In this document: positions 1 to 41,073 of the stretch, piece by piece | Position numbering within the stretch: position 1 is the stretch's first letter | How the letters are laid out: each line of letters starts with the position of its first letter | Virus record (IMG/VR): IMGVR_UViG_3300033150_000609 | Coordinates: 1 to 41,073 of that record | Strand: one strand, 5' to 3' | Length of the DNA stretch: 41,073 nucleotides | Origin: a virus | Notes under the pieces: generated by a model | Databases searched by the model: none | Seen by the model: the letters and a program-made list of their open reading frames with translations, nothing else | What the model was told of the DNA's origin: nothing | Translations under genes and position numbers: made by a program

Positions 1-114
1 CCGCTGGGCGCTGTGATTATAACACTCGCAAAAATATTCGTTCTTAATTCAAGTCCCATTTTAATACACCTCCCTTACTTTTTTTTCTTTTCTTTTTCTT
101 CCAAGACAGCGATT
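1..114. repeat. Exact terminal direct repeat, left copy
   Basis: The first 114 bases are identical to 40960-41073. The repeat begins inside the cement-protein gene and ends inside the preceding 49-aa gene, so it is ordinary coding sequence, not a special end. The simplest reading is assembly overlap of a circular or circularly permuted genome; a short real terminal redundancy cannot be excluded. The piece at 1-59 is the N-terminal part (19 codons plus two bases) of the cement gene whose full copy is at 40665-41018. Confidence 0.95.
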
Positions 115-224
115 TCTTTTTTCAGTTTTACTTCTTCTTCAATATCCGCCGCCGTGAACCACTTTTTAATCTTCGTCTGCAACTCACTCAAAGCCCTTTT
201 CTTTATGATAAGTTCTTCTGACAC
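75..224 (-). CDS. Small charged helical head-operon protein (49 aa)
   Basis: This gene starts with GTG and is preceded by AGGAGG four bases upstream. It encodes 49 residues, almost entirely charged and helical, with a Lys/Glu-rich C-terminus. It sits between the protease-scaffold gene and the cement gene, whose own ribosome site (GGGAGG) follows its stop directly. No family is recognised. Its position suggests a head-assembly accessory, but function is not assignable. The end of this gene is inside the terminal repeat. Confidence 0.7.
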   Translation of the reverse strand: MSEELIIKKRALSELQTKIKKWFTAADIEEEVKLKKEIAVLEEKEKKKK

Positions 225-239
225 ATTTCCTCCTCCGAG

Positions 240-1406
240 TTACTCTGGGATAAAGTCATTTTTCTTCCCGTCTTCATAATCCGCACTCGTTTCAGGCGGT
301 TCACCATCACCCGAACCAGTTCCCTTTTCTCCGGGTTTCTTTTCTGCGGATTTTTCTTCAGGTTTTTTGCCGGTTATAATCTCGCTGACTTCATCATACG
401 CTTTCAACTGGTCTGTAACGAAAGTATCCATTTCCTCTTTTACCTTTTCGGCATCCTTGACTTCAAACTGCCCGATGTTCTTATTTACAAATGCAATCTG
501 TTTTTCGTCAAGTTTTCTTTCTTTCGCCAACCCTGCCAGCACATCACCGACCTTTAAGTTCGCATTAGAAGTAGAAAGTTCTTTGTTCTTATCTTCTAAC
601 GCCTTTTTCTCTTTGTCCCAGTCCGCTCTCGCCTTGTCAAATGCAGCGTCAGTTCTTTTGCGGTGTTCATACTCGCCAGTTACGGCTTTCTTTTCCGCTT
701 TCGTAACCATCGCCTGCACGTCAGGGTCTTGCGTCAACTCATCTTCGCTAAACAAATCGGAAGGTTTTACTTCACCTTCCTCAATCTGTTTCCGCAACTC
801 TTTCAATTCCGCTTTTGTCATCACGTCTCCTTTGCCGCTGCTTTTTTTGGCAAACGCCTGCACACAACCCAGCAAGGTCGCTCCCGCAAAGCCCGGACTG
901 ATTACCGCAGAATTACCGAGGGCAATTCCCGTTACATCTTTCACATCATCTATTTTTACTTTACCATTTTCCTTTGAGTAAACAATATCTGCCTCAATAC
1001 TTGCTATATCCAACGGCATATCTCTGAACTCTGGATAAATATATGCCGCTACCAAAGCATAAAGTTTTTTGCCTATTTCCTGCACACCTTTACCAACCAC
1101 CTCGCCGAGCGGTTGCCGGTTATCTGTTGAATTACTTGTTGCCGAGTGCATATGAAAGAATTTTATCCCTTCTTGAATCTTTTCTCCAAGTTTTTTTATT
1201 GTAGCCCTGAACCAACTTTGTTTTGCATATCCCGCACTGATTATTTTCCCTTCCGCCGTGCCTTCGTGCGCAATCGCATATACTCTAAATTCCGGCTCAT
1301 CATCAATCTTTTTTATTCGTTCATATTCTTTTGCTGAAATAAGAGACAAGATTTCAGCCCGTGCCATATTTTGAATTTCTGCGATTATGCGTTCAATCTT
1401 GTGCAT
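240..1406 (-). CDS. Prohead protease-scaffold fusion protein
   Basis: A 388-aa protein with two parts. Residues about 35-200 form a compact domain with FHMHS near residue 86, PLGEVVG shortly after, and GIALGNSAVISPGF near residue 170, resembling the putative capsid-maturation protease domain of siphophage head operons. Residues about 200-360 are almost continuous charged helix (KADWDKEKKALEDK-like), as expected for a scaffolding protein that is removed during maturation. The last 30 residues are a disordered Lys/Glu/Gly tail. AGGAGA lies upstream of the ATG. It lies between portal and capsid genes, the standard place for protease/scaffold. I infer that the enzyme cleaves its own scaffold region. 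The catalytic residues cannot be fixed from sequence alone. Confidence 0.72.
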   Translation of the reverse strand: MHKIERIIAEIQNMARAEILSLISAKEYERIKKIDDEPEFRVYAIAHEGTAEGKIISAGYAKQSWFRATIKKLGEKIQEGIKFFHMHSATSNSTDNRQPLGEVVGKGVQEIGKKLYALVAAYIYPEFRDMPLDIASIEADIVYSKENGKVKIDDVKDVTGIALGNSAVISPGFAGATLLGCVQAFAKKSSGKGDVMTKAELKELRKQIEEGEVKPSDLFSEDELTQDPDVQAMVTKAEKKAVTGEYEHRKRTDAAFDKARADWDKEKKALEDKNKELSTSNANLKVGDVLAGLAKERKLDEKQIAFVNKNIGQFEVKDAEKVKEEMDTFVTDQLKAYDEVSEIITGKKPEEKSAEKKPGEKGTGSGDGEPPETSADYEDGKKNDFIPE

Positions 1407-1420
1407 ACCATTTTCTCCTA

Positions 1421-1705
1421 TCAGGGAATAAATTCATTGTTCTCCGGCTTTTCATAATAACCCATATCTTGCGTTTTCCCTGATGCGGGTTCAAACCTTC
1501 CCTTGTTTTCTTTACAGTGTGCCCTTGCTTCGCTTACCGTCCAGTTTTTAATCGGATACCTGTATGCCTGCGTTGTCGTAGTTGTTTTCCCTTTTAATCT
1601 GCCGATTATTATTGCCAGTTTATCATGGACTATCCGCCGGAAAGATTTTTTCTCAAAATCATCAGGGTTTTTTATACGGCACGAGTGTTCATTAGGATAT
1701 GGCAT
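1421..1705 (-). CDS. Small head-operon protein, MPYPNEHSCR type (94 aa)
   Basis: 94 residues beginning MPYPNEHSCR, with a FRRI-x-KLAIIIGRLKG segment and a C-terminal A-x-CKENKGRFEPA motif. This pattern occurs in environmental phages next to or fused with the head protease, and I treat it as a conserved head-operon domain without a known role. GAGGGAGAAG precedes the ATG. It lies between the portal and protease-scaffold genes. Here it is a separate gene and not a protease domain. Function unknown. Confidence 0.65.
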   Translation of the reverse strand: MPYPNEHSCRIKNPDDFEKKSFRRIVHDKLAIIIGRLKGKTTTTTQAYRYPIKNWTVSEARAHCKENKGRFEPASGKTQDMGYYEKPENNEFIP

Positions 1706-1706
1706 T

Positions 1707-2999
1707 TTATTCTTCTCCCTCTCCTTCGCCCTTTTCTTCTTTTTTTATTTCCCTTTCCGTTTCAGATAATTCATTCGCTTTCATTTCTTCTTCCGGGTCA
1801 ATTTCGGGAATTTTTGATAACATCGTCGGTAATGATATTACCCCGCCTGAATAAAGCGGCAACCATACTTCCGCCAATTCTTTCATTTTGCCTGCCGTCA
1901 CAAACGGTATTTCAATCGTGATAGTTCCCGGTTTATAATTTTGCTTAAAATTTATATTCGCCATTAACATTGCTTTATCTATAATTTCCTCATAAGCGCC
2001 TATCCAAGTTTTCCGTTCTTTTGACGTTGAAGAATAAAGCATCTCCATCATATTTTCCGCAGTCGCCCTGTTAGAAAGTAAATCCGGTAATCCGAGAAAA
2101 TGAACCGGCACTCCAGTTGTCCCTGAAATCATCTTTGCCTGAACTTCTATTTCTTTCAGAAGGACATCCACCCCTGTTCCCGTATATCCTTCCAGTTTAT
2201 ATTCCGCTGTTGATACTAAAAGTTTTCCGATTTTCCAGTTTATATTGTTAAGCCGGTCATATAAATCATTCGCTTCATTTTTATCCGAGCATTTAAAAGT
2301 CGGAGTAGGGCTTGCAAACAGATGATTTATTTTCCTCAAATCCCATAATGCTTTATCCAAATCCTCAATGTTTCGCAGGGCTGCACCGAGTTTCGGCGGC
2401 GTATCATTTACCTTGTTTAATCTCCCTCCAAATCTTTTATAAATGAATTCCTTTTCTTCTAATGATTGTTCAGTGGATAAACTACCATCTGCTTTTTTAT
2501 ATTTATATTTAACCCCTGTGTAATGTTTGTAATCATCTTCCTCTGTTGAAATTTTATAATCTGTCTGCGTGTAACTTATGTGCCTGATTTCAATTTGTGT
2601 TTTTTCTCTATTCGGAAACAATTTACATAAAAATTTCCCTTCAATCTCTGCCTCTTTACAGAACTCAATCGGGTTTTCTTCATCCAAATCATTAAAATCA
2701 AAAAGTTCTTTGACGAACTTAAATTCTTTCGTTGCTGTTTTATCCTTCATACTGAATTTTATTCCGCTTGCCATTATGAAAGCCGACCTGATTGCAATTA
2801 TATTCTGCGTTAATTGATTACCCCAGTCCGCTATCCCTTCCGCTTTCTTTGATAATTCTTCAACCATTGCCTTGTATGTTTGATAAGGATTCCCTTTGTA
2901 TGATTTTTTAAGTATTTCAATTTCACCGATAAGACCATCAATAAATAATTGAAGTTTGCCTACTTGTTTTACGAGGGTTTTATATTTACTATTAAACAT
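1707..2999 (-). CDS. Portal protein (SPP1 gp6-like)
   Basis: 430 residues, in the size range of SPP1/phi29-class portals. It forms the dodecameric ring at the unique vertex through which DNA is pumped and to which the tail connector attaches. Supporting features: N-terminal helical start, SFIMASGIKF early on, a central YTGVKYKYKKADG beta region, and the conserved C-terminal block GTTGVPVHFLGLPDLLSNRATAENM, typical of the Phage_prot_Gp6 family. The tail is acidic. It follows TerL by about 90 bases containing a strong promoter, so it opens its own transcript. Start ATG has GGAAAA at the right distance. Confidence 0.88.
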   Translation of the reverse strand: MFNSKYKTLVKQVGKLQLFIDGLIGEIEILKKSYKGNPYQTYKAMVEELSKKAEGIADWGNQLTQNIIAIRSAFIMASGIKFSMKDKTATKEFKFVKELFDFNDLDEENPIEFCKEAEIEGKFLCKLFPNREKTQIEIRHISYTQTDYKISTEEDDYKHYTGVKYKYKKADGSLSTEQSLEEKEFIYKRFGGRLNKVNDTPPKLGAALRNIEDLDKALWDLRKINHLFASPTPTFKCSDKNEANDLYDRLNNINWKIGKLLVSTAEYKLEGYTGTGVDVLLKEIEVQAKMISGTTGVPVHFLGLPDLLSNRATAENMMEMLYSSTSKERKTWIGAYEEIIDKAMLMANINFKQNYKPGTITIEIPFVTAGKMKELAEVWLPLYSGGVISLPTMLSKIPEIDPEEEMKANELSETEREIKKEEKGEGEGEE

Positions 3000-3050
3000 A
3001 TTTATTTTCCAGTTCCGCTGAATACTTCTGTATCCTCGTAAGTTACTATA

Positions 3051-3079
3051 ATTATAATCTGATTGCCTTTATATGTCAA
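3051..3079 (-). promoter_or_regulatory. Sigma70-like promoter upstream of the portal gene
   Basis: On the minus strand TTGACA (3074-3079) and TATAAT (3051-3056) are separated by 17 bases, a perfect consensus. The -35 box is preceded by CCCC, as at 5568 and 18811. Transcription would start near 3044 and lead into the portal gene 45 bases on. It lies immediately downstream of the TerL stop. Confidence 0.85.
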
Positions 3080-3090
3080 GGGGCAATTTG

Positions 3091-4296
3091 TCAATCAGGG
3101 CTTACATCCAAACCTGTATGCGCTGCTTCTTCTGCCCTCTGCCCCGCCAAATGCGAATACAGTCCATACCTCTTGGCATTCATACAATCATCTTTATACT
3201 TGACCGGCTCATCTAAAATATTGCCGTCTTTATCAACTTTCCATTTATATCTTTTCGCCTCCTTATTGAGATTTATATTCATTGGCAAAGTGTGATATTT
3301 AAACCGTTTCGTAAACGTAATCCCCTGCCGGACACTCCCTTGACCTTTTTCCGCAGGTTTTATATCAAACCCCGCTTTGTATATTTCCTGAATTGCTTTC
3401 GGGTCTTCGCTATCTCCGTAAATTACTCTTTTCCTTTTTTCTTCCGGGATTTTATCTTTCATCAAATCAATCAGTTCCGGGGTTGTTAATCGGCTCTGAT
3501 ATATCTGTTCCGTTAAATAAACATCCTTACTCTCCCAGCCCTGCATTCCAATTTCTATTAATGCCGTAGGATGATTGTAGCCGAAATCTAATCCATACCA
3601 ATTATCCTTTAATGCCGGGAACTCTTTTTCCATAATATATTCATCATAAATTATATTTCCTGCCCTTGCCCGCTTACCAAGTGTATAGATTTTGTAATAT
3701 GTTATATCTTCATCCTTGAGGGATTCCAGCATTTTGATATAACTTTCTTCAAGGAATGGATTATCTTTGTAATTTGAAAATATAAACCGCACGCCTGATT
3801 TGCCTTCCAAATCTTGAATCCAGCAAATCTCTGGATTATATGACATTAGTATTTTATTATCTTCCCCTGTTGCCGAAAGACGTGTTCTGATAAATATATA
3901 ATCCATCTTTGTAAATTCATTCGCTTCTTCAAGCCATACAATATTCCAGCCGGTTGATTTTACTTGCGATATATTATCCATCCCACCAAATCTGACAAAA
4001 CTTCCATTCGGAAAGGTATAAATCAAATCGCTTTTATTGTGATATGCCTCATCATAAATATTGTATTGATGCAATAAATCAATGAAATCTTTATAAGTTG
4101 ACAGCCGAAGCGAAACCCGTGTCTTCCGCAGAATCAATACTTTTACATTGGCTTTTTGTCTGCACCTGCGGATTACATATTGACATAAACTTATTGACTT
4201 CGTTGACCTTGCACCACCTTCACTGATGATTACCCTTTCTTTAGATTGCCAAGTTTCCCGAAAGACACGAGTCACCGGAACGGGGGTATAAGTCAT
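3091..4296 (-). CDS. terL: Terminase large subunit, ATPase-nuclease
   Basis: 401-aa packaging motor that pumps DNA through the portal and cuts it. The Walker A motif is a deviant GGARSTKS at about residues 27-34, Walker B with catalytic Glu is VWLEEA at about 120-125, and the nuclease acidic residues are in GLDFGYNHP (Asp near 237), YGDSEDP (Asp near 295) and YKDDCMNA (Asp near 369-370). The pattern matches the PBSX/Terminase_3 group. TerS ends one base upstream. The Shine-Dalgarno sequence is weak (AAGAAG), so translational coupling with TerS is likely. Confidence 0.93.
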   Translation of the reverse strand: MTYTPVPVTRVFRETWQSKERVIISEGGARSTKSISLCQYVIRRCRQKANVKVLILRKTRVSLRLSTYKDFIDLLHQYNIYDEAYHNKSDLIYTFPNGSFVRFGGMDNISQVKSTGWNIVWLEEANEFTKMDYIFIRTRLSATGEDNKILMSYNPEICWIQDLEGKSGVRFIFSNYKDNPFLEESYIKMLESLKDEDITYYKIYTLGKRARAGNIIYDEYIMEKEFPALKDNWYGLDFGYNHPTALIEIGMQGWESKDVYLTEQIYQSRLTTPELIDLMKDKIPEEKRKRVIYGDSEDPKAIQEIYKAGFDIKPAEKGQGSVRQGITFTKRFKYHTLPMNINLNKEAKRYKWKVDKDGNILDEPVKYKDDCMNAKRYGLYSHLAGQRAEEAAHTGLDVSPD

Positions 4297-4797
4297 TCAC
4301 TTCTTTTTTTTCTTTAAGAAATCATCCGCATCAGTAAAGAGTAAATTGATTGGATTATTAGGGTCGCCTGTATGAACAATACTTTGAACATTCCTAAATT
4401 CTAATTTGTCTCGGTTGCAAAGGTAAAATATAATAGCACCTGTATCGGGAGCATAATGTTTCGTAATTGTTTTAATTCTTTTGGCTGGGACATTGACAGT
4501 AATACTTTTATCTCCCTTACCTTTCTTTGTTTTATTACCGTAGAGTATTATCCTTTCTTCGTGAACTTCCGTATAATCATATCCATTCGCTTTCTTAAAC
4601 AAAGAACCTACAACTATATCAATCTGTTTTAATCCTGCCTGCTCTACTGCAAGTTCAAATTTCTTATCCTTTTCCATCCATTTGTATAAAGTATTTGAAC
4701 TGAAACCTGCATAAGCACAGGCGCACATAATCGTTGAACCTTTCCCTATCGCTTCAATCACTTTCTTTTTTATACGTTTGGTTTTTTGCGAATTCAT
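4297..4797 (-). CDS. terS: Terminase small subunit
   Basis: 166 residues. The N-terminal 60 carry a helix-turn-helix (IMCACAYAGFSSNTLYKWME), the DNA-recognition fold of small terminases. A middle oligomerisation region follows (KKANGYDYTEVHEERI), and a C-terminal part with GAIIFYLCNRDK, a motif common in TerS of this type. It recognises the packaging site and hands DNA to TerL, which directly follows. The ATG overlaps the stop of the preceding 53-aa gene (ATGA). The tail is poly-Lys. Confidence 0.88.
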   Translation of the reverse strand: MNSQKTKRIKKKVIEAIGKGSTIMCACAYAGFSSNTLYKWMEKDKKFELAVEQAGLKQIDIVVGSLFKKANGYDYTEVHEERIILYGNKTKKGKGDKSITVNVPAKRIKTITKHYAPDTGAIIFYLCNRDKLEFRNVQSIVHTGDPNNPINLLFTDADDFLKKKKK

Positions 4798-4955
4798 ATA
4801 TGATTTCCCTCAATATACATTTTCCAAATCACTTCAGCATACGCTTGAATTTCAATGGGATTTGTATTAAATCTTACACTATAACCGAAGTTTCCATTTC
4901 GCCTAAATATTACTGTATAAATAATCCCGGCAAATTTTAAGCCAAATTTAACCAT
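4794..4955 (-). CDS. Small protein upstream of TerS (53 aa)
   Basis: A short gene fully packed between the 75-aa gene (overlap ATGGTTAA) and TerS (overlap ATGA), which strongly supports it being real. Its C-terminal half RFNTNPIEIQAYAEVIW resembles the C-terminal half of the 72-aa protein at 5177-5395 (IFNSNPEYIQEYAEWVW), so the two look paralogous. There is no membrane segment and no known family. Function unknown. Confidence 0.7.
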   Translation of the reverse strand: MVKFGLKFAGIIYTVIFRRNGNFGYSVRFNTNPIEIQAYAEVIWKMYIEGNHI

Positions 4956-5175
4956 TGTGATAATTACCTGAAGTATCTTTCACCTTTTTATTATTAAGAT
5001 AAACCCATACTTTACCGTTCCATTTTATTTTCTTTCCATTTAGATTTGCTGTTACCATTTTAGTTTCCCCCCTATTCCAAAAATTATACTTTTTATTCAA
5101 ATCAAAACCTGATATGGCGAAACGGTGCAATGTTTTAGCAAAATCTGCCGCAGTTACAAAACCCGTATTTACCAT
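4948..5175 (-). CDS. Hypothetical protein (75 aa)
   Basis: 75 residues, basic, with a C-terminal beta-rich stretch (NGKKIKWNGKVWVYLNNKKV) like a small SH3 or beta-hairpin module. It starts one base after the 72-aa gene and ends overlapping the 53-aa gene. Family unknown. Together with its neighbours it forms a cluster of small proteins between promoter 5540-5568 and TerS. Confidence 0.6.
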   Translation of the reverse strand: MVNTGFVTAADFAKTLHRFAISGFDLNKKYNFWNRGETKMVTANLNGKKIKWNGKVWVYLNNKKVKDTSGNYHNG

Positions 5176-5176
5176 T

Positions 5177-5395
5177 TTATTTTTCCCGACTTTTTTTCCC
5201 TATAACTATTTCCTGCCATACCCATTCCGCATATTCTTGTATATATTCGGGATTGCTATTAAATATTGGAACTATTTTAATTATAGAACATCTGCAATTA
5301 ATCGGCGGCGAAATTATCCCATTTAATATAAAATTACACATCTCTTGTATGCTCATATTTTCATACCAATTATCCACCACTTTATTTACACCCAT
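5177..5395 (-). CDS. Hypothetical protein (72 aa), paralogue of the 53-aa protein
   Basis: 72 residues containing CRCSIIKIVPIFNSNPEYIQ and a C-terminal amphipathic helix EYAEWVWQEIV that matches the 53-aa protein two genes on. No clear ribosome site precedes the ATG, but its start lies inside the preceding 50-aa gene, so translational coupling is likely. An internal ATG (MSIQEMCNF) is an alternative start. Function unknown. Confidence 0.6.
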   Translation of the reverse strand: MGVNKVVDNWYENMSIQEMCNFILNGIISPPINCRCSIIKIVPIFNSNPEYIQEYAEWVWQEIVIGKKSREK

Positions 5396-5534
5396 AAAAC
5401 AAATATGCCAGCAAAGGAGGAAAGGAAATTATTACAAAAAATATAAAAAGAAATAACAAAATCTTTTCAATCATTGTTAATTTATTCCATTCCTGTTGAA
5501 TTTCCACCTGTATCTTATATCCCTTAACTGACAT
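5382..5534 (-). CDS. Small membrane protein, probably leaderless (50 aa)
   Basis: 50 residues: a soluble N-terminal part (MSVKGYKIQVEIQQEWNK) and one hydrophobic helix (KILLFLFIFFVIISFPPLL) ending in YGCK. The ATG lies only five bases after the TATAAT of the promoter at 5540-5568, at or next to the expected transcription start, and has no Shine-Dalgarno sequence. Either the mRNA is leaderless or translation begins later at the internal ATG (30 aa, membrane part only). No family recognised. Confidence 0.55.
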   Translation of the reverse strand: MSVKGYKIQVEIQQEWNKLTMIEKILLFLFIFFVIISFPPLLAYLFYGCK

Positions 5535-5539
5535 ACTAT

Positions 5540-5568
5540 ATTATAGCATTGAAAGGTAAAATTGTCAA
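5540..5568 (-). promoter_or_regulatory. Sigma70-like promoter before the TerS cluster
   Basis: TTGACA (5563-5568) and TATAAT (5540-5545) on the minus strand with a 17-base spacer, a perfect consensus. The CCCC before -35 is shared with the promoters at 3079 and 18811. It would drive the small-protein/terminase unit. Confidence 0.87.
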
Positions 5569-5595
5569 GGGGATATTTCTTTTACACAAGATAAT

Positions 5596-5808
5596 TTATT
5601 TCCTTTTTTTGATACTGGATAATTCCACTAAATTATAACAAAACATTGAAGATATTATAATCGTCGTTTTTAATCTATCATACGAATAATCTACATTTAT
5701 GAATGCTTTCACCAAATCATTAAAAGAATGAGGAGAATGTTTTGATAGTGTTTTCAAAATCGCCTTTTCACAATTTGTTAATTTTTCTCTATTCCCTTCA
5801 ATCTGCAT
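5596..5808 (-). CDS. Small winged-helix-like protein (70 aa)
   Basis: 70 residues with NCEKAILKTLSKHSPHSFNDLVKAF followed by SYDRLKTTIIISSM and a Lys-rich end. The helix-turn-helix layout resembles a small winged-helix or phage regulatory protein, but no family is certain. A strong AAGGAGG precedes the ATG. It is the last gene before promoter 5540-5568. A role in switching to late transcription is possible but is pure inference. Confidence 0.65.
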   Translation of the reverse strand: MQIEGNREKLTNCEKAILKTLSKHSPHSFNDLVKAFINVDYSYDRLKTTIIISSMFCYNLVELSSIKKRK

Positions 5809-6022
5809 TTTTCCTCCTTTTTTTCTTTTTTGATGTTAATTCAATATAACATTTTTTGTTTATCCTTTTTACGATTCTCATACCATAACCATTATATATA
5901 CTATTCAAAGATTTTATAGACAATTTATACGGTTTTTTATATCTTTTCATTTTTCTATATGCTTTTATAGTAGCAAAGTATATTTTAACAAGGTTTATCA
6001 TCTGGGCATATTTTATATTCAA
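5798..6022 (-). CDS. Small basic protein (up to 74 aa)
   Basis: A Lys/Tyr/Arg-rich protein with KAYRKMKRYKKPYKLS and a tail of KKKKRRK; predicted strongly basic, so nucleic-acid binding is plausible. The longest frame begins at a TTG about 17 bases after GGAGG; in-frame ATGs at about residues 8 and 25 are alternatives. It overlaps the next gene by 11 bases. No family recognised. Confidence 0.5.
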   Translation of the reverse strand: MNIKYAQMINLVKIYFATIKAYRKMKRYKKPYKLSIKSLNSIYNGYGMRIVKRINKKCYIELTSKKKKRRKNAD

Positions 6023-6031
6023 ATTTTCTTA

Positions 6032-6202
6032 TCATTTCCCCTCCTCAATTTTCTTCTTCAGCAAAAAATAACAATACGGACTCCCTTCAATAAGATACCG
6101 GCAATCCGTGCAAGGTGAAATTTTGCGCTTACGATTTTCCTTAAAATAACACTTACAGCATATCTCCGGCTTTTGAAGAAATACGGGCGGCTTGGGTTTC
6201 AT
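6032..6202 (-). CDS. Small cysteine-rich zinc-ribbon-like protein (56 aa)
   Basis: 56 residues, MKPKPPVFLQKPEICCKCY at the start, then CTDCRYLIEG and a C-terminal Cys. The CxxC pairs (CCKC and CTDC) about 18 residues apart suggest one zinc-binding site. It occupies the gap between the beta-class methylase and the 74-aa gene. Its stop is followed by GGAGG-driven translation. Function unknown. Confidence 0.6.
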   Translation of the reverse strand: MKPKPPVFLQKPEICCKCYFKENRKRKISPCTDCRYLIEGSPYCYFLLKKKIEEGK

Positions 6203-6215
6203 AATTTACTACCCA

Positions 6216-6989
6216 TTAAAATAATTTTCTCTGCAAATTTACTAACATTTTTTCCTTCGCATCTTTGACAAAATTCTTTTTTATTTCAAATCCATATGCG
6301 TTCCTATTCAATTCAGCGGCGGCTCTCAATGTCGCACCGCTTCCAGCCACGGGGTCAATTACAACGTCGCCCTCGTCCGTATAAATTTCTATTAATCTTT
6401 TCAATATTGGAATAGATTTTTGTGTTGGATGTATTTTAGGAACAGAATTGTCTCTTTTCCATTTGAACCAATTAAAAATCATTTTTCCACCATTGTTGAA
6501 TTTCGGCAATTTATCACGATATAAAACTATAGCATGTTCTACCGCTCCCACTATTTTCATATTGGCTTTCAAAACTTGGGCGGAATAGTTTTTGATAAAA
6601 AATAAAGGCATATGATTATTAAAATCATATTTTTTCCCATAATCTATAATCATTTGCATTTGCTCAAATGCACAAAATACAATCATAGCCGGAGATAATC
6701 CTTTTTGTTTTGGTTCTTTTTTTAACATTTTAGAACAAAAATGCATATATTCCGCAATATTGAAATAGCCATCTGTATCAAAAAATGATTTGTTTGCTTT
6801 ATCTGATTCGCCTTTTTTATTGTCACCACCAACATACCACGACGGATTACTCGCATAAGCATAATTGCCCATATTATACGGTATATCCGCAATAATCAAC
6901 TGCGCTTTAGGTATCTGATAAGATTTATAATTTTGAAAATGGTCATTAAATAATTCTATTTTCGTTAATTTTTCTTGCCTTTCAATCAT
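6216..6989 (-). CDS. DNA methyltransferase, beta-class (adenine-N6 or cytosine-N4)
   Basis: 257 residues from the ATG that overlaps the upstream stop. Catalytic motif IV is ADIPYNMG (about 34-41), a DIPY variant of DPPY. The SAM-binding motif I block is near the C-terminus: KIHPTQKSIPIL, then VVIDPVAGSGATL at about 210-220 and GFEI, so the order catalytic-then-SAM marks a beta-type enzyme. It transfers methyl from SAM to DNA. No partner restriction enzyme is adjacent, so it is an orphan phage methylase, plausibly for protection against host restriction. The ORF extends 10 codons upstream, but the internal ATG fits the overlap. Confidence 0.87.
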   Translation of the reverse strand: MIERQEKLTKIELFNDHFQNYKSYQIPKAQLIIADIPYNMGNYAYASNPSWYVGGDNKKGESDKANKSFFDTDGYFNIAEYMHFCSKMLKKEPKQKGLSPAMIVFCAFEQMQMIIDYGKKYDFNNHMPLFFIKNYSAQVLKANMKIVGAVEHAIVLYRDKLPKFNNGGKMIFNWFKWKRDNSVPKIHPTQKSIPILKRLIEIYTDEGDVVIDPVAGSGATLRAAAELNRNAYGFEIKKNFVKDAKEKMLVNLQRKLF

Positions 6990-7269
6990 AAGAATACCTG
7001 TTAATATCAAACAAATCACCGTGATTATCCGGTTTCTTCCCTGCCGGTGTGTAAGGTTTCTTAATAATCCAGGTATCCGTGCTGTCGTCGTCTTTTACCT
7101 TACCGATATTCTCTACAATACCCCTCTCCGGCTCAACCATAAATCTTAAATACCTGTCGGGGCAACTCACGCCATTGAAAGAATTAAGACACGCCCTTTT
7201 TATTTCTTCGGTTCTCGCCCTGCCTCCGAGTTCCTGTAAAACTAAATATACTTTATATTCTTGTTTCAT
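6982..7269 (-). CDS. Small winged-helix-like protein (95 aa)
   Basis: 95 residues from MKQEYKVYLVLQELGGRARTEEIKR. The first 50 residues look like a winged helix (helix, GGRARTEEIKRACL, then CPDRYLRFM), and a C-terminal part KKPYTPAGKK follows. The start ATG overlaps the upstream stop (ATGA) and has GGAAAAG. It is coupled to the methylase behind it by an 8-base overlap. It may be a sequence-reading partner or regulator, but this is inference. Confidence 0.6.
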   Translation of the reverse strand: MKQEYKVYLVLQELGGRARTEEIKRACLNSFNGVSCPDRYLRFMVEPERGIVENIGKVKDDDSTDTWIIKKPYTPAGKKPDNHGDLFDINRYSYD

Positions 7270-7751
7270 TTCTTTTCCAAAATTTCGGGATTCAGTATTT
7301 CTTGCAACCAAACACCGTGACATTGTGAACCCGGAAATCCCATTGTATTTCCACCGCCGCCTGTTTCCATTACATATACTTTTCCGTTATTTGTTTTTAT
7401 TATAAATCTATCAACACTATCACCCCAAAAAGCGTTAGTGGCATCATCCTCCTTGAATAAAATAATCTTTTGCCCTTCTAATACTTCAAAATTCACATCT
7501 TTTGTTTTAATTTTATATTTTCCCATTTCTTCTGCGGATATTTCTCTGCCAAATTCAATATCAGATTTTATTCCTATTTGTTGATGAAGACGCATTATTT
7601 TGCCGTCCTCTTTTAAGATAGCATAACAGCGGTAATCATTTGCCACCATAAATTCTGATTCGTGTAAATCACCAACGGTACCTCCAAAATTAAATGTTTT
7701 GTCCCTTTCTTCAAACAAAAACCTTTTACCCTTAAACTTAATTTCTTTCAT
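7266..7751 (-). CDS. Hypothetical protein (161 aa)
   Basis: 161 residues, mostly predicted beta, with GGTVGDLHESEFMVANDYRC, EDDATNAFWGDSVDRFI and the Gly-rich METGGGGNTMGFPG toward the end. No signal peptide or membrane helix. A strong GAGGAGG precedes the ATG. Its stop overlaps the next gene. I do not recognise the family. Confidence 0.65.
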   Translation of the reverse strand: MKEIKFKGKRFLFEERDKTFNFGGTVGDLHESEFMVANDYRCYAILKEDGKIMRLHQQIGIKSDIEFGREISAEEMGKYKIKTKDVNFEVLEGQKIILFKEDDATNAFWGDSVDRFIIKTNNGKVYVMETGGGGNTMGFPGSQCHGVWLQEILNPEILEKK

Positions 7752-7761
7752 TTCTTCCTCC

Positions 7762-7830
7762 TCATTTCCCCGTCCCCGTGATTATCCAAATAAATAACAG
7801 CGAAAAAACCATAAGTAACGCCGGTATCAT
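7762..7830 (-). CDS. Tiny membrane peptide (22 aa)
   Basis: 22 residues (MIPALLMVFSLLFIWIITGTGK), essentially one membrane helix. It overlaps the 31-aa membrane peptide upstream by ATGA, and its stop sits in the ribosome-binding region of the 161-aa gene. The overlap organisation favours a translated gene; a translational-coupling function for its neighbours is the alternative. Confidence 0.45.
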   Translation of the reverse strand: MIPALLMVFSLLFIWIITGTGK

Positions 7831-7922
7831 TTTTTCCCCCTCTTTTTTCTCGCTCCTATCCTCTCCCATACAATCCCCAGATATATCGCCACGAAACTGA
7901 TTATTATGTAGAGGATTAGCAT
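7827..7922 (-). CDS. Tiny membrane protein (31 aa)
   Basis: 31 residues: a hydrophobic helix (MLILYIIISFVAIYLGIVW) followed by ERIGARKKRGKK. N-out or N-in topology cannot be fixed, but the positive tail suggests the C-terminus is cytoplasmic. It begins inside the end of the cytosine methylase and overlaps the 22-aa peptide. Function unknown. Confidence 0.5.
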   Translation of the reverse strand: MLILYIIISFVAIYLGIVWERIGARKKRGKK

Positions 7923-8859
7923 TTTCGCCTTTCATATTTCATTATTCTTTTTCCTATCCACTCAACCACATTCACCGTAACAGCATTGCCTATTACTACT
8001 CCTCGCACAGCGTCCAGTCGTCCGAAAATCCCTGAAGGCTCTCTTTTTCGTTCGGGGTTAGTTTCCGCAATATGAGTGTCTTGCCATATAAAGGAAGTGT
8101 TGCCCCTTTTTGTTGCTCCGAGTGTTTGGCTAACGAGGTTTTCGTCTCTATTATATCTATCTCCTTTTTTCGCTTGTATTGTTTTAGCGACAATGTTTTC
8201 TCCCTCAAATTTAAAGGGGCTTCCTTGCCCGTCACGATTGACTCTAATTGTTGAAGCGACAAGAGTTTCATTTGTTGGGTCTTGGCTTGCCCCGTCTCTT
8301 GTAGAAATACATAACCCCCTCTGCCCCATTTTTTGGACCTTCTTATCATTCCCGAAACCGCCTTTTTCGTCAAATAGTATTTCGGGTGGACAGATGTTTC
8401 CAAAATATCCGACAATGAACAAACGTCTGCGTCTCTGGGCGACTCCGAAGTATTGAGAGTTAAGTATTCTCCACAAAACGCCATACCCGATTTTTTGCAA
8501 GTCGCTGATAACTTTTGAAAAGTCCCTTCCGCCATTAACGGATAAAAGCCCGGGAACATTCTCTCCAAGAAACCATTGCGGATTAAATATTCGCAAACAC
8601 CTTGCCACTTCTTCCCAGAGTCCGCTCCCTTCGTGCTGCATACCCGCCCTCTTGCCTGCGATTGAATTCCCCTGACAAGGCCACCCCGCACACAAAAGGT
8701 TGATATGTCTGTATGTTTCGGGATTTTTGGATATTGCTTTTTCAAGATTTTCAAAGCATACGGCATTATTTCTATTTGACCTTTGCACTTAAATCCCGCC
8801 CTTTCCAACCCTAAATCCATACCCCCACAACCAGAGAACAAAGATATAAAAGTTTTCAT
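7916..8859 (-). pseudogene. 5-cytosine DNA methyltransferase broken across reading frames
   Basis: Conserved C5-methylase motifs appear in order, but in two frames. The frame starting at 8859 has motif I (LFSGCGGMDLGLERAGF). The middle is in a second frame: catalytic PCQGNS, ENVPGLL and QRRRRLFIVGY. Then motif IX (ILRKLTPNEKESLQGFSDDWT) is back in the first frame, and motif X (VIGNAVTVNVVEWIGKRI) is again in the second. So at least three frame changes are needed: near 8690-8740, near 8060-8070 (one extra base at ATT-G-CGG restores HIRKLTP) and near 8000-8015. The residue quality within each piece is high. Either the gene is recently inactivated or the assembly has local indel errors. The catalytic Cys piece lacks motif I, so a functional single product is unlikely as sequenced. 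Confidence 0.85.
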
Positions 8860-9450
8860 TCACCCCGTCCGCTCCTTTCTATTTTTCGCCACCTTAAATT
8901 CAATTACCCATACAAACGGGTTTTTCTCCCATCCAAAACCTCGCTTTTCGTTTATATAATCCCAAAGTTCTTCAAATGCAAGTTTATAATCCCAACAGTC
9001 GGCGTGCTCTGGGTCGGCATCTGTTATATATCTTCCATCTTTGAATTGTAGTTCACAACCCTCTGCTTTAGCGTCCTTTTCTGTTATATCTTTCACCCTC
9101 TCAACCTTGATATTTGTTATCTCAAGGGTTATGCGGGAAAGGTCTTTTGACATAAAGATTGACGATTGCCAAGAGGGAATTTCGGGCGATGACGGATTTT
9201 CTTGAAATGAAGCACGGTAATAAATGTCGCCCATATAATCACTAAAAGTTTCCCGAACCCATAGACGGCTTCCGATTTTTCCGTAGGGACATTTCCATTC
9301 TTTATCGCATAAAGTATAAGTCCATAAATCACTATTTACAATACGACTTAAAACTGCCTTCGGCTGCGGTTTTATTACTCGCCTCGTTTGGGATTTCCTA
9401 CCGTCCAAAATCGCCCTCACGCTTTCTGAATTAAAGATTATAGGTTTCAA
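8860..9450 (-). CDS. ASCH-domain protein
   Basis: 196 residues starting MKPIIFNSESVRAILDGRKSQTRRVIKPQP, the hallmark opening of phage ASCH-fold proteins, with GSRLWVRETF in the middle and GFGWEKNPFVWVIEF at the end. ASCH domains are PUA-like beta-barrels that bind RNA or modified nucleosides; the phage members are common but their role is unproven. A Cys pair (CDKEWKCPYG) lies near residue 50. Its stop adjoins the methylase start, so the two are probably co-translated. A link to base modification is possible but not shown. Confidence 0.82.
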   Translation of the reverse strand: MKPIIFNSESVRAILDGRKSQTRRVIKPQPKAVLSRIVNSDLWTYTLCDKEWKCPYGKIGSRLWVRETFSDYMGDIYYRASFQENPSSPEIPSWQSSIFMSKDLSRITLEITNIKVERVKDITEKDAKAEGCELQFKDGRYITDADPEHADCWDYKLAFEELWDYINEKRGFGWEKNPFVWVIEFKVAKNRKERTG

Positions 9451-9459
9451 TTTTACCTC

Positions 9460-9624
9460 CTACCCCACAAACATCGGCGGCTCGTCGTCCTTATTTTTAA
9501 TCGTCCAGTAATCGTCATAATAACCCTCGCCATCCCCGCCGTCCCTCCTGCTCAAAATAAAGATAAGCAAGCCGATGAGAAGCAATACTCCGAGAAATAG
9601 AAAAACTATCGTGTGCAGGCGCAT
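9460..9624 (-). CDS. Small membrane protein (54 aa)
   Basis: 54 residues from MRLHTIVFLF: one membrane helix (VFLFLGVLLLIGLLIFIL) then a basic turn SRR and a charged acidic tail with GEGYYDDYW. The chosen ATG has AAGGAGG; the ORF extends six codons upstream over that site. Topology with the tail in the cytoplasm follows the positive-inside rule. Function unknown. Confidence 0.6.
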   Translation of the reverse strand: MRLHTIVFLFLGVLLLIGLLIFILSRRDGGDGEGYYDDYWTIKNKDDEPPMFVG

Positions 9625-9625
9625 T

Positions 9626-9754
9626 TTATTCCTCCTTCTCATAACTCCAACACTCCGGCAAAGGCGCAGTGCGGTCTTTCCCGACCACCATATCCTTTTT
9701 CGTGCATTTCCCGTCTTTACAATACTTGCAATCTTCGGCGTCGCATTCTGTCAT
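9626..9754 (-). CDS. Small cysteine-rich protein (42 aa)
   Basis: 42 residues with CDAEDCKYCKDGKC and a later ECW, five or six Cys that could bind a metal ion. AGGAGGTAGAGG precedes the ATG, and the stop runs into the next gene's ribosome site. It sits between two small genes. No family recognised. Confidence 0.6.
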   Translation of the reverse strand: MTECDAEDCKYCKDGKCTKKDMVVGKDRTAPLPECWSYEKEE

Positions 9755-9757
9755 CCT

Positions 9758-9982
9758 CTACCTCCTGCCCTTTTTGGGGTTAATCAACTTTACAATTCTT
9801 TTGAAGTTTATACTCCTCTTAAATATGGGTAACCCACCTTTCATATAGTTCTTTTCTTTTTTCTCGTATTCCTTTTCTTCTAATTCCAACTCTTTCCTCA
9901 TTTTTTTTTCAAATTTTCTTCTGCTTTCGTCAGATTCCATTTTTAATGAGATTGACATATAATAAGGGCAATTCTTTTCCAA
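9758..9982 (-). CDS. Hypothetical charged helical protein (up to 74 aa)
   Basis: Predominantly charged helix (RRKFEKKMRKELELEEKEYEKKEK) with a basic C-terminus (LINPKKGRR). The longest frame starts at TTG; in-frame ATGs at residues 9 and 15 are alternatives and none has a good ribosome site. It overlaps the 46-aa gene in another frame by 40 bases. Moderate evidence only. Confidence 0.45.
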   Translation of the reverse strand: MEKNCPYYMSISLKMESDESRRKFEKKMRKELELEEKEYEKKEKNYMKGGLPIFKRSINFKRIVKLINPKKGRR

Positions 9983-10083
9983 CCGCCCTTTTTATTCAGG
10001 AGTTTTATATCTCCGCAACGTTCCATTTCTTTCAACAATTTCATAATTGCTTTCCATTCAGCCCTTTTCTCATCTTCCCCCAT
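9943..10083 (-). CDS. Small helical protein (46 aa)
   Basis: 46 residues beginning MGEDEKRAEWKAIMKLLKEME, with RCGDIKLLNKKGGWKRIAL after it, a helical pair. AGGGGGTG lies upstream, next to the stop of the deoxyribosyltransferase-like gene. Function unknown. It overlaps the 74-aa gene by 40 bases. Confidence 0.5.
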   Translation of the reverse strand: MGEDEKRAEWKAIMKLLKEMERCGDIKLLNKKGGWKRIALIICQSH

Positions 10084-10086
10084 TTC

Positions 10087-10839
10087 TCACACCCCCTTTT
10101 TCACTCCCTTATCCAATGACTCTAAATACAGAATTGGTTTATCCTTTGACTTTGCATACGCAATTTCTTTTGCTGTTGATTTCCCTATATACCCGCCGAC
10201 ATTAAGCACAAAAACTTCATCTGCTAAATCAATTTTTCTTAAATGTAATACATCAAGTTTATCTGCAACCTCTTGCCCAAGTGCCTCGCCCCCGTGATGT
10301 TCTGCGTGCTTACAAACCCCCACAGACAAGACAATATAACCCTTCAATGTAAAAATCCATCCGGCATCAAAAAATTCTTGCATAAATCTTGTAGAACCAC
10401 ATAAACAAACAATGCGGGGTCGCTCCACATCCACATCCTTCAAGCGGGCGAGGTTTTTATCCTTATCCTGACAGATTTTCAAATAATCCTTTATCTGATT
10501 TTCCTTCTCGGCGAGTTCCTTTCGGATTTTATATCTTTCCTCGTCTGCACCTGCAAATGATACTTTCCAATTTTCAAGTTCTTCCCGCAGTTTCTCATTC
10601 TCCTTATCAGCACATTCCAACTTCCACGAAAGGTTTGCGGTTCGCTTGGCAAGGTTGGCAATTTCAATTTTAAGATTCTCTCTTATAAATTTTATTATTG
10701 TTTCCGCACCGTCTTTTTCATCATAAAAGATGCTCCGTAAAAATCGTATTTCGCCATTATGGTCATTGCAAAATTCAAGTATAAATTTATTTACTATTCT
10801 TTCTGCACAATCTTCACACGCCTTTAGTTCATTGCTCAT
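10087..10839 (-). CDS. Coiled-coil protein with nucleoside 2-deoxyribosyltransferase-like domain
   Basis: 250 residues from the ATG with AAAGGAG. Residues about 1-45 contain a Cys pair and a helical start, about 50-135 form a coiled coil (ENEKLREELENWK, RKELAEKENQIKDYL), and about 145-250 resemble the nucleoside 2-deoxyribosyltransferase/DUF4406 fold: IVCLCGSTRF, FTLKGYIVLSVG, KIDLADEVFVLNVGGYIGKST, EIAYAKSKDKPILYL. Such enzymes swap or cleave the base on (deoxy)nucleosides. Phages use them in nucleotide salvage or modification, but this activity is inferred. The G-S-T and D-E-V-F-V-L-N blocks fit substrate binding. Confidence 0.72.
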   Translation of the reverse strand: MSNELKACEDCAERIVNKFILEFCNDHNGEIRFLRSIFYDEKDGAETIIKFIRENLKIEIANLAKRTANLSWKLECADKENEKLREELENWKVSFAGADEERYKIRKELAEKENQIKDYLKICQDKDKNLARLKDVDVERPRIVCLCGSTRFMQEFFDAGWIFTLKGYIVLSVGVCKHAEHHGGEALGQEVADKLDVLHLRKIDLADEVFVLNVGGYIGKSTAKEIAYAKSKDKPILYLESLDKGVKKGV

Positions 10840-10849
10840 TTTTTCTCCT

Positions 10850-11095
10850 TTAATCTTTTTTGAAAACATTATTCACAACTTCTAAACATTTATCTACCGC
10901 AGTATTCCAAGTCGCTGAAACCCCGTGGGGGTCATCTATTGTCGCTGAATAATTCTTTCCTATTTCTCCGATAAGAATTTTCCGCAGTTCTTTCAAGGCA
11001 TAGTCAATATTTTCCTTCACATAAAAACCTTCATCTTCCGTCCCTGCTAAAACCCCTCCTATCATCTCTTCCAAAATTTCCCTTGCAGTTTTCAC
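10850..11095 (-). CDS. Hypothetical protein (81 aa)
   Basis: 81 residues, helical N-terminus (KTAREILEEMIGGVL), later ENIDYALKELRKI and SATWNTAVDKCLEVV. No membrane segment or known motif. It lies close before the deoxyribosyltransferase-like gene. Function unknown. Confidence 0.55.
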   Translation of the reverse strand: MKTAREILEEMIGGVLAGTEDEGFYVKENIDYALKELRKILIGEIGKNYSATIDDPHGVSATWNTAVDKCLEVVNNVFKKD

Positions 11096-11120
11096 TCCCC
11101 CTCCTCATTTTTCCGCTGGA

Positions 11121-11309
11121 TTATGTTTGCTTAACTTCCACAAGTTTGAATACTTTACCTCTGTATATTCTCTTGCCGTAGCCTGTCTTTAATTCTTTCG
11201 CCCTTTTATTTGCCTCTGCAAATGTTAAAAGGTCTGTCCACTCGTCCCCTCGTCCATAAACACACTGATTTTCACCTTTGTAACCGACAACATAATTGTG
11301 CTTTCTCAC
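11121..11309 (-). CDS. Hypothetical protein (62 aa)
   Basis: 62 residues, MRKHNYVVGYKGENQCVYG at the start and LTFAEANKRAKELKTGYGK, a pattern like small beta-alpha phage proteins (possibly single-domain). It overlaps the preceding Cys-rich gene by ATGA. Function unknown. Confidence 0.55.
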   Translation of the reverse strand: MRKHNYVVGYKGENQCVYGRGDEWTDLLTFAEANKRAKELKTGYGKRIYRGKVFKLVEVKQT

Positions 11310-11599
11310 CTTCTCCCCCTCACCCTTGCGGGTTTTAACTTCTTTTTCTTTATCTGCCTTTTTCCTTTCACTTTCTTTATCGCCTTTAGAAAATCCTTTT
11401 TTGATACATTTTTTAAGTAATCATCTACCAACTTTCCAAATGGCATTCTCATTATACTTATCCCTATTGGTAACTTTTTCCAAATCGGGCAGTTCTTGGC
11501 GGTGCAAAGTTGGCAATGCTTACATCTCCGATTACACCATCCATAATCCCTGTATCTGCAATCTTTTTTCAATTCACTGAAACTTATCAGCCGTTTCAT
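11306..11599 (-). CDS. Cysteine-rich basic protein (97 aa)
   Basis: 97 residues. The first 45 hold CRYRDYGWCNRRCKHCQLCTAKNC (six Cys), a likely zinc cluster, and the last 35 are extremely basic (KGKRQIKKKKLKPARVRGRR). Nucleic-acid binding is a reasonable inference. Start overlaps the previous stop by 4 bases. Confidence 0.6.
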   Translation of the reverse strand: MKRLISFSELKKDCRYRDYGWCNRRCKHCQLCTAKNCPIWKKLPIGISIMRMPFGKLVDDYLKNVSKKDFLKAIKKVKGKRQIKKKKLKPARVRGRR

Positions 11600-11862
11600 A
11601 CTCCGCTCCTTTCCGATTTCGGCTCGTCAGTATAAGTCAATGCGTAACCACAATCGCATTGTTCTGCAATCGCTATCCTTTCACTACTAAACTCATCAAT
11701 AGGATTTGTTTCATAGTGATACAATAATTTCCCGCCACAATCGGGGCAACGCTTTGATAACTCTAAAATTGCAAGCGGGAGTTCGCAGGCAAGACCTGCA
11801 AAACAAAATCCCACTTTACAATTTACACCTCGCTGGCTTTCAGAAATAACGTCATACTTCAT
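11596..11862 (-). CDS. Zinc-ribbon-like protein (88 aa)
   Basis: 88 residues with CPDCGGK near residue 39-45 and CDCG near 69-72, a classic zinc-ribbon pair. N-terminal Cys residues (CKVGFCFAG) may add a second site. It belongs to the run of small Cys-rich early genes. The role is unknown, perhaps a transcription or recombination accessory. Confidence 0.6.
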   Translation of the reverse strand: MKYDVISESQRGVNCKVGFCFAGLACELPLAILELSKRCPDCGGKLLYHYETNPIDEFSSERIAIAEQCDCGYALTYTDEPKSERSGV

Positions 11863-11905
11863 TTTGTTTTCTCCTCTCCAATTTCATAAATCCTAAATTT
11901 CTTTT

Positions 11906-12115
11906 TCAAAATCCCCCCTTTTTTCTCTCAAGTTCTCTCTGCACCTTCAAGTGGTGGCGGAACTGCGGGTAACTCATCTTCCCGCCTTCCGCTTTGTAGA
12001 ATTGATATGCCTCAACCGGTGAAACATACCGCTGGTAATGCTCTATCGTCATACCGCAAGAGCAGGGTTTTACCGTGCCGTTGGGCTGAAAAATAAATTT
12101 ATGAGAGTGTTCCAT
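11906..12115 (-). CDS. Small zinc-binding-like protein (69 aa)
   Basis: 69 residues from MEHSHKFIFQPNGTVKPCSCGM. H-x-H and CSC form a possible metal site; a helical part (EAYQFYKAEG, RHHLKVQRELERK) follows. GAGGATT lies before the ATG, which is placed within the end of the HNH-like gene. Function unknown. Confidence 0.55.
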   Translation of the reverse strand: MEHSHKFIFQPNGTVKPCSCGMTIEHYQRYVSPVEAYQFYKAEGGKMSYPQFRHHLKVQRELERKKGGF

Positions 12116-12389
12116 TTTTAAAATCCTCAAGCCATTTTTCATATATTTCCGCTTGCCGCTCCGTTATGTCCCAATCTGCTGTATTATTTGTATGGTCGCC
12201 GAAACACAAACCCGCACAGTTAAAGATTGAATTTATAAATAGCGGGAAACGCTCTCTGTTATATTTATTATTTTTTAGGCAATGGTGAAAACTATGTATC
12301 TTCTCCGTGCAACCTTTGCGCCAGCAATATCCACTTGTTGCGTTGAAAACTGCCTCTTTTACTTCAGGGCTAAATGTTTTGAATTTCAT
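12099..12389 (-). CDS. HNH-like nuclease (96 aa)
   Basis: 96 residues: YCWRKGCTEKIHSFHH, then NRERFPLFINSIFNCAGLC and a Cys/His/Asn-rich GDHTNN. The order of CxxxxC, HH, N and H agrees with a small HNH endonuclease fold, close in size to phage NinG-like or stand-alone HNH proteins. It lies just downstream of the recombination genes, a fitting place for junction or branch processing. Enzymatic activity is not proven. Confidence 0.6.
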   Translation of the reverse strand: MKFKTFSPEVKEAVFNATSGYCWRKGCTEKIHSFHHCLKNNKYNRERFPLFINSIFNCAGLCFGDHTNNTADWDITERQAEIYEKWLEDFKNGTLS

Positions 12390-12796
12390 TTCTGATACCC
12401 CTGATTTTTCTCTTGATTTGCCGATTTTAGACGGCTCTGAAGAACCATAATCCGCACTTCAATACTTTTGACAAGCCCAACAACTTTATCCCTAATTGCC
12501 CTGATTTCAGCGACTTCATAATCATTTCTCAATTTCCGGTGCAAAGCGTTCTCTCCTTCAGAAGTATATTTCCGATACGCTTCCACATCCAAAAAGCAAT
12601 CGGCGACGGCGCAAATATCCTTTATTCTCGGCAAGTGTGTTGATAAAATTTCCAACTGTGTCTCTATCAATACAGGATTATCTTCAATTATTTTTACCGC
12701 CTCTGCATAAGCCGTTGACATTTCGGGATATACCTCAAAACACCAGGGGTCAAACCCCTTATCTATCTTCTCTCGGAAATCCTTAAAACTCGCCAC
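12386..12796 (-). CDS. Hypothetical protein (136 aa)
   Basis: 136 residues, largely helical (AYAEAVKIIEDNP, AVADCFLDVEAYRKYTSEGENALHRKL, EIRAIRDKVVGLVKSIEVRI). The repeat of long helices and position after the Rad52-like gene are typical of early accessory proteins, but no family can be named. Overlaps the HNH-like gene by 4 bases. Confidence 0.6.
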   Translation of the reverse strand: MASFKDFREKIDKGFDPWCFEVYPEMSTAYAEAVKIIEDNPVLIETQLEILSTHLPRIKDICAVADCFLDVEAYRKYTSEGENALHRKLRNDYEVAEIRAIRDKVVGLVKSIEVRIMVLQSRLKSANQEKNQGYQK

Positions 12797-12805
12797 TTTT
12801 CCCCC

Positions 12806-13552
12806 TCATTTTTTCAACTTCTTAACCGCTTTCCAAAAATCCTTTAACATCGGCACAAGCATATCCTCCGGCTCTATATCTCCAAACTCGCTGATAACCT
12901 TGCTCAAATCAATATCATTCGCCTTTGCAAACTCGTAAATCCCTTTAATATACGCTTCCTTTGACATTTCCTTGCCGGACTTGCTTACAAAATCAGGTTT
13001 TGGCGGGGTATCGCTTAATCCCTTGCCCCTTGTGCCCTGTTGCTCATCCTTGCCCTTTTCTCCCTGCTTTCGGGCTCTTTGCCCTTGAGGGCCAAATTTC
13101 ACCGTTTTCTTGCCATTCTGCCCATTATAAGGGGCTCTATAATCCTCGTCAAGCGTCCCTTCATACGCTTTTTTACCTACTCCAAATAAAGACACGGTTT
13201 TCTTAAAGCCATTGGTAATAGCACCCTTCAAAGCGTCTGAATACATCTCGGACTTATGACCGCCTGCACATTTTCGGGTAATTGTCTTTCCTTCAATAAA
13301 AATCTCAATAGTTACTTTGACTGTAATTTCCCAAAAGGATTTTCCGTTTTTCCAAGTCCCCGTGAGTTCCTTTATCGTTTCATAATCAAAAGTCCAGTTT
13401 TCCATACCGACAATATCATTCAAAACATTAACAAGAAATTGATACTGATAACCTGTTGTATCGTATCCTTTGCGAGTAACATCTTTTGACGCTTTTTCCA
13501 CTGCTTCTTTAGGCAACTTCTCAACCGCTTCAAGTAATTTTTCATACATCAT
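12806..13552 (-). CDS. Rad52/ERF-like single-strand annealing recombinase
   Basis: 248 residues from MMYEKLLEAVEKLPKEA, whose ATG follows GAGGAGG and overlaps the RecB-like stop. The annealing core (about 20-140) has YQYQFLVNVLNDIVGMENWTF, SFWEITVKVTIEIFIEGK, KCAGGHKS and SDALKGAITNGFKKTVSLFGVG, matching the Rad52/Rad22 fold of phage annealing proteins. It is followed by a basic linker (about 145-190) and a short C-terminal helical piece. It promotes pairing of complementary strands during phage recombination and replication. Partnered in the operon with the RecB-like nuclease, analogous to Red beta with Red alpha. Confidence 0.82.
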   Translation of the reverse strand: MMYEKLLEAVEKLPKEAVEKASKDVTRKGYDTTGYQYQFLVNVLNDIVGMENWTFDYETIKELTGTWKNGKSFWEITVKVTIEIFIEGKTITRKCAGGHKSEMYSDALKGAITNGFKKTVSLFGVGKKAYEGTLDEDYRAPYNGQNGKKTVKFGPQGQRARKQGEKGKDEQQGTRGKGLSDTPPKPDFVSKSGKEMSKEAYIKGIYEFAKANDIDLSKVISEFGDIEPEDMLVPMLKDFWKAVKKLKK

Positions 13553-14184
13553 TTTTTCCTCCTCTGATAATTCCACGCTTTCAGCAACGGAATACACCAA
13601 CCTCTGAAATGCTCATTCAAAGTTTTTGCGTCAATTACTTTCAAATTATACGCAATCTTATCCTTTGCTAACACAACGGAAACCCCCTGCTTAACTTCCT
13701 TGTTAAAAATATCCCGATATGCTTGGAAATACATAGCAAGTTGATATTCAAAATCGTCGTAAATTGCGGGCTTCGGATATTTTTTAGCCCATTTTAGTTT
13801 CCAGTCAAAAATTGATACTTCCTTATCATAAGTCCCGTCAGCGTCAATCATTCCTGAATAGCCGAATTTGTCATAATCAAATTTCATCTCAGCATTTTTC
13901 AGAATAATCGGATGTTCGGAAATACAAAGCAGTAAACTATCCCTTGCATTTTGGACTTCTTCGGGAAACATCGTCTCTATGGAAGTTTCTTTTTTATCAA
14001 TCCAATCCGCTATAAGTTTATGCCCGTCAGTCCCCGCATTTTTCCCCATTGTTTCCTTTTCCTTTATCAACTCTGGCGATGAATTTTTCCACCACCTTAT
14101 TAAACCGTAAGCAGTAACCAAGCCCAATACTGCCGTGGGGCTTGCGGCGTATTTGTAATTAAATCCATGCGGTTTTTCTTTCAT
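13549..14184 (-). CDS. RecB/Cas4-like PD-(D/E)XK exonuclease
   Basis: 211 residues. Motifs: GTDGHKLIADW (His), EMKFDYDKFGYSGMIDADG (first acidic Asp), SIFDWKLKW (D-W-K, metal/catalytic, here with W in place of the usual (D/E)-x-K middle) and FEYQLAMYFQAY (Q-x3-Y), in the order of RecB-family exonucleases. It resects DNA ends to give single strands for the annealing protein, which starts in its stop codon. The upstream coiled-coil gene ends two bases away. Confidence 0.82.
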   Translation of the reverse strand: MKEKPHGFNYKYAASPTAVLGLVTAYGLIRWWKNSSPELIKEKETMGKNAGTDGHKLIADWIDKKETSIETMFPEEVQNARDSLLLCISEHPIILKNAEMKFDYDKFGYSGMIDADGTYDKEVSIFDWKLKWAKKYPKPAIYDDFEYQLAMYFQAYRDIFNKEVKQGVSVVLAKDKIAYNLKVIDAKTLNEHFRGWCIPLLKAWNYQRRKK

Positions 14185-14186
14185 TA

Positions 14187-14822
14187 TTAAACCACCCTCT
14201 TTTCGCTGATAAATTTTACGCCCGGAATAGTGGACTGCCCTTTTGTTTCCCTTGCCCTTGCATTAAGTTTTGACATATTCAGGTCAAAGAACTCCATAGG
14301 AATTTTACTTATATCAGTAACAACTGCGCTCCAATAAGTTCTTTTCTGAACGCCATCTACTTTTTGCACGGTAGAACTTAACACCGGCGCAATTACTTCT
14401 TCGGCTTTTTCTTCATATTTTTCCGCCTTTGCTGTCTTCCCCGCTTCTTCTGCCAACTTTGCCTTTTCTCTCAATTCCGCCTCTTTCTTTTCTGCGGCTC
14501 TGCGGAGTTTCGCTTCTTCTTCGGCTCTTTTCTTTTCTTCCTTTTCAACGAATTGCGAAAGTTTTAACTTTACAATCGTATGGGCTGAATCAACAGGGTC
14601 AAAATACTTTGCTTTCTGTGCTTTAGATGCCTTGAGCGATTCTTTCGCCTTCTCAATTCCTGTGTCAAATGCTTCATTGATTTCTTTCTTCAATGCCTTA
14701 ATTACTTTCATAAAATCCGTTCCCACAACATACTGGTCATTGTTAGTAACCACCAAAGCATTTGCCTTTACTACAACATCGCCCGACTTTTTCTCAACCG
14801 CAACAATCATTTCATTTGACAT
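14187..14822 (-). CDS. Phage coiled-coil recombination-associated protein (DUF1351-like)
   Basis: 211 residues. Residues about 40-135 are charged helix (KKRAEEEAKLRRAAEKKEAEL), and the C-terminal piece about 150-211 ends in STIPGVKFISEKRV, as in the phage proteins that lie before recombinases. The helical part may form a rod. No catalytic motif. It is the first gene after a promoter and terminator-like leader and so leads the recombination operon. Confidence 0.68.
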   Translation of the reverse strand: MSNEMIVAVEKKSGDVVVKANALVVTNNDQYVVGTDFMKVIKALKKEINEAFDTGIEKAKESLKASKAQKAKYFDPVDSAHTIVKLKLSQFVEKEEKKRAEEEAKLRRAAEKKEAELREKAKLAEEAGKTAKAEKYEEKAEEVIAPVLSSTVQKVDGVQKRTYWSAVVTDISKIPMEFFDLNMSKLNARARETKGQSTIPGVKFISEKRVV

Positions 14823-14830
14823 AATTTCCC

Positions 14831-14890
14831 CCTAAAAATAAAAATCCCGCCGCCCCAGAATGCGAAAGTAAACTGGGATACGACGGGAAA
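14831..14890 (-). terminator. Terminator/attenuator-like hairpin in leader of recombination operon
   Basis: On the minus strand, TCCCG and CCCAG (plus 84-88 and 73-77 of this block) pair with CTGGG and CGGGA to make a two-part stem with a short internal loop, followed by TTTTTATTTTT. It lies between the promoter at 14940-14968 and the first gene at 14822. It could be a normal terminator for upstream transcription or an attenuator controlling its own operon. Confidence 0.7.
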
Positions 14891-14939
14891 TCTTTTCAAC
14901 TGTTTTTGTATTTTTTCGCATTTTTCTATCTCTATCATA

Positions 14940-14968
14940 AGTATAGTTTACTTTTTTTCATATGTCAA
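14940..14968 (-). promoter_or_regulatory. Sigma70-like promoter of recombination operon
   Basis: TTGACA (14963-14968) and TATACT (14940-14945) on the minus strand, spacer 17 bases. The boxes overlap the end of the MT-A70 gene. The leader to the next gene is about 110 bases and contains a hairpin with T-run. Confidence 0.82.
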
Positions 14969-15509
14969 GAGGTAAAAGTTCAATATCACTTTCAACTTCG
15001 TTTCCCCATACATGCCATTTCTTTTTTATCAATAATGATTTTCTTTCTTGACGTGCAAATATATCTATTCTGTTTCCGTCAAGAACATCAAGCATTTCAT
15101 AAAAATAATCAGGTTTTGCACTATGCCTTTCTGATTTTGCGGTAAATGCTGTCCGTATAGTTTTTCGCCTCGGGTATGCGTCGTGTTTTCCCTTAAATCC
15201 TACAAGTATAAATTCCGATTGTCTATTAAAACCATACATTGCAAGCCCATTAGTTTTATCCCAATGCATTGTAAGATGATATTTGAAACCCCACGCCTCT
15301 AATATTGATTTGCTTTCGTAAAGGTATTTATCTATTGTCCATAAAAATAGGGTGCAAATATCATCTGCTATTTTATTTATGGGTAAATTCTTAATTTCGT
15401 CAAGGGACATCATAGGGTAATCCATATTAACCTGATTAGGTCGCACCCTTTTTTTAATCTTCTTAATTTGATATGGGGGGTCAACTACTATTATCTGATA
15501 CTTTTTCAT
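14958..15509 (-). CDS. MT-A70-like adenine methyltransferase
   Basis: 183 residues from MKKYQIIVVDPPYQI (DPPY at about 10-13, the catalytic motif). Further family marks are MMSLDEIKNLPI, ICTLFLWTIDKYLYES, KYHLTMHWDKTN and IFARQERK, in the usual order of MT-A70 proteins of phages and mobile elements. It methylates adenine-N6 in DNA (or RNA). The ATG overlaps the stop of the previous gene (GGATGA) and GGAGAG is well placed. Orphan enzyme; probably protects from restriction or alters gene control. Confidence 0.87.
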   Translation of the reverse strand: MKKYQIIVVDPPYQIKKIKKRVRPNQVNMDYPMMSLDEIKNLPINKIADDICTLFLWTIDKYLYESKSILEAWGFKYHLTMHWDKTNGLAMYGFNRQSEFILVGFKGKHDAYPRRKTIRTAFTAKSERHSAKPDYFYEMLDVLDGNRIDIFARQERKSLLIKKKWHVWGNEVESDIELLPLDI

Positions 15510-15853
15510 CCCTCTACTCTCCGGCATAAAACTCGTTTTACTTTCTCCTTATTTATGATATTTTCAACAATCCAATAGCACACTTCATTGTTATTTCTAT
15601 ATGTTTCCGTGGTATCGTGGCGAAATTTTTGTTCTCCATTTTTATCATATATTGTTAGTATATTCCCTGAATACATAATTCGTCCCGGTCGCCGCAATCT
15701 TGAATGTCCGACTTTAGTATCCTTAACAATTCCCTCTATATGCTCTACTTTTGCCACACAATCACTATTTTCATTTACCCATTTCGCCAATTTCTTTATA
15801 GAAGGGGCTTTAACAATTCCCATTTTAGCCGACAAAATAATGTTTTCGTTCAT
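15506..15853 (-). CDS. Hypothetical protein (115 aa)
   Basis: 115 residues. N-terminal part (APSIKKLAKWVNENSD), middle beta (RLRRPGRIMYSGNILTIYD) and EKVKRVLCRRVEG at the end. A GAGAGGAGG precedes the ATG. It lies next to the ACP and methylase genes. The family is not recognised. Confidence 0.6.
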   Translation of the reverse strand: MNENIILSAKMGIVKAPSIKKLAKWVNENSDCVAKVEHIEGIVKDTKVGHSRLRRPGRIMYSGNILTIYDKNGEQKFRHDTTETYRNNNEVCYWIVENIINKEKVKRVLCRRVEG

Positions 15854-15903
15854 CTCAAACCTCCTCTCTCCGGCATAATTCGGGGTTCTCGTTCTGTTTT
15901 CAT
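15850..15903 (-). CDS. Very short ORF (17 aa), possible coupling peptide
   Basis: A 17-codon frame (MKTEREPRIMPERGGLR) joined by ATGA overlaps to both the ACP stop and the 115-aa start. It holds the ribosome site of the next gene. It may be a translated coupler or chance. Confidence 0.25.
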   Translation of the reverse strand: MKTEREPRIMPERGGLR

Positions 15904-16145
15904 AACATCTCCTTTTTTACACATTCAACTATTTTATTGATAGTGTTGAATTTTTTCTCTTTACCGTCGGGGATTTCAATACAAAATTTATCTTCAATGT
16001 TTATTATAATCTCTACTAAATCTAATGAATCTGCCCTAAAGCCAGATTTGAATGTTATATCAGAATTAATATCTGATACTTTGACGTTAAAATGTTCGGC
16101 AACTACTTTTTTAACTCTTTCCTCAATTTGCAATTCTTCTTTCAT
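15900..16145 (-). CDS. acpP: Acyl carrier protein
   Basis: 81 residues, the usual ACP length. Four-helix layout: EERVKKVVAEHFNVKVSDI, then GFRADSLDLVEIIINIEDKF with the phosphopantetheine-attaching Ser at about 40 in a DSL motif, and a C-terminal helix INKIVECVKKEML. It is strongly acidic around the DSL helix. GGGGGAATT is upstream. In bacteria ACP carries acyl chains for lipids and other products; an autonomous phage copy is unusual. No acyltransferase or synthase is adjacent, so a host 4'-phosphopantetheinyl transferase and partner enzymes would be needed. The genuine substrate is unknown. Confidence 0.85.
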   Translation of the reverse strand: MKEELQIEERVKKVVAEHFNVKVSDINSDITFKSGFRADSLDLVEIIINIEDKFCIEIPDGKEKKFNTINKIVECVKKEML

Positions 16146-16215
16146 AATTCCCCCTTATCAATAATAACTTGACCCTCCACTCCCCAGCGTTTCTGTAATC
16201 CCGCATAATGCCAAA

Positions 16216-17022
16216 TCAATAAAATTTCAATAATTTTCCAAGTTTCGCTTTTATTTCCCCATAAGGTTTTCTATCAATAAGAATCAACTTTATATTAGGG
16301 TAGTAAATTTTCATTCTTTTTAATTGTGTTTTACTTCTTTTTGTCATCCATCCTTTTACTTCGTGATATTCAAAACTTCCATCGTTGTTAGCAATCTTAA
16401 AATCTGGGCGATAACTTCTTGTCCCAAATTTTATTTTCTCAAAAATAAATATATCCTTTTCATATTCCCAACTTTTAATCATTTTTCGCTTTATTAAAAA
16501 GTCAAGATATAATGCATAATTTGCCTCCCAACCACTTCTTAAAAATATCTTTTTACCATTTATATCATAAGTTCCTTTTTTAATATTGCCAAAAACTTTG
16601 CCCCTTCCTCCCACTAAATGAGAGGGCAACTTTCCAACCATTTTATCTCTTAATATTTTTCTTTTATATACGCTTTTATTCGCACATATTGCTGAACAAT
16701 AAAAATATTTTTGCATTATTTTTACTCTATATCGTCTTGTATAAATTACTTTTCCACAAGTAGCACAAAGTTTTTTTATTTTTCCACCTTCCCAATGAGC
16801 ACCCTTTTTACCCTTTCGTGATTTAGCAACACAACTTTGAGAACAAAATTTTCTTTTAACTGCACGGCTTTTGAATTTTTTGCCACAATATCTACAAATA
16901 AAAGTTTTGCATTTATCACACCTTTTTTGGAAATTAGAATTGGGTATATAGTATTCCCCACACATTATACATTTCTTCATACGGGGCTTCGGGACGGGAT
17001 TGATTGAATAATGATTTATCAT
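16216..17022 (-). CDS. Zinc-finger PD-(D/E)XK endonuclease, homing-like
   Basis: 268 residues from MINHYSINPVPKPRMKKC with GGGAGGAATAGG ahead of the ATG. Residues about 15-125 hold four or five CxxC zinc motifs (CIMCG, CDKC, CRYCG, CSQSC, CATCG, CSAIC), with AHWEGG between. The C-terminal 110 residues have RSGWEANYALYLDFL, WEYEKDIF, YRPDF and YHEVKG, i.e. the E, D and E-x-K of a PD-(D/E)XK nuclease fold. Mobile endonucleases and phage DNA-cleaving factors share this mix. It is not interrupting a gene here. Activity and target unknown. Confidence 0.72.
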   Translation of the reverse strand: MINHYSINPVPKPRMKKCIMCGEYYIPNSNFQKRCDKCKTFICRYCGKKFKSRAVKRKFCSQSCVAKSRKGKKGAHWEGGKIKKLCATCGKVIYTRRYRVKIMQKYFYCSAICANKSVYKRKILRDKMVGKLPSHLVGGRGKVFGNIKKGTYDINGKKIFLRSGWEANYALYLDFLIKRKMIKSWEYEKDIFIFEKIKFGTRSYRPDFKIANNDGSFEYHEVKGWMTKRSKTQLKRMKIYYPNIKLILIDRKPYGEIKAKLGKLLKFY

Positions 17023-17026
17023 AATC

Positions 17027-17401
17027 CTATTCCTCCCTGCCTGCAAATTCTTCTTCTTCCTCTTGATATTCATTTTCCCTACATCTTTGGCAAGTATATC
17101 TGTCCTCAATTCCCGGTTCGTATTTTACAGCAAAAATTCCATCACATATCTTACAGCGAGCGGGGTAGTTCTTGCCGTCGTCGTTATAAATCGGCTTTGC
17201 AATTTCCTTTTTCGCCGTAATAAAATCCGCAATCTTCGGTCTAAACTGCCCTTTATTCACTTCCTTACAAATCCGCCCCCATTCTTCTTCAGTAATGCTT
17301 TTCATTTCAGCGAAGATTTCATACTTTATTTCAAGTCCAAATGTGAAATGATAGTTATCTTCAATCTTCTTTAATCCTGCGTCTAATATGGCGGGTTTCA
17401 T
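17027..17401 (-). CDS. Putative helicase-loader-like protein with zinc ribbon
   Basis: 124 residues. Residues 1-65 (GLKKIEDNYHFTFGLEIKYEIFAEMKSITEEEWGRICKEV) have the helical layout of phage helicase-loading/inhibitor proteins such as SPP1 G39P, and about 75-110 carry a zinc ribbon CKICDG...CQRCRE. The tail is acidic. It lies directly after the DnaD-like gene with a 4-base overlap, where a loader or loader antagonist would be expected. Similarity is by eye and should be treated as a hypothesis. Confidence 0.45.
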   Translation of the reverse strand: MKPAILDAGLKKIEDNYHFTFGLEIKYEIFAEMKSITEEEWGRICKEVNKGQFRPKIADFITAKKEIAKPIYNDDGKNYPARCKICDGIFAVKYEPGIEDRYTCQRCRENEYQEEEEEFAGREE

Positions 17402-18108
17402 TTCTTCCCCTCCTTTTCCTCTACAAACTCCGCAAAACTCTTTTCCGGCTTTGGCTTAAATTTGCCGTATTTTATATTATTCCTTATCCAAGTCCTGAAC
17501 CGCCGGGAAACATCAAAGACCTTTTCCATTTGCCACCGTTCTTTAAGACCGCCCTTTGACTTTTCAGTCCAATAGTCCAAAAACTCTTTTTTAAGGAGTA
17601 ATTCTTCTTTATTAAATTTGTTTTCTATTTCGTTGAATAATAATAATATATTATCTTTTTCTTTATCTTTATCCTTGTCTTTATCTTTATCTTTATCTTT
17701 AGGGGCTACATTGACCCCAACTTGACCCCAACCAAAACCAAGAGCCGTCTGCTCTATATCATCAAAATAAACTCCTTCATATTTACTATAAATCTTTAAT
17801 ATCCCCTTATGACAATGATTTTTTTTGTCTAACTCGGAAAATTTAACCCCATACTGAAATTTCAGAAAATTTTTAATATACCATTTACCATCTGGCAGAA
17901 CCGCTATTTTATTTTTTAGATACTTCTGTATATCTTCCCTTTTGATTTTCAGACCTATTTGAAATTCTGCGAGTTCTATATCTTTTTCCCATATCCCCGC
18001 AAAGTCACAATTCATACAAAGGTAAAACCAAAATAATTTTATTGTCACGGGAGTTTTTCTAAATTTTTCTTTTCCAAAAATATCGGCGTCAATAAATCTT
18101 TTTTTCAT
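17398..18108 (-). CDS. DnaD-like phage replication initiator protein
   Basis: 236 residues. N-terminal about 1-105 resembles a winged-helix replisome-organiser domain (TIKLFWFYLCMNCDFAGIWE, AEFQIGLKIKREDI, KWYIKNFLKFQYG). Then comes a linker made of alternating Lys-Asp pairs (about 136-150). The C-terminal part (LKKEFLDYWTEKSKGGLKERWQMEKVFDVSRRFRTWIRN) resembles phage DnaD C-terminal domains. It would bind the origin and recruit the host helicase. The linker DNA is a hexamer repeat that may be the origin itself. It lies in the operon with the zinc-ribbon loader candidate and after the 35-aa ORF (ATGA). Confidence 0.78.
   Translation of the reverse strand: MKKRFIDADIFGKEKFRKTPVTIKLFWFYLCMNCDFAGIWEKDIELAEFQIGLKIKREDIQKYLKNKIAVLPDGKWYIKNFLKFQYGVKFSELDKKNHCHKGILKIYSKYEGVYFDDIEQTALGFGWGQVGVNVAPKDKDKDKDKDKDKEKDNILLLFNEIENKFNKEELLLKKEFLDYWTEKSKGGLKERWQMEKVFDVSRRFRTWIRNNIKYGKFKPKPEKSFAEFVEEKEGKK
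17630..17702. repeat. Hexamer repeat plus AT-rich stretch, possible replication origin
   Basis: About eight hexamers of CTTTAT or near variants (17655-17702) follow a 30-base AT-only-like stretch (17630-17660). On the coding strand this is the Lys-Asp linker. Lambdoid phages place their origin iterons in the linker of the initiator gene. The same layout here is suggestive but a simple low-complexity linker is the null explanation. Confidence 0.45.
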
Positions 18109-18212
18109 ATTTTTGAAACGAGGGTGGGGGAAGGCGTCGTCAAGATTCCTTCCCCCAATGGCAAAGATTCCCTCGCTTTTGTTTCCTGTGAATTGACGAC
18201 CTTTTTATTCAT
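18105..18212 (-). CDS. Short ORF after promoter, possible leader peptide (35 aa)
   Basis: 35 codons (MNKKVVNSQETKARESLPLGEG...) ending in ATGA overlap with the DnaD-like gene. The ATG is only nine bases after the TAAAAT box of promoter 18222-18250, so a leaderless mRNA is likely. A 9-base inverted repeat lies inside it. Could be a leader peptide or a true small protein; low confidence. Confidence 0.4.
   Translation of the reverse strand: MNKKVVNSQETKARESLPLGEGILTTPSPTLVSKI
18126..18156. repeat. Perfect 9-bp inverted repeat before replication gene
   Basis: GGGGGAAGG (18126-18134) and CCTTCCCCC (18148-18156) can form a stable stem with a 13-base loop in the RNA, ending about 18 bases before the DnaD-like start codon. 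There is no T-run, so it is a translational or protein-binding hairpin more likely than a terminator. Confidence 0.6.
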
Positions 18213-18221
18213 AATTTCTAA

Positions 18222-18250
18222 ATTTTAGCAAACTCCCAAAAACCTGTCAA
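18222..18250 (-). promoter_or_regulatory. Sigma70-like promoter of replication genes
   Basis: TTGACA (18245-18250) and TAAAAT (18222-18227) on the minus strand with 17-base spacing. It is between the 88-aa gene and the DnaD-like gene. The expected start is about 18215, a few bases from the ATG of the 35-aa ORF. Confidence 0.8.
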
Positions 18251-18302
18251 GTAGCAAAATCCACTTTTCACGCTTTCGTGTTACGCCCCGACGCTGTTTC
18301 AT

Positions 18303-18569
18303 TTATTCACTTGCCAATAATTTTTCTATAATATCAAAATCAACTTCGCCAACGGCTGATTGTAGTCGCCGCAATTCCGCCACCAGTTCAGCGTTTCTGG
18401 ACTTGAGGTTATTTATTTTATTACATAATTTAGCAATAGTTCCAGCAGGGGGATATTTCCTCAAATCCTCGACCTCGGCTTTGAGTGCGTCCCGCTCGGT
18501 AAGTAAATCCTTGCGGTCAGTTATTAATTCTTCAAACAAAAACTCTTCTATAACAATCGGTTTGCTCAT
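18303..18569 (-). CDS. Coiled-coil early protein (88 aa)
   Basis: 88 residues, a long coiled coil (about 15-75: LLTERDALKAEVEDLRK, NKINNLKSRNAELVAELRRL) then a short acidic tail. It is the first gene after the control region and has AAGGAGG. Its leader RNA is highly structured. It could be a regulator or antitermination partner, but there is no known family. Confidence 0.65.
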   Translation of the reverse strand: MSKPIVIEEFLFEELITDRKDLLTERDALKAEVEDLRKYPPAGTIAKLCNKINNLKSRNAELVAELRRLQSAVGEVDFDIIEKLLASE

Positions 18570-18592
18570 CTCACTACCTCCTTAAAGTTTGC

Positions 18593-18646
18593 GGGGGCGG
18601 GCAGACCATTGGCTAAAAGGCATACGCCTGCCATTATTACGCCCCC
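18593..18646 (-). ncRNA. Structured 5' leader element upstream of first early gene
   Basis: On the minus strand GGGGGCG (18640-18646) pairs with CGCCCCC (18593-18599), and inside it GGCAG (18628-18632) pairs with CTGCC (18600-18604), leaving a 7-base one-sided bulge. An alternative small hairpin AGGC/GCCT (18618-18629) would exclude the inner helix, so two folds are possible. It ends 24 bases before the ATG. It is too short for a tRNA. Likely a cis-regulatory RNA. Confidence 0.5.
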
Positions 18647-18647
18647 A

Positions 18648-18724
18648 ACCGGCTCAGACCGGTAAAAAAAGCCCTGCCATAACATAAGGCGGATACGCAA
18701 GTATTCCCTATGCCAGACAGGGCT
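18648..18724 (-). terminator. Intrinsic terminator-like hairpins downstream of main early promoter
   Basis: AGCCCTG (minus strand, 18718-18724) pairs with CAGGGCT (18670-18676) around CATA/TATG and an inner ATAC/GTAT hairpin. It is followed directly by seven T residues (18664-18670) and another palindrome ACCGG/CCGGT (18648-18663). This is a well-formed intrinsic terminator 60-110 bases after the promoter's start, so it may act as an attenuator or need antitermination. Confidence 0.75.
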
Positions 18725-18781
18725 ATAAAAACTTTTCTTTTTTCTCCGAGTTTATTCGCGCATCCCTTTTTCATCAATACG

Positions 18782-18811
18782 ATTATACAACGAAAGGGTT
18801 TTATTTGTCAA
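18782..18811 (-). promoter_or_regulatory. Main early promoter (sigma70 consensus)
   Basis: TTGACA (18806-18811) and TATAAT (18782-18787) on the minus strand, spacer 18. CCCC precedes -35. It lies in the only long intergenic region of the genome (18570-18909) just after the lysis genes, and reads into the early region. The rest of this region holds the leader structures and a palindrome at 18843-18866. Confidence 0.87.
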
Positions 18812-18842
18812 GGGGTAATCCAAAAAAAACATAGACATTTTG

Positions 18843-18866
18843 AACACGATTAAGGCAATTCGTGTT
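18843..18866. promoter_or_regulatory. Operator-like palindrome upstream of early promoter
   Basis: AACACGA (18843-18849) and TCGTGTT (18860-18866) are exact inverted copies 10 bases apart, about 32 bases upstream of the -35 box. This is consistent with a binding site for a dimeric regulator, or a weak terminator for the lysis genes (a T-run is 14 bases farther along). I favour an operator. Confidence 0.5.
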
Positions 18867-18909
18867 ATTCCTTGACGGTAAAACTATTTCGGATTTTAGA
18901 AAATTGCTT

Positions 18910-19458
18910 TTATTTTTCTACCAGATTTTTAATGTATTCACTCGCCCGAAGTTTGCCATACATATTTTTTAACTTCGTAACATAGTTCGGGTCGGTTGCA
19001 TAAAGATATTTTCCTGCGACTAATCCGATAAAATAACTTTCAGGATTTTCCCGGTTCTTAAATGACAAAGGATAGAGCCGTTTAATTAAACTGCCATACC
19101 ATATCAGCGCCTCTGCCAATGTTTCCCAGTCGGCAAAATAAAGATTGACCTTTCTTTTTACACCGCTGATATATTCGTGCGTCGTGATATAGGCAACTTT
19201 TCCAGTCCACATCTTCGGCTTTTTAATCCCGAAATAATTATTCCCGATTGCCTTTTCAAATCCGCCTGTTTCGTGAAAAGCGTGTGTGAAGACAGCCCAG
19301 CGGTTAAAGTTTTCAAAATCGCAAAAAGGGCGCAGGACTTCAAGAAACTTCTTCATCTTTTTCACATCGCAACCGAGGTCGCATTTACAGGGATTTTTAC
19401 CTATCTCAAAAAAGAAAGATAGTATTTTATTAAAGATACTCACAAAAAAGCGTTTCAT
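18910..19458 (-). CDS. Endolysin, glucosaminidase (GH73)-like
   Basis: 182 residues. The catalytic domain (about 45-175) has FTHAFHETGGFEKAIGNNYFGIKKP with catalytic Glu near 63, WTGKVAYITTHEY, YFADWETLAEALIWYGS and GKYLYATDPNYVTKLKNMY, all typical of GH73 lysozyme-like glucosaminidases that cut the glycan of peptidoglycan. The N-terminus (KRFFVSIFNKILSFFFEI) is hydrophobic but weak as a signal; with the holin-like genes upstream it may be released through a pore. It is the last gene of the late region. Confidence 0.87.
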   Translation of the reverse strand: MKRFFVSIFNKILSFFFEIGKNPCKCDLGCDVKKMKKFLEVLRPFCDFENFNRWAVFTHAFHETGGFEKAIGNNYFGIKKPKMWTGKVAYITTHEYISGVKRKVNLYFADWETLAEALIWYGSLIKRLYPLSFKNRENPESYFIGLVAGKYLYATDPNYVTKLKNMYGKLRASEYIKNLVEK

Positions 19459-19464
19459 TTATCT

Positions 19465-19788
19465 TTACTTGCTTTTATCTATCAGTTCTTTTAGTTTTGC
19501 AACAGCAGCATCATCAAGTTCCGTCGCTGTTAATTTCACGATTGTTCTGCTGACCAGATAAATCCCGTTTGTTATCCCCAGAATTTTTATCATTAATTCC
19601 GGGTTCAAAGTTCCCGCCACCATAAATCCAATCGCCAGCAAATCAAAAGCCACCGTCAACCACAATTCAGAAGTCGCAATTCCTTTTTTCACAATAACCT
19701 CCTTCTTTTTCTTCGGCAAAAATCGCCTCACAACTTTCCAGAGCGAATATAACTGTATCGCCTTATTTATTTTTATATTTATTTTCAT
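19465..19788 (-). CDS. Holin-like membrane protein (107 aa)
   Basis: 107 residues with a basic N-terminus, two membrane helices (LWLTVAFDLLAIGFMVAGTL about 43-62; KILGITNGIYLVSRTIVKL about 69-87) and a charged C-terminus. Size and place directly before the endolysin fit a class II holin. The ATG overlaps the previous stop (ATGA). Confidence 0.7.
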   Translation of the reverse strand: MKINIKINKAIQLYSLWKVVRRFLPKKKKEVIVKKGIATSELWLTVAFDLLAIGFMVAGTLNPELMIKILGITNGIYLVSRTIVKLTATELDDAAVAKLKELIDKSK

Positions 19789-19964
19789 ATTACCAAGTTA
19801 TTTATAAACCAAATCCAACCTGCCAATAAAACAAAACCTATCCCCATAAATACCAATCCGATAATCCAAACTGCCTTATTGATAAGAATTAAGCCGAGAA
19901 TAAATAAAATCACTCCAATCAAAACTGAAACCCACCAGTTCTTAAATAAGTGAAAGAAAAACAT
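19785..19964 (-). CDS. Small two-helix membrane protein of lysis cassette (59 aa)
   Basis: 59 residues from MFFFHLFKNWWVSV, chosen because AAGGAGATAAA precedes the ATG (a longer frame starts 14 codons upstream in the preceding gene). Two membrane helices (VLIGVILFILGLIL, WIIGLVFMGIGFVLLAGWIWF) form a hairpin. It may be a holin, antiholin or pinholin partner. Confidence 0.6.
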   Translation of the reverse strand: MFFFHLFKNWWVSVLIGVILFILGLILINKAVWIIGLVFMGIGFVLLAGWIWFINNLVI

Positions 19965-19965
19965 T

Positions 19966-20223
19966 TTATCTCCTTGCTCTCGCTTGTTTTTTAATTCCAA
20001 GAGCACCTTTTATCAGCCCCAAATCCCCCGCAACTACTTCAAATTTTGTGTTTATTTCTTTACGGAAATCTTTCTGCTCTGACTTTACTTCTACAATGTC
20101 AGTTGTATTCCTATTCACTTGTGCCTTTTTATCGCCAATTTTTATAAGAATACCTCCAGTTGCAAGGAGTAAAGTTATAATAATCGCAACAATCCCCGAT
20201 GAACCATTTAATTTTATTTTCAT
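19966..20223 (-). CDS. Single-helix membrane coiled-coil protein (85 aa)
   Basis: 85 residues: N-terminal membrane helix (IVAIIITLLLATGGILIKI about 11-29) then a helical soluble part (VNRNTTDIVEVKSEQKDFRKEINTKF). The layout is like an i-spanin or a small holin of XhlA type. It lies in the lysis cassette between the 114-aa and 59-aa genes. Function inferred from position only. Confidence 0.55.
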   Translation of the reverse strand: MKIKLNGSSGIVAIIITLLLATGGILIKIGDKKAQVNRNTTDIVEVKSEQKDFRKEINTKFEVVAGDLGLIKGALGIKKQARARR

Positions 20224-20564
20224 TGTTTCCTCCTAAATAAATAGATTATCCCGCTGATTAGAATTGCAATAACTCCAGCGACACCGACAAGCCAGCCCCC
20301 CGTTGAGGGGTCTTTTTCTTTTACTTTATATACAGTCCCACTCGTTGATACAATCACGTCTCCCGTTGATAATTCTGTTTTAGTCGTTACAATCACATCC
20401 TCAATTTCAATATCATTTTCAATTATCAGTTGTTCCATTTTCCGGCGTGCAATTTCTTCTGTAATAATTCTTGTTGTTGACCTGCGGGTTTTTTTCAACA
20501 TTACTGCTTTTGCATTACAAACATAACCTAATAACATCAGACAAATAATTATTAATCTTTTCAT
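20220..20564 (-). CDS. Exported protein with C-terminal membrane anchor, spanin candidate (114 aa)
   Basis: 114 residues. A Sec signal (KRLIIICLMLLGYVCNAKA) with a probable signal peptidase I site after AKA; the Cys sits in LGYVC, a poor lipobox. The middle part is helical and basic, then beta (STGDVIVSTSGTVYKV), and a C-terminal membrane helix after GGWL ends in FRRKQ. A periplasmic domain tethered by a C-terminal helix is the layout of u-spanins, which suits the lysis position. The same C-terminus occurs in the 188-aa protein at 22183, which argues for a shared surface-anchor type. Confidence 0.55.
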   Translation of the reverse strand: MKRLIIICLMLLGYVCNAKAVMLKKTRRSTTRIITEEIARRKMEQLIIENDIEIEDVIVTTKTELSTGDVIVSTSGTVYKVKEKDPSTGGWLVGVAGVIAILISGIIYLFRRKQ

Positions 20565-20565
20565 C

Positions 20566-22155
20566 TTATCTGCTCTTAACCATAAAATCGCCGATAGTTA
20601 TAGTTAAATCGTCCCCATCATCTGTCATAATTTTAAGTGCTACTGTATCATTTTGAGATAATCGTATAGTATATGCACAAGATACAGATTCTTTATCCGC
20701 ACCCGGAATGTGTTGTGTATGATAATGCGTCGGGTCTGCGCCATTTTTTGATACACCCCAACTAAAATTCGTTCCAGTTCCGGGGTCAGCGACGGCAGTT
20801 AAGTGATAATGATAGGTCATTAACTTATTTGTTAAAGCCCCTGTATATGTGCAAGTCCCTAATGAATGAGTAAAATCAACCAATTCATCAGCAGTCCATT
20901 CGGTTGTTATTGATGTCCAAACACCGGCATCTAATATTGTCGGTTCATCCGTAGAAAATTCAATAGCAAATAAACTCCCTAAAGTGCCGGTAACTTTTAA
21001 ATCACCTGTAATATCTACGCGAGTTGAAATTGATACTCCTTCATCCGTTTCTGTAATAAATTCAGATACAGCATCATTAAGCACGGTTATAGAACTTATA
21101 TTTTTTGTGATTGCTGCTCCGCTTGTTGATATTGCTAAATTTACATTAGAGAAATTTGTATCTGTATCTGAAATTTCCGCCGCTAACCCAGCGGCACTTG
21201 CAAAATCAGTTGTAGAAATTGCGATTGTGTTATCAGGAAAAACAAATCCCGCCGTGGAGCGAATAAACCCGTAAACATCAAGTTTATATGCAGAATTTGG
21301 TGTGTTTGTTCCTATTCCGATATTGCCATTTGCACCTGATATATTTAATCTATCTATCCAAGTAATATCCCCAACTCTTTGCTGAAGATTAAAATTGTCT
21401 GCATCTACTCTTATTCTCCAGTCATCATCACCAGCCGTTATATCTTCAAACTTAAAATCAGGGTTAGTGTTCTTAAAAATCCCTGAATTTGCCTGTATAT
21501 CATTGTTAATTGTAAGTTTATCATCAAAAGTTTTCGCCCCTCCGATGTTTTGTGCCGTTGTAGTATCCACAAAATGTGCGCTATCTTCTCCGTCAAACTT
21601 TTTGCTGTCGGCGGCTACCCAGTTTGAAGTATCTAAATCTAATTGGTAATTATCGTGTATATTTGTTATTGAACTTTTATTTACAGCGATGTCATCAGCG
21701 TTCACTGTCGCTGAACCTTTTAATATCTCCACATCTATTTGAACAATCGTAATTGAACTTAAAGCAATATTTATATCAGTTCTATTTGTCGCCGAAGAAA
21801 TACCCAGAGCAATATTTGCCAAAATCCGAGCCGCAGTTTCAGCATCTAACGCTACCACCGTTGCATAAATCGTTGCGCCGGATAACAGAACATAGTTTGT
21901 TGCCGCCTGTCCGCCGAGATTATCGGAATCGTGAACTTTTATCGCCCACGCCTGCGTTGTCGTGGCAACATAATAAGTATCACCCGTCGCTGTGTCAATC
22001 TGTTTCCCTAACAGGATGTCAGAACTTTGAGCAATGTAATAAGTATTTCCTGTCCCTGCGTCTGTTATCTGTTTCAAAAACCACGTTCCCGGAGCAGCCG
22101 CAAAACAACTTCCCGCCATCATCAAAAATCCCATACATAATCTTAATTTTTTCAT
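20566..22155 (-). CDS. Secreted-type fibre protein with C1q/TNF-like head (529 aa)
   Basis: 529 residues with a Sec signal peptide (KKLRLCMGFLMMAGSCFA). Residues about 25-175 contain beta-helical or coiled repeats, with ATVNADDIAVNKSSITNIHDNY shared with the 624-aa fibre. About 240-290 carry NGNIGIGTNTP..YKLDVYGFIRS..GFVFPDNT, the fibre module that precedes fibre tips. The C-terminal 130 residues (TEWTADELVDFTHSLGTCTY, SCAYTIRLSQNDTVALKIMT) resemble a jelly-roll C1q-like knob. It would bind receptors or surfaces. Signal peptides are unexpected for virion fibres assembled in the cytoplasm; it may be displayed by the infected cell instead. Confidence 0.7.
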   Translation of the reverse strand: MKKLRLCMGFLMMAGSCFAAAPGTWFLKQITDAGTGNTYYIAQSSDILLGKQIDTATGDTYYVATTTQAWAIKVHDSDNLGGQAATNYVLLSGATIYATVVALDAETAARILANIALGISSATNRTDINIALSSITIVQIDVEILKGSATVNADDIAVNKSSITNIHDNYQLDLDTSNWVAADSKKFDGEDSAHFVDTTTAQNIGGAKTFDDKLTINNDIQANSGIFKNTNPDFKFEDITAGDDDWRIRVDADNFNLQQRVGDITWIDRLNISGANGNIGIGTNTPNSAYKLDVYGFIRSTAGFVFPDNTIAISTTDFASAAGLAAEISDTDTNFSNVNLAISTSGAAITKNISSITVLNDAVSEFITETDEGVSISTRVDITGDLKVTGTLGSLFAIEFSTDEPTILDAGVWTSITTEWTADELVDFTHSLGTCTYTGALTNKLMTYHYHLTAVADPGTGTNFSWGVSKNGADPTHYHTQHIPGADKESVSCAYTIRLSQNDTVALKIMTDDGDDLTITIGDFMVKSR

Positions 22156-22182
22156 CTTCTTTCCTCCCCTGATTTTACCAAT

Positions 22183-22749
22183 TTAATCCTTCTTTTTCAA
22201 GAACGCAAATACACCTATAATAAAAACAACAATTATCCCTGTAATCGCAGTCAACCATCCGCCTTTTACTTCATCATATTTCCCGATTACATAAGTGCTT
22301 CCGTCAATGTAATAAGTTGTGCCTGTTATTAAATTTGTAGAACCACCGACGGTATAAGTTATATTTTCTACAATGTAAGTATCGCCATCTATTATAATTT
22401 CGTCGCCTATGCTTACTTGGTAAATTTCCATCAATTTATTTTTTCTTCTTTTTATCGCACCGCTATAAATAACAGGGGCGTAATTTCTTCCTGCCGCCTT
22501 ATGCCTTGCATATCCTTCTTCACTTAATTCAATGACCGCCAATCTGTCAACCATCGGACTTAATTTTATAACATCATAATCGGTCGTATCCACCGTCAAC
22601 GCAATTCTCATCCTCTCTTTTTCTGTAGAAGCATTTATCGTTTTTACTTTTTTCCACGCAATTTCTGCCGGAGAAAGTTCCTTGACCGTATCCGTAGATG
22701 CTAAAAGGGGTAACGGTAGAAATAAAAAAATAAATAAATACTTAATCAT
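22183..22749 (-). CDS. Exported protein with GGWL-TM anchor (188 aa)
   Basis: 188 residues from MIKYLFIFLFLPLPLLAS, a clear Sec signal. The mature part has a helical AEIAWKKVKTINASTEKERMR section and beta hairpins (SIGDEIIIDGDTYIVENI, TGTTYYIDGSTYVIG), then KGGWL, a membrane helix (AITGIIVVFIIGVFAFL) and KKKD. Same anchor architecture as the 114-aa protein. The ATG overlaps the previous stop. No homologue recognised. Predicted surface- or periplasm-exposed and anchored in the inner membrane. Confidence 0.65.
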   Translation of the reverse strand: MIKYLFIFLFLPLPLLASTDTVKELSPAEIAWKKVKTINASTEKERMRIALTVDTTDYDVIKLSPMVDRLAVIELSEEGYARHKAAGRNYAPVIYSGAIKRRKNKLMEIYQVSIGDEIIIDGDTYIVENITYTVGGSTNLITGTTYYIDGSTYVIGKYDEVKGGWLTAITGIIVVFIIGVFAFLKKKD

Positions 22750-23461
22750 AATATCTTGCCTTTTTATAATACTCTGCTTTAATTTCGTCCGCCGTCCATA
22801 TTCGGTTATAAACTGAAACATCATCTAAAATGCCGGTTTCCCAACTATTACTTCCTGTCCGAGTTCTCGCCCCCATACATTTATGACTGGTGGCATTATC
22901 CGCTATTCCCTGTCCTCCGTCTGTTCCGACTAAAGCGCCATTGGTATAAAACCTTGTATTAGTGCCATCAACAGTCATAACGACAAATGTCCATTGACTT
23001 GCAGGTAAACCTCCCGTTCCATATCGCCAAGCACCATCGTAAAATGTAAGTTCATCAGGATGGTCGCCATCCGCTTGATAAGAAAACCAGAACGCAAGAT
23101 TTTCTGCCGCAAAAAAAGTGCAAAAGGAATTTTCCGCTCCCGCACCATCAAATTTTATCCACGCTGTCATAGTCATCGGGTCTGACAGATTTATATTGGT
23201 CGCTGTTCCAACACCAACAGCGTCAAGGGATTCATTGTCAAAAAGCACAGCATTTCCGAATTTGCCTGTTACAAAAGTTGCGCTGTAAAGTGTTCCTGTG
23301 CTGTAATATGGCGAACTATCCTTTGTGGTAGAGCCGGAACTTTCGTCAAAATGCCATAAACCTTTTAACCCCGAAGCGTTTGAACCTATGGGAACTCTCT
23401 GATTACTTGGTTGCTCGGCAAGAGCCAAACTCGCAAAAAATAAAAATAAAAATATTCTCAT
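22742..23461 (-). CDS. Secreted LamG/concanavalin-like protein (239 aa)
   Basis: 239 residues. Sec signal MRIFLFLFFASLALAEQ, then a LamG-type jelly roll (about 30-230) with LWHFDESSGSTTKDSS, GNAVLFDNESLD, MTAWIKFDG, WTFVVMTVDG, TRFYTNGALVGT and ILDDVSVYNRIWTADEI, the full set of the family. It probably binds glycans. The ATG overlaps the fibre stop. A phage LamG protein with an export signal suggests display on or release from the host surface, or a host-acquired adhesin. Confidence 0.82.
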   Translation of the reverse strand: MRIFLFLFFASLALAEQPSNQRVPIGSNASGLKGLWHFDESSGSTTKDSSPYYSTGTLYSATFVTGKFGNAVLFDNESLDAVGVGTATNINLSDPMTMTAWIKFDGAGAENSFCTFFAAENLAFWFSYQADGDHPDELTFYDGAWRYGTGGLPASQWTFVVMTVDGTNTRFYTNGALVGTDGGQGIADNATSHKCMGARTRTGSNSWETGILDDVSVYNRIWTADEIKAEYYKKARYYD

Positions 23462-25332
23462 TGTGCTATAAACCCCAGCATTAACATAATCGGGTCTCCT
23501 CCGGGCGTCGTTGCGGCAATACTTGGACAGTCAAGTCGTATCGTGCTATAACTCGGTATTGCTGTTATATCAAAATCGCCGGTAGTTATTTTTTTATATC
23601 TTCCGCTTGAAATAAACAAAGTTGAGGACGAAACTATTGTCTGCCAAGAACCCGAACCGTCTGTCGTTGAGGAAAGCATTAAATCATAACCGTCAATTCC
23701 AACTGACGCTGTGCCGTCTTTACCATAATTCACGGTAACTGTCGTCAATGTTACGGCGAATGAAGGCATTTGAATATATCCCATTCCGTCGGTTACATAG
23801 GCGTTGCAAGGGAACTCTCCTGATTTAGAATAATAAACTACCCCTGCTCCATTACCCCCTGTATCTTCTTCCCAGTTCCAGTCACTTTCGCCATCATCAA
23901 ATTTCAAAATGTAATTATCTGTTCCCGCATTAGTATTATCTATAGGATAACCGGCTAAAGTTGAGGAAGATGCTAATGTATTCGTTGACGCCGCAAACTC
24001 TGTCGCTGTAACTAATGGGTCAGTCGCCCCTTTCACTACATAATCACAATATCCTTTTGTTGAAACATCATCAACATTTGTCGGCGAGGTTGAAATATTT
24101 GTAAATAAATTATCCTCAAGGTCTCTATCAGAATTTCCCCACTCTATATTCACTATCGGATTACTGCTCATATCCACACCTGCGCCTGCATCATCCTTAT
24201 CAACAATTTTTAACATTTTCCCATTCCATAAACTAACAAACAAATCTTGTTCAATGACCTTTTTATTGTGAATACTACAAATCTCCATTATTTCTCCAGC
24301 GACAACATCCAAACCGCCAAGACCGTGTATGTAGTTATCACCTAAATCTATCGCTGTTCCACTAACAGGTTTAATACTATTAGTTTTCAAAATTCCGGCT
24401 ACACTTAAATTCCCGCTTATAATAGCATTACTTGAAATTGTAACTTCCTTTTCAAAAGTATGCCCCCCTGTCCAAGTCGGTGAACTGTCTTTCCTTGCGT
24501 AATTGTCGTGTATTGCGGTCAAGGAACTTTTATTTACTGCAATATCGTCGGCATTTGCGGTTGCTGAACTTTCCAGAATTGTTATATCATCGGCATTCAC
24601 CGTAATTGAACTTTCCACTACATCCATTTCTTCATTTAATATCGTTAACGAACTTATAATAATATTTTGAGAACTTACAACATTTGTCCAATTATCCGCA
24701 TTGATTGTAATTGAAGCATAAACCACAATCATTTTATCGTTAAGAATACCCTGTGAACTAACCACCACCGCAAGCCCGTCGGTATTTATAGTAACGGAAC
24801 TTTCTAATACAGAAACAGCGTCGGCGTTTATTGTAACCGAACCTTTTAATACTGCCACATCCGATTGAAGAATAGTCGTAGAACTATTTAATATCGCTTG
24901 AGAACTTATCAGTATTTCTATGTTATCAGAATTTGCCGTCGCCGAACTTTCTAAAACTGATATATCTCCCTGAAGGATTGTAACGGAACTTTGAAGAATT
25001 GTAACTGAACTTCGTAAAATAATAATACCAGCACTGCCTGTCGTCGTTGCTTTTTCTATCATATAATCACAATATCCCTTTGTTGAAGCGTCTCCTATAT
25101 TCTTCGGCGAGGTTGAAACATTTACTATTTTGTTATCGTTCATACTTATTCCGTTAGATGATATTTTAGCACCGTAGTTTGATTTCGCTGTCGTTGTAGA
25201 ATCACCAAAAGAATACGAACCTGAAATATACTTTTCCTGTTGCCAAGTTACTGTGCTATCTTCAACTTCTGCGAATTTTCCCGCCCATAAACTCCCCGCT
25301 ATAAACAATCCTAAAATTATATTTCTTTTCAC
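23458..25332 (-). CDS. Coiled-coil repeat fibre with signal peptide (624 aa)
   Basis: 624 residues, GTG start with GAGGGGGTAAT. A Sec signal (MKRNIILGLFIAGSLWA) is followed by about 270 residues of short repeats (VTILQSS, INADAVSVLESS, ADDIAVNKSSLTAIH), giving a long trimeric-like coiled rod. Then a middle beta part, a repeated module STKGYCDY (near residues 70 and 410), and a C-terminal beta domain (PSYSTIRLDCPSIAATTPGGDPI). It probably serves adhesion. It shares segments with the 529-aa fibre, so both likely arose by duplication. Confidence 0.7.
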   Translation of the reverse strand: MKRNIILGLFIAGSLWAGKFAEVEDSTVTWQQEKYISGSYSFGDSTTTAKSNYGAKISSNGISMNDNKIVNVSTSPKNIGDASTKGYCDYMIEKATTTGSAGIIILRSSVTILQSSVTILQGDISVLESSATANSDNIEILISSQAILNSSTTILQSDVAVLKGSVTINADAVSVLESSVTINTDGLAVVVSSQGILNDKMIVVYASITINADNWTNVVSSQNIIISSLTILNEEMDVVESSITVNADDITILESSATANADDIAVNKSSLTAIHDNYARKDSSPTWTGGHTFEKEVTISSNAIISGNLSVAGILKTNSIKPVSGTAIDLGDNYIHGLGGLDVVAGEIMEICSIHNKKVIEQDLFVSLWNGKMLKIVDKDDAGAGVDMSSNPIVNIEWGNSDRDLEDNLFTNISTSPTNVDDVSTKGYCDYVVKGATDPLVTATEFAASTNTLASSSTLAGYPIDNTNAGTDNYILKFDDGESDWNWEEDTGGNGAGVVYYSKSGEFPCNAYVTDGMGYIQMPSFAVTLTTVTVNYGKDGTASVGIDGYDLMLSSTTDGSGSWQTIVSSSTLFISSGRYKKITTGDFDITAIPSYSTIRLDCPSIAATTPGGDPIMLMLGFIAQ

Positions 25333-25342
25333 ATTACCCCCT

Positions 25343-25600
25343 CTATACTCCTAATGACTGCCATTTTGAGCCATTCCACCATTCTATATGCACTGAAGTA
25401 GTATTTATTCCTATCGTTCCAACTTCTGGCGACACAGGTCTTCCTGTCATTGTCCAATTCGGAAGCCGGAAACCGTCATAAGTTCCATTCACAATTTTAT
25501 CAAGAATCGTCATCATCCGAACTGCGTTCAATTCCTTTTTATCGTCAGGGTCTTTCGGCGGGTTTTTATTTTCTATTCTATCATCACTCGGTATTTCCAT
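25343..25600 (-). CDS. Small tail-region protein (85 aa)
   Basis: 85 residues with an acidic Pro/Asp-rich N-terminus and a C-terminal VGTIGINTTSVHIEWWNGSKWQSLG, a pattern close to small fibre-tip or fibre-adaptor motifs (G-x-I-x-x-x-T-x-x-x-x-x-W-x-G-x-W). GGGGGAGC precedes the ATG. It lies between the tail hub and the secreted fibres. It may be a tail-fibre connector. Confidence 0.6.
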   Translation of the reverse strand: MEIPSDDRIENKNPPKDPDDKKELNAVRMMTILDKIVNGTYDGFRLPNWTMTGRPVSPEVGTIGINTTSVHIEWWNGSKWQSLGV

Positions 25601-25611
25601 TGCTCCCCCTT

Positions 25612-28600
25612 TTAACCATATCTCGCCCCTCCCCAGTAATACGGTGTCCCGCCGTCAGTCGTTCCCCATTTAACCGGCTCGCCCGCAACTCTTTCCTCCC
25701 AGTAGAGAGGGTTATAATATATTGATAAATCCAATTCAATACATTTAGGTTTCGTTTTCTTTTCCCTTATATCGTGAGAAATTTCAAGCACCTGATAAAA
25801 TCTTGTAATATCCAATTCATCGTCTTCTAATTTTATGACATTATCCAAATCCATTGTCGGACAATAAGGTAAAGTCATTTCCCTGCGAACTCCCACTATT
25901 ATTTTTGACAATACCCTGTAAATCTTGTTAGCAGTATCCTGCGACAAAAAGGAATCCGACAAATATTTATTTTCAATCTGCAAAGTTTCTATTCCCTCGC
26001 CCACCGAATATATCCTGCCGGATGTTTGCGTCCACTCTTTTCCCTCTATAAAATATTCTGTGATATTCGTATTGCTTACGCCAGTGATTAAAACCTGCGG
26101 GCTGATAGGATGGCGTGTAAAATTTACTATTATCCCGCCATAAGTGCTTTCTCCTTCGGGGTAATAATGCCCGTTGATTTTCAATTTATAAGCAGCGTCC
26201 ACTTCAACAGGTTTTTCAAAGACGACATTATAATTATAACTTTTCCCTGTTTCCGCCATCCATCCAATATCCCCGTCCCAAATTTTAGCACTCACGTTCA
26301 ATATAAAGGGATTCGCTTTTATCTCCACTTTTGAATATTTTATTTTCTCGCCCTTATCTTCATTCGCAAAAGATATAGGAATTTCCTCTATATTCGCCGA
26401 TGAAAAACTCCAGTCAATTTTCTTAAATCTTGCAGTCCCGATTCCCGTTGCCCAGAAAAAATATGCACTTGATAAAGCAATATCTCCATAAACCAGACCG
26501 GAACTTTCAAAAACAACCTTCCATTGAAAATATCTTTTTGCTGTTGAATTGATAGTTCCGTCATCGTTGATTAACTCCCAGCCATCCCAATCTATTTCAT
26601 TATCAGATGTCCTTGTGTATGTTTTGATAATCAGATTATCAAAAAGATAGCAATCTATATTTAGAACCCCCGAATGAAAAATATCTGTATTAAGGTCTTT
26701 TGTCGGCGAGGTTATATTTATCGGCACAAAATTTGCAGGACTTTCTACAAAAACAAATCCCGGTGCAACAGGATTCCACTCTATCGCAAACATCAAATTT
26801 TCTGTCTGGTCTGGTAAATGTTTTCCCATTGCGACCCTTCTTACCTGACAATTTGTATTATAAGATAATCCCATTACCGTTGATTTTTCAACTGTCCAAT
26901 CGTCATCGTGGTCGGAAATGTGTCCAGTATAAGAAATCTCATTTCTTACTAAATGATTAAAAGACCCTTTCGCTCTCGGAATAAAAAGACAAAGTTTTTT
27001 ACCTGAACCGTCCACACCAGAACCGACAAATCCGGGGCTTGTTGACCAATCCTTATCTTCGCTGTCAATTTCAAAAAATCCCCATTCCATATCGTGGGTT
27101 GACCAGTAATAAATTCTCGTTGTATTGTCATCTCCTCGTGAAAAAACAACTATTGCATTTGCATCCCCAATATCACCCGATTCTATTATATGAAAATCCT
27201 TTAATAGCGGCTGAAAATAAGCGTCTGTTATTTTACTGTGAAAAAGCCAGTCATCGGGGGCATTACGATAATAAAAATACCAAGTATTTACAATCCTAAA
27301 AATAATAAACGCTTTATCACCATATCCGATTAAAACTTTTGCATCCCCTATAACCCCACTTTTTACTATTTCATAAGAGCCAGCGGCAACACTTATTTTC
27401 CCCCAGTAAAGTTTATCTGTATCAATGTTAGAAAAATCAAAGTATGCAAAATCGCTACTATCCACATCTATATTTAATTCATTCCAACCAGTTGTTTCAC
27501 CCGGAAACCATTCTTCTTCCCTGAAACCTGTTTGACCACCAGTTTCGTTATATGTTCTTAAATAAATTCTGTGAAACTTTTCAAGATAATCTTCTTGTTC
27601 GGTAAAATATACGACAAAAATCTTATTGTTTTTGTATATTGCATCAAAACGACCAAACAATATTCCAGCAGGTAAAGTTTGTTCTACTATCTGCGTCCAC
27701 GCCCCTGTCGGGGTTTTTCTATAAATTCTATACTTTTGTATCCCGAACCCTTTTATCACCCCTGCAACAAAAAGATTATAATCTCCACTCCCAAGAAATA
27801 TAGAAAACTGGTCTTCTACAAAATCAGCAGGCAGAGTAGAGGGTTGCAAACTATAAAACGGCTTTACTTTATTATCTATTATTTCTGTGTTTATAAATGT
27901 GGCTGTCGCCCACGCAGTATCGTCGGGCATATACCATTTATGAGGATTACTATAAACTTCCCAATGCAGAATATTGTGATTATCAATAAACAAACTTACA
28001 TCACCAAGACCTTTTGAAATTTCGTTCATCTCATCCCATATCGGACTGTTTACAGGGTAGAACATCTGCACGGTTCTTTCCGTTTCAAAAAGCGAAACCT
28101 CGTCGGCGGAAATACCCGCTTCCAAAGCCATCCATTCAATCAGCCATTCCCTATTTTTATCTTTCAGCGTTTCAATTCCCAGAAAAACTTTTGTATCTTT
28201 CAAAACCTTAATCCTGTCTTTGACTTTGAACTCTATCCTTTTCTTTCTCTTAAAAATCGTCCAGTCAAAAACCCAGAAATGTCCCTGTATATCCCACAAG
28301 TCAACGCCCTGCTTATTCAACCCACCGTAAATCCTTGCAGGCATTTCGGGAATATTATCTTTATCTATATTTTTGAACTTTCCTTTATGCGGATAAAATT
28401 CTTCCGTCGCCGCAATTTGCGTTCCCTTCCCGATTGAAGAATGAAAAATACCGAGAATATTATCTCTTTTTTTATTGAGGTCAAACCGCAGAAAATCATT
28501 CAGTTCTATACTTTCCCAAACTTCAATCTGGCATAATCTCACAGGTGTTGCAACTTCCGCTGGATGTATCCTAACCCCATAAGCAGAAACCCCAGCCAAA

Positions 28601-29073
28601 TCTATAAAACTATTGTAAGTATTTTCATTATTTATAACACTACCATTCACAATAGTTGTTGCTGTTTGCCCTATTTCCAAACTTCTATCTTGTAATCCAT
28701 TCCATCTCACCCATCCTGTTGGAAGTCCATCGGTTTGAGTTGTCGCATAATAAATAAAAAAATCAGCAGCCACATTACCAGATATAGCCCCGACCAGTGT
28801 TGATTTCGGATACCAGAATATATTTAATCGGTTTATAGTTTTTAATCCACTGAAAGCAAGATGAAGATTAAATTCACTATCTTCTGTTTCAAAATAATGT
28901 GCCTGACCTGATGAATCTATATGCGCCCTATGCCCGTCGGTTATAACTTCTGCATCAAGATTAAGAACATCGTCAATATAAACAGCCGAACCCTTCGCTA
29001 CGTTCTGCAAGTCCAGTTCCATTTTGCAAATCGGCTGTCCTTCTCCAGAATCATAAATTTCTTTTATCGTCAT
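25612..29073 (-). CDS. Tail hub/host-attachment protein with discoidin-like domain (1153 aa)
   Basis: 1153 residues, the largest gene. Its start overlaps the previous stop. Residues about 20-180 have a galactose-binding/discoidin-like sandwich (LHLAFSGLKTINRLNIFWYP, TGWVRWNGL, YGVRIHPAEVATPVRLCQIEVWE). About 190-400 look like a siphovirus tail hub (ARIYGGLNKQGVDLWDI, FEFKVKDRIKVLKD, WDEMNEISKGLGDVSLFID). A large beta-propeller-like middle (many W-YYR and FIFR stretches) and a final part (VKLEDDELDITRFYQVLEISHD) follow. It caps the tail and probably binds sugars on the host surface. Domain calls are from motifs. Confidence 0.72.
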   Translation of the reverse strand: MTIKEIYDSGEGQPICKMELDLQNVAKGSAVYIDDVLNLDAEVITDGHRAHIDSSGQAHYFETEDSEFNLHLAFSGLKTINRLNIFWYPKSTLVGAISGNVAADFFIYYATTQTDGLPTGWVRWNGLQDRSLEIGQTATTIVNGSVINNENTYNSFIDLAGVSAYGVRIHPAEVATPVRLCQIEVWESIELNDFLRFDLNKKRDNILGIFHSSIGKGTQIAATEEFYPHKGKFKNIDKDNIPEMPARIYGGLNKQGVDLWDIQGHFWVFDWTIFKRKKRIEFKVKDRIKVLKDTKVFLGIETLKDKNREWLIEWMALEAGISADEVSLFETERTVQMFYPVNSPIWDEMNEISKGLGDVSLFIDNHNILHWEVYSNPHKWYMPDDTAWATATFINTEIIDNKVKPFYSLQPSTLPADFVEDQFSIFLGSGDYNLFVAGVIKGFGIQKYRIYRKTPTGAWTQIVEQTLPAGILFGRFDAIYKNNKIFVVYFTEQEDYLEKFHRIYLRTYNETGGQTGFREEEWFPGETTGWNELNIDVDSSDFAYFDFSNIDTDKLYWGKISVAAGSYEIVKSGVIGDAKVLIGYGDKAFIIFRIVNTWYFYYRNAPDDWLFHSKITDAYFQPLLKDFHIIESGDIGDANAIVVFSRGDDNTTRIYYWSTHDMEWGFFEIDSEDKDWSTSPGFVGSGVDGSGKKLCLFIPRAKGSFNHLVRNEISYTGHISDHDDDWTVEKSTVMGLSYNTNCQVRRVAMGKHLPDQTENLMFAIEWNPVAPGFVFVESPANFVPINITSPTKDLNTDIFHSGVLNIDCYLFDNLIIKTYTRTSDNEIDWDGWELINDDGTINSTAKRYFQWKVVFESSGLVYGDIALSSAYFFWATGIGTARFKKIDWSFSSANIEEIPISFANEDKGEKIKYSKVEIKANPFILNVSAKIWDGDIGWMAETGKSYNYNVVFEKPVEVDAAYKLKINGHYYPEGESTYGGIIVNFTRHPISPQVLITGVSNTNITEYFIEGKEWTQTSGRIYSVGEGIETLQIENKYLSDSFLSQDTANKIYRVLSKIIVGVRREMTLPYCPTMDLDNVIKLEDDELDITRFYQVLEISHDIREKKTKPKCIELDLSIYYNPLYWEERVAGEPVKWGTTDGGTPYYWGGARYG

Positions 29074-29660
29074 ATTCCTGTTAATGTGAAACCTAAAGAC
29101 CAAATCTCTATTTTCTTCGGGTCTAAAGGTTCAATAAAAGTTTCTTTCACACTTCCTTTCCAGCCCTTGTAATTATACGAAACAATAACTGCCTGATTCG
29201 CACCTTCATCCGGCAAAGAAGTTCCAAGAGTGATAAGATATGTTTCCTCATCAAAACTTCCGCCTGTATAATAATTTGTCCCTAACGGCGCAGAAGCCAG
29301 AACCACACTTGTAATTGTGATAAATCTTTTTGAAGTCGGCATAATTTTTACACTTGTTCTGCTTATGCTCGTTCTATCTTCCTTTTCTTCTTCGCCGGTT
29401 TCAAATGCTTGTAAAAATATCAAATCACTTTTCATTAAATTATACTGCAATTCATTTTTAACTGCCGTTGACATTTCCGAACATAAAACTTCTATTATAT
29501 CCACTTTTTTATCTAAAGATACTTTTTTAAGATACCCTCTCACATCCCTTGTTTCCGTGCAAAGTTCTATCGGGTTAATGCGAAAAACGCTTACCATTCT
29601 CCCCACTGTAAAAAGATTATCCCTATCAATCCCGATTTTGAAATTACCTAACCATTTCAC
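29070..29660 (-). CDS. Distal tail protein (196 aa)
   Basis: 196 residues, GTG start with GGAGAGAAG, its GTGA overlapping the tape-measure stop. A compact beta protein: NFKIGIDRDNLFTVGRMV, FRINPIELCTETRDV, KSDLIFLQAFETGE, with PTSKRFITITSVVLAS later. Position between tape measure and tail hub is where Dit-like proteins sit, connecting tube and tip. Assignment rests on position. Confidence 0.6.
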   Translation of the reverse strand: MKWLGNFKIGIDRDNLFTVGRMVSVFRINPIELCTETRDVRGYLKKVSLDKKVDIIEVLCSEMSTAVKNELQYNLMKSDLIFLQAFETGEEEKEDRTSISRTSVKIMPTSKRFITITSVVLASAPLGTNYYTGGSFDEETYLITLGTSLPDEGANQAVIVSYNYKGWKGSVKETFIEPLDPKKIEIWSLGFTLTGI

Positions 29661-31831
29661 CTTCTCTCCTCAAATTGCGATATTGTTTTTATTTTTTGTG
29701 ATATTTTTTCCCAATGACTTTCACTTATTGAATCAGGGTCTAATGCCTGTAATATTACAGTTATTGACGGTGACGCTTTGCTATTCAATATCTTTTTTGT
29801 TTCAGGAGCAGGGATTACATCAGAACCACGAGGCAGGTTGACAAGTTCACCGCCGACAGTTCCTTCGCCGACCAAAGCCACACCACCGCCGAAATTCTTT
29901 ACCCCGTGCTGAAATCCCATAAATTTACCTACTGCCCCTCCGCCAAGTCCAAACCCAGCAGTTAATACCTGAAATGTTATCCACTTCGCCATCATTTGAG
30001 CAATCATATTTACAACATACCGTCGTATATCATCCCAGATATTTTTAATTGCGGCTGATGCCTTTCCACCTTCCAATATAAATTGAGCCATAGAACCCGA
30101 CCACGCTGACGCAAGAGAATTTGAAAATGCCTGAAATCTTGCCTGCCTATTCGCCTGTTCTCTTGCTTCATACGTTACATATTCATCGTGCATTGCCTTA
30201 ATCCCCATTTGATATTCCTGATAACCTGCAAGTTCTGTTGCCTGATATTCCATATCATCAAGAAGCATTTGTTCATTAAGCCGTTGGCGTTCCGCTATTT
30301 TTACATCTGTTTCATTTTTTGCTATTTCAATTCTTTGTTCCGCTAATTGTTTTTCGTAAAAAGTAATTGCTTTCGTCATCCGATTTATGTTTTCCGCCGC
30401 CAGTAATGCTTCATCCCCTCTGATTCTTCCTGCTTCCAAGTTCGCAGAAATTTCATCCCGTTCTTTTTTAAGTAATTCAATTCTCAATTCAAGAGAAGCC
30501 CTTGCCGCTTTTTGCTGTTCCAGATAAGATGTTGCCATTGCAAGATTTTTGTCAATAATTTTACCCGCTACATCTAACGCTACTTTTCCTAAAAGAGCAA
30601 TCGCTGTTGTTATTGCTACAATCGGGGATATTGCCAACACTTTATTTAATCCTATAAAAGCGCCTTTCATTTTCATAACCGCTAAATATCCCACGCCGAG
30701 AACAGTTCCAATACCAGTAACAGCAAAAACCATTTTCCCTAATCCGATAATCGCAATTTTTGTCCCCTCATCCATACTCAAAATTGCCTTTGCAAAATTC
30801 GTAGCAGTTATCACACCTTTATTCCATTCAGGCATAAGTTTTTCACCTAAATCAATCCAGAGTGCATTTATTGTCTGCTTGAATTTATCGCCTATTATTT
30901 TTGAACTATCCATAATTGTTGCAAATGCTTCGTTTGTTGCCCCTGTTCTTTTTGTCATTAAATCCAAATCTTCCATAAATCCTTCCGTATTCTGTAACAT
31001 TGCACTCATACCAGCCAACGCCCTGATATTCGGAAAGATTGAAGCCCGTTGCGCTTCCGTTGCATTCGTCAATTTTTTCATAACCCCGCCGAGACCTTCT
31101 GTCCTCAATGTATTTGCACTTAATTCAATACCAAATTCTGCCGCAACTTTTTCTGCTTCTTTCGTAGGTTTTAGAAATGATACCGTTATTCCCCGGAGCG
31201 CTGTTATCGCTTCCTGTGTCTGTAATCCCGCCCTTGTCATTGTTGCCAGCGATGCCCCCATTTCATTCAGAGATAGCCCTGAACTCGCTGCTAAACTCGC
31301 TACACGCCCTATTGACGGAGCAAGCGCCCCCATCGTCGTTTTCCCTCTTTTTACAATCGCAAAAAGTAAATCAGAAACATCCGATGCCTGCTCCGCAGAA
31401 AGAGCATAACTATTTATTATCGTTGTCAATGCATCTGTCGCTACCGCTGTATCGGTTACGCCCGCCTTTGCCAGTTTTGTTGATGCAGTCAAAACGTCTA
31501 TTGCCTTTGAAGCGTCAATACCCGCCGAGAGAATATCGTAAAGACCACGCTGGAGTTTATCAACCGGCTCTCCGAACTCCGTCATCATTTTTTTCATAGC
31601 GGAGGAAAATTCGGGAAGTTTTTTCTTGCCGGTTGCGTCTAACATCGTGGCGACTTCTTTCATTCCTATTTCAAATTTAGAAGCCATACTAACCGCTTTT
31701 TTACCGACAAGTAATAACGCACCAGAAATAACGCCTAATCCCAGAGTTGCTTGTTGAATGGATTTATCCCAGTCCGCAGTTCCAAGAACCATATCCCCAC
31801 GAACTGTTCCTACCTTAAATTCTCCCGCCAT
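29657..31831 (-). CDS. Tail tape measure protein (724 aa)
   Basis: 724 residues. N-terminal helical part (about 1-180), with SLNEMGASLATMTRAGLQTQEAITALRGI around residue 195-225, the conserved TIGR01760 tape measure block. Hydrophobic helices follow at about 350-420 (GLGKMVFAVTGIGTVLGVGYLAV, SPIVAITTAIALLGKVAL). The C-terminal helical arms end in ALVGEGTVGGELVNLPRGSDVIPAPET, a recurrent tape measure tail. It sets tail length; 724 residues predict a tail near 100 nm. It follows the frameshift chaperone by one base. Confidence 0.9.
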   Translation of the reverse strand: MAGEFKVGTVRGDMVLGTADWDKSIQQATLGLGVISGALLLVGKKAVSMASKFEIGMKEVATMLDATGKKKLPEFSSAMKKMMTEFGEPVDKLQRGLYDILSAGIDASKAIDVLTASTKLAKAGVTDTAVATDALTTIINSYALSAEQASDVSDLLFAIVKRGKTTMGALAPSIGRVASLAASSGLSLNEMGASLATMTRAGLQTQEAITALRGITVSFLKPTKEAEKVAAEFGIELSANTLRTEGLGGVMKKLTNATEAQRASIFPNIRALAGMSAMLQNTEGFMEDLDLMTKRTGATNEAFATIMDSSKIIGDKFKQTINALWIDLGEKLMPEWNKGVITATNFAKAILSMDEGTKIAIIGLGKMVFAVTGIGTVLGVGYLAVMKMKGAFIGLNKVLAISPIVAITTAIALLGKVALDVAGKIIDKNLAMATSYLEQQKAARASLELRIELLKKERDEISANLEAGRIRGDEALLAAENINRMTKAITFYEKQLAEQRIEIAKNETDVKIAERQRLNEQMLLDDMEYQATELAGYQEYQMGIKAMHDEYVTYEAREQANRQARFQAFSNSLASAWSGSMAQFILEGGKASAAIKNIWDDIRRYVVNMIAQMMAKWITFQVLTAGFGLGGGAVGKFMGFQHGVKNFGGGVALVGEGTVGGELVNLPRGSDVIPAPETKKILNSKASPSITVILQALDPDSISESHWEKISQKIKTISQFEERR

Positions 31832-31832
31832 T

Positions 31833-32416
31833 TTAACTCCTACCCATAACCTTCAAATCTTTCCAGTTCTGTTTTATCACTTCTTCTTTTCCAATTATCT
31901 GTATCCTGATTTCTTTTCTCAATCCTTCAATATGCTTTATGCAATCCCCATCTTTTGCCATTGCCGCCCTCATATCAAAAACCGTTTCAATTCTACGCCG
32001 CAAACTTATTATCTTGCTTTTCTTATGCCAAAAATCCAAATCCCTGACATCTTTTTTGAACCAGTCATCAACATCATAACCACCTAAAACGCTTGCAATA
32101 TCCGCTACTTCGCTTCCGTATTCAGTTGTTTTTTTTTACCTGTTGCTGAATTCAAAAAACTTTCACAGATAAATGTTACCGCTGCGCTTAATTTCCGAAC
32201 ATCAACCTTCTTGTTTATGGTATCAAACTCTGCTCCCGTTAATTCGCAGAACTGCTTTACCAACGACAGATAAGGGTTTGTTTCTTCTTTTGAAATATTC
32301 ACCGAGTTGCTCATCGCTTCCGGCGTCAATTTCTTTATGACGTAAACTTGTCCCTCTATCGTAAGTTCAATCGGTTCAAATAAAGCACTCTCATCATCAA
32401 AATTTCTTTTCGGCAT
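31833..32416 (-). CDS. Tail assembly chaperone GT, -1 frameshift product (about 194 aa)
   Basis: If ribosomes slip back by one base in the nine-A run at 32129-32137 (heptamer A-AAA-AAA in register), the first 96 residues are joined to a long open frame that continues without stop to 31833 (TTEYGSEVADIASVLGGYDVDDWFKKDV... ending in KVMGRS). The second frame has a stop (TAA) just upstream of the run, so it is accessible only by slipping. This matches lambda G/GT and other siphophage chaperones, and the tape measure follows one base on. Confidence 0.8.
32105..32416 (-). CDS. Tail assembly chaperone G (103 aa)
   Basis: 103 residues: DESALFEPIELTIEGQVYVIKKLTPEAMSN then a helical part and TGKKKQLNTEAK at the stop. 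Size, sequence style (I-E-G-Q-V-Y-V-I-K-K-L-T) and place between tail tube and tape measure are those of the short tail-chaperone form. Its last ten codons contain the slippery poly-A. It coats the tape measure during tail assembly. Confidence 0.82.
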   Translation of the reverse strand: MPKRNFDDESALFEPIELTIEGQVYVIKKLTPEAMSNSVNISKEETNPYLSLVKQFCELTGAEFDTINKKVDVRKLSAAVTFICESFLNSATGKKKQLNTEAK

Positions 32417-32444
32417 AATTTACGCTCCTTAAAAATTTCTTCGC

Positions 32445-32945
32445 TTAACCTATTTTCCAGAGATTCCCAGTATCCGGGCTTGTCGTTACAGGGAACGCCA
32501 CAAATGTTACCCCGAAAACCCTCTGACTTGCATTGTTGTAAGTGATTTCAAGGTTCTCTCTCGGCGCACACAGGAAAACTGTCAGCCAAGTCGTGCTATC
32601 CACTGACGGCACATTATCCACAATCGGCTTTAAAATAAGTTCTTTTGCCTTATCCGCCAACGTCGTTCCGACAGGGTTTTTTACAATCAGCGCTCCACCC
32701 ACGACAGAAGCATTCGGAATTACCTTCGCTAACTGGTCTAATGATGTTCTTGTCATCGGAACATCTACCGAACACATTCTTCCCGTCATTACCTCATCAA
32801 CCGGCGTTGTCCCCGCTTGGTCTTCGTGAATTTCTTCTGACGAAACCGCACTCTTGAAAATCACATCGCCGAATGACTTACCCAAATCCACATCGTCAAA
32901 CAAAATCTGACACGCACCCAAATCCTTAATGTTGCTCTGTCCCAT
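32445..32945 (-). CDS. Major tail tube protein
   Basis: 166 residues, beta-rich, with MGQSNIKDLGACQILFDDVDLGKS, then FKSAVSSEEIHEDQAGTTPVDEVMTG, MTRTSLDQLAKVIP and QRVFGVTFVAFPVT. The GTTPVDEVMTG stretch and the EITY...R...F.AFP ending are usual for siphophage tube proteins. It stacks to make the tail tube. Located just before the frameshift chaperone. Confidence 0.82.
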   Translation of the reverse strand: MGQSNIKDLGACQILFDDVDLGKSFGDVIFKSAVSSEEIHEDQAGTTPVDEVMTGRMCSVDVPMTRTSLDQLAKVIPNASVVGGALIVKNPVGTTLADKAKELILKPIVDNVPSVDSTTWLTVFLCAPRENLEITYNNASQRVFGVTFVAFPVTTSPDTGNLWKIG

Positions 32946-32956
32946 TTTCTACCTCC

Positions 32957-33352
32957 TTATTCTTGAGATATTCTCAAAATATAATTCGTTGAGAACTCCC
33001 ACCTTCCTTTTTCATCTTGTCCCATATTCGCTGGTATCTGTATCGCTTCCGAAACATTTATCCTGAAATCTCCATCCCCTAAATCCGGCAATGTCAATCC
33101 TTTTCCTGCATTGAGTATGGAATAAATTTTATATGCTTCACCTCTCGCATCATAATAATCCTTCGCCCTGCTTAAAACCTGAATTGTTTTATCCTGCCTA
33201 TCAGATAACCACATAGAACCACCTGCCCCGCCAGTTTCAATTATTACAGAGCAGGTATCCTGAATATCCTGCGGTCTCCAACCCGCAAATAAATCCGTTC
33301 CTATCACCAAACTTGTCTTGCTTTCAATGTATGTCGCAATTTCTTTTATCAT
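32957..33352 (-). CDS. Tail terminator-like protein (131 aa)
   Basis: 131 residues: IATYIESKTSLVIGTDLFAGWRP, CSVIIETGGAGGSMWLSDRQDKTIQVLSRAKDYYDARGEAY, and a C-terminal beta pair ending EFSTNYILRI. This is the layout of tail-completion/minor capsid proteins (DUF3168-type) that close the tube and fix it to the head. Its ATG overlaps the previous stop. Confidence 0.72.
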   Translation of the reverse strand: MIKEIATYIESKTSLVIGTDLFAGWRPQDIQDTCSVIIETGGAGGSMWLSDRQDKTIQVLSRAKDYYDARGEAYKIYSILNAGKGLTLPDLGDGDFRINVSEAIQIPANMGQDEKGRWEFSTNYILRISQE

Positions 33353-33804
33353 TTGAATAATTCCTTAATTTTATCAACTATCGCCTGAAAATAATCCTTT
33401 TTAAATCTTTTCATTTTACTTTCAAGATATTTCTTTCCTGCTGACGGCTCTGTAAAATTCGCTTGCGTTTCGTGCCATTTCGCCGCATACGGAGTATTAA
33501 ATCCTACCGTCGCTGTAATCGCACCCTTTTGTATATTTTTGAATGTCGTAATTGGCACTCCTTTTCCATATCCTAATTTTGCCGCTGTTTGTATCAATTT
33601 ATTTTCCACAATCACACTTCCGCTGCCTCTTAAAGTTCCTTCTTTTAGTGGCACTGTTGGTCTTTCCATTATCGTATCTCTGAAAAGCATCATCCCTGCC
33701 GTCGCCATTCCCGCTTCCGCTTTTTCAATGGATATTTTCCCAAACTTTTTCAATCGCTTTTCAACATCCTTGTAATCAAATTTTATTTCTGTTTTTGTTT
33801 TCAT
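33349..33804 (-). CDS. HK97 gp10-like head-tail joining protein
   Basis: 151 residues from MKTKTEIKFDYKDVEKRLKKF, the ATG overlapping the upstream stop (ATGA). Family marks are VPLKEGTLRGSGSV, TVGFNTPYAAKWHET and KKYLESKMKRFK, those of gp10-type tail-completion proteins (the Y-A-x-x-x-H-E motif). It acts at the head-tail joint. Confidence 0.8.
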   Translation of the reverse strand: MKTKTEIKFDYKDVEKRLKKFGKISIEKAEAGMATAGMMLFRDTIMERPTVPLKEGTLRGSGSVIVENKLIQTAAKLGYGKGVPITTFKNIQKGAITATVGFNTPYAAKWHETQANFTEPSAGKKYLESKMKRFKKDYFQAIVDKIKELFK

Positions 33805-34115
33805 CTTACATATACCACCGTCCATTCAACAATAAATCCCTTTTTCGGCACAACTTTCAAAACATTATGGAGTTTGCTATCCAATTTTATTTTATCTTTA
33901 GTATTAATATCGTATTTACCCCTTATCATTATCCTTGCATATGGCACAACTTCTTCCCCCGCTGCATCTCTTATTAATGAATCCCCGCCTTTAACTGAAA
34001 AATCATAATCTATTCTTGCGTCAATAGTCGTTTCCGTCGGGGGTAATTCTTTATTCCATTTATCCAGTCCGCCGCTTTTAACTATCACAACTTTATCAAC
34101 TGCATATTCACTCAT
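33801..34115 (-). CDS. Head-closure-like minor protein (104 aa)
   Basis: 104 residues, mainly beta: TTIDARIDYDFSVKGGD, AAGEEVVPYARIMIRGKYDINTKDKI, VPKKGFIVEWTVVYV. The size and place between the MuF-like protein and gp10-like protein fit a head-closure/minor capsid component. Family match is by layout only. Confidence 0.65.
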   Translation of the reverse strand: MSEYAVDKVVIVKSGGLDKWNKELPPTETTIDARIDYDFSVKGGDSLIRDAAGEEVVPYARIMIRGKYDINTKDKIKLDSKLHNVLKVVPKKGFIVEWTVVYVR

Positions 34116-35062
34116 TACGCAACTCCGTGTAAAATCTGCTCATAACCGGCGAAAGTTTCAACTGGTATTTTACTCTGGCTTAAATCTACAATATTTTTAT
34201 AATCAGTTCCCAACCGACGCTGTAAAAATGGTCTTGTTATCGGGACAAGAATACATTCGCAATTCGGATGCACCGACGGTCTTTCGTCTAACATAGGAAA
34301 TTCTTTATCATTTCCGCTCAATGAATAAACCCTTCCCATAAAAGTTTGACATATTTCGCAAGCCCCTGCGTGAACCGACCACTGCACCAAATCATTCCTG
34401 TATTGCAAACAGGTATTGATTGTTCCCCTTGTCGTTGCTTCCCGCATCCGTGTTCTTGCAACCAATCTTGCATAATGCTTCGGCTGGTAATGCCTTCCGT
34501 TTATCGTCAGAAATTGCTCATTACCCATCTGTTTTCTTAATTCTATCAATATTTTATCTGATATTGTTCGCCGTGCCTCGCCACTGATTACACCCTCCGC
34601 TATCATTTGACTTATCAATTTATCTTCCAATATGCTCTGCTGTGTAGCCCTGACATATCTGTTTACGGTTCTTCTTATACTACTATTCGCTGTCAAAAGG
34701 TCCAACGTTACCTCATCAGCCAGAGTATTTATTCCTGATGTATGTATCGTCGCATCATAATTTATTGTATCTGTGACACCCAAAATTTTTAATCGTTCCC
34801 CTGCAATATCAACTCCTCGCCAGTAACCGAAAGGAATATTTTTTTCAACCCATTTTTTCGTTCCGTTATTCAACTGTTTTACAATCAAATTTGTTTCCCT
34901 TAATAACGCTTCTGTTCTCCATTTCTCAAACGCAGTTATATCCATATTTCTCAATTTCTTTTCCAATTCGTGTTGAACTTTTTCATACATCAACCCTAAT
35001 TGATTTATTTTTTCTTTGAGATAAAGTTCTCGCTCAATTTTGCTCAAATTTCTAAACGGCAT
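34115..35062 (-). CDS. Minor head protein, MuF-like
   Basis: 315 residues. I place the start at MPFRNLSKIERELY (35062) as the longer frame overlaps the Gly-rich gene. N-terminal 150 residues are helical. About 195-300 is the MuF/minor-head domain: ARLVARTRMREATTRGTINTC, HAGACEICQTFMGRVYSLSG and DERPSVHPNCECILVPI, with the typical CEIC...HPNC cysteines. It sits at the portal vertex and may be injected. Its stop TAATG overlaps the next start. Confidence 0.85.
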   Translation of the reverse strand: MPFRNLSKIERELYLKEKINQLGLMYEKVQHELEKKLRNMDITAFEKWRTEALLRETNLIVKQLNNGTKKWVEKNIPFGYWRGVDIAGERLKILGVTDTINYDATIHTSGINTLADEVTLDLLTANSSIRRTVNRYVRATQQSILEDKLISQMIAEGVISGEARRTISDKILIELRKQMGNEQFLTINGRHYQPKHYARLVARTRMREATTRGTINTCLQYRNDLVQWSVHAGACEICQTFMGRVYSLSGNDKEFPMLDERPSVHPNCECILVPITRPFLQRRLGTDYKNIVDLSQSKIPVETFAGYEQILHGVA

Positions 35063-35075
35063 TATTAAAATCCCA

Positions 35076-35243
35076 TTATCTGTTTTTCCCTTTACCTTTA
35101 CCACCACCTTGCCCGTATCCCACACCACCACTTGGGCACGGATTTATATTTATTCCGCTTCTCATCCCTCCTGGTCTTCCAACACCTTTTCCGCTACCAT
35201 CCTGCGGTCTTGCAATTCCTCTCGGATTAACTTTCTTACTCAT
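35076..35243 (-). CDS. Glycine-rich small head protein (55 aa)
   Basis: 55 residues with SKKVNPRGIARPQDGSGKGVGRPGG and NPCPSGGVGYGQGGGKGKGKNR; Gly/Lys-rich and probably unfolded alone. A strong AAGGAGG lies before the ATG. Similar Gly-rich pieces are common beside portal/MuF genes in phage genomes. Role unknown. Confidence 0.7.
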   Translation of the reverse strand: MSKKVNPRGIARPQDGSGKGVGRPGGMRSGININPCPSGGVGYGQGGGKGKGKNR

Positions 35244-35254
35244 CTTTTGCCTCC

Positions 35255-35680
35255 TTAAAGCACATCCTCATCTTCATCCCTTTTCAAATCAATAGCGTGA
35301 TGCCCCGTCTTTGTGGTATCTTCACTGTCTTTGAGCAGAACCTTTGCCATATCACAAATCGGAACTCCCTGCTCAAATACATATTTTTCCTTTACAATTC
35401 CCGCTTCAACAACACCCTGCGCCTGCAAACTCCCCCGCCTAAATATCTCATCCGAGAACGCCAATAAAAATAATGCCTGTTCGCATTGTGCGTATTTCAT
35501 ATTTATCGTCGGTGTATCCGGGAATGAATACCCATCCGTATTTATTAATTGCCTGTATGCCGTTATCAATGCCTGCTCTTTATTTGTTCCAGTAACCCAG
35601 TATTTATCAGCGCCTATTCTTTCGCCGAAATATATATTCGCTTCCGCCATTGTTACCCAACTATTATCTTCTAAACTCAT
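35255..35680 (-). CDS. Head-tail connector protein, DnaT-like/Ad1 family (141 aa)
   Basis: 141 residues from MSLEDNSWVTMAEANIYFGERIGADKYWV, ATG with AAAGGAG. The block QALITAYRQLINTDGYSFPDTP and KYAQCEQALFLLAFSDE identify the DnaT-like/head-adaptor family used by siphophages to connect portal to tail. C-terminus acidic. It directly follows the carbohydrate cassette. Confidence 0.78.
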   Translation of the reverse strand: MSLEDNSWVTMAEANIYFGERIGADKYWVTGTNKEQALITAYRQLINTDGYSFPDTPTINMKYAQCEQALFLLAFSDEIFRRGSLQAQGVVEAGIVKEKYVFEQGVPICDMAKVLLKDSEDTTKTGHHAIDLKRDEDEDVL

Positions 35681-35682
35681 TT

Positions 35683-36210
35683 TTACTCCTTTATCAGTAA
35701 ACCTATTCCATATTGAACCCCATCCTGCCACATATTAAAAGTTATACACGGATATTGTTTTGAAATTTCTTTCCAAAATCTTCCAATTCTGTTATTCTGT
35801 TTCGGGTAAGTATCTATATCGTGAAATACAATAATATTCTTCGTTAACAAACCGTATATTTCGTATTCCAGTTTTGCATCTTCGTAAAAATGCAGTGCAT
35901 CAATAAAAAGAAGATTTATTTTTTTCCCATTAAGCATTTTTTTCAACATTTCTAATGTTTCCCGTTTGTGTATATCCCCTTGTATATCCGAATATCCATT
36001 CTTATCAATCCCGATATGCCTTGCGCTTAATAATTGTTCATAGAATTTCTTCTGCCGGTTTTGATATGTTCCCAGTTCCACAATAACAGGATTTTCTATA
36101 TCCCTGTTTTTGAAATACCCTTCTATAAATTCAAGAAATAATTTCCATTCCCACGGGTTCTGCATAGGTTGTCCCTCTTTCATCAAGGCATTAAATAATT
36201 CAATGTTCAT
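35683..36210 (-). CDS. Class I methyltransferase, CmcI/Methyltransf_24-like (175 aa)
   Basis: 175 residues from MNIELFNALM (ATG overlaps the epimerase stop). SAM-binding region VIVELGTYQNRQ, then GIDKNGYSDIQGDIH, LLFIDALHFYEDAKLEYE (the FIDA acidic motif) and IIVFHDIDTYPK. It could O-methylate the sugar made by the neighbouring enzymes. It closes the carbohydrate cassette. Confidence 0.72.
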   Translation of the reverse strand: MNIELFNALMKEGQPMQNPWEWKLFLEFIEGYFKNRDIENPVIVELGTYQNRQKKFYEQLLSARHIGIDKNGYSDIQGDIHKRETLEMLKKMLNGKKINLLFIDALHFYEDAKLEYEIYGLLTKNIIVFHDIDTYPKQNNRIGRFWKEISKQYPCITFNMWQDGVQYGIGLLIKE

Positions 36211-37208
36211 ATCGTTTTTGCCTTCCACGTTTCCGGCGTTTTATCATTTATAATTTCCACTTCCAAATGATAATCAAAGGGCTTGCTACCCCTTTCCTTA
36301 ATCCAATCTATCATCTTTTTTATGCCATTCTTTAAAGTATATTGTGTTTCATAACCGAGCATCTCTCGTGCTTTATCAGATGAACAAGTTGCATATTTTA
36401 CTTCCTGTTCCCGTGCAGGCACATAAATAGGATATAAATCAAAGTTCAATAATTCTGCTATCAATACCGCCAAATCGTTTACCGCTACAAACTGTTCATC
36501 CGAACCTACGTTGATTATTTCGCCAACTATATTTTTTTGAGTTGCCATTTTACTTAATGGATTTATGCAGTCCTGCACGAATACGAAACATCTTTTCTGT
36601 TCTCCATTCCCGTAAATTATCGGCTGCTTTCCCTGTAACATTCTATTTATAAATATGCTCGCCACATTCCTAAAAGGGTCATCATATTTTTGCCTCTGTC
36701 CAATAATGTTATGCGGGACTGCAATTACATATTCAAATCCGTGAACCCCAGCCATAACTTCAACCAATTTTTCACTCGCTACTTTTGAAATAGCATAAGG
36801 GTCTTGCGGTTTCGGTTTCATATCTTCCGTGAAAGGAACTGCATTTTCACCGTATCTCGCCATTGACGAAAGGAAAATAAAACGCTTACCCCTGTTCTGA
36901 ATAAATGCGGATAATACCGTTGATGTCGCCTGATAAATTGATTTATTAACTACGCTCGGAGAGAAAACGCTCAATCCTTCGTGAGCATACGCCGCACAAT
37001 GATACAGCACGTCCACATTTTTTATTATTTTTTGCATATCCTTCAAGTTCGTGCAGTCGGCAAAATAACATCTTGCGCCTTTCGGGACGTTTTCTGTATA
37101 TCCCCCTGTCAAATTATCACATCCCTCTACTTCGTATCCCAGAGCAAGCATAGCGTCCGCCAAATGACTACCTAAAAAACCCGCAATACCTGTTATAAAA
37201 ACTTTCAT
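36207..37208 (-). CDS. NAD-dependent sugar epimerase/dehydratase (SDR)
   Basis: 333 residues from MKVFITG (ATG overlaps GT2 stop). Rossmann motif TGIAGFLGSH (about 6-15), DNL after the second strand, catalytic SS (114-115) and YAISK (Tyr 138, Lys 142). It contains the GDP/UDP/dTDP-sugar type region NIIGQRQKYDDPFRNVASIFINRMLQG. It interconverts or dehydrates a nucleotide sugar. The complete catalytic set suggests an active enzyme. Located among glycosyltransferases in the capsid operon. Confidence 0.87.
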   Translation of the reverse strand: MKVFITGIAGFLGSHLADAMLALGYEVEGCDNLTGGYTENVPKGARCYFADCTNLKDMQKIIKNVDVLYHCAAYAHEGLSVFSPSVVNKSIYQATSTVLSAFIQNRGKRFIFLSSMARYGENAVPFTEDMKPKPQDPYAISKVASEKLVEVMAGVHGFEYVIAVPHNIIGQRQKYDDPFRNVASIFINRMLQGKQPIIYGNGEQKRCFVFVQDCINPLSKMATQKNIVGEIINVGSDEQFVAVNDLAVLIAELLNFDLYPIYVPAREQEVKYATCSSDKAREMLGYETQYTLKNGIKKMIDWIKERGSKPFDYHLEVEIINDKTPETWKAKTI

Positions 37209-37828
37209 CTTAATTTCCTTGAATCCCTGCCCCATAAAAGACCATCCGCTTTTCTTTCACGCCAAATCTGTAAATCTGAACTTGAATTTTGTTTCCTTGA
37301 ATTTATATGTGTATCATCCATTTCATTTTTGAAAAGTGCGGGATGATAATGCGTAACTTTTGCATCTTCCCCGTATTTGAATTTATTTATGCTTTCCGCA
37401 AAGGTTTGCAATTCTGCGTCTGCGTGAAAAATCTTGTAATCAGGGCAGAAGCATCGCCTTTCAGGAAACCTATCCGCAAACTTTCTTCCGACCAATCCAA
37501 CGCCGCCCTTGCGCCCCTGTTCCATATTACTTTGATTTAATGTAACCATTCCGTCGGTATCAGGGAAATTATCAACCATACATTTAACTGCCTTTTCTAT
37601 ACAATCAGGGAAAAGTTTAATATCATCATTTAACCAGAATATAATATCCGCTGTTGAAGTCCTGATATATTTATTCCAGATACCGAAAACAAACAGCCGG
37701 TTATAATCAGATTCAATAAAAATCCTGTAAAAAGTAGTTTTCAAATAACTGTTATCCAAAATAGAACAGAGGCATCTTTTTAATTTCTGTTCTCGTTTGT
37801 AAGTTGCTATCACAATGTCAATCTTCAT
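37205..37828 (-). CDS. Glycosyltransferase family 2-like (207 aa)
   Basis: 207 residues: MKIDIVIATYKREQKLKRCL (donor-site start), ADIIFWLNDDIKLFPDCIEKAV (D-D acidic pair) and a C-terminal helical part. The GT-A fold is truncated compared with typical 250-300 aa GT2 enzymes but keeps both donor motifs. Its ATG overlaps the DUF115-GT stop by 11 bases. It transfers a sugar, probably on to a virion or cell glycan. Confidence 0.75.
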   Translation of the reverse strand: MKIDIVIATYKREQKLKRCLCSILDNSYLKTTFYRIFIESDYNRLFVFGIWNKYIRTSTADIIFWLNDDIKLFPDCIEKAVKCMVDNFPDTDGMVTLNQSNMEQGRKGGVGLVGRKFADRFPERRCFCPDYKIFHADAELQTFAESINKFKYGEDAKVTHYHPALFKNEMDDTHINSRKQNSSSDLQIWRERKADGLLWGRDSRKLR

Positions 37829-39218
37829 TTTTTAATCTCCTGCTTGCCTGAAAAAGTTCTACTGTCGGCTCGCCTGCCGCTTTCATCAAATCAAAAATCT
37901 GCGAATAAGAAGCGTCAAATTCTTCCAGTGTAATTTCGTTCTTTGCGACCATTTCTTTTAAGACCTCTCCGAAATTAACTTCCTCACCGCAATCATAATG
38001 TTCTGTATTTTTATTTCTTGCAATCCATTTATCCAGAAAGTGTTTTGTTCTTTGATTATTTTTCAGGTATATTACCGCATTCCCGTATTGTTTTTTCGTG
38101 CTGTTCCGATATTTAGACCAGTCAATAATATGTATTCCAATATCCGCCTTGAAATTATTAAACCTGTCAGGATATTTCTGTATTACAGCGTCGGAATCAA
38201 GCCACGCAATATCCCGTCCCCAGTGCTTATCCAGCATTTCCCGCATAAAAACTGCTTTATGATAAGTATTTGTTTGCCAATCACCTTTTGATTTTACTCC
38301 CTGTAAATCATATTCAAAACCGAATTTTTTAATTGACCTTTCAAGATTTTTTATTTCCTTTTCATAGCCGGTATTTTCCGTGTAGAATGATACAATTATC
38401 GGTCTTGTAATTTTTTCAATATCTTTTGTCTTTCCAAACTCAAAACATTTCAAAGCACTTGTCTCACTTAAATTTACCACCCTGAAACCCCTGTCCTGTA
38501 TTTCAACGGACGCCCTTTCAAAATTCTCAATCATATGTTCAAAAATACTTTCCCCTTGATTTAACGGGTATCCGTCGTGCCACCATACCTGTTTACCGTT
38601 CCCATCGCCCTTCATATCGTATCCTAAAAGATAAATGGGGTTTGCGCCTAAACACATAGCCAGATTTAACGCCGCATAGCCGGAATTTGAACCGTGCCCG
38701 ATTCCGTCTTTGAGCGATGATGTCAACATTTTTTCACCGGCGCTATCCACCTGATAAACAGCGTTAGGGTATCTGTATCTGAAAAAATTAAGCCATACCT
38801 TGAACCCTTTATAATCTTCAAACTTTTTTTGCACATCTTCACCCAAAGCACCCTGTATAATCCATTCGTAAAATCTTGAATCCGTTGAAAATAAAATTGA
38901 CGGTGAGATTTTCATAAAGGACATATTTACCCCGATTGTCAATTCACCTTTCAGTATTCTCCAGTCAAAACCTTTCAAACTCTTGCCCCCACCGACAATA
39001 AAACATCGCTGTCCTTTCCATATATTATCCGCTATAAAATCCGCAAAATTATTCGGACTATCTTTCGTAATAATATCCCGCCTGTTATTCATCATATCTG
39101 ACATTAACCTCAATTCTGCCCAGTTTGCCGCCACATCGGACATTTTAATACATTCATCGGGTTTGCTTTTTTTCTCTCTGCCCCTTTCCGCCAAGTCGGA
39201 CATATTTATTATACCCAT
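37818..39218 (-). CDS. MptE/DUF115-like domain fused to a glycosyltransferase (466 aa)
   Basis: 466 residues, two domains. About 70-255 is the MptE/DUF115 fold (RCFIVGGGKSLKGFDW, GHGSNSGYAALNLAMCLGANPIYLLGYDM, WHDGYPLN), found in pterin enzymes and in glycan-building proteins. About 270-460 is a nucleotide-sugar transferase (IIVSFYTENTGYEKEIKNL, GRDIAWLDSDAVI with D-S-D, CGEEVNFGEVLKEM). The pairing with GT2, epimerase and methyltransferase shows a sugar-transfer role. Acceptor unknown. Confidence 0.78.
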   Translation of the reverse strand: MGIINMSDLAERGREKKSKPDECIKMSDVAANWAELRLMSDMMNNRRDIITKDSPNNFADFIADNIWKGQRCFIVGGGKSLKGFDWRILKGELTIGVNMSFMKISPSILFSTDSRFYEWIIQGALGEDVQKKFEDYKGFKVWLNFFRYRYPNAVYQVDSAGEKMLTSSLKDGIGHGSNSGYAALNLAMCLGANPIYLLGYDMKGDGNGKQVWWHDGYPLNQGESIFEHMIENFERASVEIQDRGFRVVNLSETSALKCFEFGKTKDIEKITRPIIVSFYTENTGYEKEIKNLERSIKKFGFEYDLQGVKSKGDWQTNTYHKAVFMREMLDKHWGRDIAWLDSDAVIQKYPDRFNNFKADIGIHIIDWSKYRNSTKKQYGNAVIYLKNNQRTKHFLDKWIARNKNTEHYDCGEEVNFGEVLKEMVAKNEITLEEFDASYSQIFDLMKAAGEPTVELFQASRRLKNED

Positions 39219-39622
39219 TATTTTATGCCGCCCTGCGTTTTCCTTTCAATATCATTCTCATCCAAAAATGCCTGATAAATTTCAATGCACTGAACATCTG
39301 ACTTCGCTTCAAATTTATGCAAAACCCCGCACGGAACTTCCATTACCCCGCCTGCCTGTAATTCTGTTTTATCTTCAATACCGCTATTAAAGATAGAGAC
39401 GATTAAAATCCCTGAAATGATATAAAAAAGATTAACCTTGTTTTTATGTTTATGTTCCGAGCAGTAACCGCCCTTTTTTATATCAAGGTAATGAACCGAG
39501 ACCGCATCATTGCTGTAAATCTTTGTTGTCTCTCCCCAGATTTTTCCCTGCTTATCTATAAGCATTATTGTATTCCCTGCGTGGAGAAGGGCAGAACGCT
39601 CATAACGCTTGCCCCTCTCCAC
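39218..39622 (-). CDS. Cupin-fold protein (134 aa)
   Basis: 134 residues. Cupin barrel with metal-site residues EHKHK (about 56-60), YIISGILIVSIF and PCGVLHKFEA. Cupins of this size in sugar cassettes are epimerases or isomerases of nucleotide sugars, or binders. GTG at 39622 is used; an ATG 19 codons downstream with AGGG is an alternative. First gene of the cassette, 16 bases behind the capsid gene. Confidence 0.75.
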   Translation of the reverse strand: MERGKRYERSALLHAGNTIMLIDKQGKIWGETTKIYSNDAVSVHYLDIKKGGYCSEHKHKNKVNLFYIISGILIVSIFNSGIEDKTELQAGGVMEVPCGVLHKFEAKSDVQCIEIYQAFLDENDIERKTQGGIK

Positions 39623-39638
39623 AGGCTCAAAAACAGGG

Positions 39639-40634
39639 TTATGATGTCTTACAGCGCCTCAACTGGTCGGTATCGCCGATTGCTCCGCCATACCTCATCC
39701 AGCCCGCAACCGTTTCAATGTAAGCAAGGATGTCCAACATATTATACAGTGTCAAGTCCATTCTGTATCCGCCCTTCAATTTCTTTCCGGGCAGGATTAC
39801 ATAATAATCTGCGTTGTTTGTAAGCATCAGCGTATAAACGGGCTTTACGTTGTAAGTCAATGCTCTTGATGCTCCTGCAAACGGCTGATTGAGGTGTGCA
39901 ATCGCTCTTTCAATCCTCGGTCTTAAAGTATTCGGCGCAAGAATTACAAAAGGTGAATTAGCAGAAACGCCGTATCCTTTATTCTTTACCGCTGCCAAAG
40001 TAGTATCGCACGCTTTCTGAATTGTGTTTACATCTCTGCTGACTGTATAATCAGGATGCGTGTTCGCCAGTGTTCCCGGTGTCGGTGTCTGCCACGTTAT
40101 GTTATTCCCAACTGCCAATGCTTCAACCAGTGCGTAGAATGCCTGCGCCCTGCGAAGATATGCCTTGTTCCTGAACTCAATCGCTGTATCTTCAAGCGCC
40201 CAGTATTTGCTGTCATCAAGCCACGTCTTGTCCCAGCCAAGTGCGCCGCCGTACCTGTCAAAACTCACACTGATTTTACTTCCCGTTGCTTTGTAAACTT
40301 TCACTTTATCCCCGACAGGAATTTTTGAGAAAATCAAAGATGACGACACATCCAGAATTTCAAAGCCGCTTTCTTTCGTGCCTGTAAAATCCCTGATGTC
40401 AAAAATCTGCTCATACCCTAAATCAAAATCACCAACAGCGTGAAATTTTTCAAGGATTTGCAGAACCTCTGCCGGAAAATCGCCCTTCGTTGTAAATGCC
40501 TGATACGCTCCGTGCAGGTCTTTGTTCCTGTCAATCGCTTTCATAAACATCTGAAAAGCCCCGTAGAGTTTTTTCAAATCCTCGGGTTTTTCAAAGTCCA
40601 CTTTACTCCAATCCCTTATAATCTTTCCTTTCAT
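39639..40634 (-). CDS. Major capsid protein (HK97 fold)
   Basis: 331 residues, with GAGGTG before the ATG. N-terminal helical arm, a beta section (FDRYGGALGWDKTWLDD), A-domain parts (KAYLRRAQAFYALVEALAV, NSPFVILAPNTLRPRIERAI) and a C-terminal E-loop/P-domain-like ending (TNNADYYVILPGKKLKGGYRMDLTLYNMLDILAYIETVAGWMRYG). The size, place after the cement protein and before tail genes, and HK97-like layout support a major capsid role. Forms the icosahedral shell. Confidence 0.85.
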   Translation of the reverse strand: MKGKIIRDWSKVDFEKPEDLKKLYGAFQMFMKAIDRNKDLHGAYQAFTTKGDFPAEVLQILEKFHAVGDFDLGYEQIFDIRDFTGTKESGFEILDVSSSLIFSKIPVGDKVKVYKATGSKISVSFDRYGGALGWDKTWLDDSKYWALEDTAIEFRNKAYLRRAQAFYALVEALAVGNNITWQTPTPGTLANTHPDYTVSRDVNTIQKACDTTLAAVKNKGYGVSANSPFVILAPNTLRPRIERAIAHLNQPFAGASRALTYNVKPVYTLMLTNNADYYVILPGKKLKGGYRMDLTLYNMLDILAYIETVAGWMRYGGAIGDTDQLRRCKTS

Positions 40635-40664
40635 TTTATTTCACCTCCCGAAATATTCCTCGGC

Positions 40665-41018
40665 TTACGCCGCTACATTCCCCTTCAAATCAATCAGCAA
40701 AGTCGTAGCCAGCGCCGCACTGACTTCCAGCGCCCTTCCGCAAAGCGTATTACCGCTTGCAGAGTTTGTTACCGTTGACGTTGATGCGTTGAAATATACC
40801 TTATCACCGACAGCGAAAATTACTCCGCTGAAAGCTGTTTTCGGCACGACTATCTTCTCCGCTGAATAAATAAGAACTGCGTTTTTTCCCACAGCCGTCG
40901 CTTCTACAATCACACCGACCTTGTCCTCTACCTTTACCATATCCCCCGCTGCATATCCTCCGCTGGGCGCTGTGATTATAACACTCGCAAAAATATTCGT
41001 TCTTAATTCAAGTCCCAT
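40665..41018 (-). CDS. Capsid cement/decoration protein (DUF2190-like, 117 aa)
   Basis: 117 residues: an N-terminal segment (MGLELRTNIFASVIITAPSGGYAAGD), beta barrel (KVEDKVGVIVEATAVGKNAVLIYSAEKIVVPK) and VGDKVYFNASTSTV...GNTLCGRALEVSAALATTLLIDLKG. This is the DUF2190 pattern of small capsid-stabilising proteins. GGGAGG precedes the ATG. Its start lies in the terminal repeat; it abuts the capsid gene. Confidence 0.85.
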   Translation of the reverse strand: MGLELRTNIFASVIITAPSGGYAAGDMVKVEDKVGVIVEATAVGKNAVLIYSAEKIVVPKTAFSGVIFAVGDKVYFNASTSTVTNSASGNTLCGRALEVSAALATTLLIDLKGNVAA

Positions 41019-41073
41019 TTTAATACACCTCCCTTACTTTTTTTTCTTTTCTTTTTCTTCCAAGACAGCGATT
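40960..41073. repeat. Exact terminal direct repeat, right copy
   Basis: 114 bases identical to 1-114, counted base by base including the eight-T run. It contains the first part of the cement gene and the end of the 49-aa gene. See the left copy. Confidence 0.95.

Follow-up and report, generated by a model that had tools for sequence, protein, structure and literature searches.

An acyl carrier protein gene as apparently exchangeable cargo in the early region of a 41-kb phage

The window—the whole 41,073-nt stretch of viral DNA analyzed here—encodes a genuine stand-alone acyl carrier protein (ACP), and comparison with relatives indicates that its gene is exchangeable cargo in an early-region slot that keeps conserved edges and holds other genes elsewhere. 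We give evenly balanced credence to the reading that the protein is optional cargo acting as a functional orphan carrier, charged by host AcpS and engaging host acyl-ACP enzymes. Many phages carry orphan ACPs, apparently with no loading or synthase enzymes of their own; the present gene would be an example of one moving as slot cargo, and it argues against dependence of the phage's glycan cassette on such an ACP.

Profile searches, the structural model, and the DSLD serine agree on the identity of the product. Its translation, MKEELQIEERVKKVVAEHFNVKVSDINSDITFKSGFRADSLDLVEIIINIEDKFCIEIPDGKEKKFNTINKIVECVKKEML, matched the Pfam PP-binding family (PF00550; E 2.3e-7, 31.4 bits against a cut-off of 20.8), the PHROGs family phrog_5934 "acyl carrier protein" (E 9e-17), and, by a narrow margin, NCBIfam NF002150 (PRK00982 subfamily model; 66.5 bits against 66). 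The AcpP equivalog TIGR00517 scored 68.9 bits, 1.5 bits below its cut-off of 70.45. Searching the PDB by sequence returned 100 distinct sequences at E ≤ 1e-3, the best of them an E. coli ACP chain (5.6e-13). An AlphaFold2 model (pLDDT 88.2) is predicted to contain the ACP helices in a helical-bundle fold, and its top PDB matches in Foldseek are ACPs (TM 0.8–0.9). The phosphopantetheine serine is Ser40, within ADSLD, and aligns with a serine in 65/69 viral and 76/76 cellular ACPs. The description first given, of a standard ACP carrying the DSL serine, is thus confirmed. Likeness to bacterial AcpP, including that of E. coli, extends to an IEERVKK helix 1, the motifs ADSLDxVE and EIPD, a Thr before helix IV, and a predicted fold about 1–1.6 Å from solved AcpP structures; differences lie in the absence of a fab operon context and in charge, treated below.

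Table 1. Features at and around the ACP gene, in window coordinates
Feature	Coordinates	Strand	Evidence or remarks
MT-A70 type DNA methyltransferase, following the orphan gene	14958..15527	minus	PF05063 E 1.5e-24; phrog_359
Slot boundary motif, 24 bp, TTATGCCGGAGAGTAGAGGGATGA	15506..15529	minus	Identical in relative G001 at L094 11513..11536
115-aa orphan protein, immediately downstream of ACP	15506..15853	minus	Between two exact copies of TTATGCCGGAGAG (15517-15529 and 15866-15878)
Acyl carrier protein gene, 81 aa	15900..16145	minus	PF00550, phrog_5934, NCBIfam, PDB sequence and fold matches
3' remnant of RusA gene, HYAGLQKRWGVEGQVIIDKGEL and stop	16143..16208	minus	83-bp match to intact RusA-like gene of G001
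Zinc-ribbon plus DUF1064/PD-(D/E)XK nuclease ORF	16216..17022	minus	PF06356 E 7.9e-6; phrog_190 Holliday junction resolvase E 2.4e-12

The gene lies, as first proposed, amid DNA-metabolism genes with no lipid enzyme near: Pfam and PHROGs searches identify its neighbors as the DUF1064/PD-(D/E)XK nuclease, the MT-A70 methyltransferase, exonucleases, and a Rad52-like protein. No ketosynthase or AcpS family match was found anywhere in the 41-kb record, a search (PF01648 for phosphopantetheinyl transferases) that divergent transferases could escape; the AcpS and ketosynthase searches were positive in 10/14 and 14/14 control genomes, respectively. The record has identical 114-bp ends (1-114 and 40960-41073), as does its closest complete relative, G001 (41,198 bp), which suggests that both genomes are complete. 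The two are collinear over most of their length and their TerL proteins are 96% identical; among named phages, the best TerL match is Thermoanaerobacterium phage THSA-485A, at only 36% identity. Late genes are mostly conserved between the window and G001, the glycan cassette included. This cassette (35683-39622) is flanked by a capsid-like gene on one side and by minor head genes on the other.

Comparison with G001 locates the ACP gene in a region of differing content. Neither protein nor family searches found an ACP in G001, and none of the window genes between 12.8 and 17.4 kb is matched there over its full length: the MT-A70 methyltransferase has no match, and the nuclease ORF has only partial ones. 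At the upstream edge, the RusA remnant (a name read from the sequence, not taken from a family search) is 86.7% identical to the G001 gene (L094 10829..11194), with the match stopping at the first ACP codons. Its TGA overlaps the ATG of the ACP gene in the sequence ATGA; in G001 the RusA-like gene overlaps a 93-aa Cys-rich ORF through the same ATGA. The nuclease ORF keeps a RusA-like N-terminus, MINHYSINPVPKPRM, whose first 15 residues differ from G001 by one substitution. The RusA-like gene was apparently replaced or interrupted by the zinc-ribbon–DUF1064 nuclease ORF, leaving a tail remnant.

At the downstream edge stands the 24-bp motif, for which shuffled sequences gave an expectation of 0. 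It is a longer form of the 13-bp repeat flanking the orphan gene and, being common to the window and G001, may mark a recombination boundary. A contig scan found its first 19 bases in two further contigs, both of which may be incomplete and neither of which has an ACP match; in each, a different ORF precedes the motif and ends in a RusA-tail-like Lys-Gly-Glu-Leu stop context. Because these conserved edges—the ATGA/RusA tail on one side and the 24-bp motif on the other—enclose differing contents in relatives, we read the ACP gene as exchangeable cargo. Base composition may fit later arrival: GC content is 28% for the ACP gene and 29% for the adjacent nuclease ORF against a gene mean of 37.5%, a difference that is suggestive only. 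The 115-aa orphan was considered as a co-traveling ACP partner and rejected, since it matched no family above cut-off and searches of viral contigs and of phage records gave no relative.

Origin was examined through sequence relatives. Among viral ACPs, none above about 47% identity was found; an exact-peptide scan of 84,980 genomes yielded a single full-length relative, at 41%, and identity reached at most 46% in about 700 genomes of three phyla. These values speak against recent capture from a sampled host, though an unsampled host may be the source. Matches to the ACP of "Acinetobacter phage MD-2021a" were set aside, as the stretch is bacterial chromosome: under that title, CAKLQH020000007.1 carries fabD, fabG, acpP, rpmF, and scpAB, and the ACP gene there does not belong to a phage.

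Charge sets the window ACP apart. We compared it with 69 distinct sequences from the viral collection, a few of which may derive from misclassified bacterial DNA, and with 76 cellular sequences picked by similarity to it. At net −3 (pI 5.2) it is the least acidic of the 146, lacking the strong acidity of AcpP (about −15); the remaining viral ACPs lie between −19 and −6, and the cellular set between −23 and −8. The bulk of the difference arises in loop 1 (net 0 against medians of −4 viral and −6 cellular) and loop 2/helix III (net 0 against medians of −4), where a Lys occupies a helix III position that is Glu in AcpP; helix II, at −3 against −5, keeps most of its acids. Of the positions strongly conserved across the viral and cellular sets, the DSLD motif, Asp42, Glu45, Glu51, Asp60, and Thr68 are retained, and four are changed: Gly35 (usually Asp), Phe36 (Leu), Arg37 (Gly), and Ile48 (Met). 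The lowered acidity may weaken the usual electrostatic contacts with partners, which counts against the reading as a host-charged carrier. In the ACP tree its terminal branch, 32nd of 146 in rank, is of no exceptional length, and weak support gives the protein no firm placement.

Phage ACPs are a known kind and not unusual, and the window adds another example. Roseobacter prophages carry acpP, three of them reportedly with fabF and fabG (PMC8224337); the ACP of Erythrobacter phage R6L (ORF32) is of a function called unclear (PMC5463345), that of Alteromonas phage R22Y (gp30) of a function only predicted (PMC11705849), and an ACP of Erwinia jumbo phages was detected by mass spectrometry (PMC7760394). 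Several phage ACPs are reported as auxiliary metabolic genes whose function is unclear, and no tested function for orphan ones turned up in the literature searched. With ACPs widespread in phages and several already published, the degree of surprise is moderate, below what the first-pass annotation had proposed. The window ACP resembles published examples (phrog_5934; Achromobacter phage Motura, R6L ORF32, R22Y gp30; the named phages are likened by their ACP description, not by phrog_5934 membership) in being a stand-alone ACP in a phage genome, and differs in its phage, slot, and neighbors, in its distance from every viral ACP found, and in its low acidity. The fabG-acpP-fabF clusters of Roseobacter prophages are likewise phage-borne, but the window phage has no recognized lipid enzymes.

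An alignment-based scan of IMG/VR contigs found at least 234 stretches encoding ACP relatives, a recurrence that argues for repeated benefit. In 44 other ACP-bearing viral records, fragments included, no PF01648 (AcpS) or ketosynthase family match was detected. A conserved partner gene was sought among neighbors and rejected, these being heterogeneous (the commonest Pfam families account for 3/116 neighbors each). In five related contigs (L031, L037, L059, L061, and L065; ACP at or near 8001), the ACP gene immediately follows that of an SbcC/gp46-like ATPase within a replication/repair operon, a pairing that recalls the AcpP–MukB link; these gene names are read from the sequence. The serine is absent from 4/69 distinct viral ACPs, with the motifs ADW (L014 8001-8243), ADDQD (L027 346-582), GDALD (L070 7995-8213), and MDDID (L091 7983-8225) in its place; a similar protein in L034 retains it. 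Two of the four lie on contigs with phage-family matches to ribonucleotide reductase and a RecE-like exonuclease. Such serine-less proteins cannot act as ordinary acyl carriers, and through them the need of phage ACPs for acyl carriage could be tested directly.

For the window, the favored account of a host-charged carrier would run as follows. The gene, probably derived from a bacterial AcpP-like protein, would enter the exchangeable slot as optional cargo; after infection, an early transcript would supply the protein, whose start codon overlaps the RusA-remnant stop. Because the phage genome has no recognized AcpS-family gene, host AcpS would convert the protein to its holo form at Ser40. 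Through the largely kept helix II, holo phage ACP could enter the host acyl-ACP network and alter or compete with host acyl-ACP traffic, whether by supplying or by diverting acyl groups.

A fairly unlikely alternative is a moonlighting role, in which the ACP would be the protein partner of a machine that acts on nucleic acids or on something else other than lipids, and its location among recombination genes would be functional. MukB binds AcpP and is stimulated alike by the apo and holo forms (PMC8602292). The setting in a recombination/modification module fits such a role, as do the unusual charge pattern, the serine-less viral ACPs, and the several viral ACPs in DNA replication/repair operons, one contig group beside the SbcC-like ATPase. 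However, DNA genes are common in early regions in general, so co-location weighs little; the neighbors of viral ACPs vary, no SMC-like gene was identified in the window, and acidic helix II, the MukB-binding element, is somewhat reduced. With its serine retained and no partner identified, the window ACP is not one for which we favor this role.

Two further possibilities draw on the residue pattern, and we regard each as improbable. The phage ACP might act as a decoy or inhibitor, sequestering phosphopantetheine or the host enzymes that bind ACP and so shutting down host lipid or envelope synthesis; it is an orphan without enzymes of its own, and it combines an altered loop 1 and helix III with a retained serine and most of helix II. 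Overproduction of ACP is harmful in E. coli, which we count toward this possibility. Alternatively, and with like improbability, the loss of acids from loop 1 and helix III might reflect remodeling to bind a new partner in the infection machinery, placing the window ACP in a class of phage orphan-ACP regulators that includes the serine-less members. If so, such ACPs would work as protein regulators, not as fatty-acid carriers.

A shade more improbable again is a recent acquisition that has no function, the gene being a passenger that is neutral or in decay. Its low GC, shared with the nuclease neighbor, and the changes at positions 35, 36, 37, and 48 point that way, as does its absence from relatives. 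The first-pass annotation had set lack of conservation in relatives, along with absence of serine modification, against its proposal, and the former is largely what we find: the ACP is missing from one complete relative and from two more that may be partial. The serine is intact. The frame and predicted fold are likewise intact, the terminal branch is unexceptional, and many phages have ACPs, all of which speak against a passenger.

The suggestion that the ACP feeds acyl groups to the glycan cassette is scarcely credible and was rejected: although both occur in one genome and the cassette encodes a sugar-nucleotide epimerase, a GT2 glycosyltransferase, a sialyltransferase-like protein, a cupin, and a possible methyltransferase, it lies 20 kb from the ACP gene, contains no recognized acyltransferase, and is kept whole (63–97% amino-acid identity) in the ACP-less G001, so that the cassette does not depend on the ACP. 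As a separate observation, the 41-kb phage encodes three types of DNA methyltransferase: N4/N6 (6216-7019), C5 (7996-8859), and the MT-A70 enzyme near the ACP gene.

Follow-up and report, generated by a model that had tools for sequence, protein, structure and literature searches.

A conserved two-hairpin and ribosome-site element beside a possible variable gene slot in the early leader of a mosaic phage

The DNA analyzed here (the window) is a phage contig of 41,073 bases from IMG/VR in which nearly all plausible genes lie on the minus strand. As the genes at this locus are all on that strand, the leader is read from 18811 down to 18570. An endolysin/glucosaminidase gene at 18910-19458 closes the structural and lysis genes, and the early genes start with an 88-aa ORF at 18569. 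The 340-base gap before this ORF contains the leader features (Table 1). Among named phages, the closest terminase, from a Thermoanaerobacterium phage, is 36% identical.

Table 1. Features of the early leader and of the gene that follows it
Feature	Positions	Strand	Basis
Early promoter, TTGACA-18-TATAAT	18782-18811	minus	12/12 sigma-70-type match
Intrinsic terminator, 55-nt hairpin (18670-18724) with 19-bp stem, plus seven T	18664-18724	minus	fold, d-score
Hairpin A, loop CUGA/UCUG	18648-18663	minus	folds in window, G001, G002
Hairpin B, 7-bp stem, 7-nt bulge UAAUAAU, 7-bp stem, large loop	18593-18646	minus	fold
Possible micro-ORF MAGVCLLANGLPAPANFKEVVR inside hairpin B	18566-18634	minus	read directly from sequence
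Shine-Dalgarno AAGGAGG within conserved TAAGGAGGTAGTGAGATGA	18577-18583	minus	invariant in all relatives
First gene, 88-aa predicted coiled coil	18303-18569	minus	ORF

Relatives were sought with the neighboring proteins and with the core pattern of the two hairpins and ribosome site (the element), which was found in three further contigs. G001 (IMGVR_UViG_3300033145_001026) is colinear with the window once circular permutation is allowed for, with ~85-95% identity across most structural genes. G002 (3300033388_004179) and G003 (3300033144_005004) are 99.8% alike in their overlap and each is only partly related to the window; comparisons of the element involve three independent sequences only. 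The window and G001 align as circular permutations of one another, an arrangement that suggests near-complete, terminally redundant or circular genomes. Matches to the core pattern in Rheinheimera, Moellerella, Pseudooceanicola and Marinomonas genomes were rejected as chance, having unrelated contexts and no further similarity, and a weak model match in L051 (510-553, E 6.9) was dropped because it lies inside a coding frame. The element model had no match in 50 more distant viral contigs. Wider DNA searches of phage and plasmid collections, which may lack near relatives, also gave no match.

The promoter is the strongest early promoter of the window phage, and transcription is predicted to start at ~18775. 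Homology to G001 (86% over 374 nt) runs through the promoter and ends at ~18765, ten bases past the predicted start, while G002 has a different promoter in the matching position. A perfect inverted repeat at 18843-18866, AACACGA-N10-TCGTGTT, lies ~32 nt upstream of the -35 box and is a possible operator; its right arm is not retained in G001. The entire 242-nt leader folds with a z of -2.78, and 1 of 200 shuffles was as good.

The first-pass annotation had placed a long stem with a T-run between this promoter and its first gene, and the feature is both real and so positioned. The segment folds at -30.1 kcal/mol (z -5.17, 0/200 shuffles as good), and, as expected of an intrinsic terminator, a GC-rich hairpin is followed directly by a U-run. 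In a d-score scan it reached d = 21.1, with a 53-nt stem of -28.4 kcal/mol and the run TTTTTTT. The coding strand of the window has four terminator sites with d > 0, compared with a mean of 0.42 in shuffled windows (n = 60), two of which reached d >= 21. The two best coding-strand sites, at 14845-14888 (d 22.3) and in the leader, each lie between a strong promoter and a gene. The same scan gave no site with d > 0 on the coding strand of G001 or G002, and ORFs occupy the place of the leader terminator in both. Among the phages found, the terminator is thus specific to the window phage. A 45-aa ORF (MKKGCANKLGEKRKVFIALSG...) at 18774-18637 begins beside the predicted transcription start, crosses the terminator and ends at a stop codon within the hairpin B bulge; it is not kept in G001 or G002.

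Downstream of the terminator, the palindrome and the two-helix element noted in the first-pass annotation were confirmed. The palindrome forms hairpin A, which in the window reads ACCGGU-CUGA-GCCGGU (-7.8 kcal/mol, z -2.8). The corresponding hairpins are UUCCGGUU-UCUG-GGCUGGAA in G001 and AACUGGUU-UCUG-AGCCGGUU in G002. Between these two, seven of the 16 stem bases are changed and all eight pairs are retained, two of them through double changes. With hairpin boundaries picked after the folds were seen, random placement of equally many changes would retain all pairs with a probability of ~0.002, and at most 69% of the pairs survived when the partner was shifted by one, two or three columns. A within-pair shuffle control (127/500) is weak, as it draws on two sequences only.

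Hairpin B folds at -26.3 kcal/mol (z -2.85), and one more wobble pair, which changes from U-G to U-A in G001, lengthens it to 18592-18647. The alternative fold that had been proposed for it exists at -22.3 kcal/mol, weaker by 4 kcal/mol with RNA parameters, and DNA parameters favor a fold of this alternative kind. Across the three phages hairpin B is identical except for one outer-stem change from G-C to G-U; with the core otherwise invariant, its pairing is barely tested. Covariation, the check named in the first-pass annotation, is present for hairpin A, while hairpin B has single compatible changes only and the terminator has no counterpart in the relatives in which to seek it. A reading of the 7-bp outer stem as that of a tRNA was discarded, since no tRNA was found. 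Hairpin B stacks directly on hairpin A, and when the full element is folded no unpaired bases separate the two in any of the three phages. The two-helix element also adjoins the ribosome site as originally described, with AAGGAGG ~10 nt downstream of hairpin B. This site is only partly paired in the predicted folds and its pairing differs among the three phages, so that simple sequestration of the ribosome site is not indicated.

The conserved part of the leader spans 18566-18663 and comprises hairpin A, hairpin B and TAAGGAGGTAGTGAGATGA. Over 82-93 nt, it is 98% identical in G001 and ~93-94% identical in G002 and G003. These mosaic phages also share further blocks of 45-62 nt at 100% identity, so the conservation of the element could partly reflect recent exchange. 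On both sides of the element the sequences have been exchanged. Its upstream neighbor is the terminator in the window, a DUF6874 ORF in G001 and an 83-aa ORF in G002, and the genes downstream, of 88, 125 and 61 aa, respectively, are unrelated. Homology to G001 returns at 18647, so that the segment between the shared flanks is ~118 bases in the window versus ~402 bases, including the DUF6874 ORF, in G001. Each genome has one copy of the element, and the ribosome site alone is doubled, in G002 and G003 only. In G002 the second copy of this 17-nt sequence precedes a homologue of the 88-aa gene further down, and the repeat borders an extra cassette, as would be expected if genes were swapped at the ribosome site. 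From its sequence, the arrangement looks like a cassette inserted at that point.

The 88-aa protein has weak matches, below the cut-off, to coiled-coil-type Pfam families, and homologues in G002 and G003. The stop of the micro-ORF overlaps the start of this gene (ATGA), and its own Shine-Dalgarno sequence, GGGGG, is sealed within hairpin B in the predicted fold. The micro-ORF is not favored as a coding gene because one of the differences in hairpin B alters an amino acid yet keeps the RNA pair, and because its C-terminus is displaced in G002 by a deletion of 4 nt. It had no match in the phage collection.

The leader was compared with known regulatory systems. A metabolite- or protein-binding leader, one of the initial proposals, found no support in the cis-regulatory and riboswitch families of Rfam, where there were no matches at gathering scores and the best weak matches had E values of 3.6 or worse. 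Promoter-proximal attenuators likewise have a strong terminator after the promoter and ahead of the first gene, but the leader of the window is without a conserved antiterminator, sensor or leader peptide, and its terminator is unconserved. The putL and putR sites of HK022 consist of ~70 nt with two adjacent stem-loops in an early transcript (PMC9378689), a layout shared by hairpins A and B at 18593-18663. However, the hairpins of the element abut the ribosome site, and its relatives have no clear downstream terminators. The defining activity of put is to suppress downstream termination via the zinc-binding domain of the RNA polymerase beta-prime subunit. To find the put sites, two stretches of the HK022 immunity region were identified by their similarity to each other, not by annotation. 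Local alignment of the element to them gave scores of 18 and 24 (P 0.21 and 0.08), and putL against putR scored 42.

Structured RNA early in the operon of a mobile element is also known from canT of Tn916 and from antitermination in Gram-positive conjugation operons (PMC11658703, PMC8955417). The activity of canT was mapped to segments of 341-452 nt and tested experimentally, whereas the element described here is known from sequence and predicted folds. The SAS/ESAS sequences of Cluster K mycobacteriophages similarly combine an inverted repeat with a ribosome-site-like sequence before unrelated non-structural genes in a mosaic group of phages (PMC3203893). They occur in many copies per genome, their repeats do not support RNA pairing, and their function is unknown (PMC3203893). 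In contrast, the element is present in a single copy per genome and hairpin A has pair-preserving change.

Taken together, the leader is best read as three successive parts, a conserved promoter, a variable slot for genes and a conserved, cis-acting module of RNA hairpins and ribosome site, with the terminator filling the slot in the window. A probability of roughly 0.4 is assigned to this reading. Since only hairpin A, hairpin B and the ribosome site are common to the relatives, and stand before unrelated genes, the control part is likely to be the shared element and not the terminator. We infer the following on whether transcription does stop, on how translation or stability is affected, on the order of events and on how the element works. 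The early leader of these mosaic phages would be modular, leading from a promoter (conserved, or a different one in G002) through the slot to the two-hairpin RNA and a strong ribosome site. In G001 and G002 the slot would be filled by a short accessory gene, and in the window by a terminator after ~50 nt. Most transcripts from the window promoter would then end at ~18664 as an RNA of ~110 nt, and read-through past this point would supply the early genes. The module itself would most likely act in cis on the mRNA immediately before the next gene, through stability or ribosome access. It would shield the RNA and give the ribosome site constant surroundings, so that any gene placed behind it would be expressed evenly.

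The position of the terminator would also suit a transcription attenuator, in which most early transcripts end at the stem and read-through is permitted by a factor, by a translating ribosome or by an alternative pairing of the leader. The strength of the stem (z -5.17, d = 21.1), the second promoter-terminator-gene arrangement in the window (14968/14845-14888/14822) and the 45-aa ORF running from next to the predicted start through the terminator all fit this explanation. In addition, both the terminator and hairpin B are possible pairing partners of the 5' leader, and such a pairing is the predicted fold at 100 nt. However, these pairings are weak (P 0.0045-0.11) and not retained in G001 and G002, so that a mutually exclusive antiterminator pairing is not conserved. 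The leader is also too short for a known sensor, none is matched in Rfam, and no phage antiterminator gene was recognized. A terminator in the matching place is missing from both relatives that carry the element, which speaks against the early proposal that promoter, terminator and hairpins form one attenuator. An attenuator is considered unlikely. Somewhat more doubtful is a processive antitermination RNA of the put or canT type, in which the nascent hairpins would bind RNA polymerase and carry it past later terminators of the early operon such as 14845-14888. Two adjoining hairpins of ~72 nt in an early transcript recall HK022 put in their layout (PMC9378689), the window has a strong terminator ~3.7 kb downstream, and in G002 a terminator-like stem lies ~700 nt downstream. 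Against this, sequence similarity to put is absent (P 0.08-0.21), the coding strands of G001 and G002 have no terminator with d > 0, and the element stands directly at the ribosome site, which put need not do. The leader terminator lies upstream and beyond reach of the element, which could not antiterminate a site that it follows; put-like control of that terminator, as once suggested, does not hold.

Two further explanations are both improbable. The promoter and terminator might together produce a small phage RNA of ~110 nt (18775-18664), forming a cassette that does not depend on the gene downstream. Their spacing suits a small RNA gene and the segment is swapped as a unit in the relatives (118 bp vs 402 bp), but the hairpin core was seen nowhere else in the viral contigs, and we know of no conserved seed or target. 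Slightly less probable still is that the element is a DNA-level boundary guiding gene exchange, conserved for recombination and not for RNA function. Such short boundary sequences were proposed earlier for phage mosaicism (PMC3029335), and the near-identical block between non-homologous flanks and the 17-bp ribosome-site repeat around the extra G002 cassette would agree with one. Nevertheless, hairpin A alters its sequence yet retains its pairing, which simple recombination homology does not need.

A bolder reading seems rather unlikely. Hairpins A and B would be an undescribed, protein-free RNA control module at a plug-in site for early accessory genes, either antiterminating the operon or standardizing expression of the next gene. 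The analysis is a modest addition, a new and narrow family of structured leaders known from four contigs. It tells a phage-specific terminator apart from a shared RNA and ribosome-site module, and it points to a swap site for early genes. Such sites often carry phage anti-defense genes. Should the module act on the host polymerase or ribosomes by itself, it could serve as a compact, portable part for gene expression.

Several other loci of these phages were also noted. A second promoter, TTGACA-17-TATACT, at 14968-14940 is followed by the terminator at 14845-14888 (d 22.3) and by AGGGGG, a Shine-Dalgarno sequence directly before the gene at 14822; G002 has the same promoter with a different hairpin after it. 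The region 18109-18302 has a promoter-like site (18250-18222) and then a long stem just ahead of a replication-type gene at 18108. A 35-aa ORF overlaps this stem, and its end forms ATGA with the start of the 18108 gene. The matching leader of G002 (17289-17353) has a multi-branched stem, then ATTTTTAT and a Shine-Dalgarno sequence. An intergenic block at 7827-7926 is 99% identical to G001 and 90% to G002, and has an apparent 31-aa membrane peptide, MLILYIIISFVAIYLGIVWERIGARKKRGKK. Finally, the early region at 15900-16145 contains a phage-encoded acyl carrier protein-like gene (PP-binding, Pfam E 2e-7).

Follow-up and report, generated by a model that had tools for sequence, protein, structure and literature searches.

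Five consecutive genes with predicted Sec signals, two of them fibre-like, between the tail hub and lysis genes of an uncultured tailed phage

Introduction

Phage fibres are assumed both to fold and to join the virion within the cytoplasm. Why should a run of genes at the usual location of tail fibre genes begin with what look like export signals? The question is raised by the genome of an uncultured tailed phage (IMGVR_UViG_3300033150_000609, positions 1 to 41,073; this whole stretch of 41,073 nucleotides is the window analyzed here), in which five consecutive minus-strand genes (20220-25332) are flanked by the tail hub on one side and by the lysis cassette on the other. A first-pass annotation had described their products as five fibre-region proteins with Sec signals, an arrangement that it considered odd.

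Results

The five ORFs were present as listed in Table 1, encoding proteins of 624, 239, 188, 529, and 114 aa; for the 188-aa gene, the longest ORF, starting from 22824, would give 213 aa. The ORFs are packed tightly, almost all of them abutting or overlapping, and the packing continues into the lysis genes, where the gene of an 85-aa TM/coil protein shares 4 nt with the 114-aa gene. This protein is holin- or spanin-like by shape, a function suggested by its position, and position likewise suggests a baseplate role for the 85-aa protein on the other side, whose phrog_1325 match carries no function. Two of the five block products (624 and 529 aa) are clearly fibre-like. Whether the five genes belong to the phage late operon as an exported cassette appears to us evenly balanced.

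Table 1. Features of the block and of its flanking genes (slash, predicted cleavage site)
Feature	Position	Strand	Remarks
Endolysin (glucosaminidase)	18910-19458	-	PF01832 E=5.5e-11; phrog_3513; without export signal
85-aa protein, N-terminal TM and coil	19966-20223	-	First of the lysis-type genes
114-aa gene	20220-20564	-	
C-terminal TM anchor, 114-aa protein	20235-20291	-	Residues 92-110
529-aa gene	20566-22155	-	
Predicted C1q/TNF-like knob, 529-aa protein	20572-20958	-	About residues 400-528; AlphaFold and Foldseek
Predicted signal peptide, 529-aa protein	22099-22155	-	19 aa, CFA/AA; lipoprotein alternative at Cys17
188-aa gene	22183-22749	-	ATG at 22749
C-terminal TM anchor, 188-aa protein	22198-22254	-	Residues 166-184; hydropathy 2.76
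239-aa LamG/concanavalin-like gene	22742-23461	-	
Predicted signal peptide, LamG protein	23417-23461	-	15 aa, ALA/EQ
624-aa gene	23458-25332	-	GTG start
Predicted signal peptide, 624-aa protein	25282-25332	-	17 aa, LWA/GK
85-aa putative baseplate-type protein	25343-25600	-	phrog_1325 E=3.5e-9; without signal; just upstream of block
1163-aa tail hub	25612-29103	-	phrog_3475 minor tail protein; without signal; after tape measure gene
Hypervariable hub domain	26764-27816	-	Residues ~430-780

Signals were predicted with a rule-based script, validated on five classical E. coli signals plus lambda Lom and Bor, all of which it recovered. The heuristic flagged 5/5 block genes versus 2/48 other curated ORFs of the window, and chance hydrophobicity was rejected on these counts. 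One of the two outside flags is a false positive at the Rossmann-fold start of an epimerase, and the other is the adjoining 85-aa protein with an N-terminal TM segment. The hypergeometric probability that five chosen genes are all positive is 7e-6, a value that is only indicative because the block was taken as fixed in advance. All five N-termini are of the n/h/c type, and the script places Ala at the predicted -1 position of each, in the 624-aa (MKRNIILGLFIAGSLWA, then GK), 239-aa (MRIFLFLFFASLALA, then EQ), 188-aa (MIKYLFIFLFLPLPLLA, then ST), 529-aa (MKKLRLCMGFLMMAGSCFA, then AA), and 114-aa (MKRLIIICLMLLGYVCNAKA, then VM) proteins. A basic n-region, a hydrophobic core, and small residues at -3 and -1, as in Sec/signal-peptidase-I substrates, were found in 5/5 proteins of the window and in 5/5 of a close relative; the annotated Sec signals were thus borne out as canonical. 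A strict lipobox was sought in all five block proteins and found in none, and the 529-aa signal alone fits a lax lipoprotein pattern.

With the same heuristic, six control phage genomes yielded 0 to 4 flagged genes each, and the longest run was two in the five genomes in which runs were counted; in lambda, N15, B40-8, and CRP-345, the fibre genes were checked and carry no signal-like segment. Hydrophobic N-termini can have other roles, and the present ones were called by a rule-based script, but that they are membrane-active or assembly segments of virion proteins and not Sec signals seems improbable to us: each of the five unites all three features, which are kept in diverged homologues, and the fibre genes of the four phages just named have no such segment.

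IMG/VR was queried with the hub, the terminase, the 529-aa N-terminus, the 114- and 188-aa proteins, and the major capsid protein and 610-aa fibre of a distant relative. The block was found in only one further contig, the close relative IMGVR_UViG_3300033145_001026 (L002), where it is syntenic and has kept all five signals, as the first-pass annotation had proposed to check in related phages; the search also gave L005, a short contig bearing a terminase, and three terminase matches at greater distance. The 624-aa signal is identical in the two phages, nucleotides included, and conservation of the 624- and 529-aa signals is uninformative because no nucleotide has changed between the phages. The LamG, 188-aa, and 114-aa signals are only 40%, 29%, and 55% identical to those of the relative, yet they are still scored as signals; the mature part of the 114-aa protein is 80 to 91% identical to its counterpart. 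In the distant relative (terminase ~50%), the structural region contains three adjacent signal-bearing genes at another site, after the capsid gene; they encode the 610-aa fibre-like protein and two smaller ones. Terminase matches comprised 54 loci over many phyla, with a best identity of 44%, and gave no host assignment. Four phage-like terminase loci examined in full (L077, L080, L081, and L092) showed no convincing signal-bearing fibres. A further locus, L089, encodes a 277-aa PKD-type signal protein downstream of its tail genes. No relatives of the fibre, LamG, or 188-aa proteins were found in cultured phages, and the block proteins had no family or cultured-phage homologue save for the LamG assignment and a weak fibre match of the 529-aa protein.

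The 624-aa protein consists of the signal, a conserved N-terminal module of ~60 aa, a coiled/beta shaft with two STKGYCDY-type repeats, and a variable distal part; it had no match in Pfam, PHROG, or NCBIfam. In the 529-aa protein, which weakly matches the tail fibre proximal subunit phrog_972 (E=3.8e-8), the signal is followed by a conserved N-terminal region of 130 aa, a shaft, and a C-terminal knob. This C-terminus is predicted to fold as a C1q/TNF-like knob, which is known from phage fibre tips: the AlphaFold pLDDT of the knob block is about 55 to 84, and Foldseek matched it to the phi812 spike knob, the carbohydrate-binding domain (CBD) of the cyanophage A-1(L) fibre, and C1q domains with probability 1.00. 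The protein thus shares fold and fibre-like modular layout with the A-1(L) short fibre and the phi812 spike, whereas the fibre genes checked in cultured phages, namely those of the four named above, bear no signal.

Compared with their counterparts in the close relative, both fibre-like proteins have kept the N-terminus and changed the distal portion, as tail fibres do. A tail fibre is also expected to be cytoplasmic and free of export signals, and signals are predicted for both proteins in both phages. One way to reconcile these properties is that the block encodes true virion fibres whose maturation is extracytoplasmic: after export they would fold, perhaps forming disulfides, in the periplasm or at the surface, and would join tails at lysis. 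The docking-type N-terminal modules, the changed distal parts, the knob, the location after the hub, and the 610-aa signal protein in the structural region of the distant relative are all in keeping with such fibres. We nevertheless regard this reading as rather unlikely. Our literature search found no precedent in tailed phages, and we know of none for extracytoplasmic fibre maturation; two members of the block have membrane anchors and would not end up in virions; and a variable domain is already present on the hub. In the hub, which has no signal, residues ~430-780 are 21 to 42% identical to the relative, versus mostly 73 to 100% on both sides, and this domain is a candidate adsorption (receptor-binding) module belonging to the virion itself.

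The two anchored proteins have a C-terminal GGW-TM-basic tail in common. In the 188-aa protein, the signal precedes a variable ectodomain, a conserved beta stem, and a GGW-TM-KKKD anchor; its structure model is of low confidence, with helix 160-187 best predicted and the rest uninformative. The 114-aa protein has a signal, a short ectodomain, and a C-terminal TM segment with an RRKQ tail. It matched an NCBIfam LPXTG-anchor model below cutoff (E=0.044), and sortase anchoring of the pair was rejected: the TM segment and basic tail are there, but the 114-aa protein has no LPXTG motif by eye. The 114-aa gene lies immediately before the TM/lysis genes, and a signal plus a C-terminal TM segment is the topology of a single-protein spanin. 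The 114-aa protein (and the 188-aa one) could then be a spanin-like linker of the lysis system, leaving only the other three as surface proteins. This we consider very improbable, because a single-protein spanin needs a lipobox for the outer membrane and neither the 114- nor the 188-type proteins of either phage have one; the 114-aa protein was rejected as a lipobox spanin on this ground.

The 239-aa protein matches PF13385 (Laminin_G_3) with E=8e-20 and 72 bits (gathering score, 27.6), and its homologue in the close relative scores 64 bits. The first-pass naming of LamG, coiled-coil, and anchored proteins was correct. Weak matches to an S-layer protein structure (4qvs) and to a fimbrial protein were also obtained. 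As LamG and signal-plus-fibre architectures occur in bacterial surface proteins too, the block might consist of conversion (moron) genes of bacterial origin, whose surface proteins serve host benefit or cell-cell adhesion. We deem this improbable as well: the block is packed in the late operon, and 39 window proteins compared with PHROGs included no integrase or repressor, with one marginal Cox-like match (E=0.004). The earlier suggestion that host-type surface proteins had been acquired found no support, given that no host homologue was identified and that the block shows synteny between the two phages.

Genes for exported products next to tail genes have been described. In T5, the gene immediately downstream of pb5 is llp, and exclusion proteins of siphophages are encoded directly downstream of gpJ (PMC9586334); T1-like cor forms a small cassette together with genes for predicted membrane proteins (PMC13164509). 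In N15, cor occupies the corresponding position, and in lambda, lom, whose signal the heuristic found, lies between J and the side-fibre gene. The position is therefore less unusual than noted at first; what stands out is the number of signals and the fibre architecture. The block resembles cor and llp in lying downstream of the tail tip, following the hub with one 85-aa gene between. However, the known proteins are single small lipoproteins, whereas the block encodes five signal proteins of up to 624 aa, mostly non-lipoprotein, none of which is of the small, outer-membrane, lipobox-bearing type, and which include two large fibre-like proteins and two C-terminal TM anchors and have no recognised homology to Cor or Llp. 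The companions of N15 cor lack signals, unlike the block genes, and no known exclusion protein is similar to any of the five. Lom, likewise a signal-bearing product encoded between tail genes, is a single 206-aa outer-membrane protein without fibre or LamG modules. PblA and PblB of Streptococcus phage SM1 are phage-encoded adhesins displayed on the host surface, but they are unlike the block proteins, and they need the activity of holin and lysin to be expressed at the surface (PMC2920869). Lys44 of fOg44 is a late phage protein with a Sec signal, an exported endolysin (PMC6116005); there the lytic enzyme bears the signal, whereas here the endolysin is signal-less and the fibres are signal-bearing.

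Discussion

Signals and anchors in the protein anatomy point to export to the envelope, in support of the first-pass proposal of export to the host surface or periplasm. Thus, the infected cell probably exports the five products across its membrane, rather than simply building them into the virus. The explanation that we favor, at about even chances, is an exported, partly membrane-anchored cassette that acts on the infected-cell envelope and is built from fibre modules. The sequence itself shows the predicted signals and anchors, the exchange of modules, the modeled knob fold, the order of the genes, and their tight packing. Swapping of fibre heads while the N-termini stay conserved is equally expected of virion fibres and counts against this explanation.

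During infection, the five products would be moved through Sec, the export itself being what we infer. The 188- and 114-aa proteins would remain in the cytoplasmic membrane, anchored through their C-terminal TM segments and exposing the ectodomain on the outer side, and the LamG, 624-aa, and 529-aa proteins would be released to the periplasm or the cell surface, where they could dock on the anchored pair. Their exchangeable C-terminal heads might bind sugars at the surface or the receptor used by the phage itself. The infected-cell surface would then be masked or altered, which may exclude further phages and would also keep progeny from adhering to the dying cell or its debris.

A Sec export route for tail-fibre-type proteins was not described in the literature searched. 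That the phage exports its own fibres through Sec, with trimeric receptor-binding fibres folding extracytoplasmically and being displayed on the cell or collected at lysis, is a possible though doubtful proposition. A fibre-region block whose export signals are conserved would mean that phages put fibre modules to use on the cell surface, as weapons or shields, or that some tails are completed outside the cell. Either outcome would change the annotation of "tail fibre" genes in uncultured phages, and receptor-binding predictions would then include proteins that are perhaps never part of the particle.

Predicted export of five adjacent fibre-region proteins

The five ORFs of the block were confirmed by direct reading of the window, and a rule-based test (basic n-region, hydrophobic core of 8 to 16 residues, small residues at −3/−1) predicted a Sec signal for all of them, in agreement with the first-pass annotation. 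This test recovered OmpA, MalE, PhoA, LamB, and Bla (5/5) and missed the N15 Cor lipoprotein at the score used; its positives in lambda were Lom, Bor, Rz, and RexB, of which Rz and RexB are membrane proteins and not cleaved exports. Among the 53 curated ORFs, positives beyond the block were the adjoining 85-aa protein, which has an N-terminal transmembrane (TM) segment, and one Rossmann-fold false positive. Controls gave 4 (lambda), 1 (N15), 1 (B40-8), 0 (THSA-485A), 1 (MACPNOA1), and 2 (P2559Y) positives, with runs of signal genes no longer than 2 in the five genomes where runs were counted, and the same test found no signal in the fibre or hub genes of lambda, N15, B40-8, CRP-345, and P2559Y. 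In a published SignalP analysis, five rumen phages had between 0 and 2 signals each (PMC5723332). Judged from sequence, export of the block proteins is very likely, and cleavage of their signals is predicted.

Gene setting and protein anatomy

The window corresponds to one IMG/VR virus record (41,073 bases), and every curated gene used here is on its minus strand. PHROG matches (tape measure, terminase, and minor head genes) and gene order suggest a phage with a long noncontractile tail. The block sits between the tail hub and endolysin genes and reads as part of a late operon continuing into lysis genes, since its genes overlap each other or the adjoining 85-aa gene by 4 to 8 nt (624/LamG, LamG/188, and 114/85) or nearly touch (one base between 529 and 114; 27 nt between 188 and 529).

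Features of the window and of two retrieved loci
Feature	Position	Strand	Basis
Terminase	3091-4797	-	PHROG match
Endolysin gene	18910-19458	-	PF01832
114 aa	20220-20564	-	signal, anchor
529 aa	20566-22155	-	signal
188 aa	22183-22749	-	signal, anchor
239 aa	22742-23461	-	signal, LamG
624 aa	23458-25332	-	signal
Tail hub	25612-29103	-	minor tail match
Hub residues about 430-780	26764-27816	-	variable
Tape measure	29657-31831	-	PHROG match
Cupin-to-methyltransferase-like set	35683-39622
Three signal genes	L013:3919-6669
PKD-domain gene	L089:1610-2443

The 624-aa protein is a putative fibre by sequence pattern and layout, without a database match. In the 529-aa model (mean pLDDT, 37.5), the C terminus is the only reasonably predicted part (block pLDDT about 55 to 84), and this domain alone was used because of the low mean. 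Structure comparison matched it, at moderate TM-scores, to C1q/TNF-like domains, including the phi812 spike knob, a cyanophage A-1(L) fibre domain, and many viral models.

By established topology rules, a signal combined with a stop-transfer segment leaves the ectodomain outside and the tail inside. This topology is thus predicted for the 188- and 114-aa proteins, which have a GGW-TM-basic C terminus in common. That two proteins of unequal length end in a common anchor module suggests that the anchor was duplicated and that its ectodomain is exchangeable.

Between the capsid-type and minor-head genes lie genes for a cupin, a 466-aa sialyltransferase-like/nucleotide-sugar transferase, a GT2 glycosyltransferase, an NAD-dependent epimerase, and a product resembling a methyltransferase; this set is also present in the relative (L017). 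It is unusual to find glycan genes within a head operon.

The block in related phages

The search of related phages for the same block, proposed in the first pass, found it in one close relative only (IMGVR_UViG_3300033145_001026), with all five genes present in unchanged order, 5/5 with signals. In the 624/577 and 529/315 pairs (window/relative), the signals are identical without nucleotide change, hence uninformative on conservation; the first modules are conserved, followed by divergence to 28% and 48%. Signal identity is 40% for LamG, 55% for 114/116, and 29% for 188/237, the last reflecting poor end alignment of signals better called unrelated in sequence. As these three differ in sequence yet all remain signals, they are what one expects if the signal property, not its sequence, is under selection.

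A distant record (IMGVR_UViG_3300031578_000177; L013; terminase identity about 50%) has three successive signal-bearing genes directly after the major capsid gene (143, about 130, and 610 aa), the third being fibre-like. No comparable block was found in other phage-like regions carrying terminases of this family. In a GC-rich prophage-like region (L089), a gene downstream of the tail genes encodes a 277-aa PKD-domain protein with a signal. In several Elusimicrobiota genomes (L082, L083, L084, L111, L112, and L114-L117), homologues of the terminase large subunit are embedded in ordinary chromosomal genes (outer-membrane, pilin-like, and metabolic); the downstream side was examined and showed no phage genes, and the terminase may be domesticated.

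A proposed role at the infected-cell envelope

In T5, llp adjoins pb5, and exclusion proteins lie directly downstream of gpJ (PMC9586334); in T1-like phages, the cor cassette includes two predicted membrane proteins (PMC13164509). The block is similar in position to these, as well as to N15 cor and lambda lom. In both position and predicted export it thus resembles an exclusion cassette, although the lack of a strict lipobox and of recognised homology kept us from assigning it to the Cor/Llp family.

The hub bears no signal in the rule-based test, and its residues about 430 to 780 share 21 to 42% identity with the close relative, versus mostly 73 to 100% elsewhere. With this hypervariable domain in a signal-less hub, the virion would have a candidate receptor-binding module of its own. 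Both the fibre heads and the hub domain differ between the two phages. Exchanged fibre heads would be explained equally well by the main rival reading, in which the fibres are exported and then join tails at lysis, but that reading leaves the two anchored members unexplained. By analogy with the llp, cor, and lom genes, we favour action of the block proteins on the infected-cell envelope, where the anchored 188/114 pair would serve as stubs and, in the docking and function that we infer, the fibres and the LamG protein may bind surface sugars or the phage's own receptor.

Follow-up and report, generated by a model that had tools for sequence, protein, structure and literature searches.

Why should a virus carry five genes for making, transferring and modifying sugars between its capsid gene and its head-tail connector gene? 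The question is raised by a 41,073-base virus record, IMG/VR IMGVR_UViG_3300033150_000609, which was analysed over its whole length and is called the window here. Both of its ends bear exact 114-base direct repeats, which indicates that the contig closes on itself and hence that the terminase, portal and cement genes lead into the capsid gene; the minus-strand order in the closed genome is terminase, portal, cement, capsid, sugar cassette, connectors and tail. Upstream of the cassette lie a cement or head decoration protein (40665..41018, minus strand; PF09956, 1e-12; phrog_122) and the major capsid protein (39639..40634, minus strand; phrog_24071, 2e-30), a likely candidate acceptor of the sugars. 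A sequence-profile search of solved structures with the capsid protein returned chance matches alone, and a fold search with its low-confidence model (pLDDT 55) gave HK97-fold shells that align to residues 139-331 (9gay_D first, Z 11.0). On the other side come a probable head-tail connector (35255..35731, minus strand; weak DnaT_2 match, 0.028; relatives in 11 loci) and, as the downstream border, a minor head protein (34115..35131, minus strand; phrog_4611, 4e-37; PF06152, 1.5e-9), which as bait in viral contigs found one relative. A tRNA scan of the window found none, no integrase was detected among the 60 window ORFs scanned against PHROGs, and terminator- and promoter-like sites in 32000-41073 are not above shuffled expectation.

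The ORFs, Pfam and PHROGs bear out the initial annotation in its description of five consecutive, intact minus-strand genes between the capsid and connector genes. Reading away from the capsid gene, they encode a cupin, possibly a sugar isomerase or epimerase (39218..39622; Cupin_2, 1e-8), a Maf-like glycosyltransferase domain fused to a GT-A glycosyltransferase domain (37818..39218; phrog_4603, 2e-24), a GT2 glycosyltransferase (37205..37828; PF00535, Glycos_transf_2, 7e-8), an SDR nucleotide-sugar epimerase/dehydratase (36207..37235, probable start 37208; PF01370, Epimerase, 5e-48) and a class I methyltransferase (35683..36228, probable start 36210; PF13578, Methyltransf_24, 9e-4, below the cut-off). 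The solved chain closest to the SDR protein is the UDP-glucose 4-epimerase 4zrm (1e-43); the cupin matches oxalate decarboxylase alone (1.6e-5), which is uninformative on its substrate, and the methyltransferase matches no solved structure. Seven ORFs of related viruses cluster with the methyltransferase, and cupins are also present in three related cassettes (L017, L019 and L039). The ATGA junctions that had been described are found between the GT2 and SDR genes and between the SDR and methyltransferase genes, provided that translation of SDR and methyltransferase starts at the inner ATGs (37208 and 36210); elsewhere the cupin and fusion genes overlap by one base in TAATG, and the fusion and GT2 genes by 11 bases. 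These short overlaps couple the five genes translationally. Given the inner ATG starts, the gene after the methyltransferase probably begins at 35680, behind AAGGAG. The GC content of the five genes (0.33-0.40) is that of most of the genome, so that the proposed comparison of base composition for 35683-39622 gives no sign of recent import.

The first half of the fusion protein had been labelled MptE, and this label did not survive closer analysis. Its Pfam match to the MptE-like family (PF01973; 3e-4, 21.0 bits) is under the curated cut-off of 34.6 bits and a match to Nucleotid_trans is weak (4e-4), and the PHROGs match is to phrog_4603, 'alpha-2,3-sialyltransferase' (2e-24). An AlphaFold2 model built from 25 related sequences (mean pLDDT 83.6) comprises about 47 low-confidence residues, a Maf-like domain at approximately 48-270 and a GT-A domain at approximately 270-464. 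The best structural match of the N-terminal domain is the Magnetospirillum Maf 5mu5 (Z 15.4, rmsd 3.5, 198 residues aligned), residues 48-295 of the model lying against 247-523 of the 632-residue chain. Among PDB sequences, a profile built on the Maf part also weakly matches Campylobacter sialyltransferases of the Cst-II type (2drj, 0.0026), and Cst-II is described as resembling the central domain of Maf (PMC11339370). Of the 22 aligned rows, 20-21 retain residues G78, S80, N98, D113 and H214; a single row, from phage S20, is gapped at the first four of these positions. A 6-hydroxymethylpterin diphosphokinase of the MptE type is disfavoured by the sub-threshold PF01973 score, the better phrog_4603 match and a fold and motifs of Maf/Cst-II type sugar transferases; on the predicted structure, this part is best read as such a transferase and not as a pterin enzyme. 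Foldseek by itself ranks GT-A enzymes first, and the C-terminal domain is closest to the PBCV-1 glycosyltransferase 2p73 (Z 18.0, 185 residues, approximately 10% identity), whose entry title refers to glycosylation of the PBCV-1 major capsid. A DxD-type motif accompanies the predicted GT-A fold: the second D of DSD (residue 343) is kept in all eight GT-A-bearing rows among the 22 aligned.

The Maf-like gene has a fixed place behind the capsid gene. In a first set of 27 viral loci found by capsid homology it stands there wherever the sequence suffices, L018 excepted. A wider capsid-profile search gave 72 viral loci, chosen by capsid homology alone, of which the 56 with 1 kb or more of sequence after the capsid gene are testable; the other 16 were left out, and three of them still show the Maf domain. 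In 49 of the 56 testable loci the domain follows the capsid gene at a distance of no more than 1 kb, and it lies at 1.4-2.7 kb in five, whose capsids are the five most divergent tested (29-33% identity). Downstream of the capsid gene, 390 kb over the 72 loci yielded 58 Maf-like matches, and the 458 kb upstream yielded none. Some of the rows used to build the Maf and capsid profiles come from these loci themselves, where match strength is by construction and where the adjacency was first noticed by BLAST. Thirty capsid proteins form 21 clusters at 90% identity and 13 at 70%, so the loci are not a few near-copies. All four loci in bacterial genomes (labelled Omnitrophota and Aminicenantes) have the Maf-like gene behind the capsid gene; one of these genomes holds a second copy in the same arrangement, and the prophage of that genome has an integrase on one side and cellular-type genes flanking the region on both sides. 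An insertion of a host cluster into one strain only, which the initial annotation had named as a possible refutation, is excluded by the 54 of 56 testable relatives, and with the ordinary GC content these also rule out recent import.

Two testable loci, L018 and L068, are without the gene, which we count against the reading preferred below, and the Microcystis phage MACPNOA1, a distant capsid relative (27%), has no annotated sugar enzyme behind its capsid gene. Among 57 related loci with the Maf-like domain, the domain is fused to a GT-A domain in 17 and accompanied by a separate GT-A gene in 15; no such second domain was found in the other 25. The fusion, which had been considered unusual, is therefore not the novelty of this locus.

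A search starting from the Maf-like protein led back to head genes. It used the best 80 of at least 512 matches, a set biased towards sequences close to the window's protein; five loci with less than 1.5 kb upstream were dropped, leaving 75. Within this set, a capsid gene of one of four PHROG families or a head-tail adaptor gene lies no more than 2.3 kb upstream in 69 of the 75. The window's own capsid family accounts for 41 loci at a distance of up to 1 kb and for another at 1.7 kb; in the others the upstream gene is a capsid gene of the phrog_247 type (1.0-1.6 kb, five loci), the phrog_1328 type (1.9-2.3 kb, three) or the phrog_617 type (0.7 kb, two), or the phrog_442 head-tail adaptor (within 0.51 kb, 17). 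Where the first upstream kilobase held no capsid gene of the window's family (34 loci), 20 upstream ORFs were picked for PHROG scans and the remaining ones labelled by BLAST to these 20. Outside the 69 are L123, with a capsid gene 5.0 kb off, and L151, L153, L159, L160 and L162. The variety of capsid types and the adaptor indicate that the gene accompanies several kinds of head, not one lineage.

Homologues also occur in isolated phages, of which 11 annotated records were viewed. The gene lies between the major head protein and the connector in PMG1 and Psp6, among consecutive sugar genes that separate an unnamed gene of capsid size from head closure in S20, in the connector-to-tail stretch in PAJU2 and Mulvp2, and behind a tail protein in the Caulobacter phages CcrColossus and CcrSC. 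In P1 the homologue is pmgO, one of a block of genes with putative morphogenetic roles, a glycosyltransferase gene among them; pmgO is tabulated as nonessential in the laboratory (PMC10695390), so any virion role in P1 is not essential for plaques. No annotated virion gene adjoins the homologue in Eowyn, XacN1 or JK004, and these copies away from annotated virion parts, the Caulobacter-phage copies behind a tail protein and the nonessential pmgO are likewise counted against the reading given below.

The genes behind the Maf-like gene change from locus to locus. Clustering of the 135 ORFs in the capsid-to-connector interval of the relatives gives 51 groups, of which 40 have one or two members; the largest (30 members) holds the Maf and GT-A domains, and the connector cluster has 11. 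Pfam domains in 39 cassette representatives include glycosyltransferases, methyltransferases, radical SAM/SPASM proteins, an epimerase and a cupin; no sialic-acid synthase is among the top 25 of their 49 families, a further point against the reading given below. The scanned cassette proteins (these 39 and a further 20) were picked as cluster representatives or as informative-looking. A collagen-like protein (5e-37) is encoded in the L025 island and a YadA-head protein (3.5e-6) in the L006 island, both perhaps head fibres. By simple hydropathy, the window's five and the relatives' 135 ORFs include no multi-span membrane protein save one 96-aa ORF, which points to work in the cytoplasm rather than export of envelope glycans; the scale is a simple one, and the hydrophobic stretch that it scores in the cupin is probably spurious. 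Between the window and a close sister phage all five cassette genes are under purifying selection, with omega of 0.07-0.09 in four of them (cupin 0.07, GT2 0.08) and 0.24 in the methyltransferase, against 0.078 in the capsid gene. The dS values differ strongly between neighbouring genes (cupin, which is 98% identical, 0.13; GT2 0.28; SDR 0.36; fusion 0.77; methyltransferase 0.91; capsid 0.87), which points to probable recent exchange of individual cassette genes even among closely related phages.

This organization resembles known systems in part. Maf enzymes are reported to glycosylate Ser/Thr of flagellin (PMC11339370, PMC7591256), and the fusion protein has the fold of their catalytic domain (Maf_flag10; 5mu5, Z 15.4). 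True Mafs are described as carrying two further domains beside the catalytic one (PMC11339370); the flanking N-terminal Rossmann-like and C-terminal helical domains are absent from the window's protein, which we count against our reading, and the score of 21.0 bits for PF01973 is below the cut-off of 34.6. The phage gene, moreover, neighbours a capsid gene and not a flagellin gene, and its Maf-like domain is often fused to, or then followed by, a GT-A enzyme. Flagellar glycosylation islands are characterized as hypervariable, with the transferase gene beside a surface-protein gene and exchangeable sugar genes around it (PMC13317340); a surface-protein gene, a fixed transferase (54 of 56 loci) and a variable sugar cassette recur here. 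Capsid and tail tube are reported to be glycosylated in the mycobacteriophages Che8, Corndog and Myrna (PMC12619734, PMC11600133, PMC12363180), where, as here, the phage encodes glycosyltransferases and a methyltransferase; the excerpts of these descriptions set the systems apart, as no Maf-like domain figures in them. The PBCV-1 protein A64R, whose GT-A domain is the best structural match of the fusion's C-terminal half, is described as also bearing a methyltransferase domain (PMC4691112). It belongs to an algal virus with another capsid and shares approximately 10% identity, and the other half of the window's protein is Maf-like. The PHROG 4603 genes of D3/PMG1, Psp6, PAJU2 and P1 (pmgO) encode a domain homologous to the Maf-like part, and the PMG1 and Psp6 copies share the place between capsid gene and connector; they differ in being single-domain, with one hypothetical protein and a methyltransferase as neighbours.

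We consider the cassette to be probably an island for capsid glycosylation that is expressed together with the head genes and composed of a fixed Maf-like transferase and an exchangeable sugar cassette. Glycosylation of the virion had been proposed from gene order in one genome; it is still the best reading and now has comparative support far beyond that order. The analysis shows which genes are present and how they are predicted to fold, that the Maf-like gene keeps its position while the rest turn over, and that selection on the cassette is purifying. The acceptor we infer, as we do the donor, the order of steps and the purpose. The SDR protein and cupin would produce or alter a nucleotide sugar, and the Maf-like domain would place a first sugar on Ser/Thr of a virion protein (capsid, cement or head fibre) in the cytoplasm; the fused GT-A domain and GT2 would lengthen the glycan, and the methyltransferase would cap it. 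Such a coat may serve escape from capsid-binding factors of the host or environment, or help in adsorption. With the Maf-like gene fixed and the genes behind it exchanged, the sugar coats of capsids would diversify while the attachment enzyme stays.

The main rival, possible but weaker than virion glycosylation, is that the genes are only passengers of the late operon and that their enzymes alter host surface glycans, either at a late stage of infection or in lysogens, as in superinfection exclusion or seroconversion. D3 is a seroconverting phage, and the relatives include Aminicenantes prophages, among them the one described above with its integrase and flanking cellular-type genes; since related prophages are temperate, a role in the lysogen is conceivable, and this is counted against virion glycosylation. 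Seroconversion genes, however, usually lie near attachment sites and not between capsid and connector, the gene keeps its place across unrelated heads, the cassettes are without a flippase- or polymerase-like membrane protein, and the 60 scanned ORFs include no integrase, so that we regard this explanation as unlikely. Also rather improbable is an acceptor other than the shell, be it a protein of the tail or connector or a fibre whose gene lies in the island, such as the collagen-like protein of L025. The collagen and YadA-head proteins inside the L025 and L006 islands, the Caulobacter-phage copies behind a tail protein and the reported glycosylation of both capsid and tail tube in mycobacteriophages would fit it; yet the capsid gene directly precedes most related islands, and the window's island encodes no fibre protein. 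Glycosyltransferases that modify phage DNA are known (PMC12838424), and the window phage encodes several DNA-methyltransferase-like genes, but protection of its DNA bases against restriction is a very improbable role for this cassette: the 60 scanned ORFs include no base-hydroxymethylating enzyme, and neither a Maf-like protein transferase nor a place among head genes is expected for work on DNA.

Glycosylation of phage virions as such is already known, and glycosylation by a Maf-like-gene island beside the capsid gene would be a variant of it; our literature search returned, in the portions of text that it covered, no description of phage Maf or sialyltransferase genes adjoining capsid genes. 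We suggest, tentatively, that a Maf-type O-glycosyltransferase became fixed next to the capsid gene independently in a number of unrelated capsid lineages, whose phages exchange the sugar genes that follow it; each phage would in this way have its own type of capsid sugar.

To our knowledge, few groups of phages, chiefly mycobacteriophages, are known to have glycosylated particles. If glycosylation of the virion by these islands is true, a marker gene adjacent to the capsid gene in many lineages would permit its prediction from sequence, and since these lineages include the culturable phages D3, PMG1 and Psp6, it is directly testable. A function would be suggested for many phage genes annotated as 'alpha-2,3-sialyltransferase', pmgO of P1 included. 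One would then also have to ask what favours a diversity of capsid sugars in phages that infect free-living bacteria and have no animal immunity to evade.

The two ends of the window carry an exact direct repeat of 114 bases, one copy at each end (1-114 and 40960-41073); the contig is therefore circularly closed, and its roughly 41 kb probably make up the whole genome. DNA-methyltransferase-like genes adjoin one another at 6216-8859 and suggest a role in counter-restriction. When 30 small ORFs of the window were scanned, one matched the acyl carrier protein in PHROG (9e-17). A glycine-rich small ORF of 55 aa, beginning MSKKVNPRGIARPQDG (35076-35243, minus strand), is preceded by a good ribosome-binding site and overlaps the minor head protein gene at the listed start of the latter.

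Among isolated phages, a set of three genes recurs, coding for a sialyltransferase-like protein, a hypothetical protein (about 275-297 aa) and a methyltransferase (about 200 aa). It is present in PAJU2, Psp6 and Eowyn (loci L042, L045 and L043) and perhaps also in Mulvp2 (L048), while in PMG1 (L032) connector genes interrupt it. A single genome labelled Aminicenantes (G002) harbours two related prophage regions, on contigs C10 and C30, with the same arrangement of the capsid gene and the Maf-like predicted glycosyltransferase gene in both.

The capsid islands of some related viral loci also code for additional proteins. The capsid-connector interval of L006 (10753-15119) encodes several with hydrophobic or signal-peptide-like N-terminal starts, one protein of this set carrying a YadA-head repeat. 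Within the capsid operon of L025 lies a gene for a long protein with collagen-like repeats (14910-16250), which may be a head fibre and may also be a target of glycosylation.
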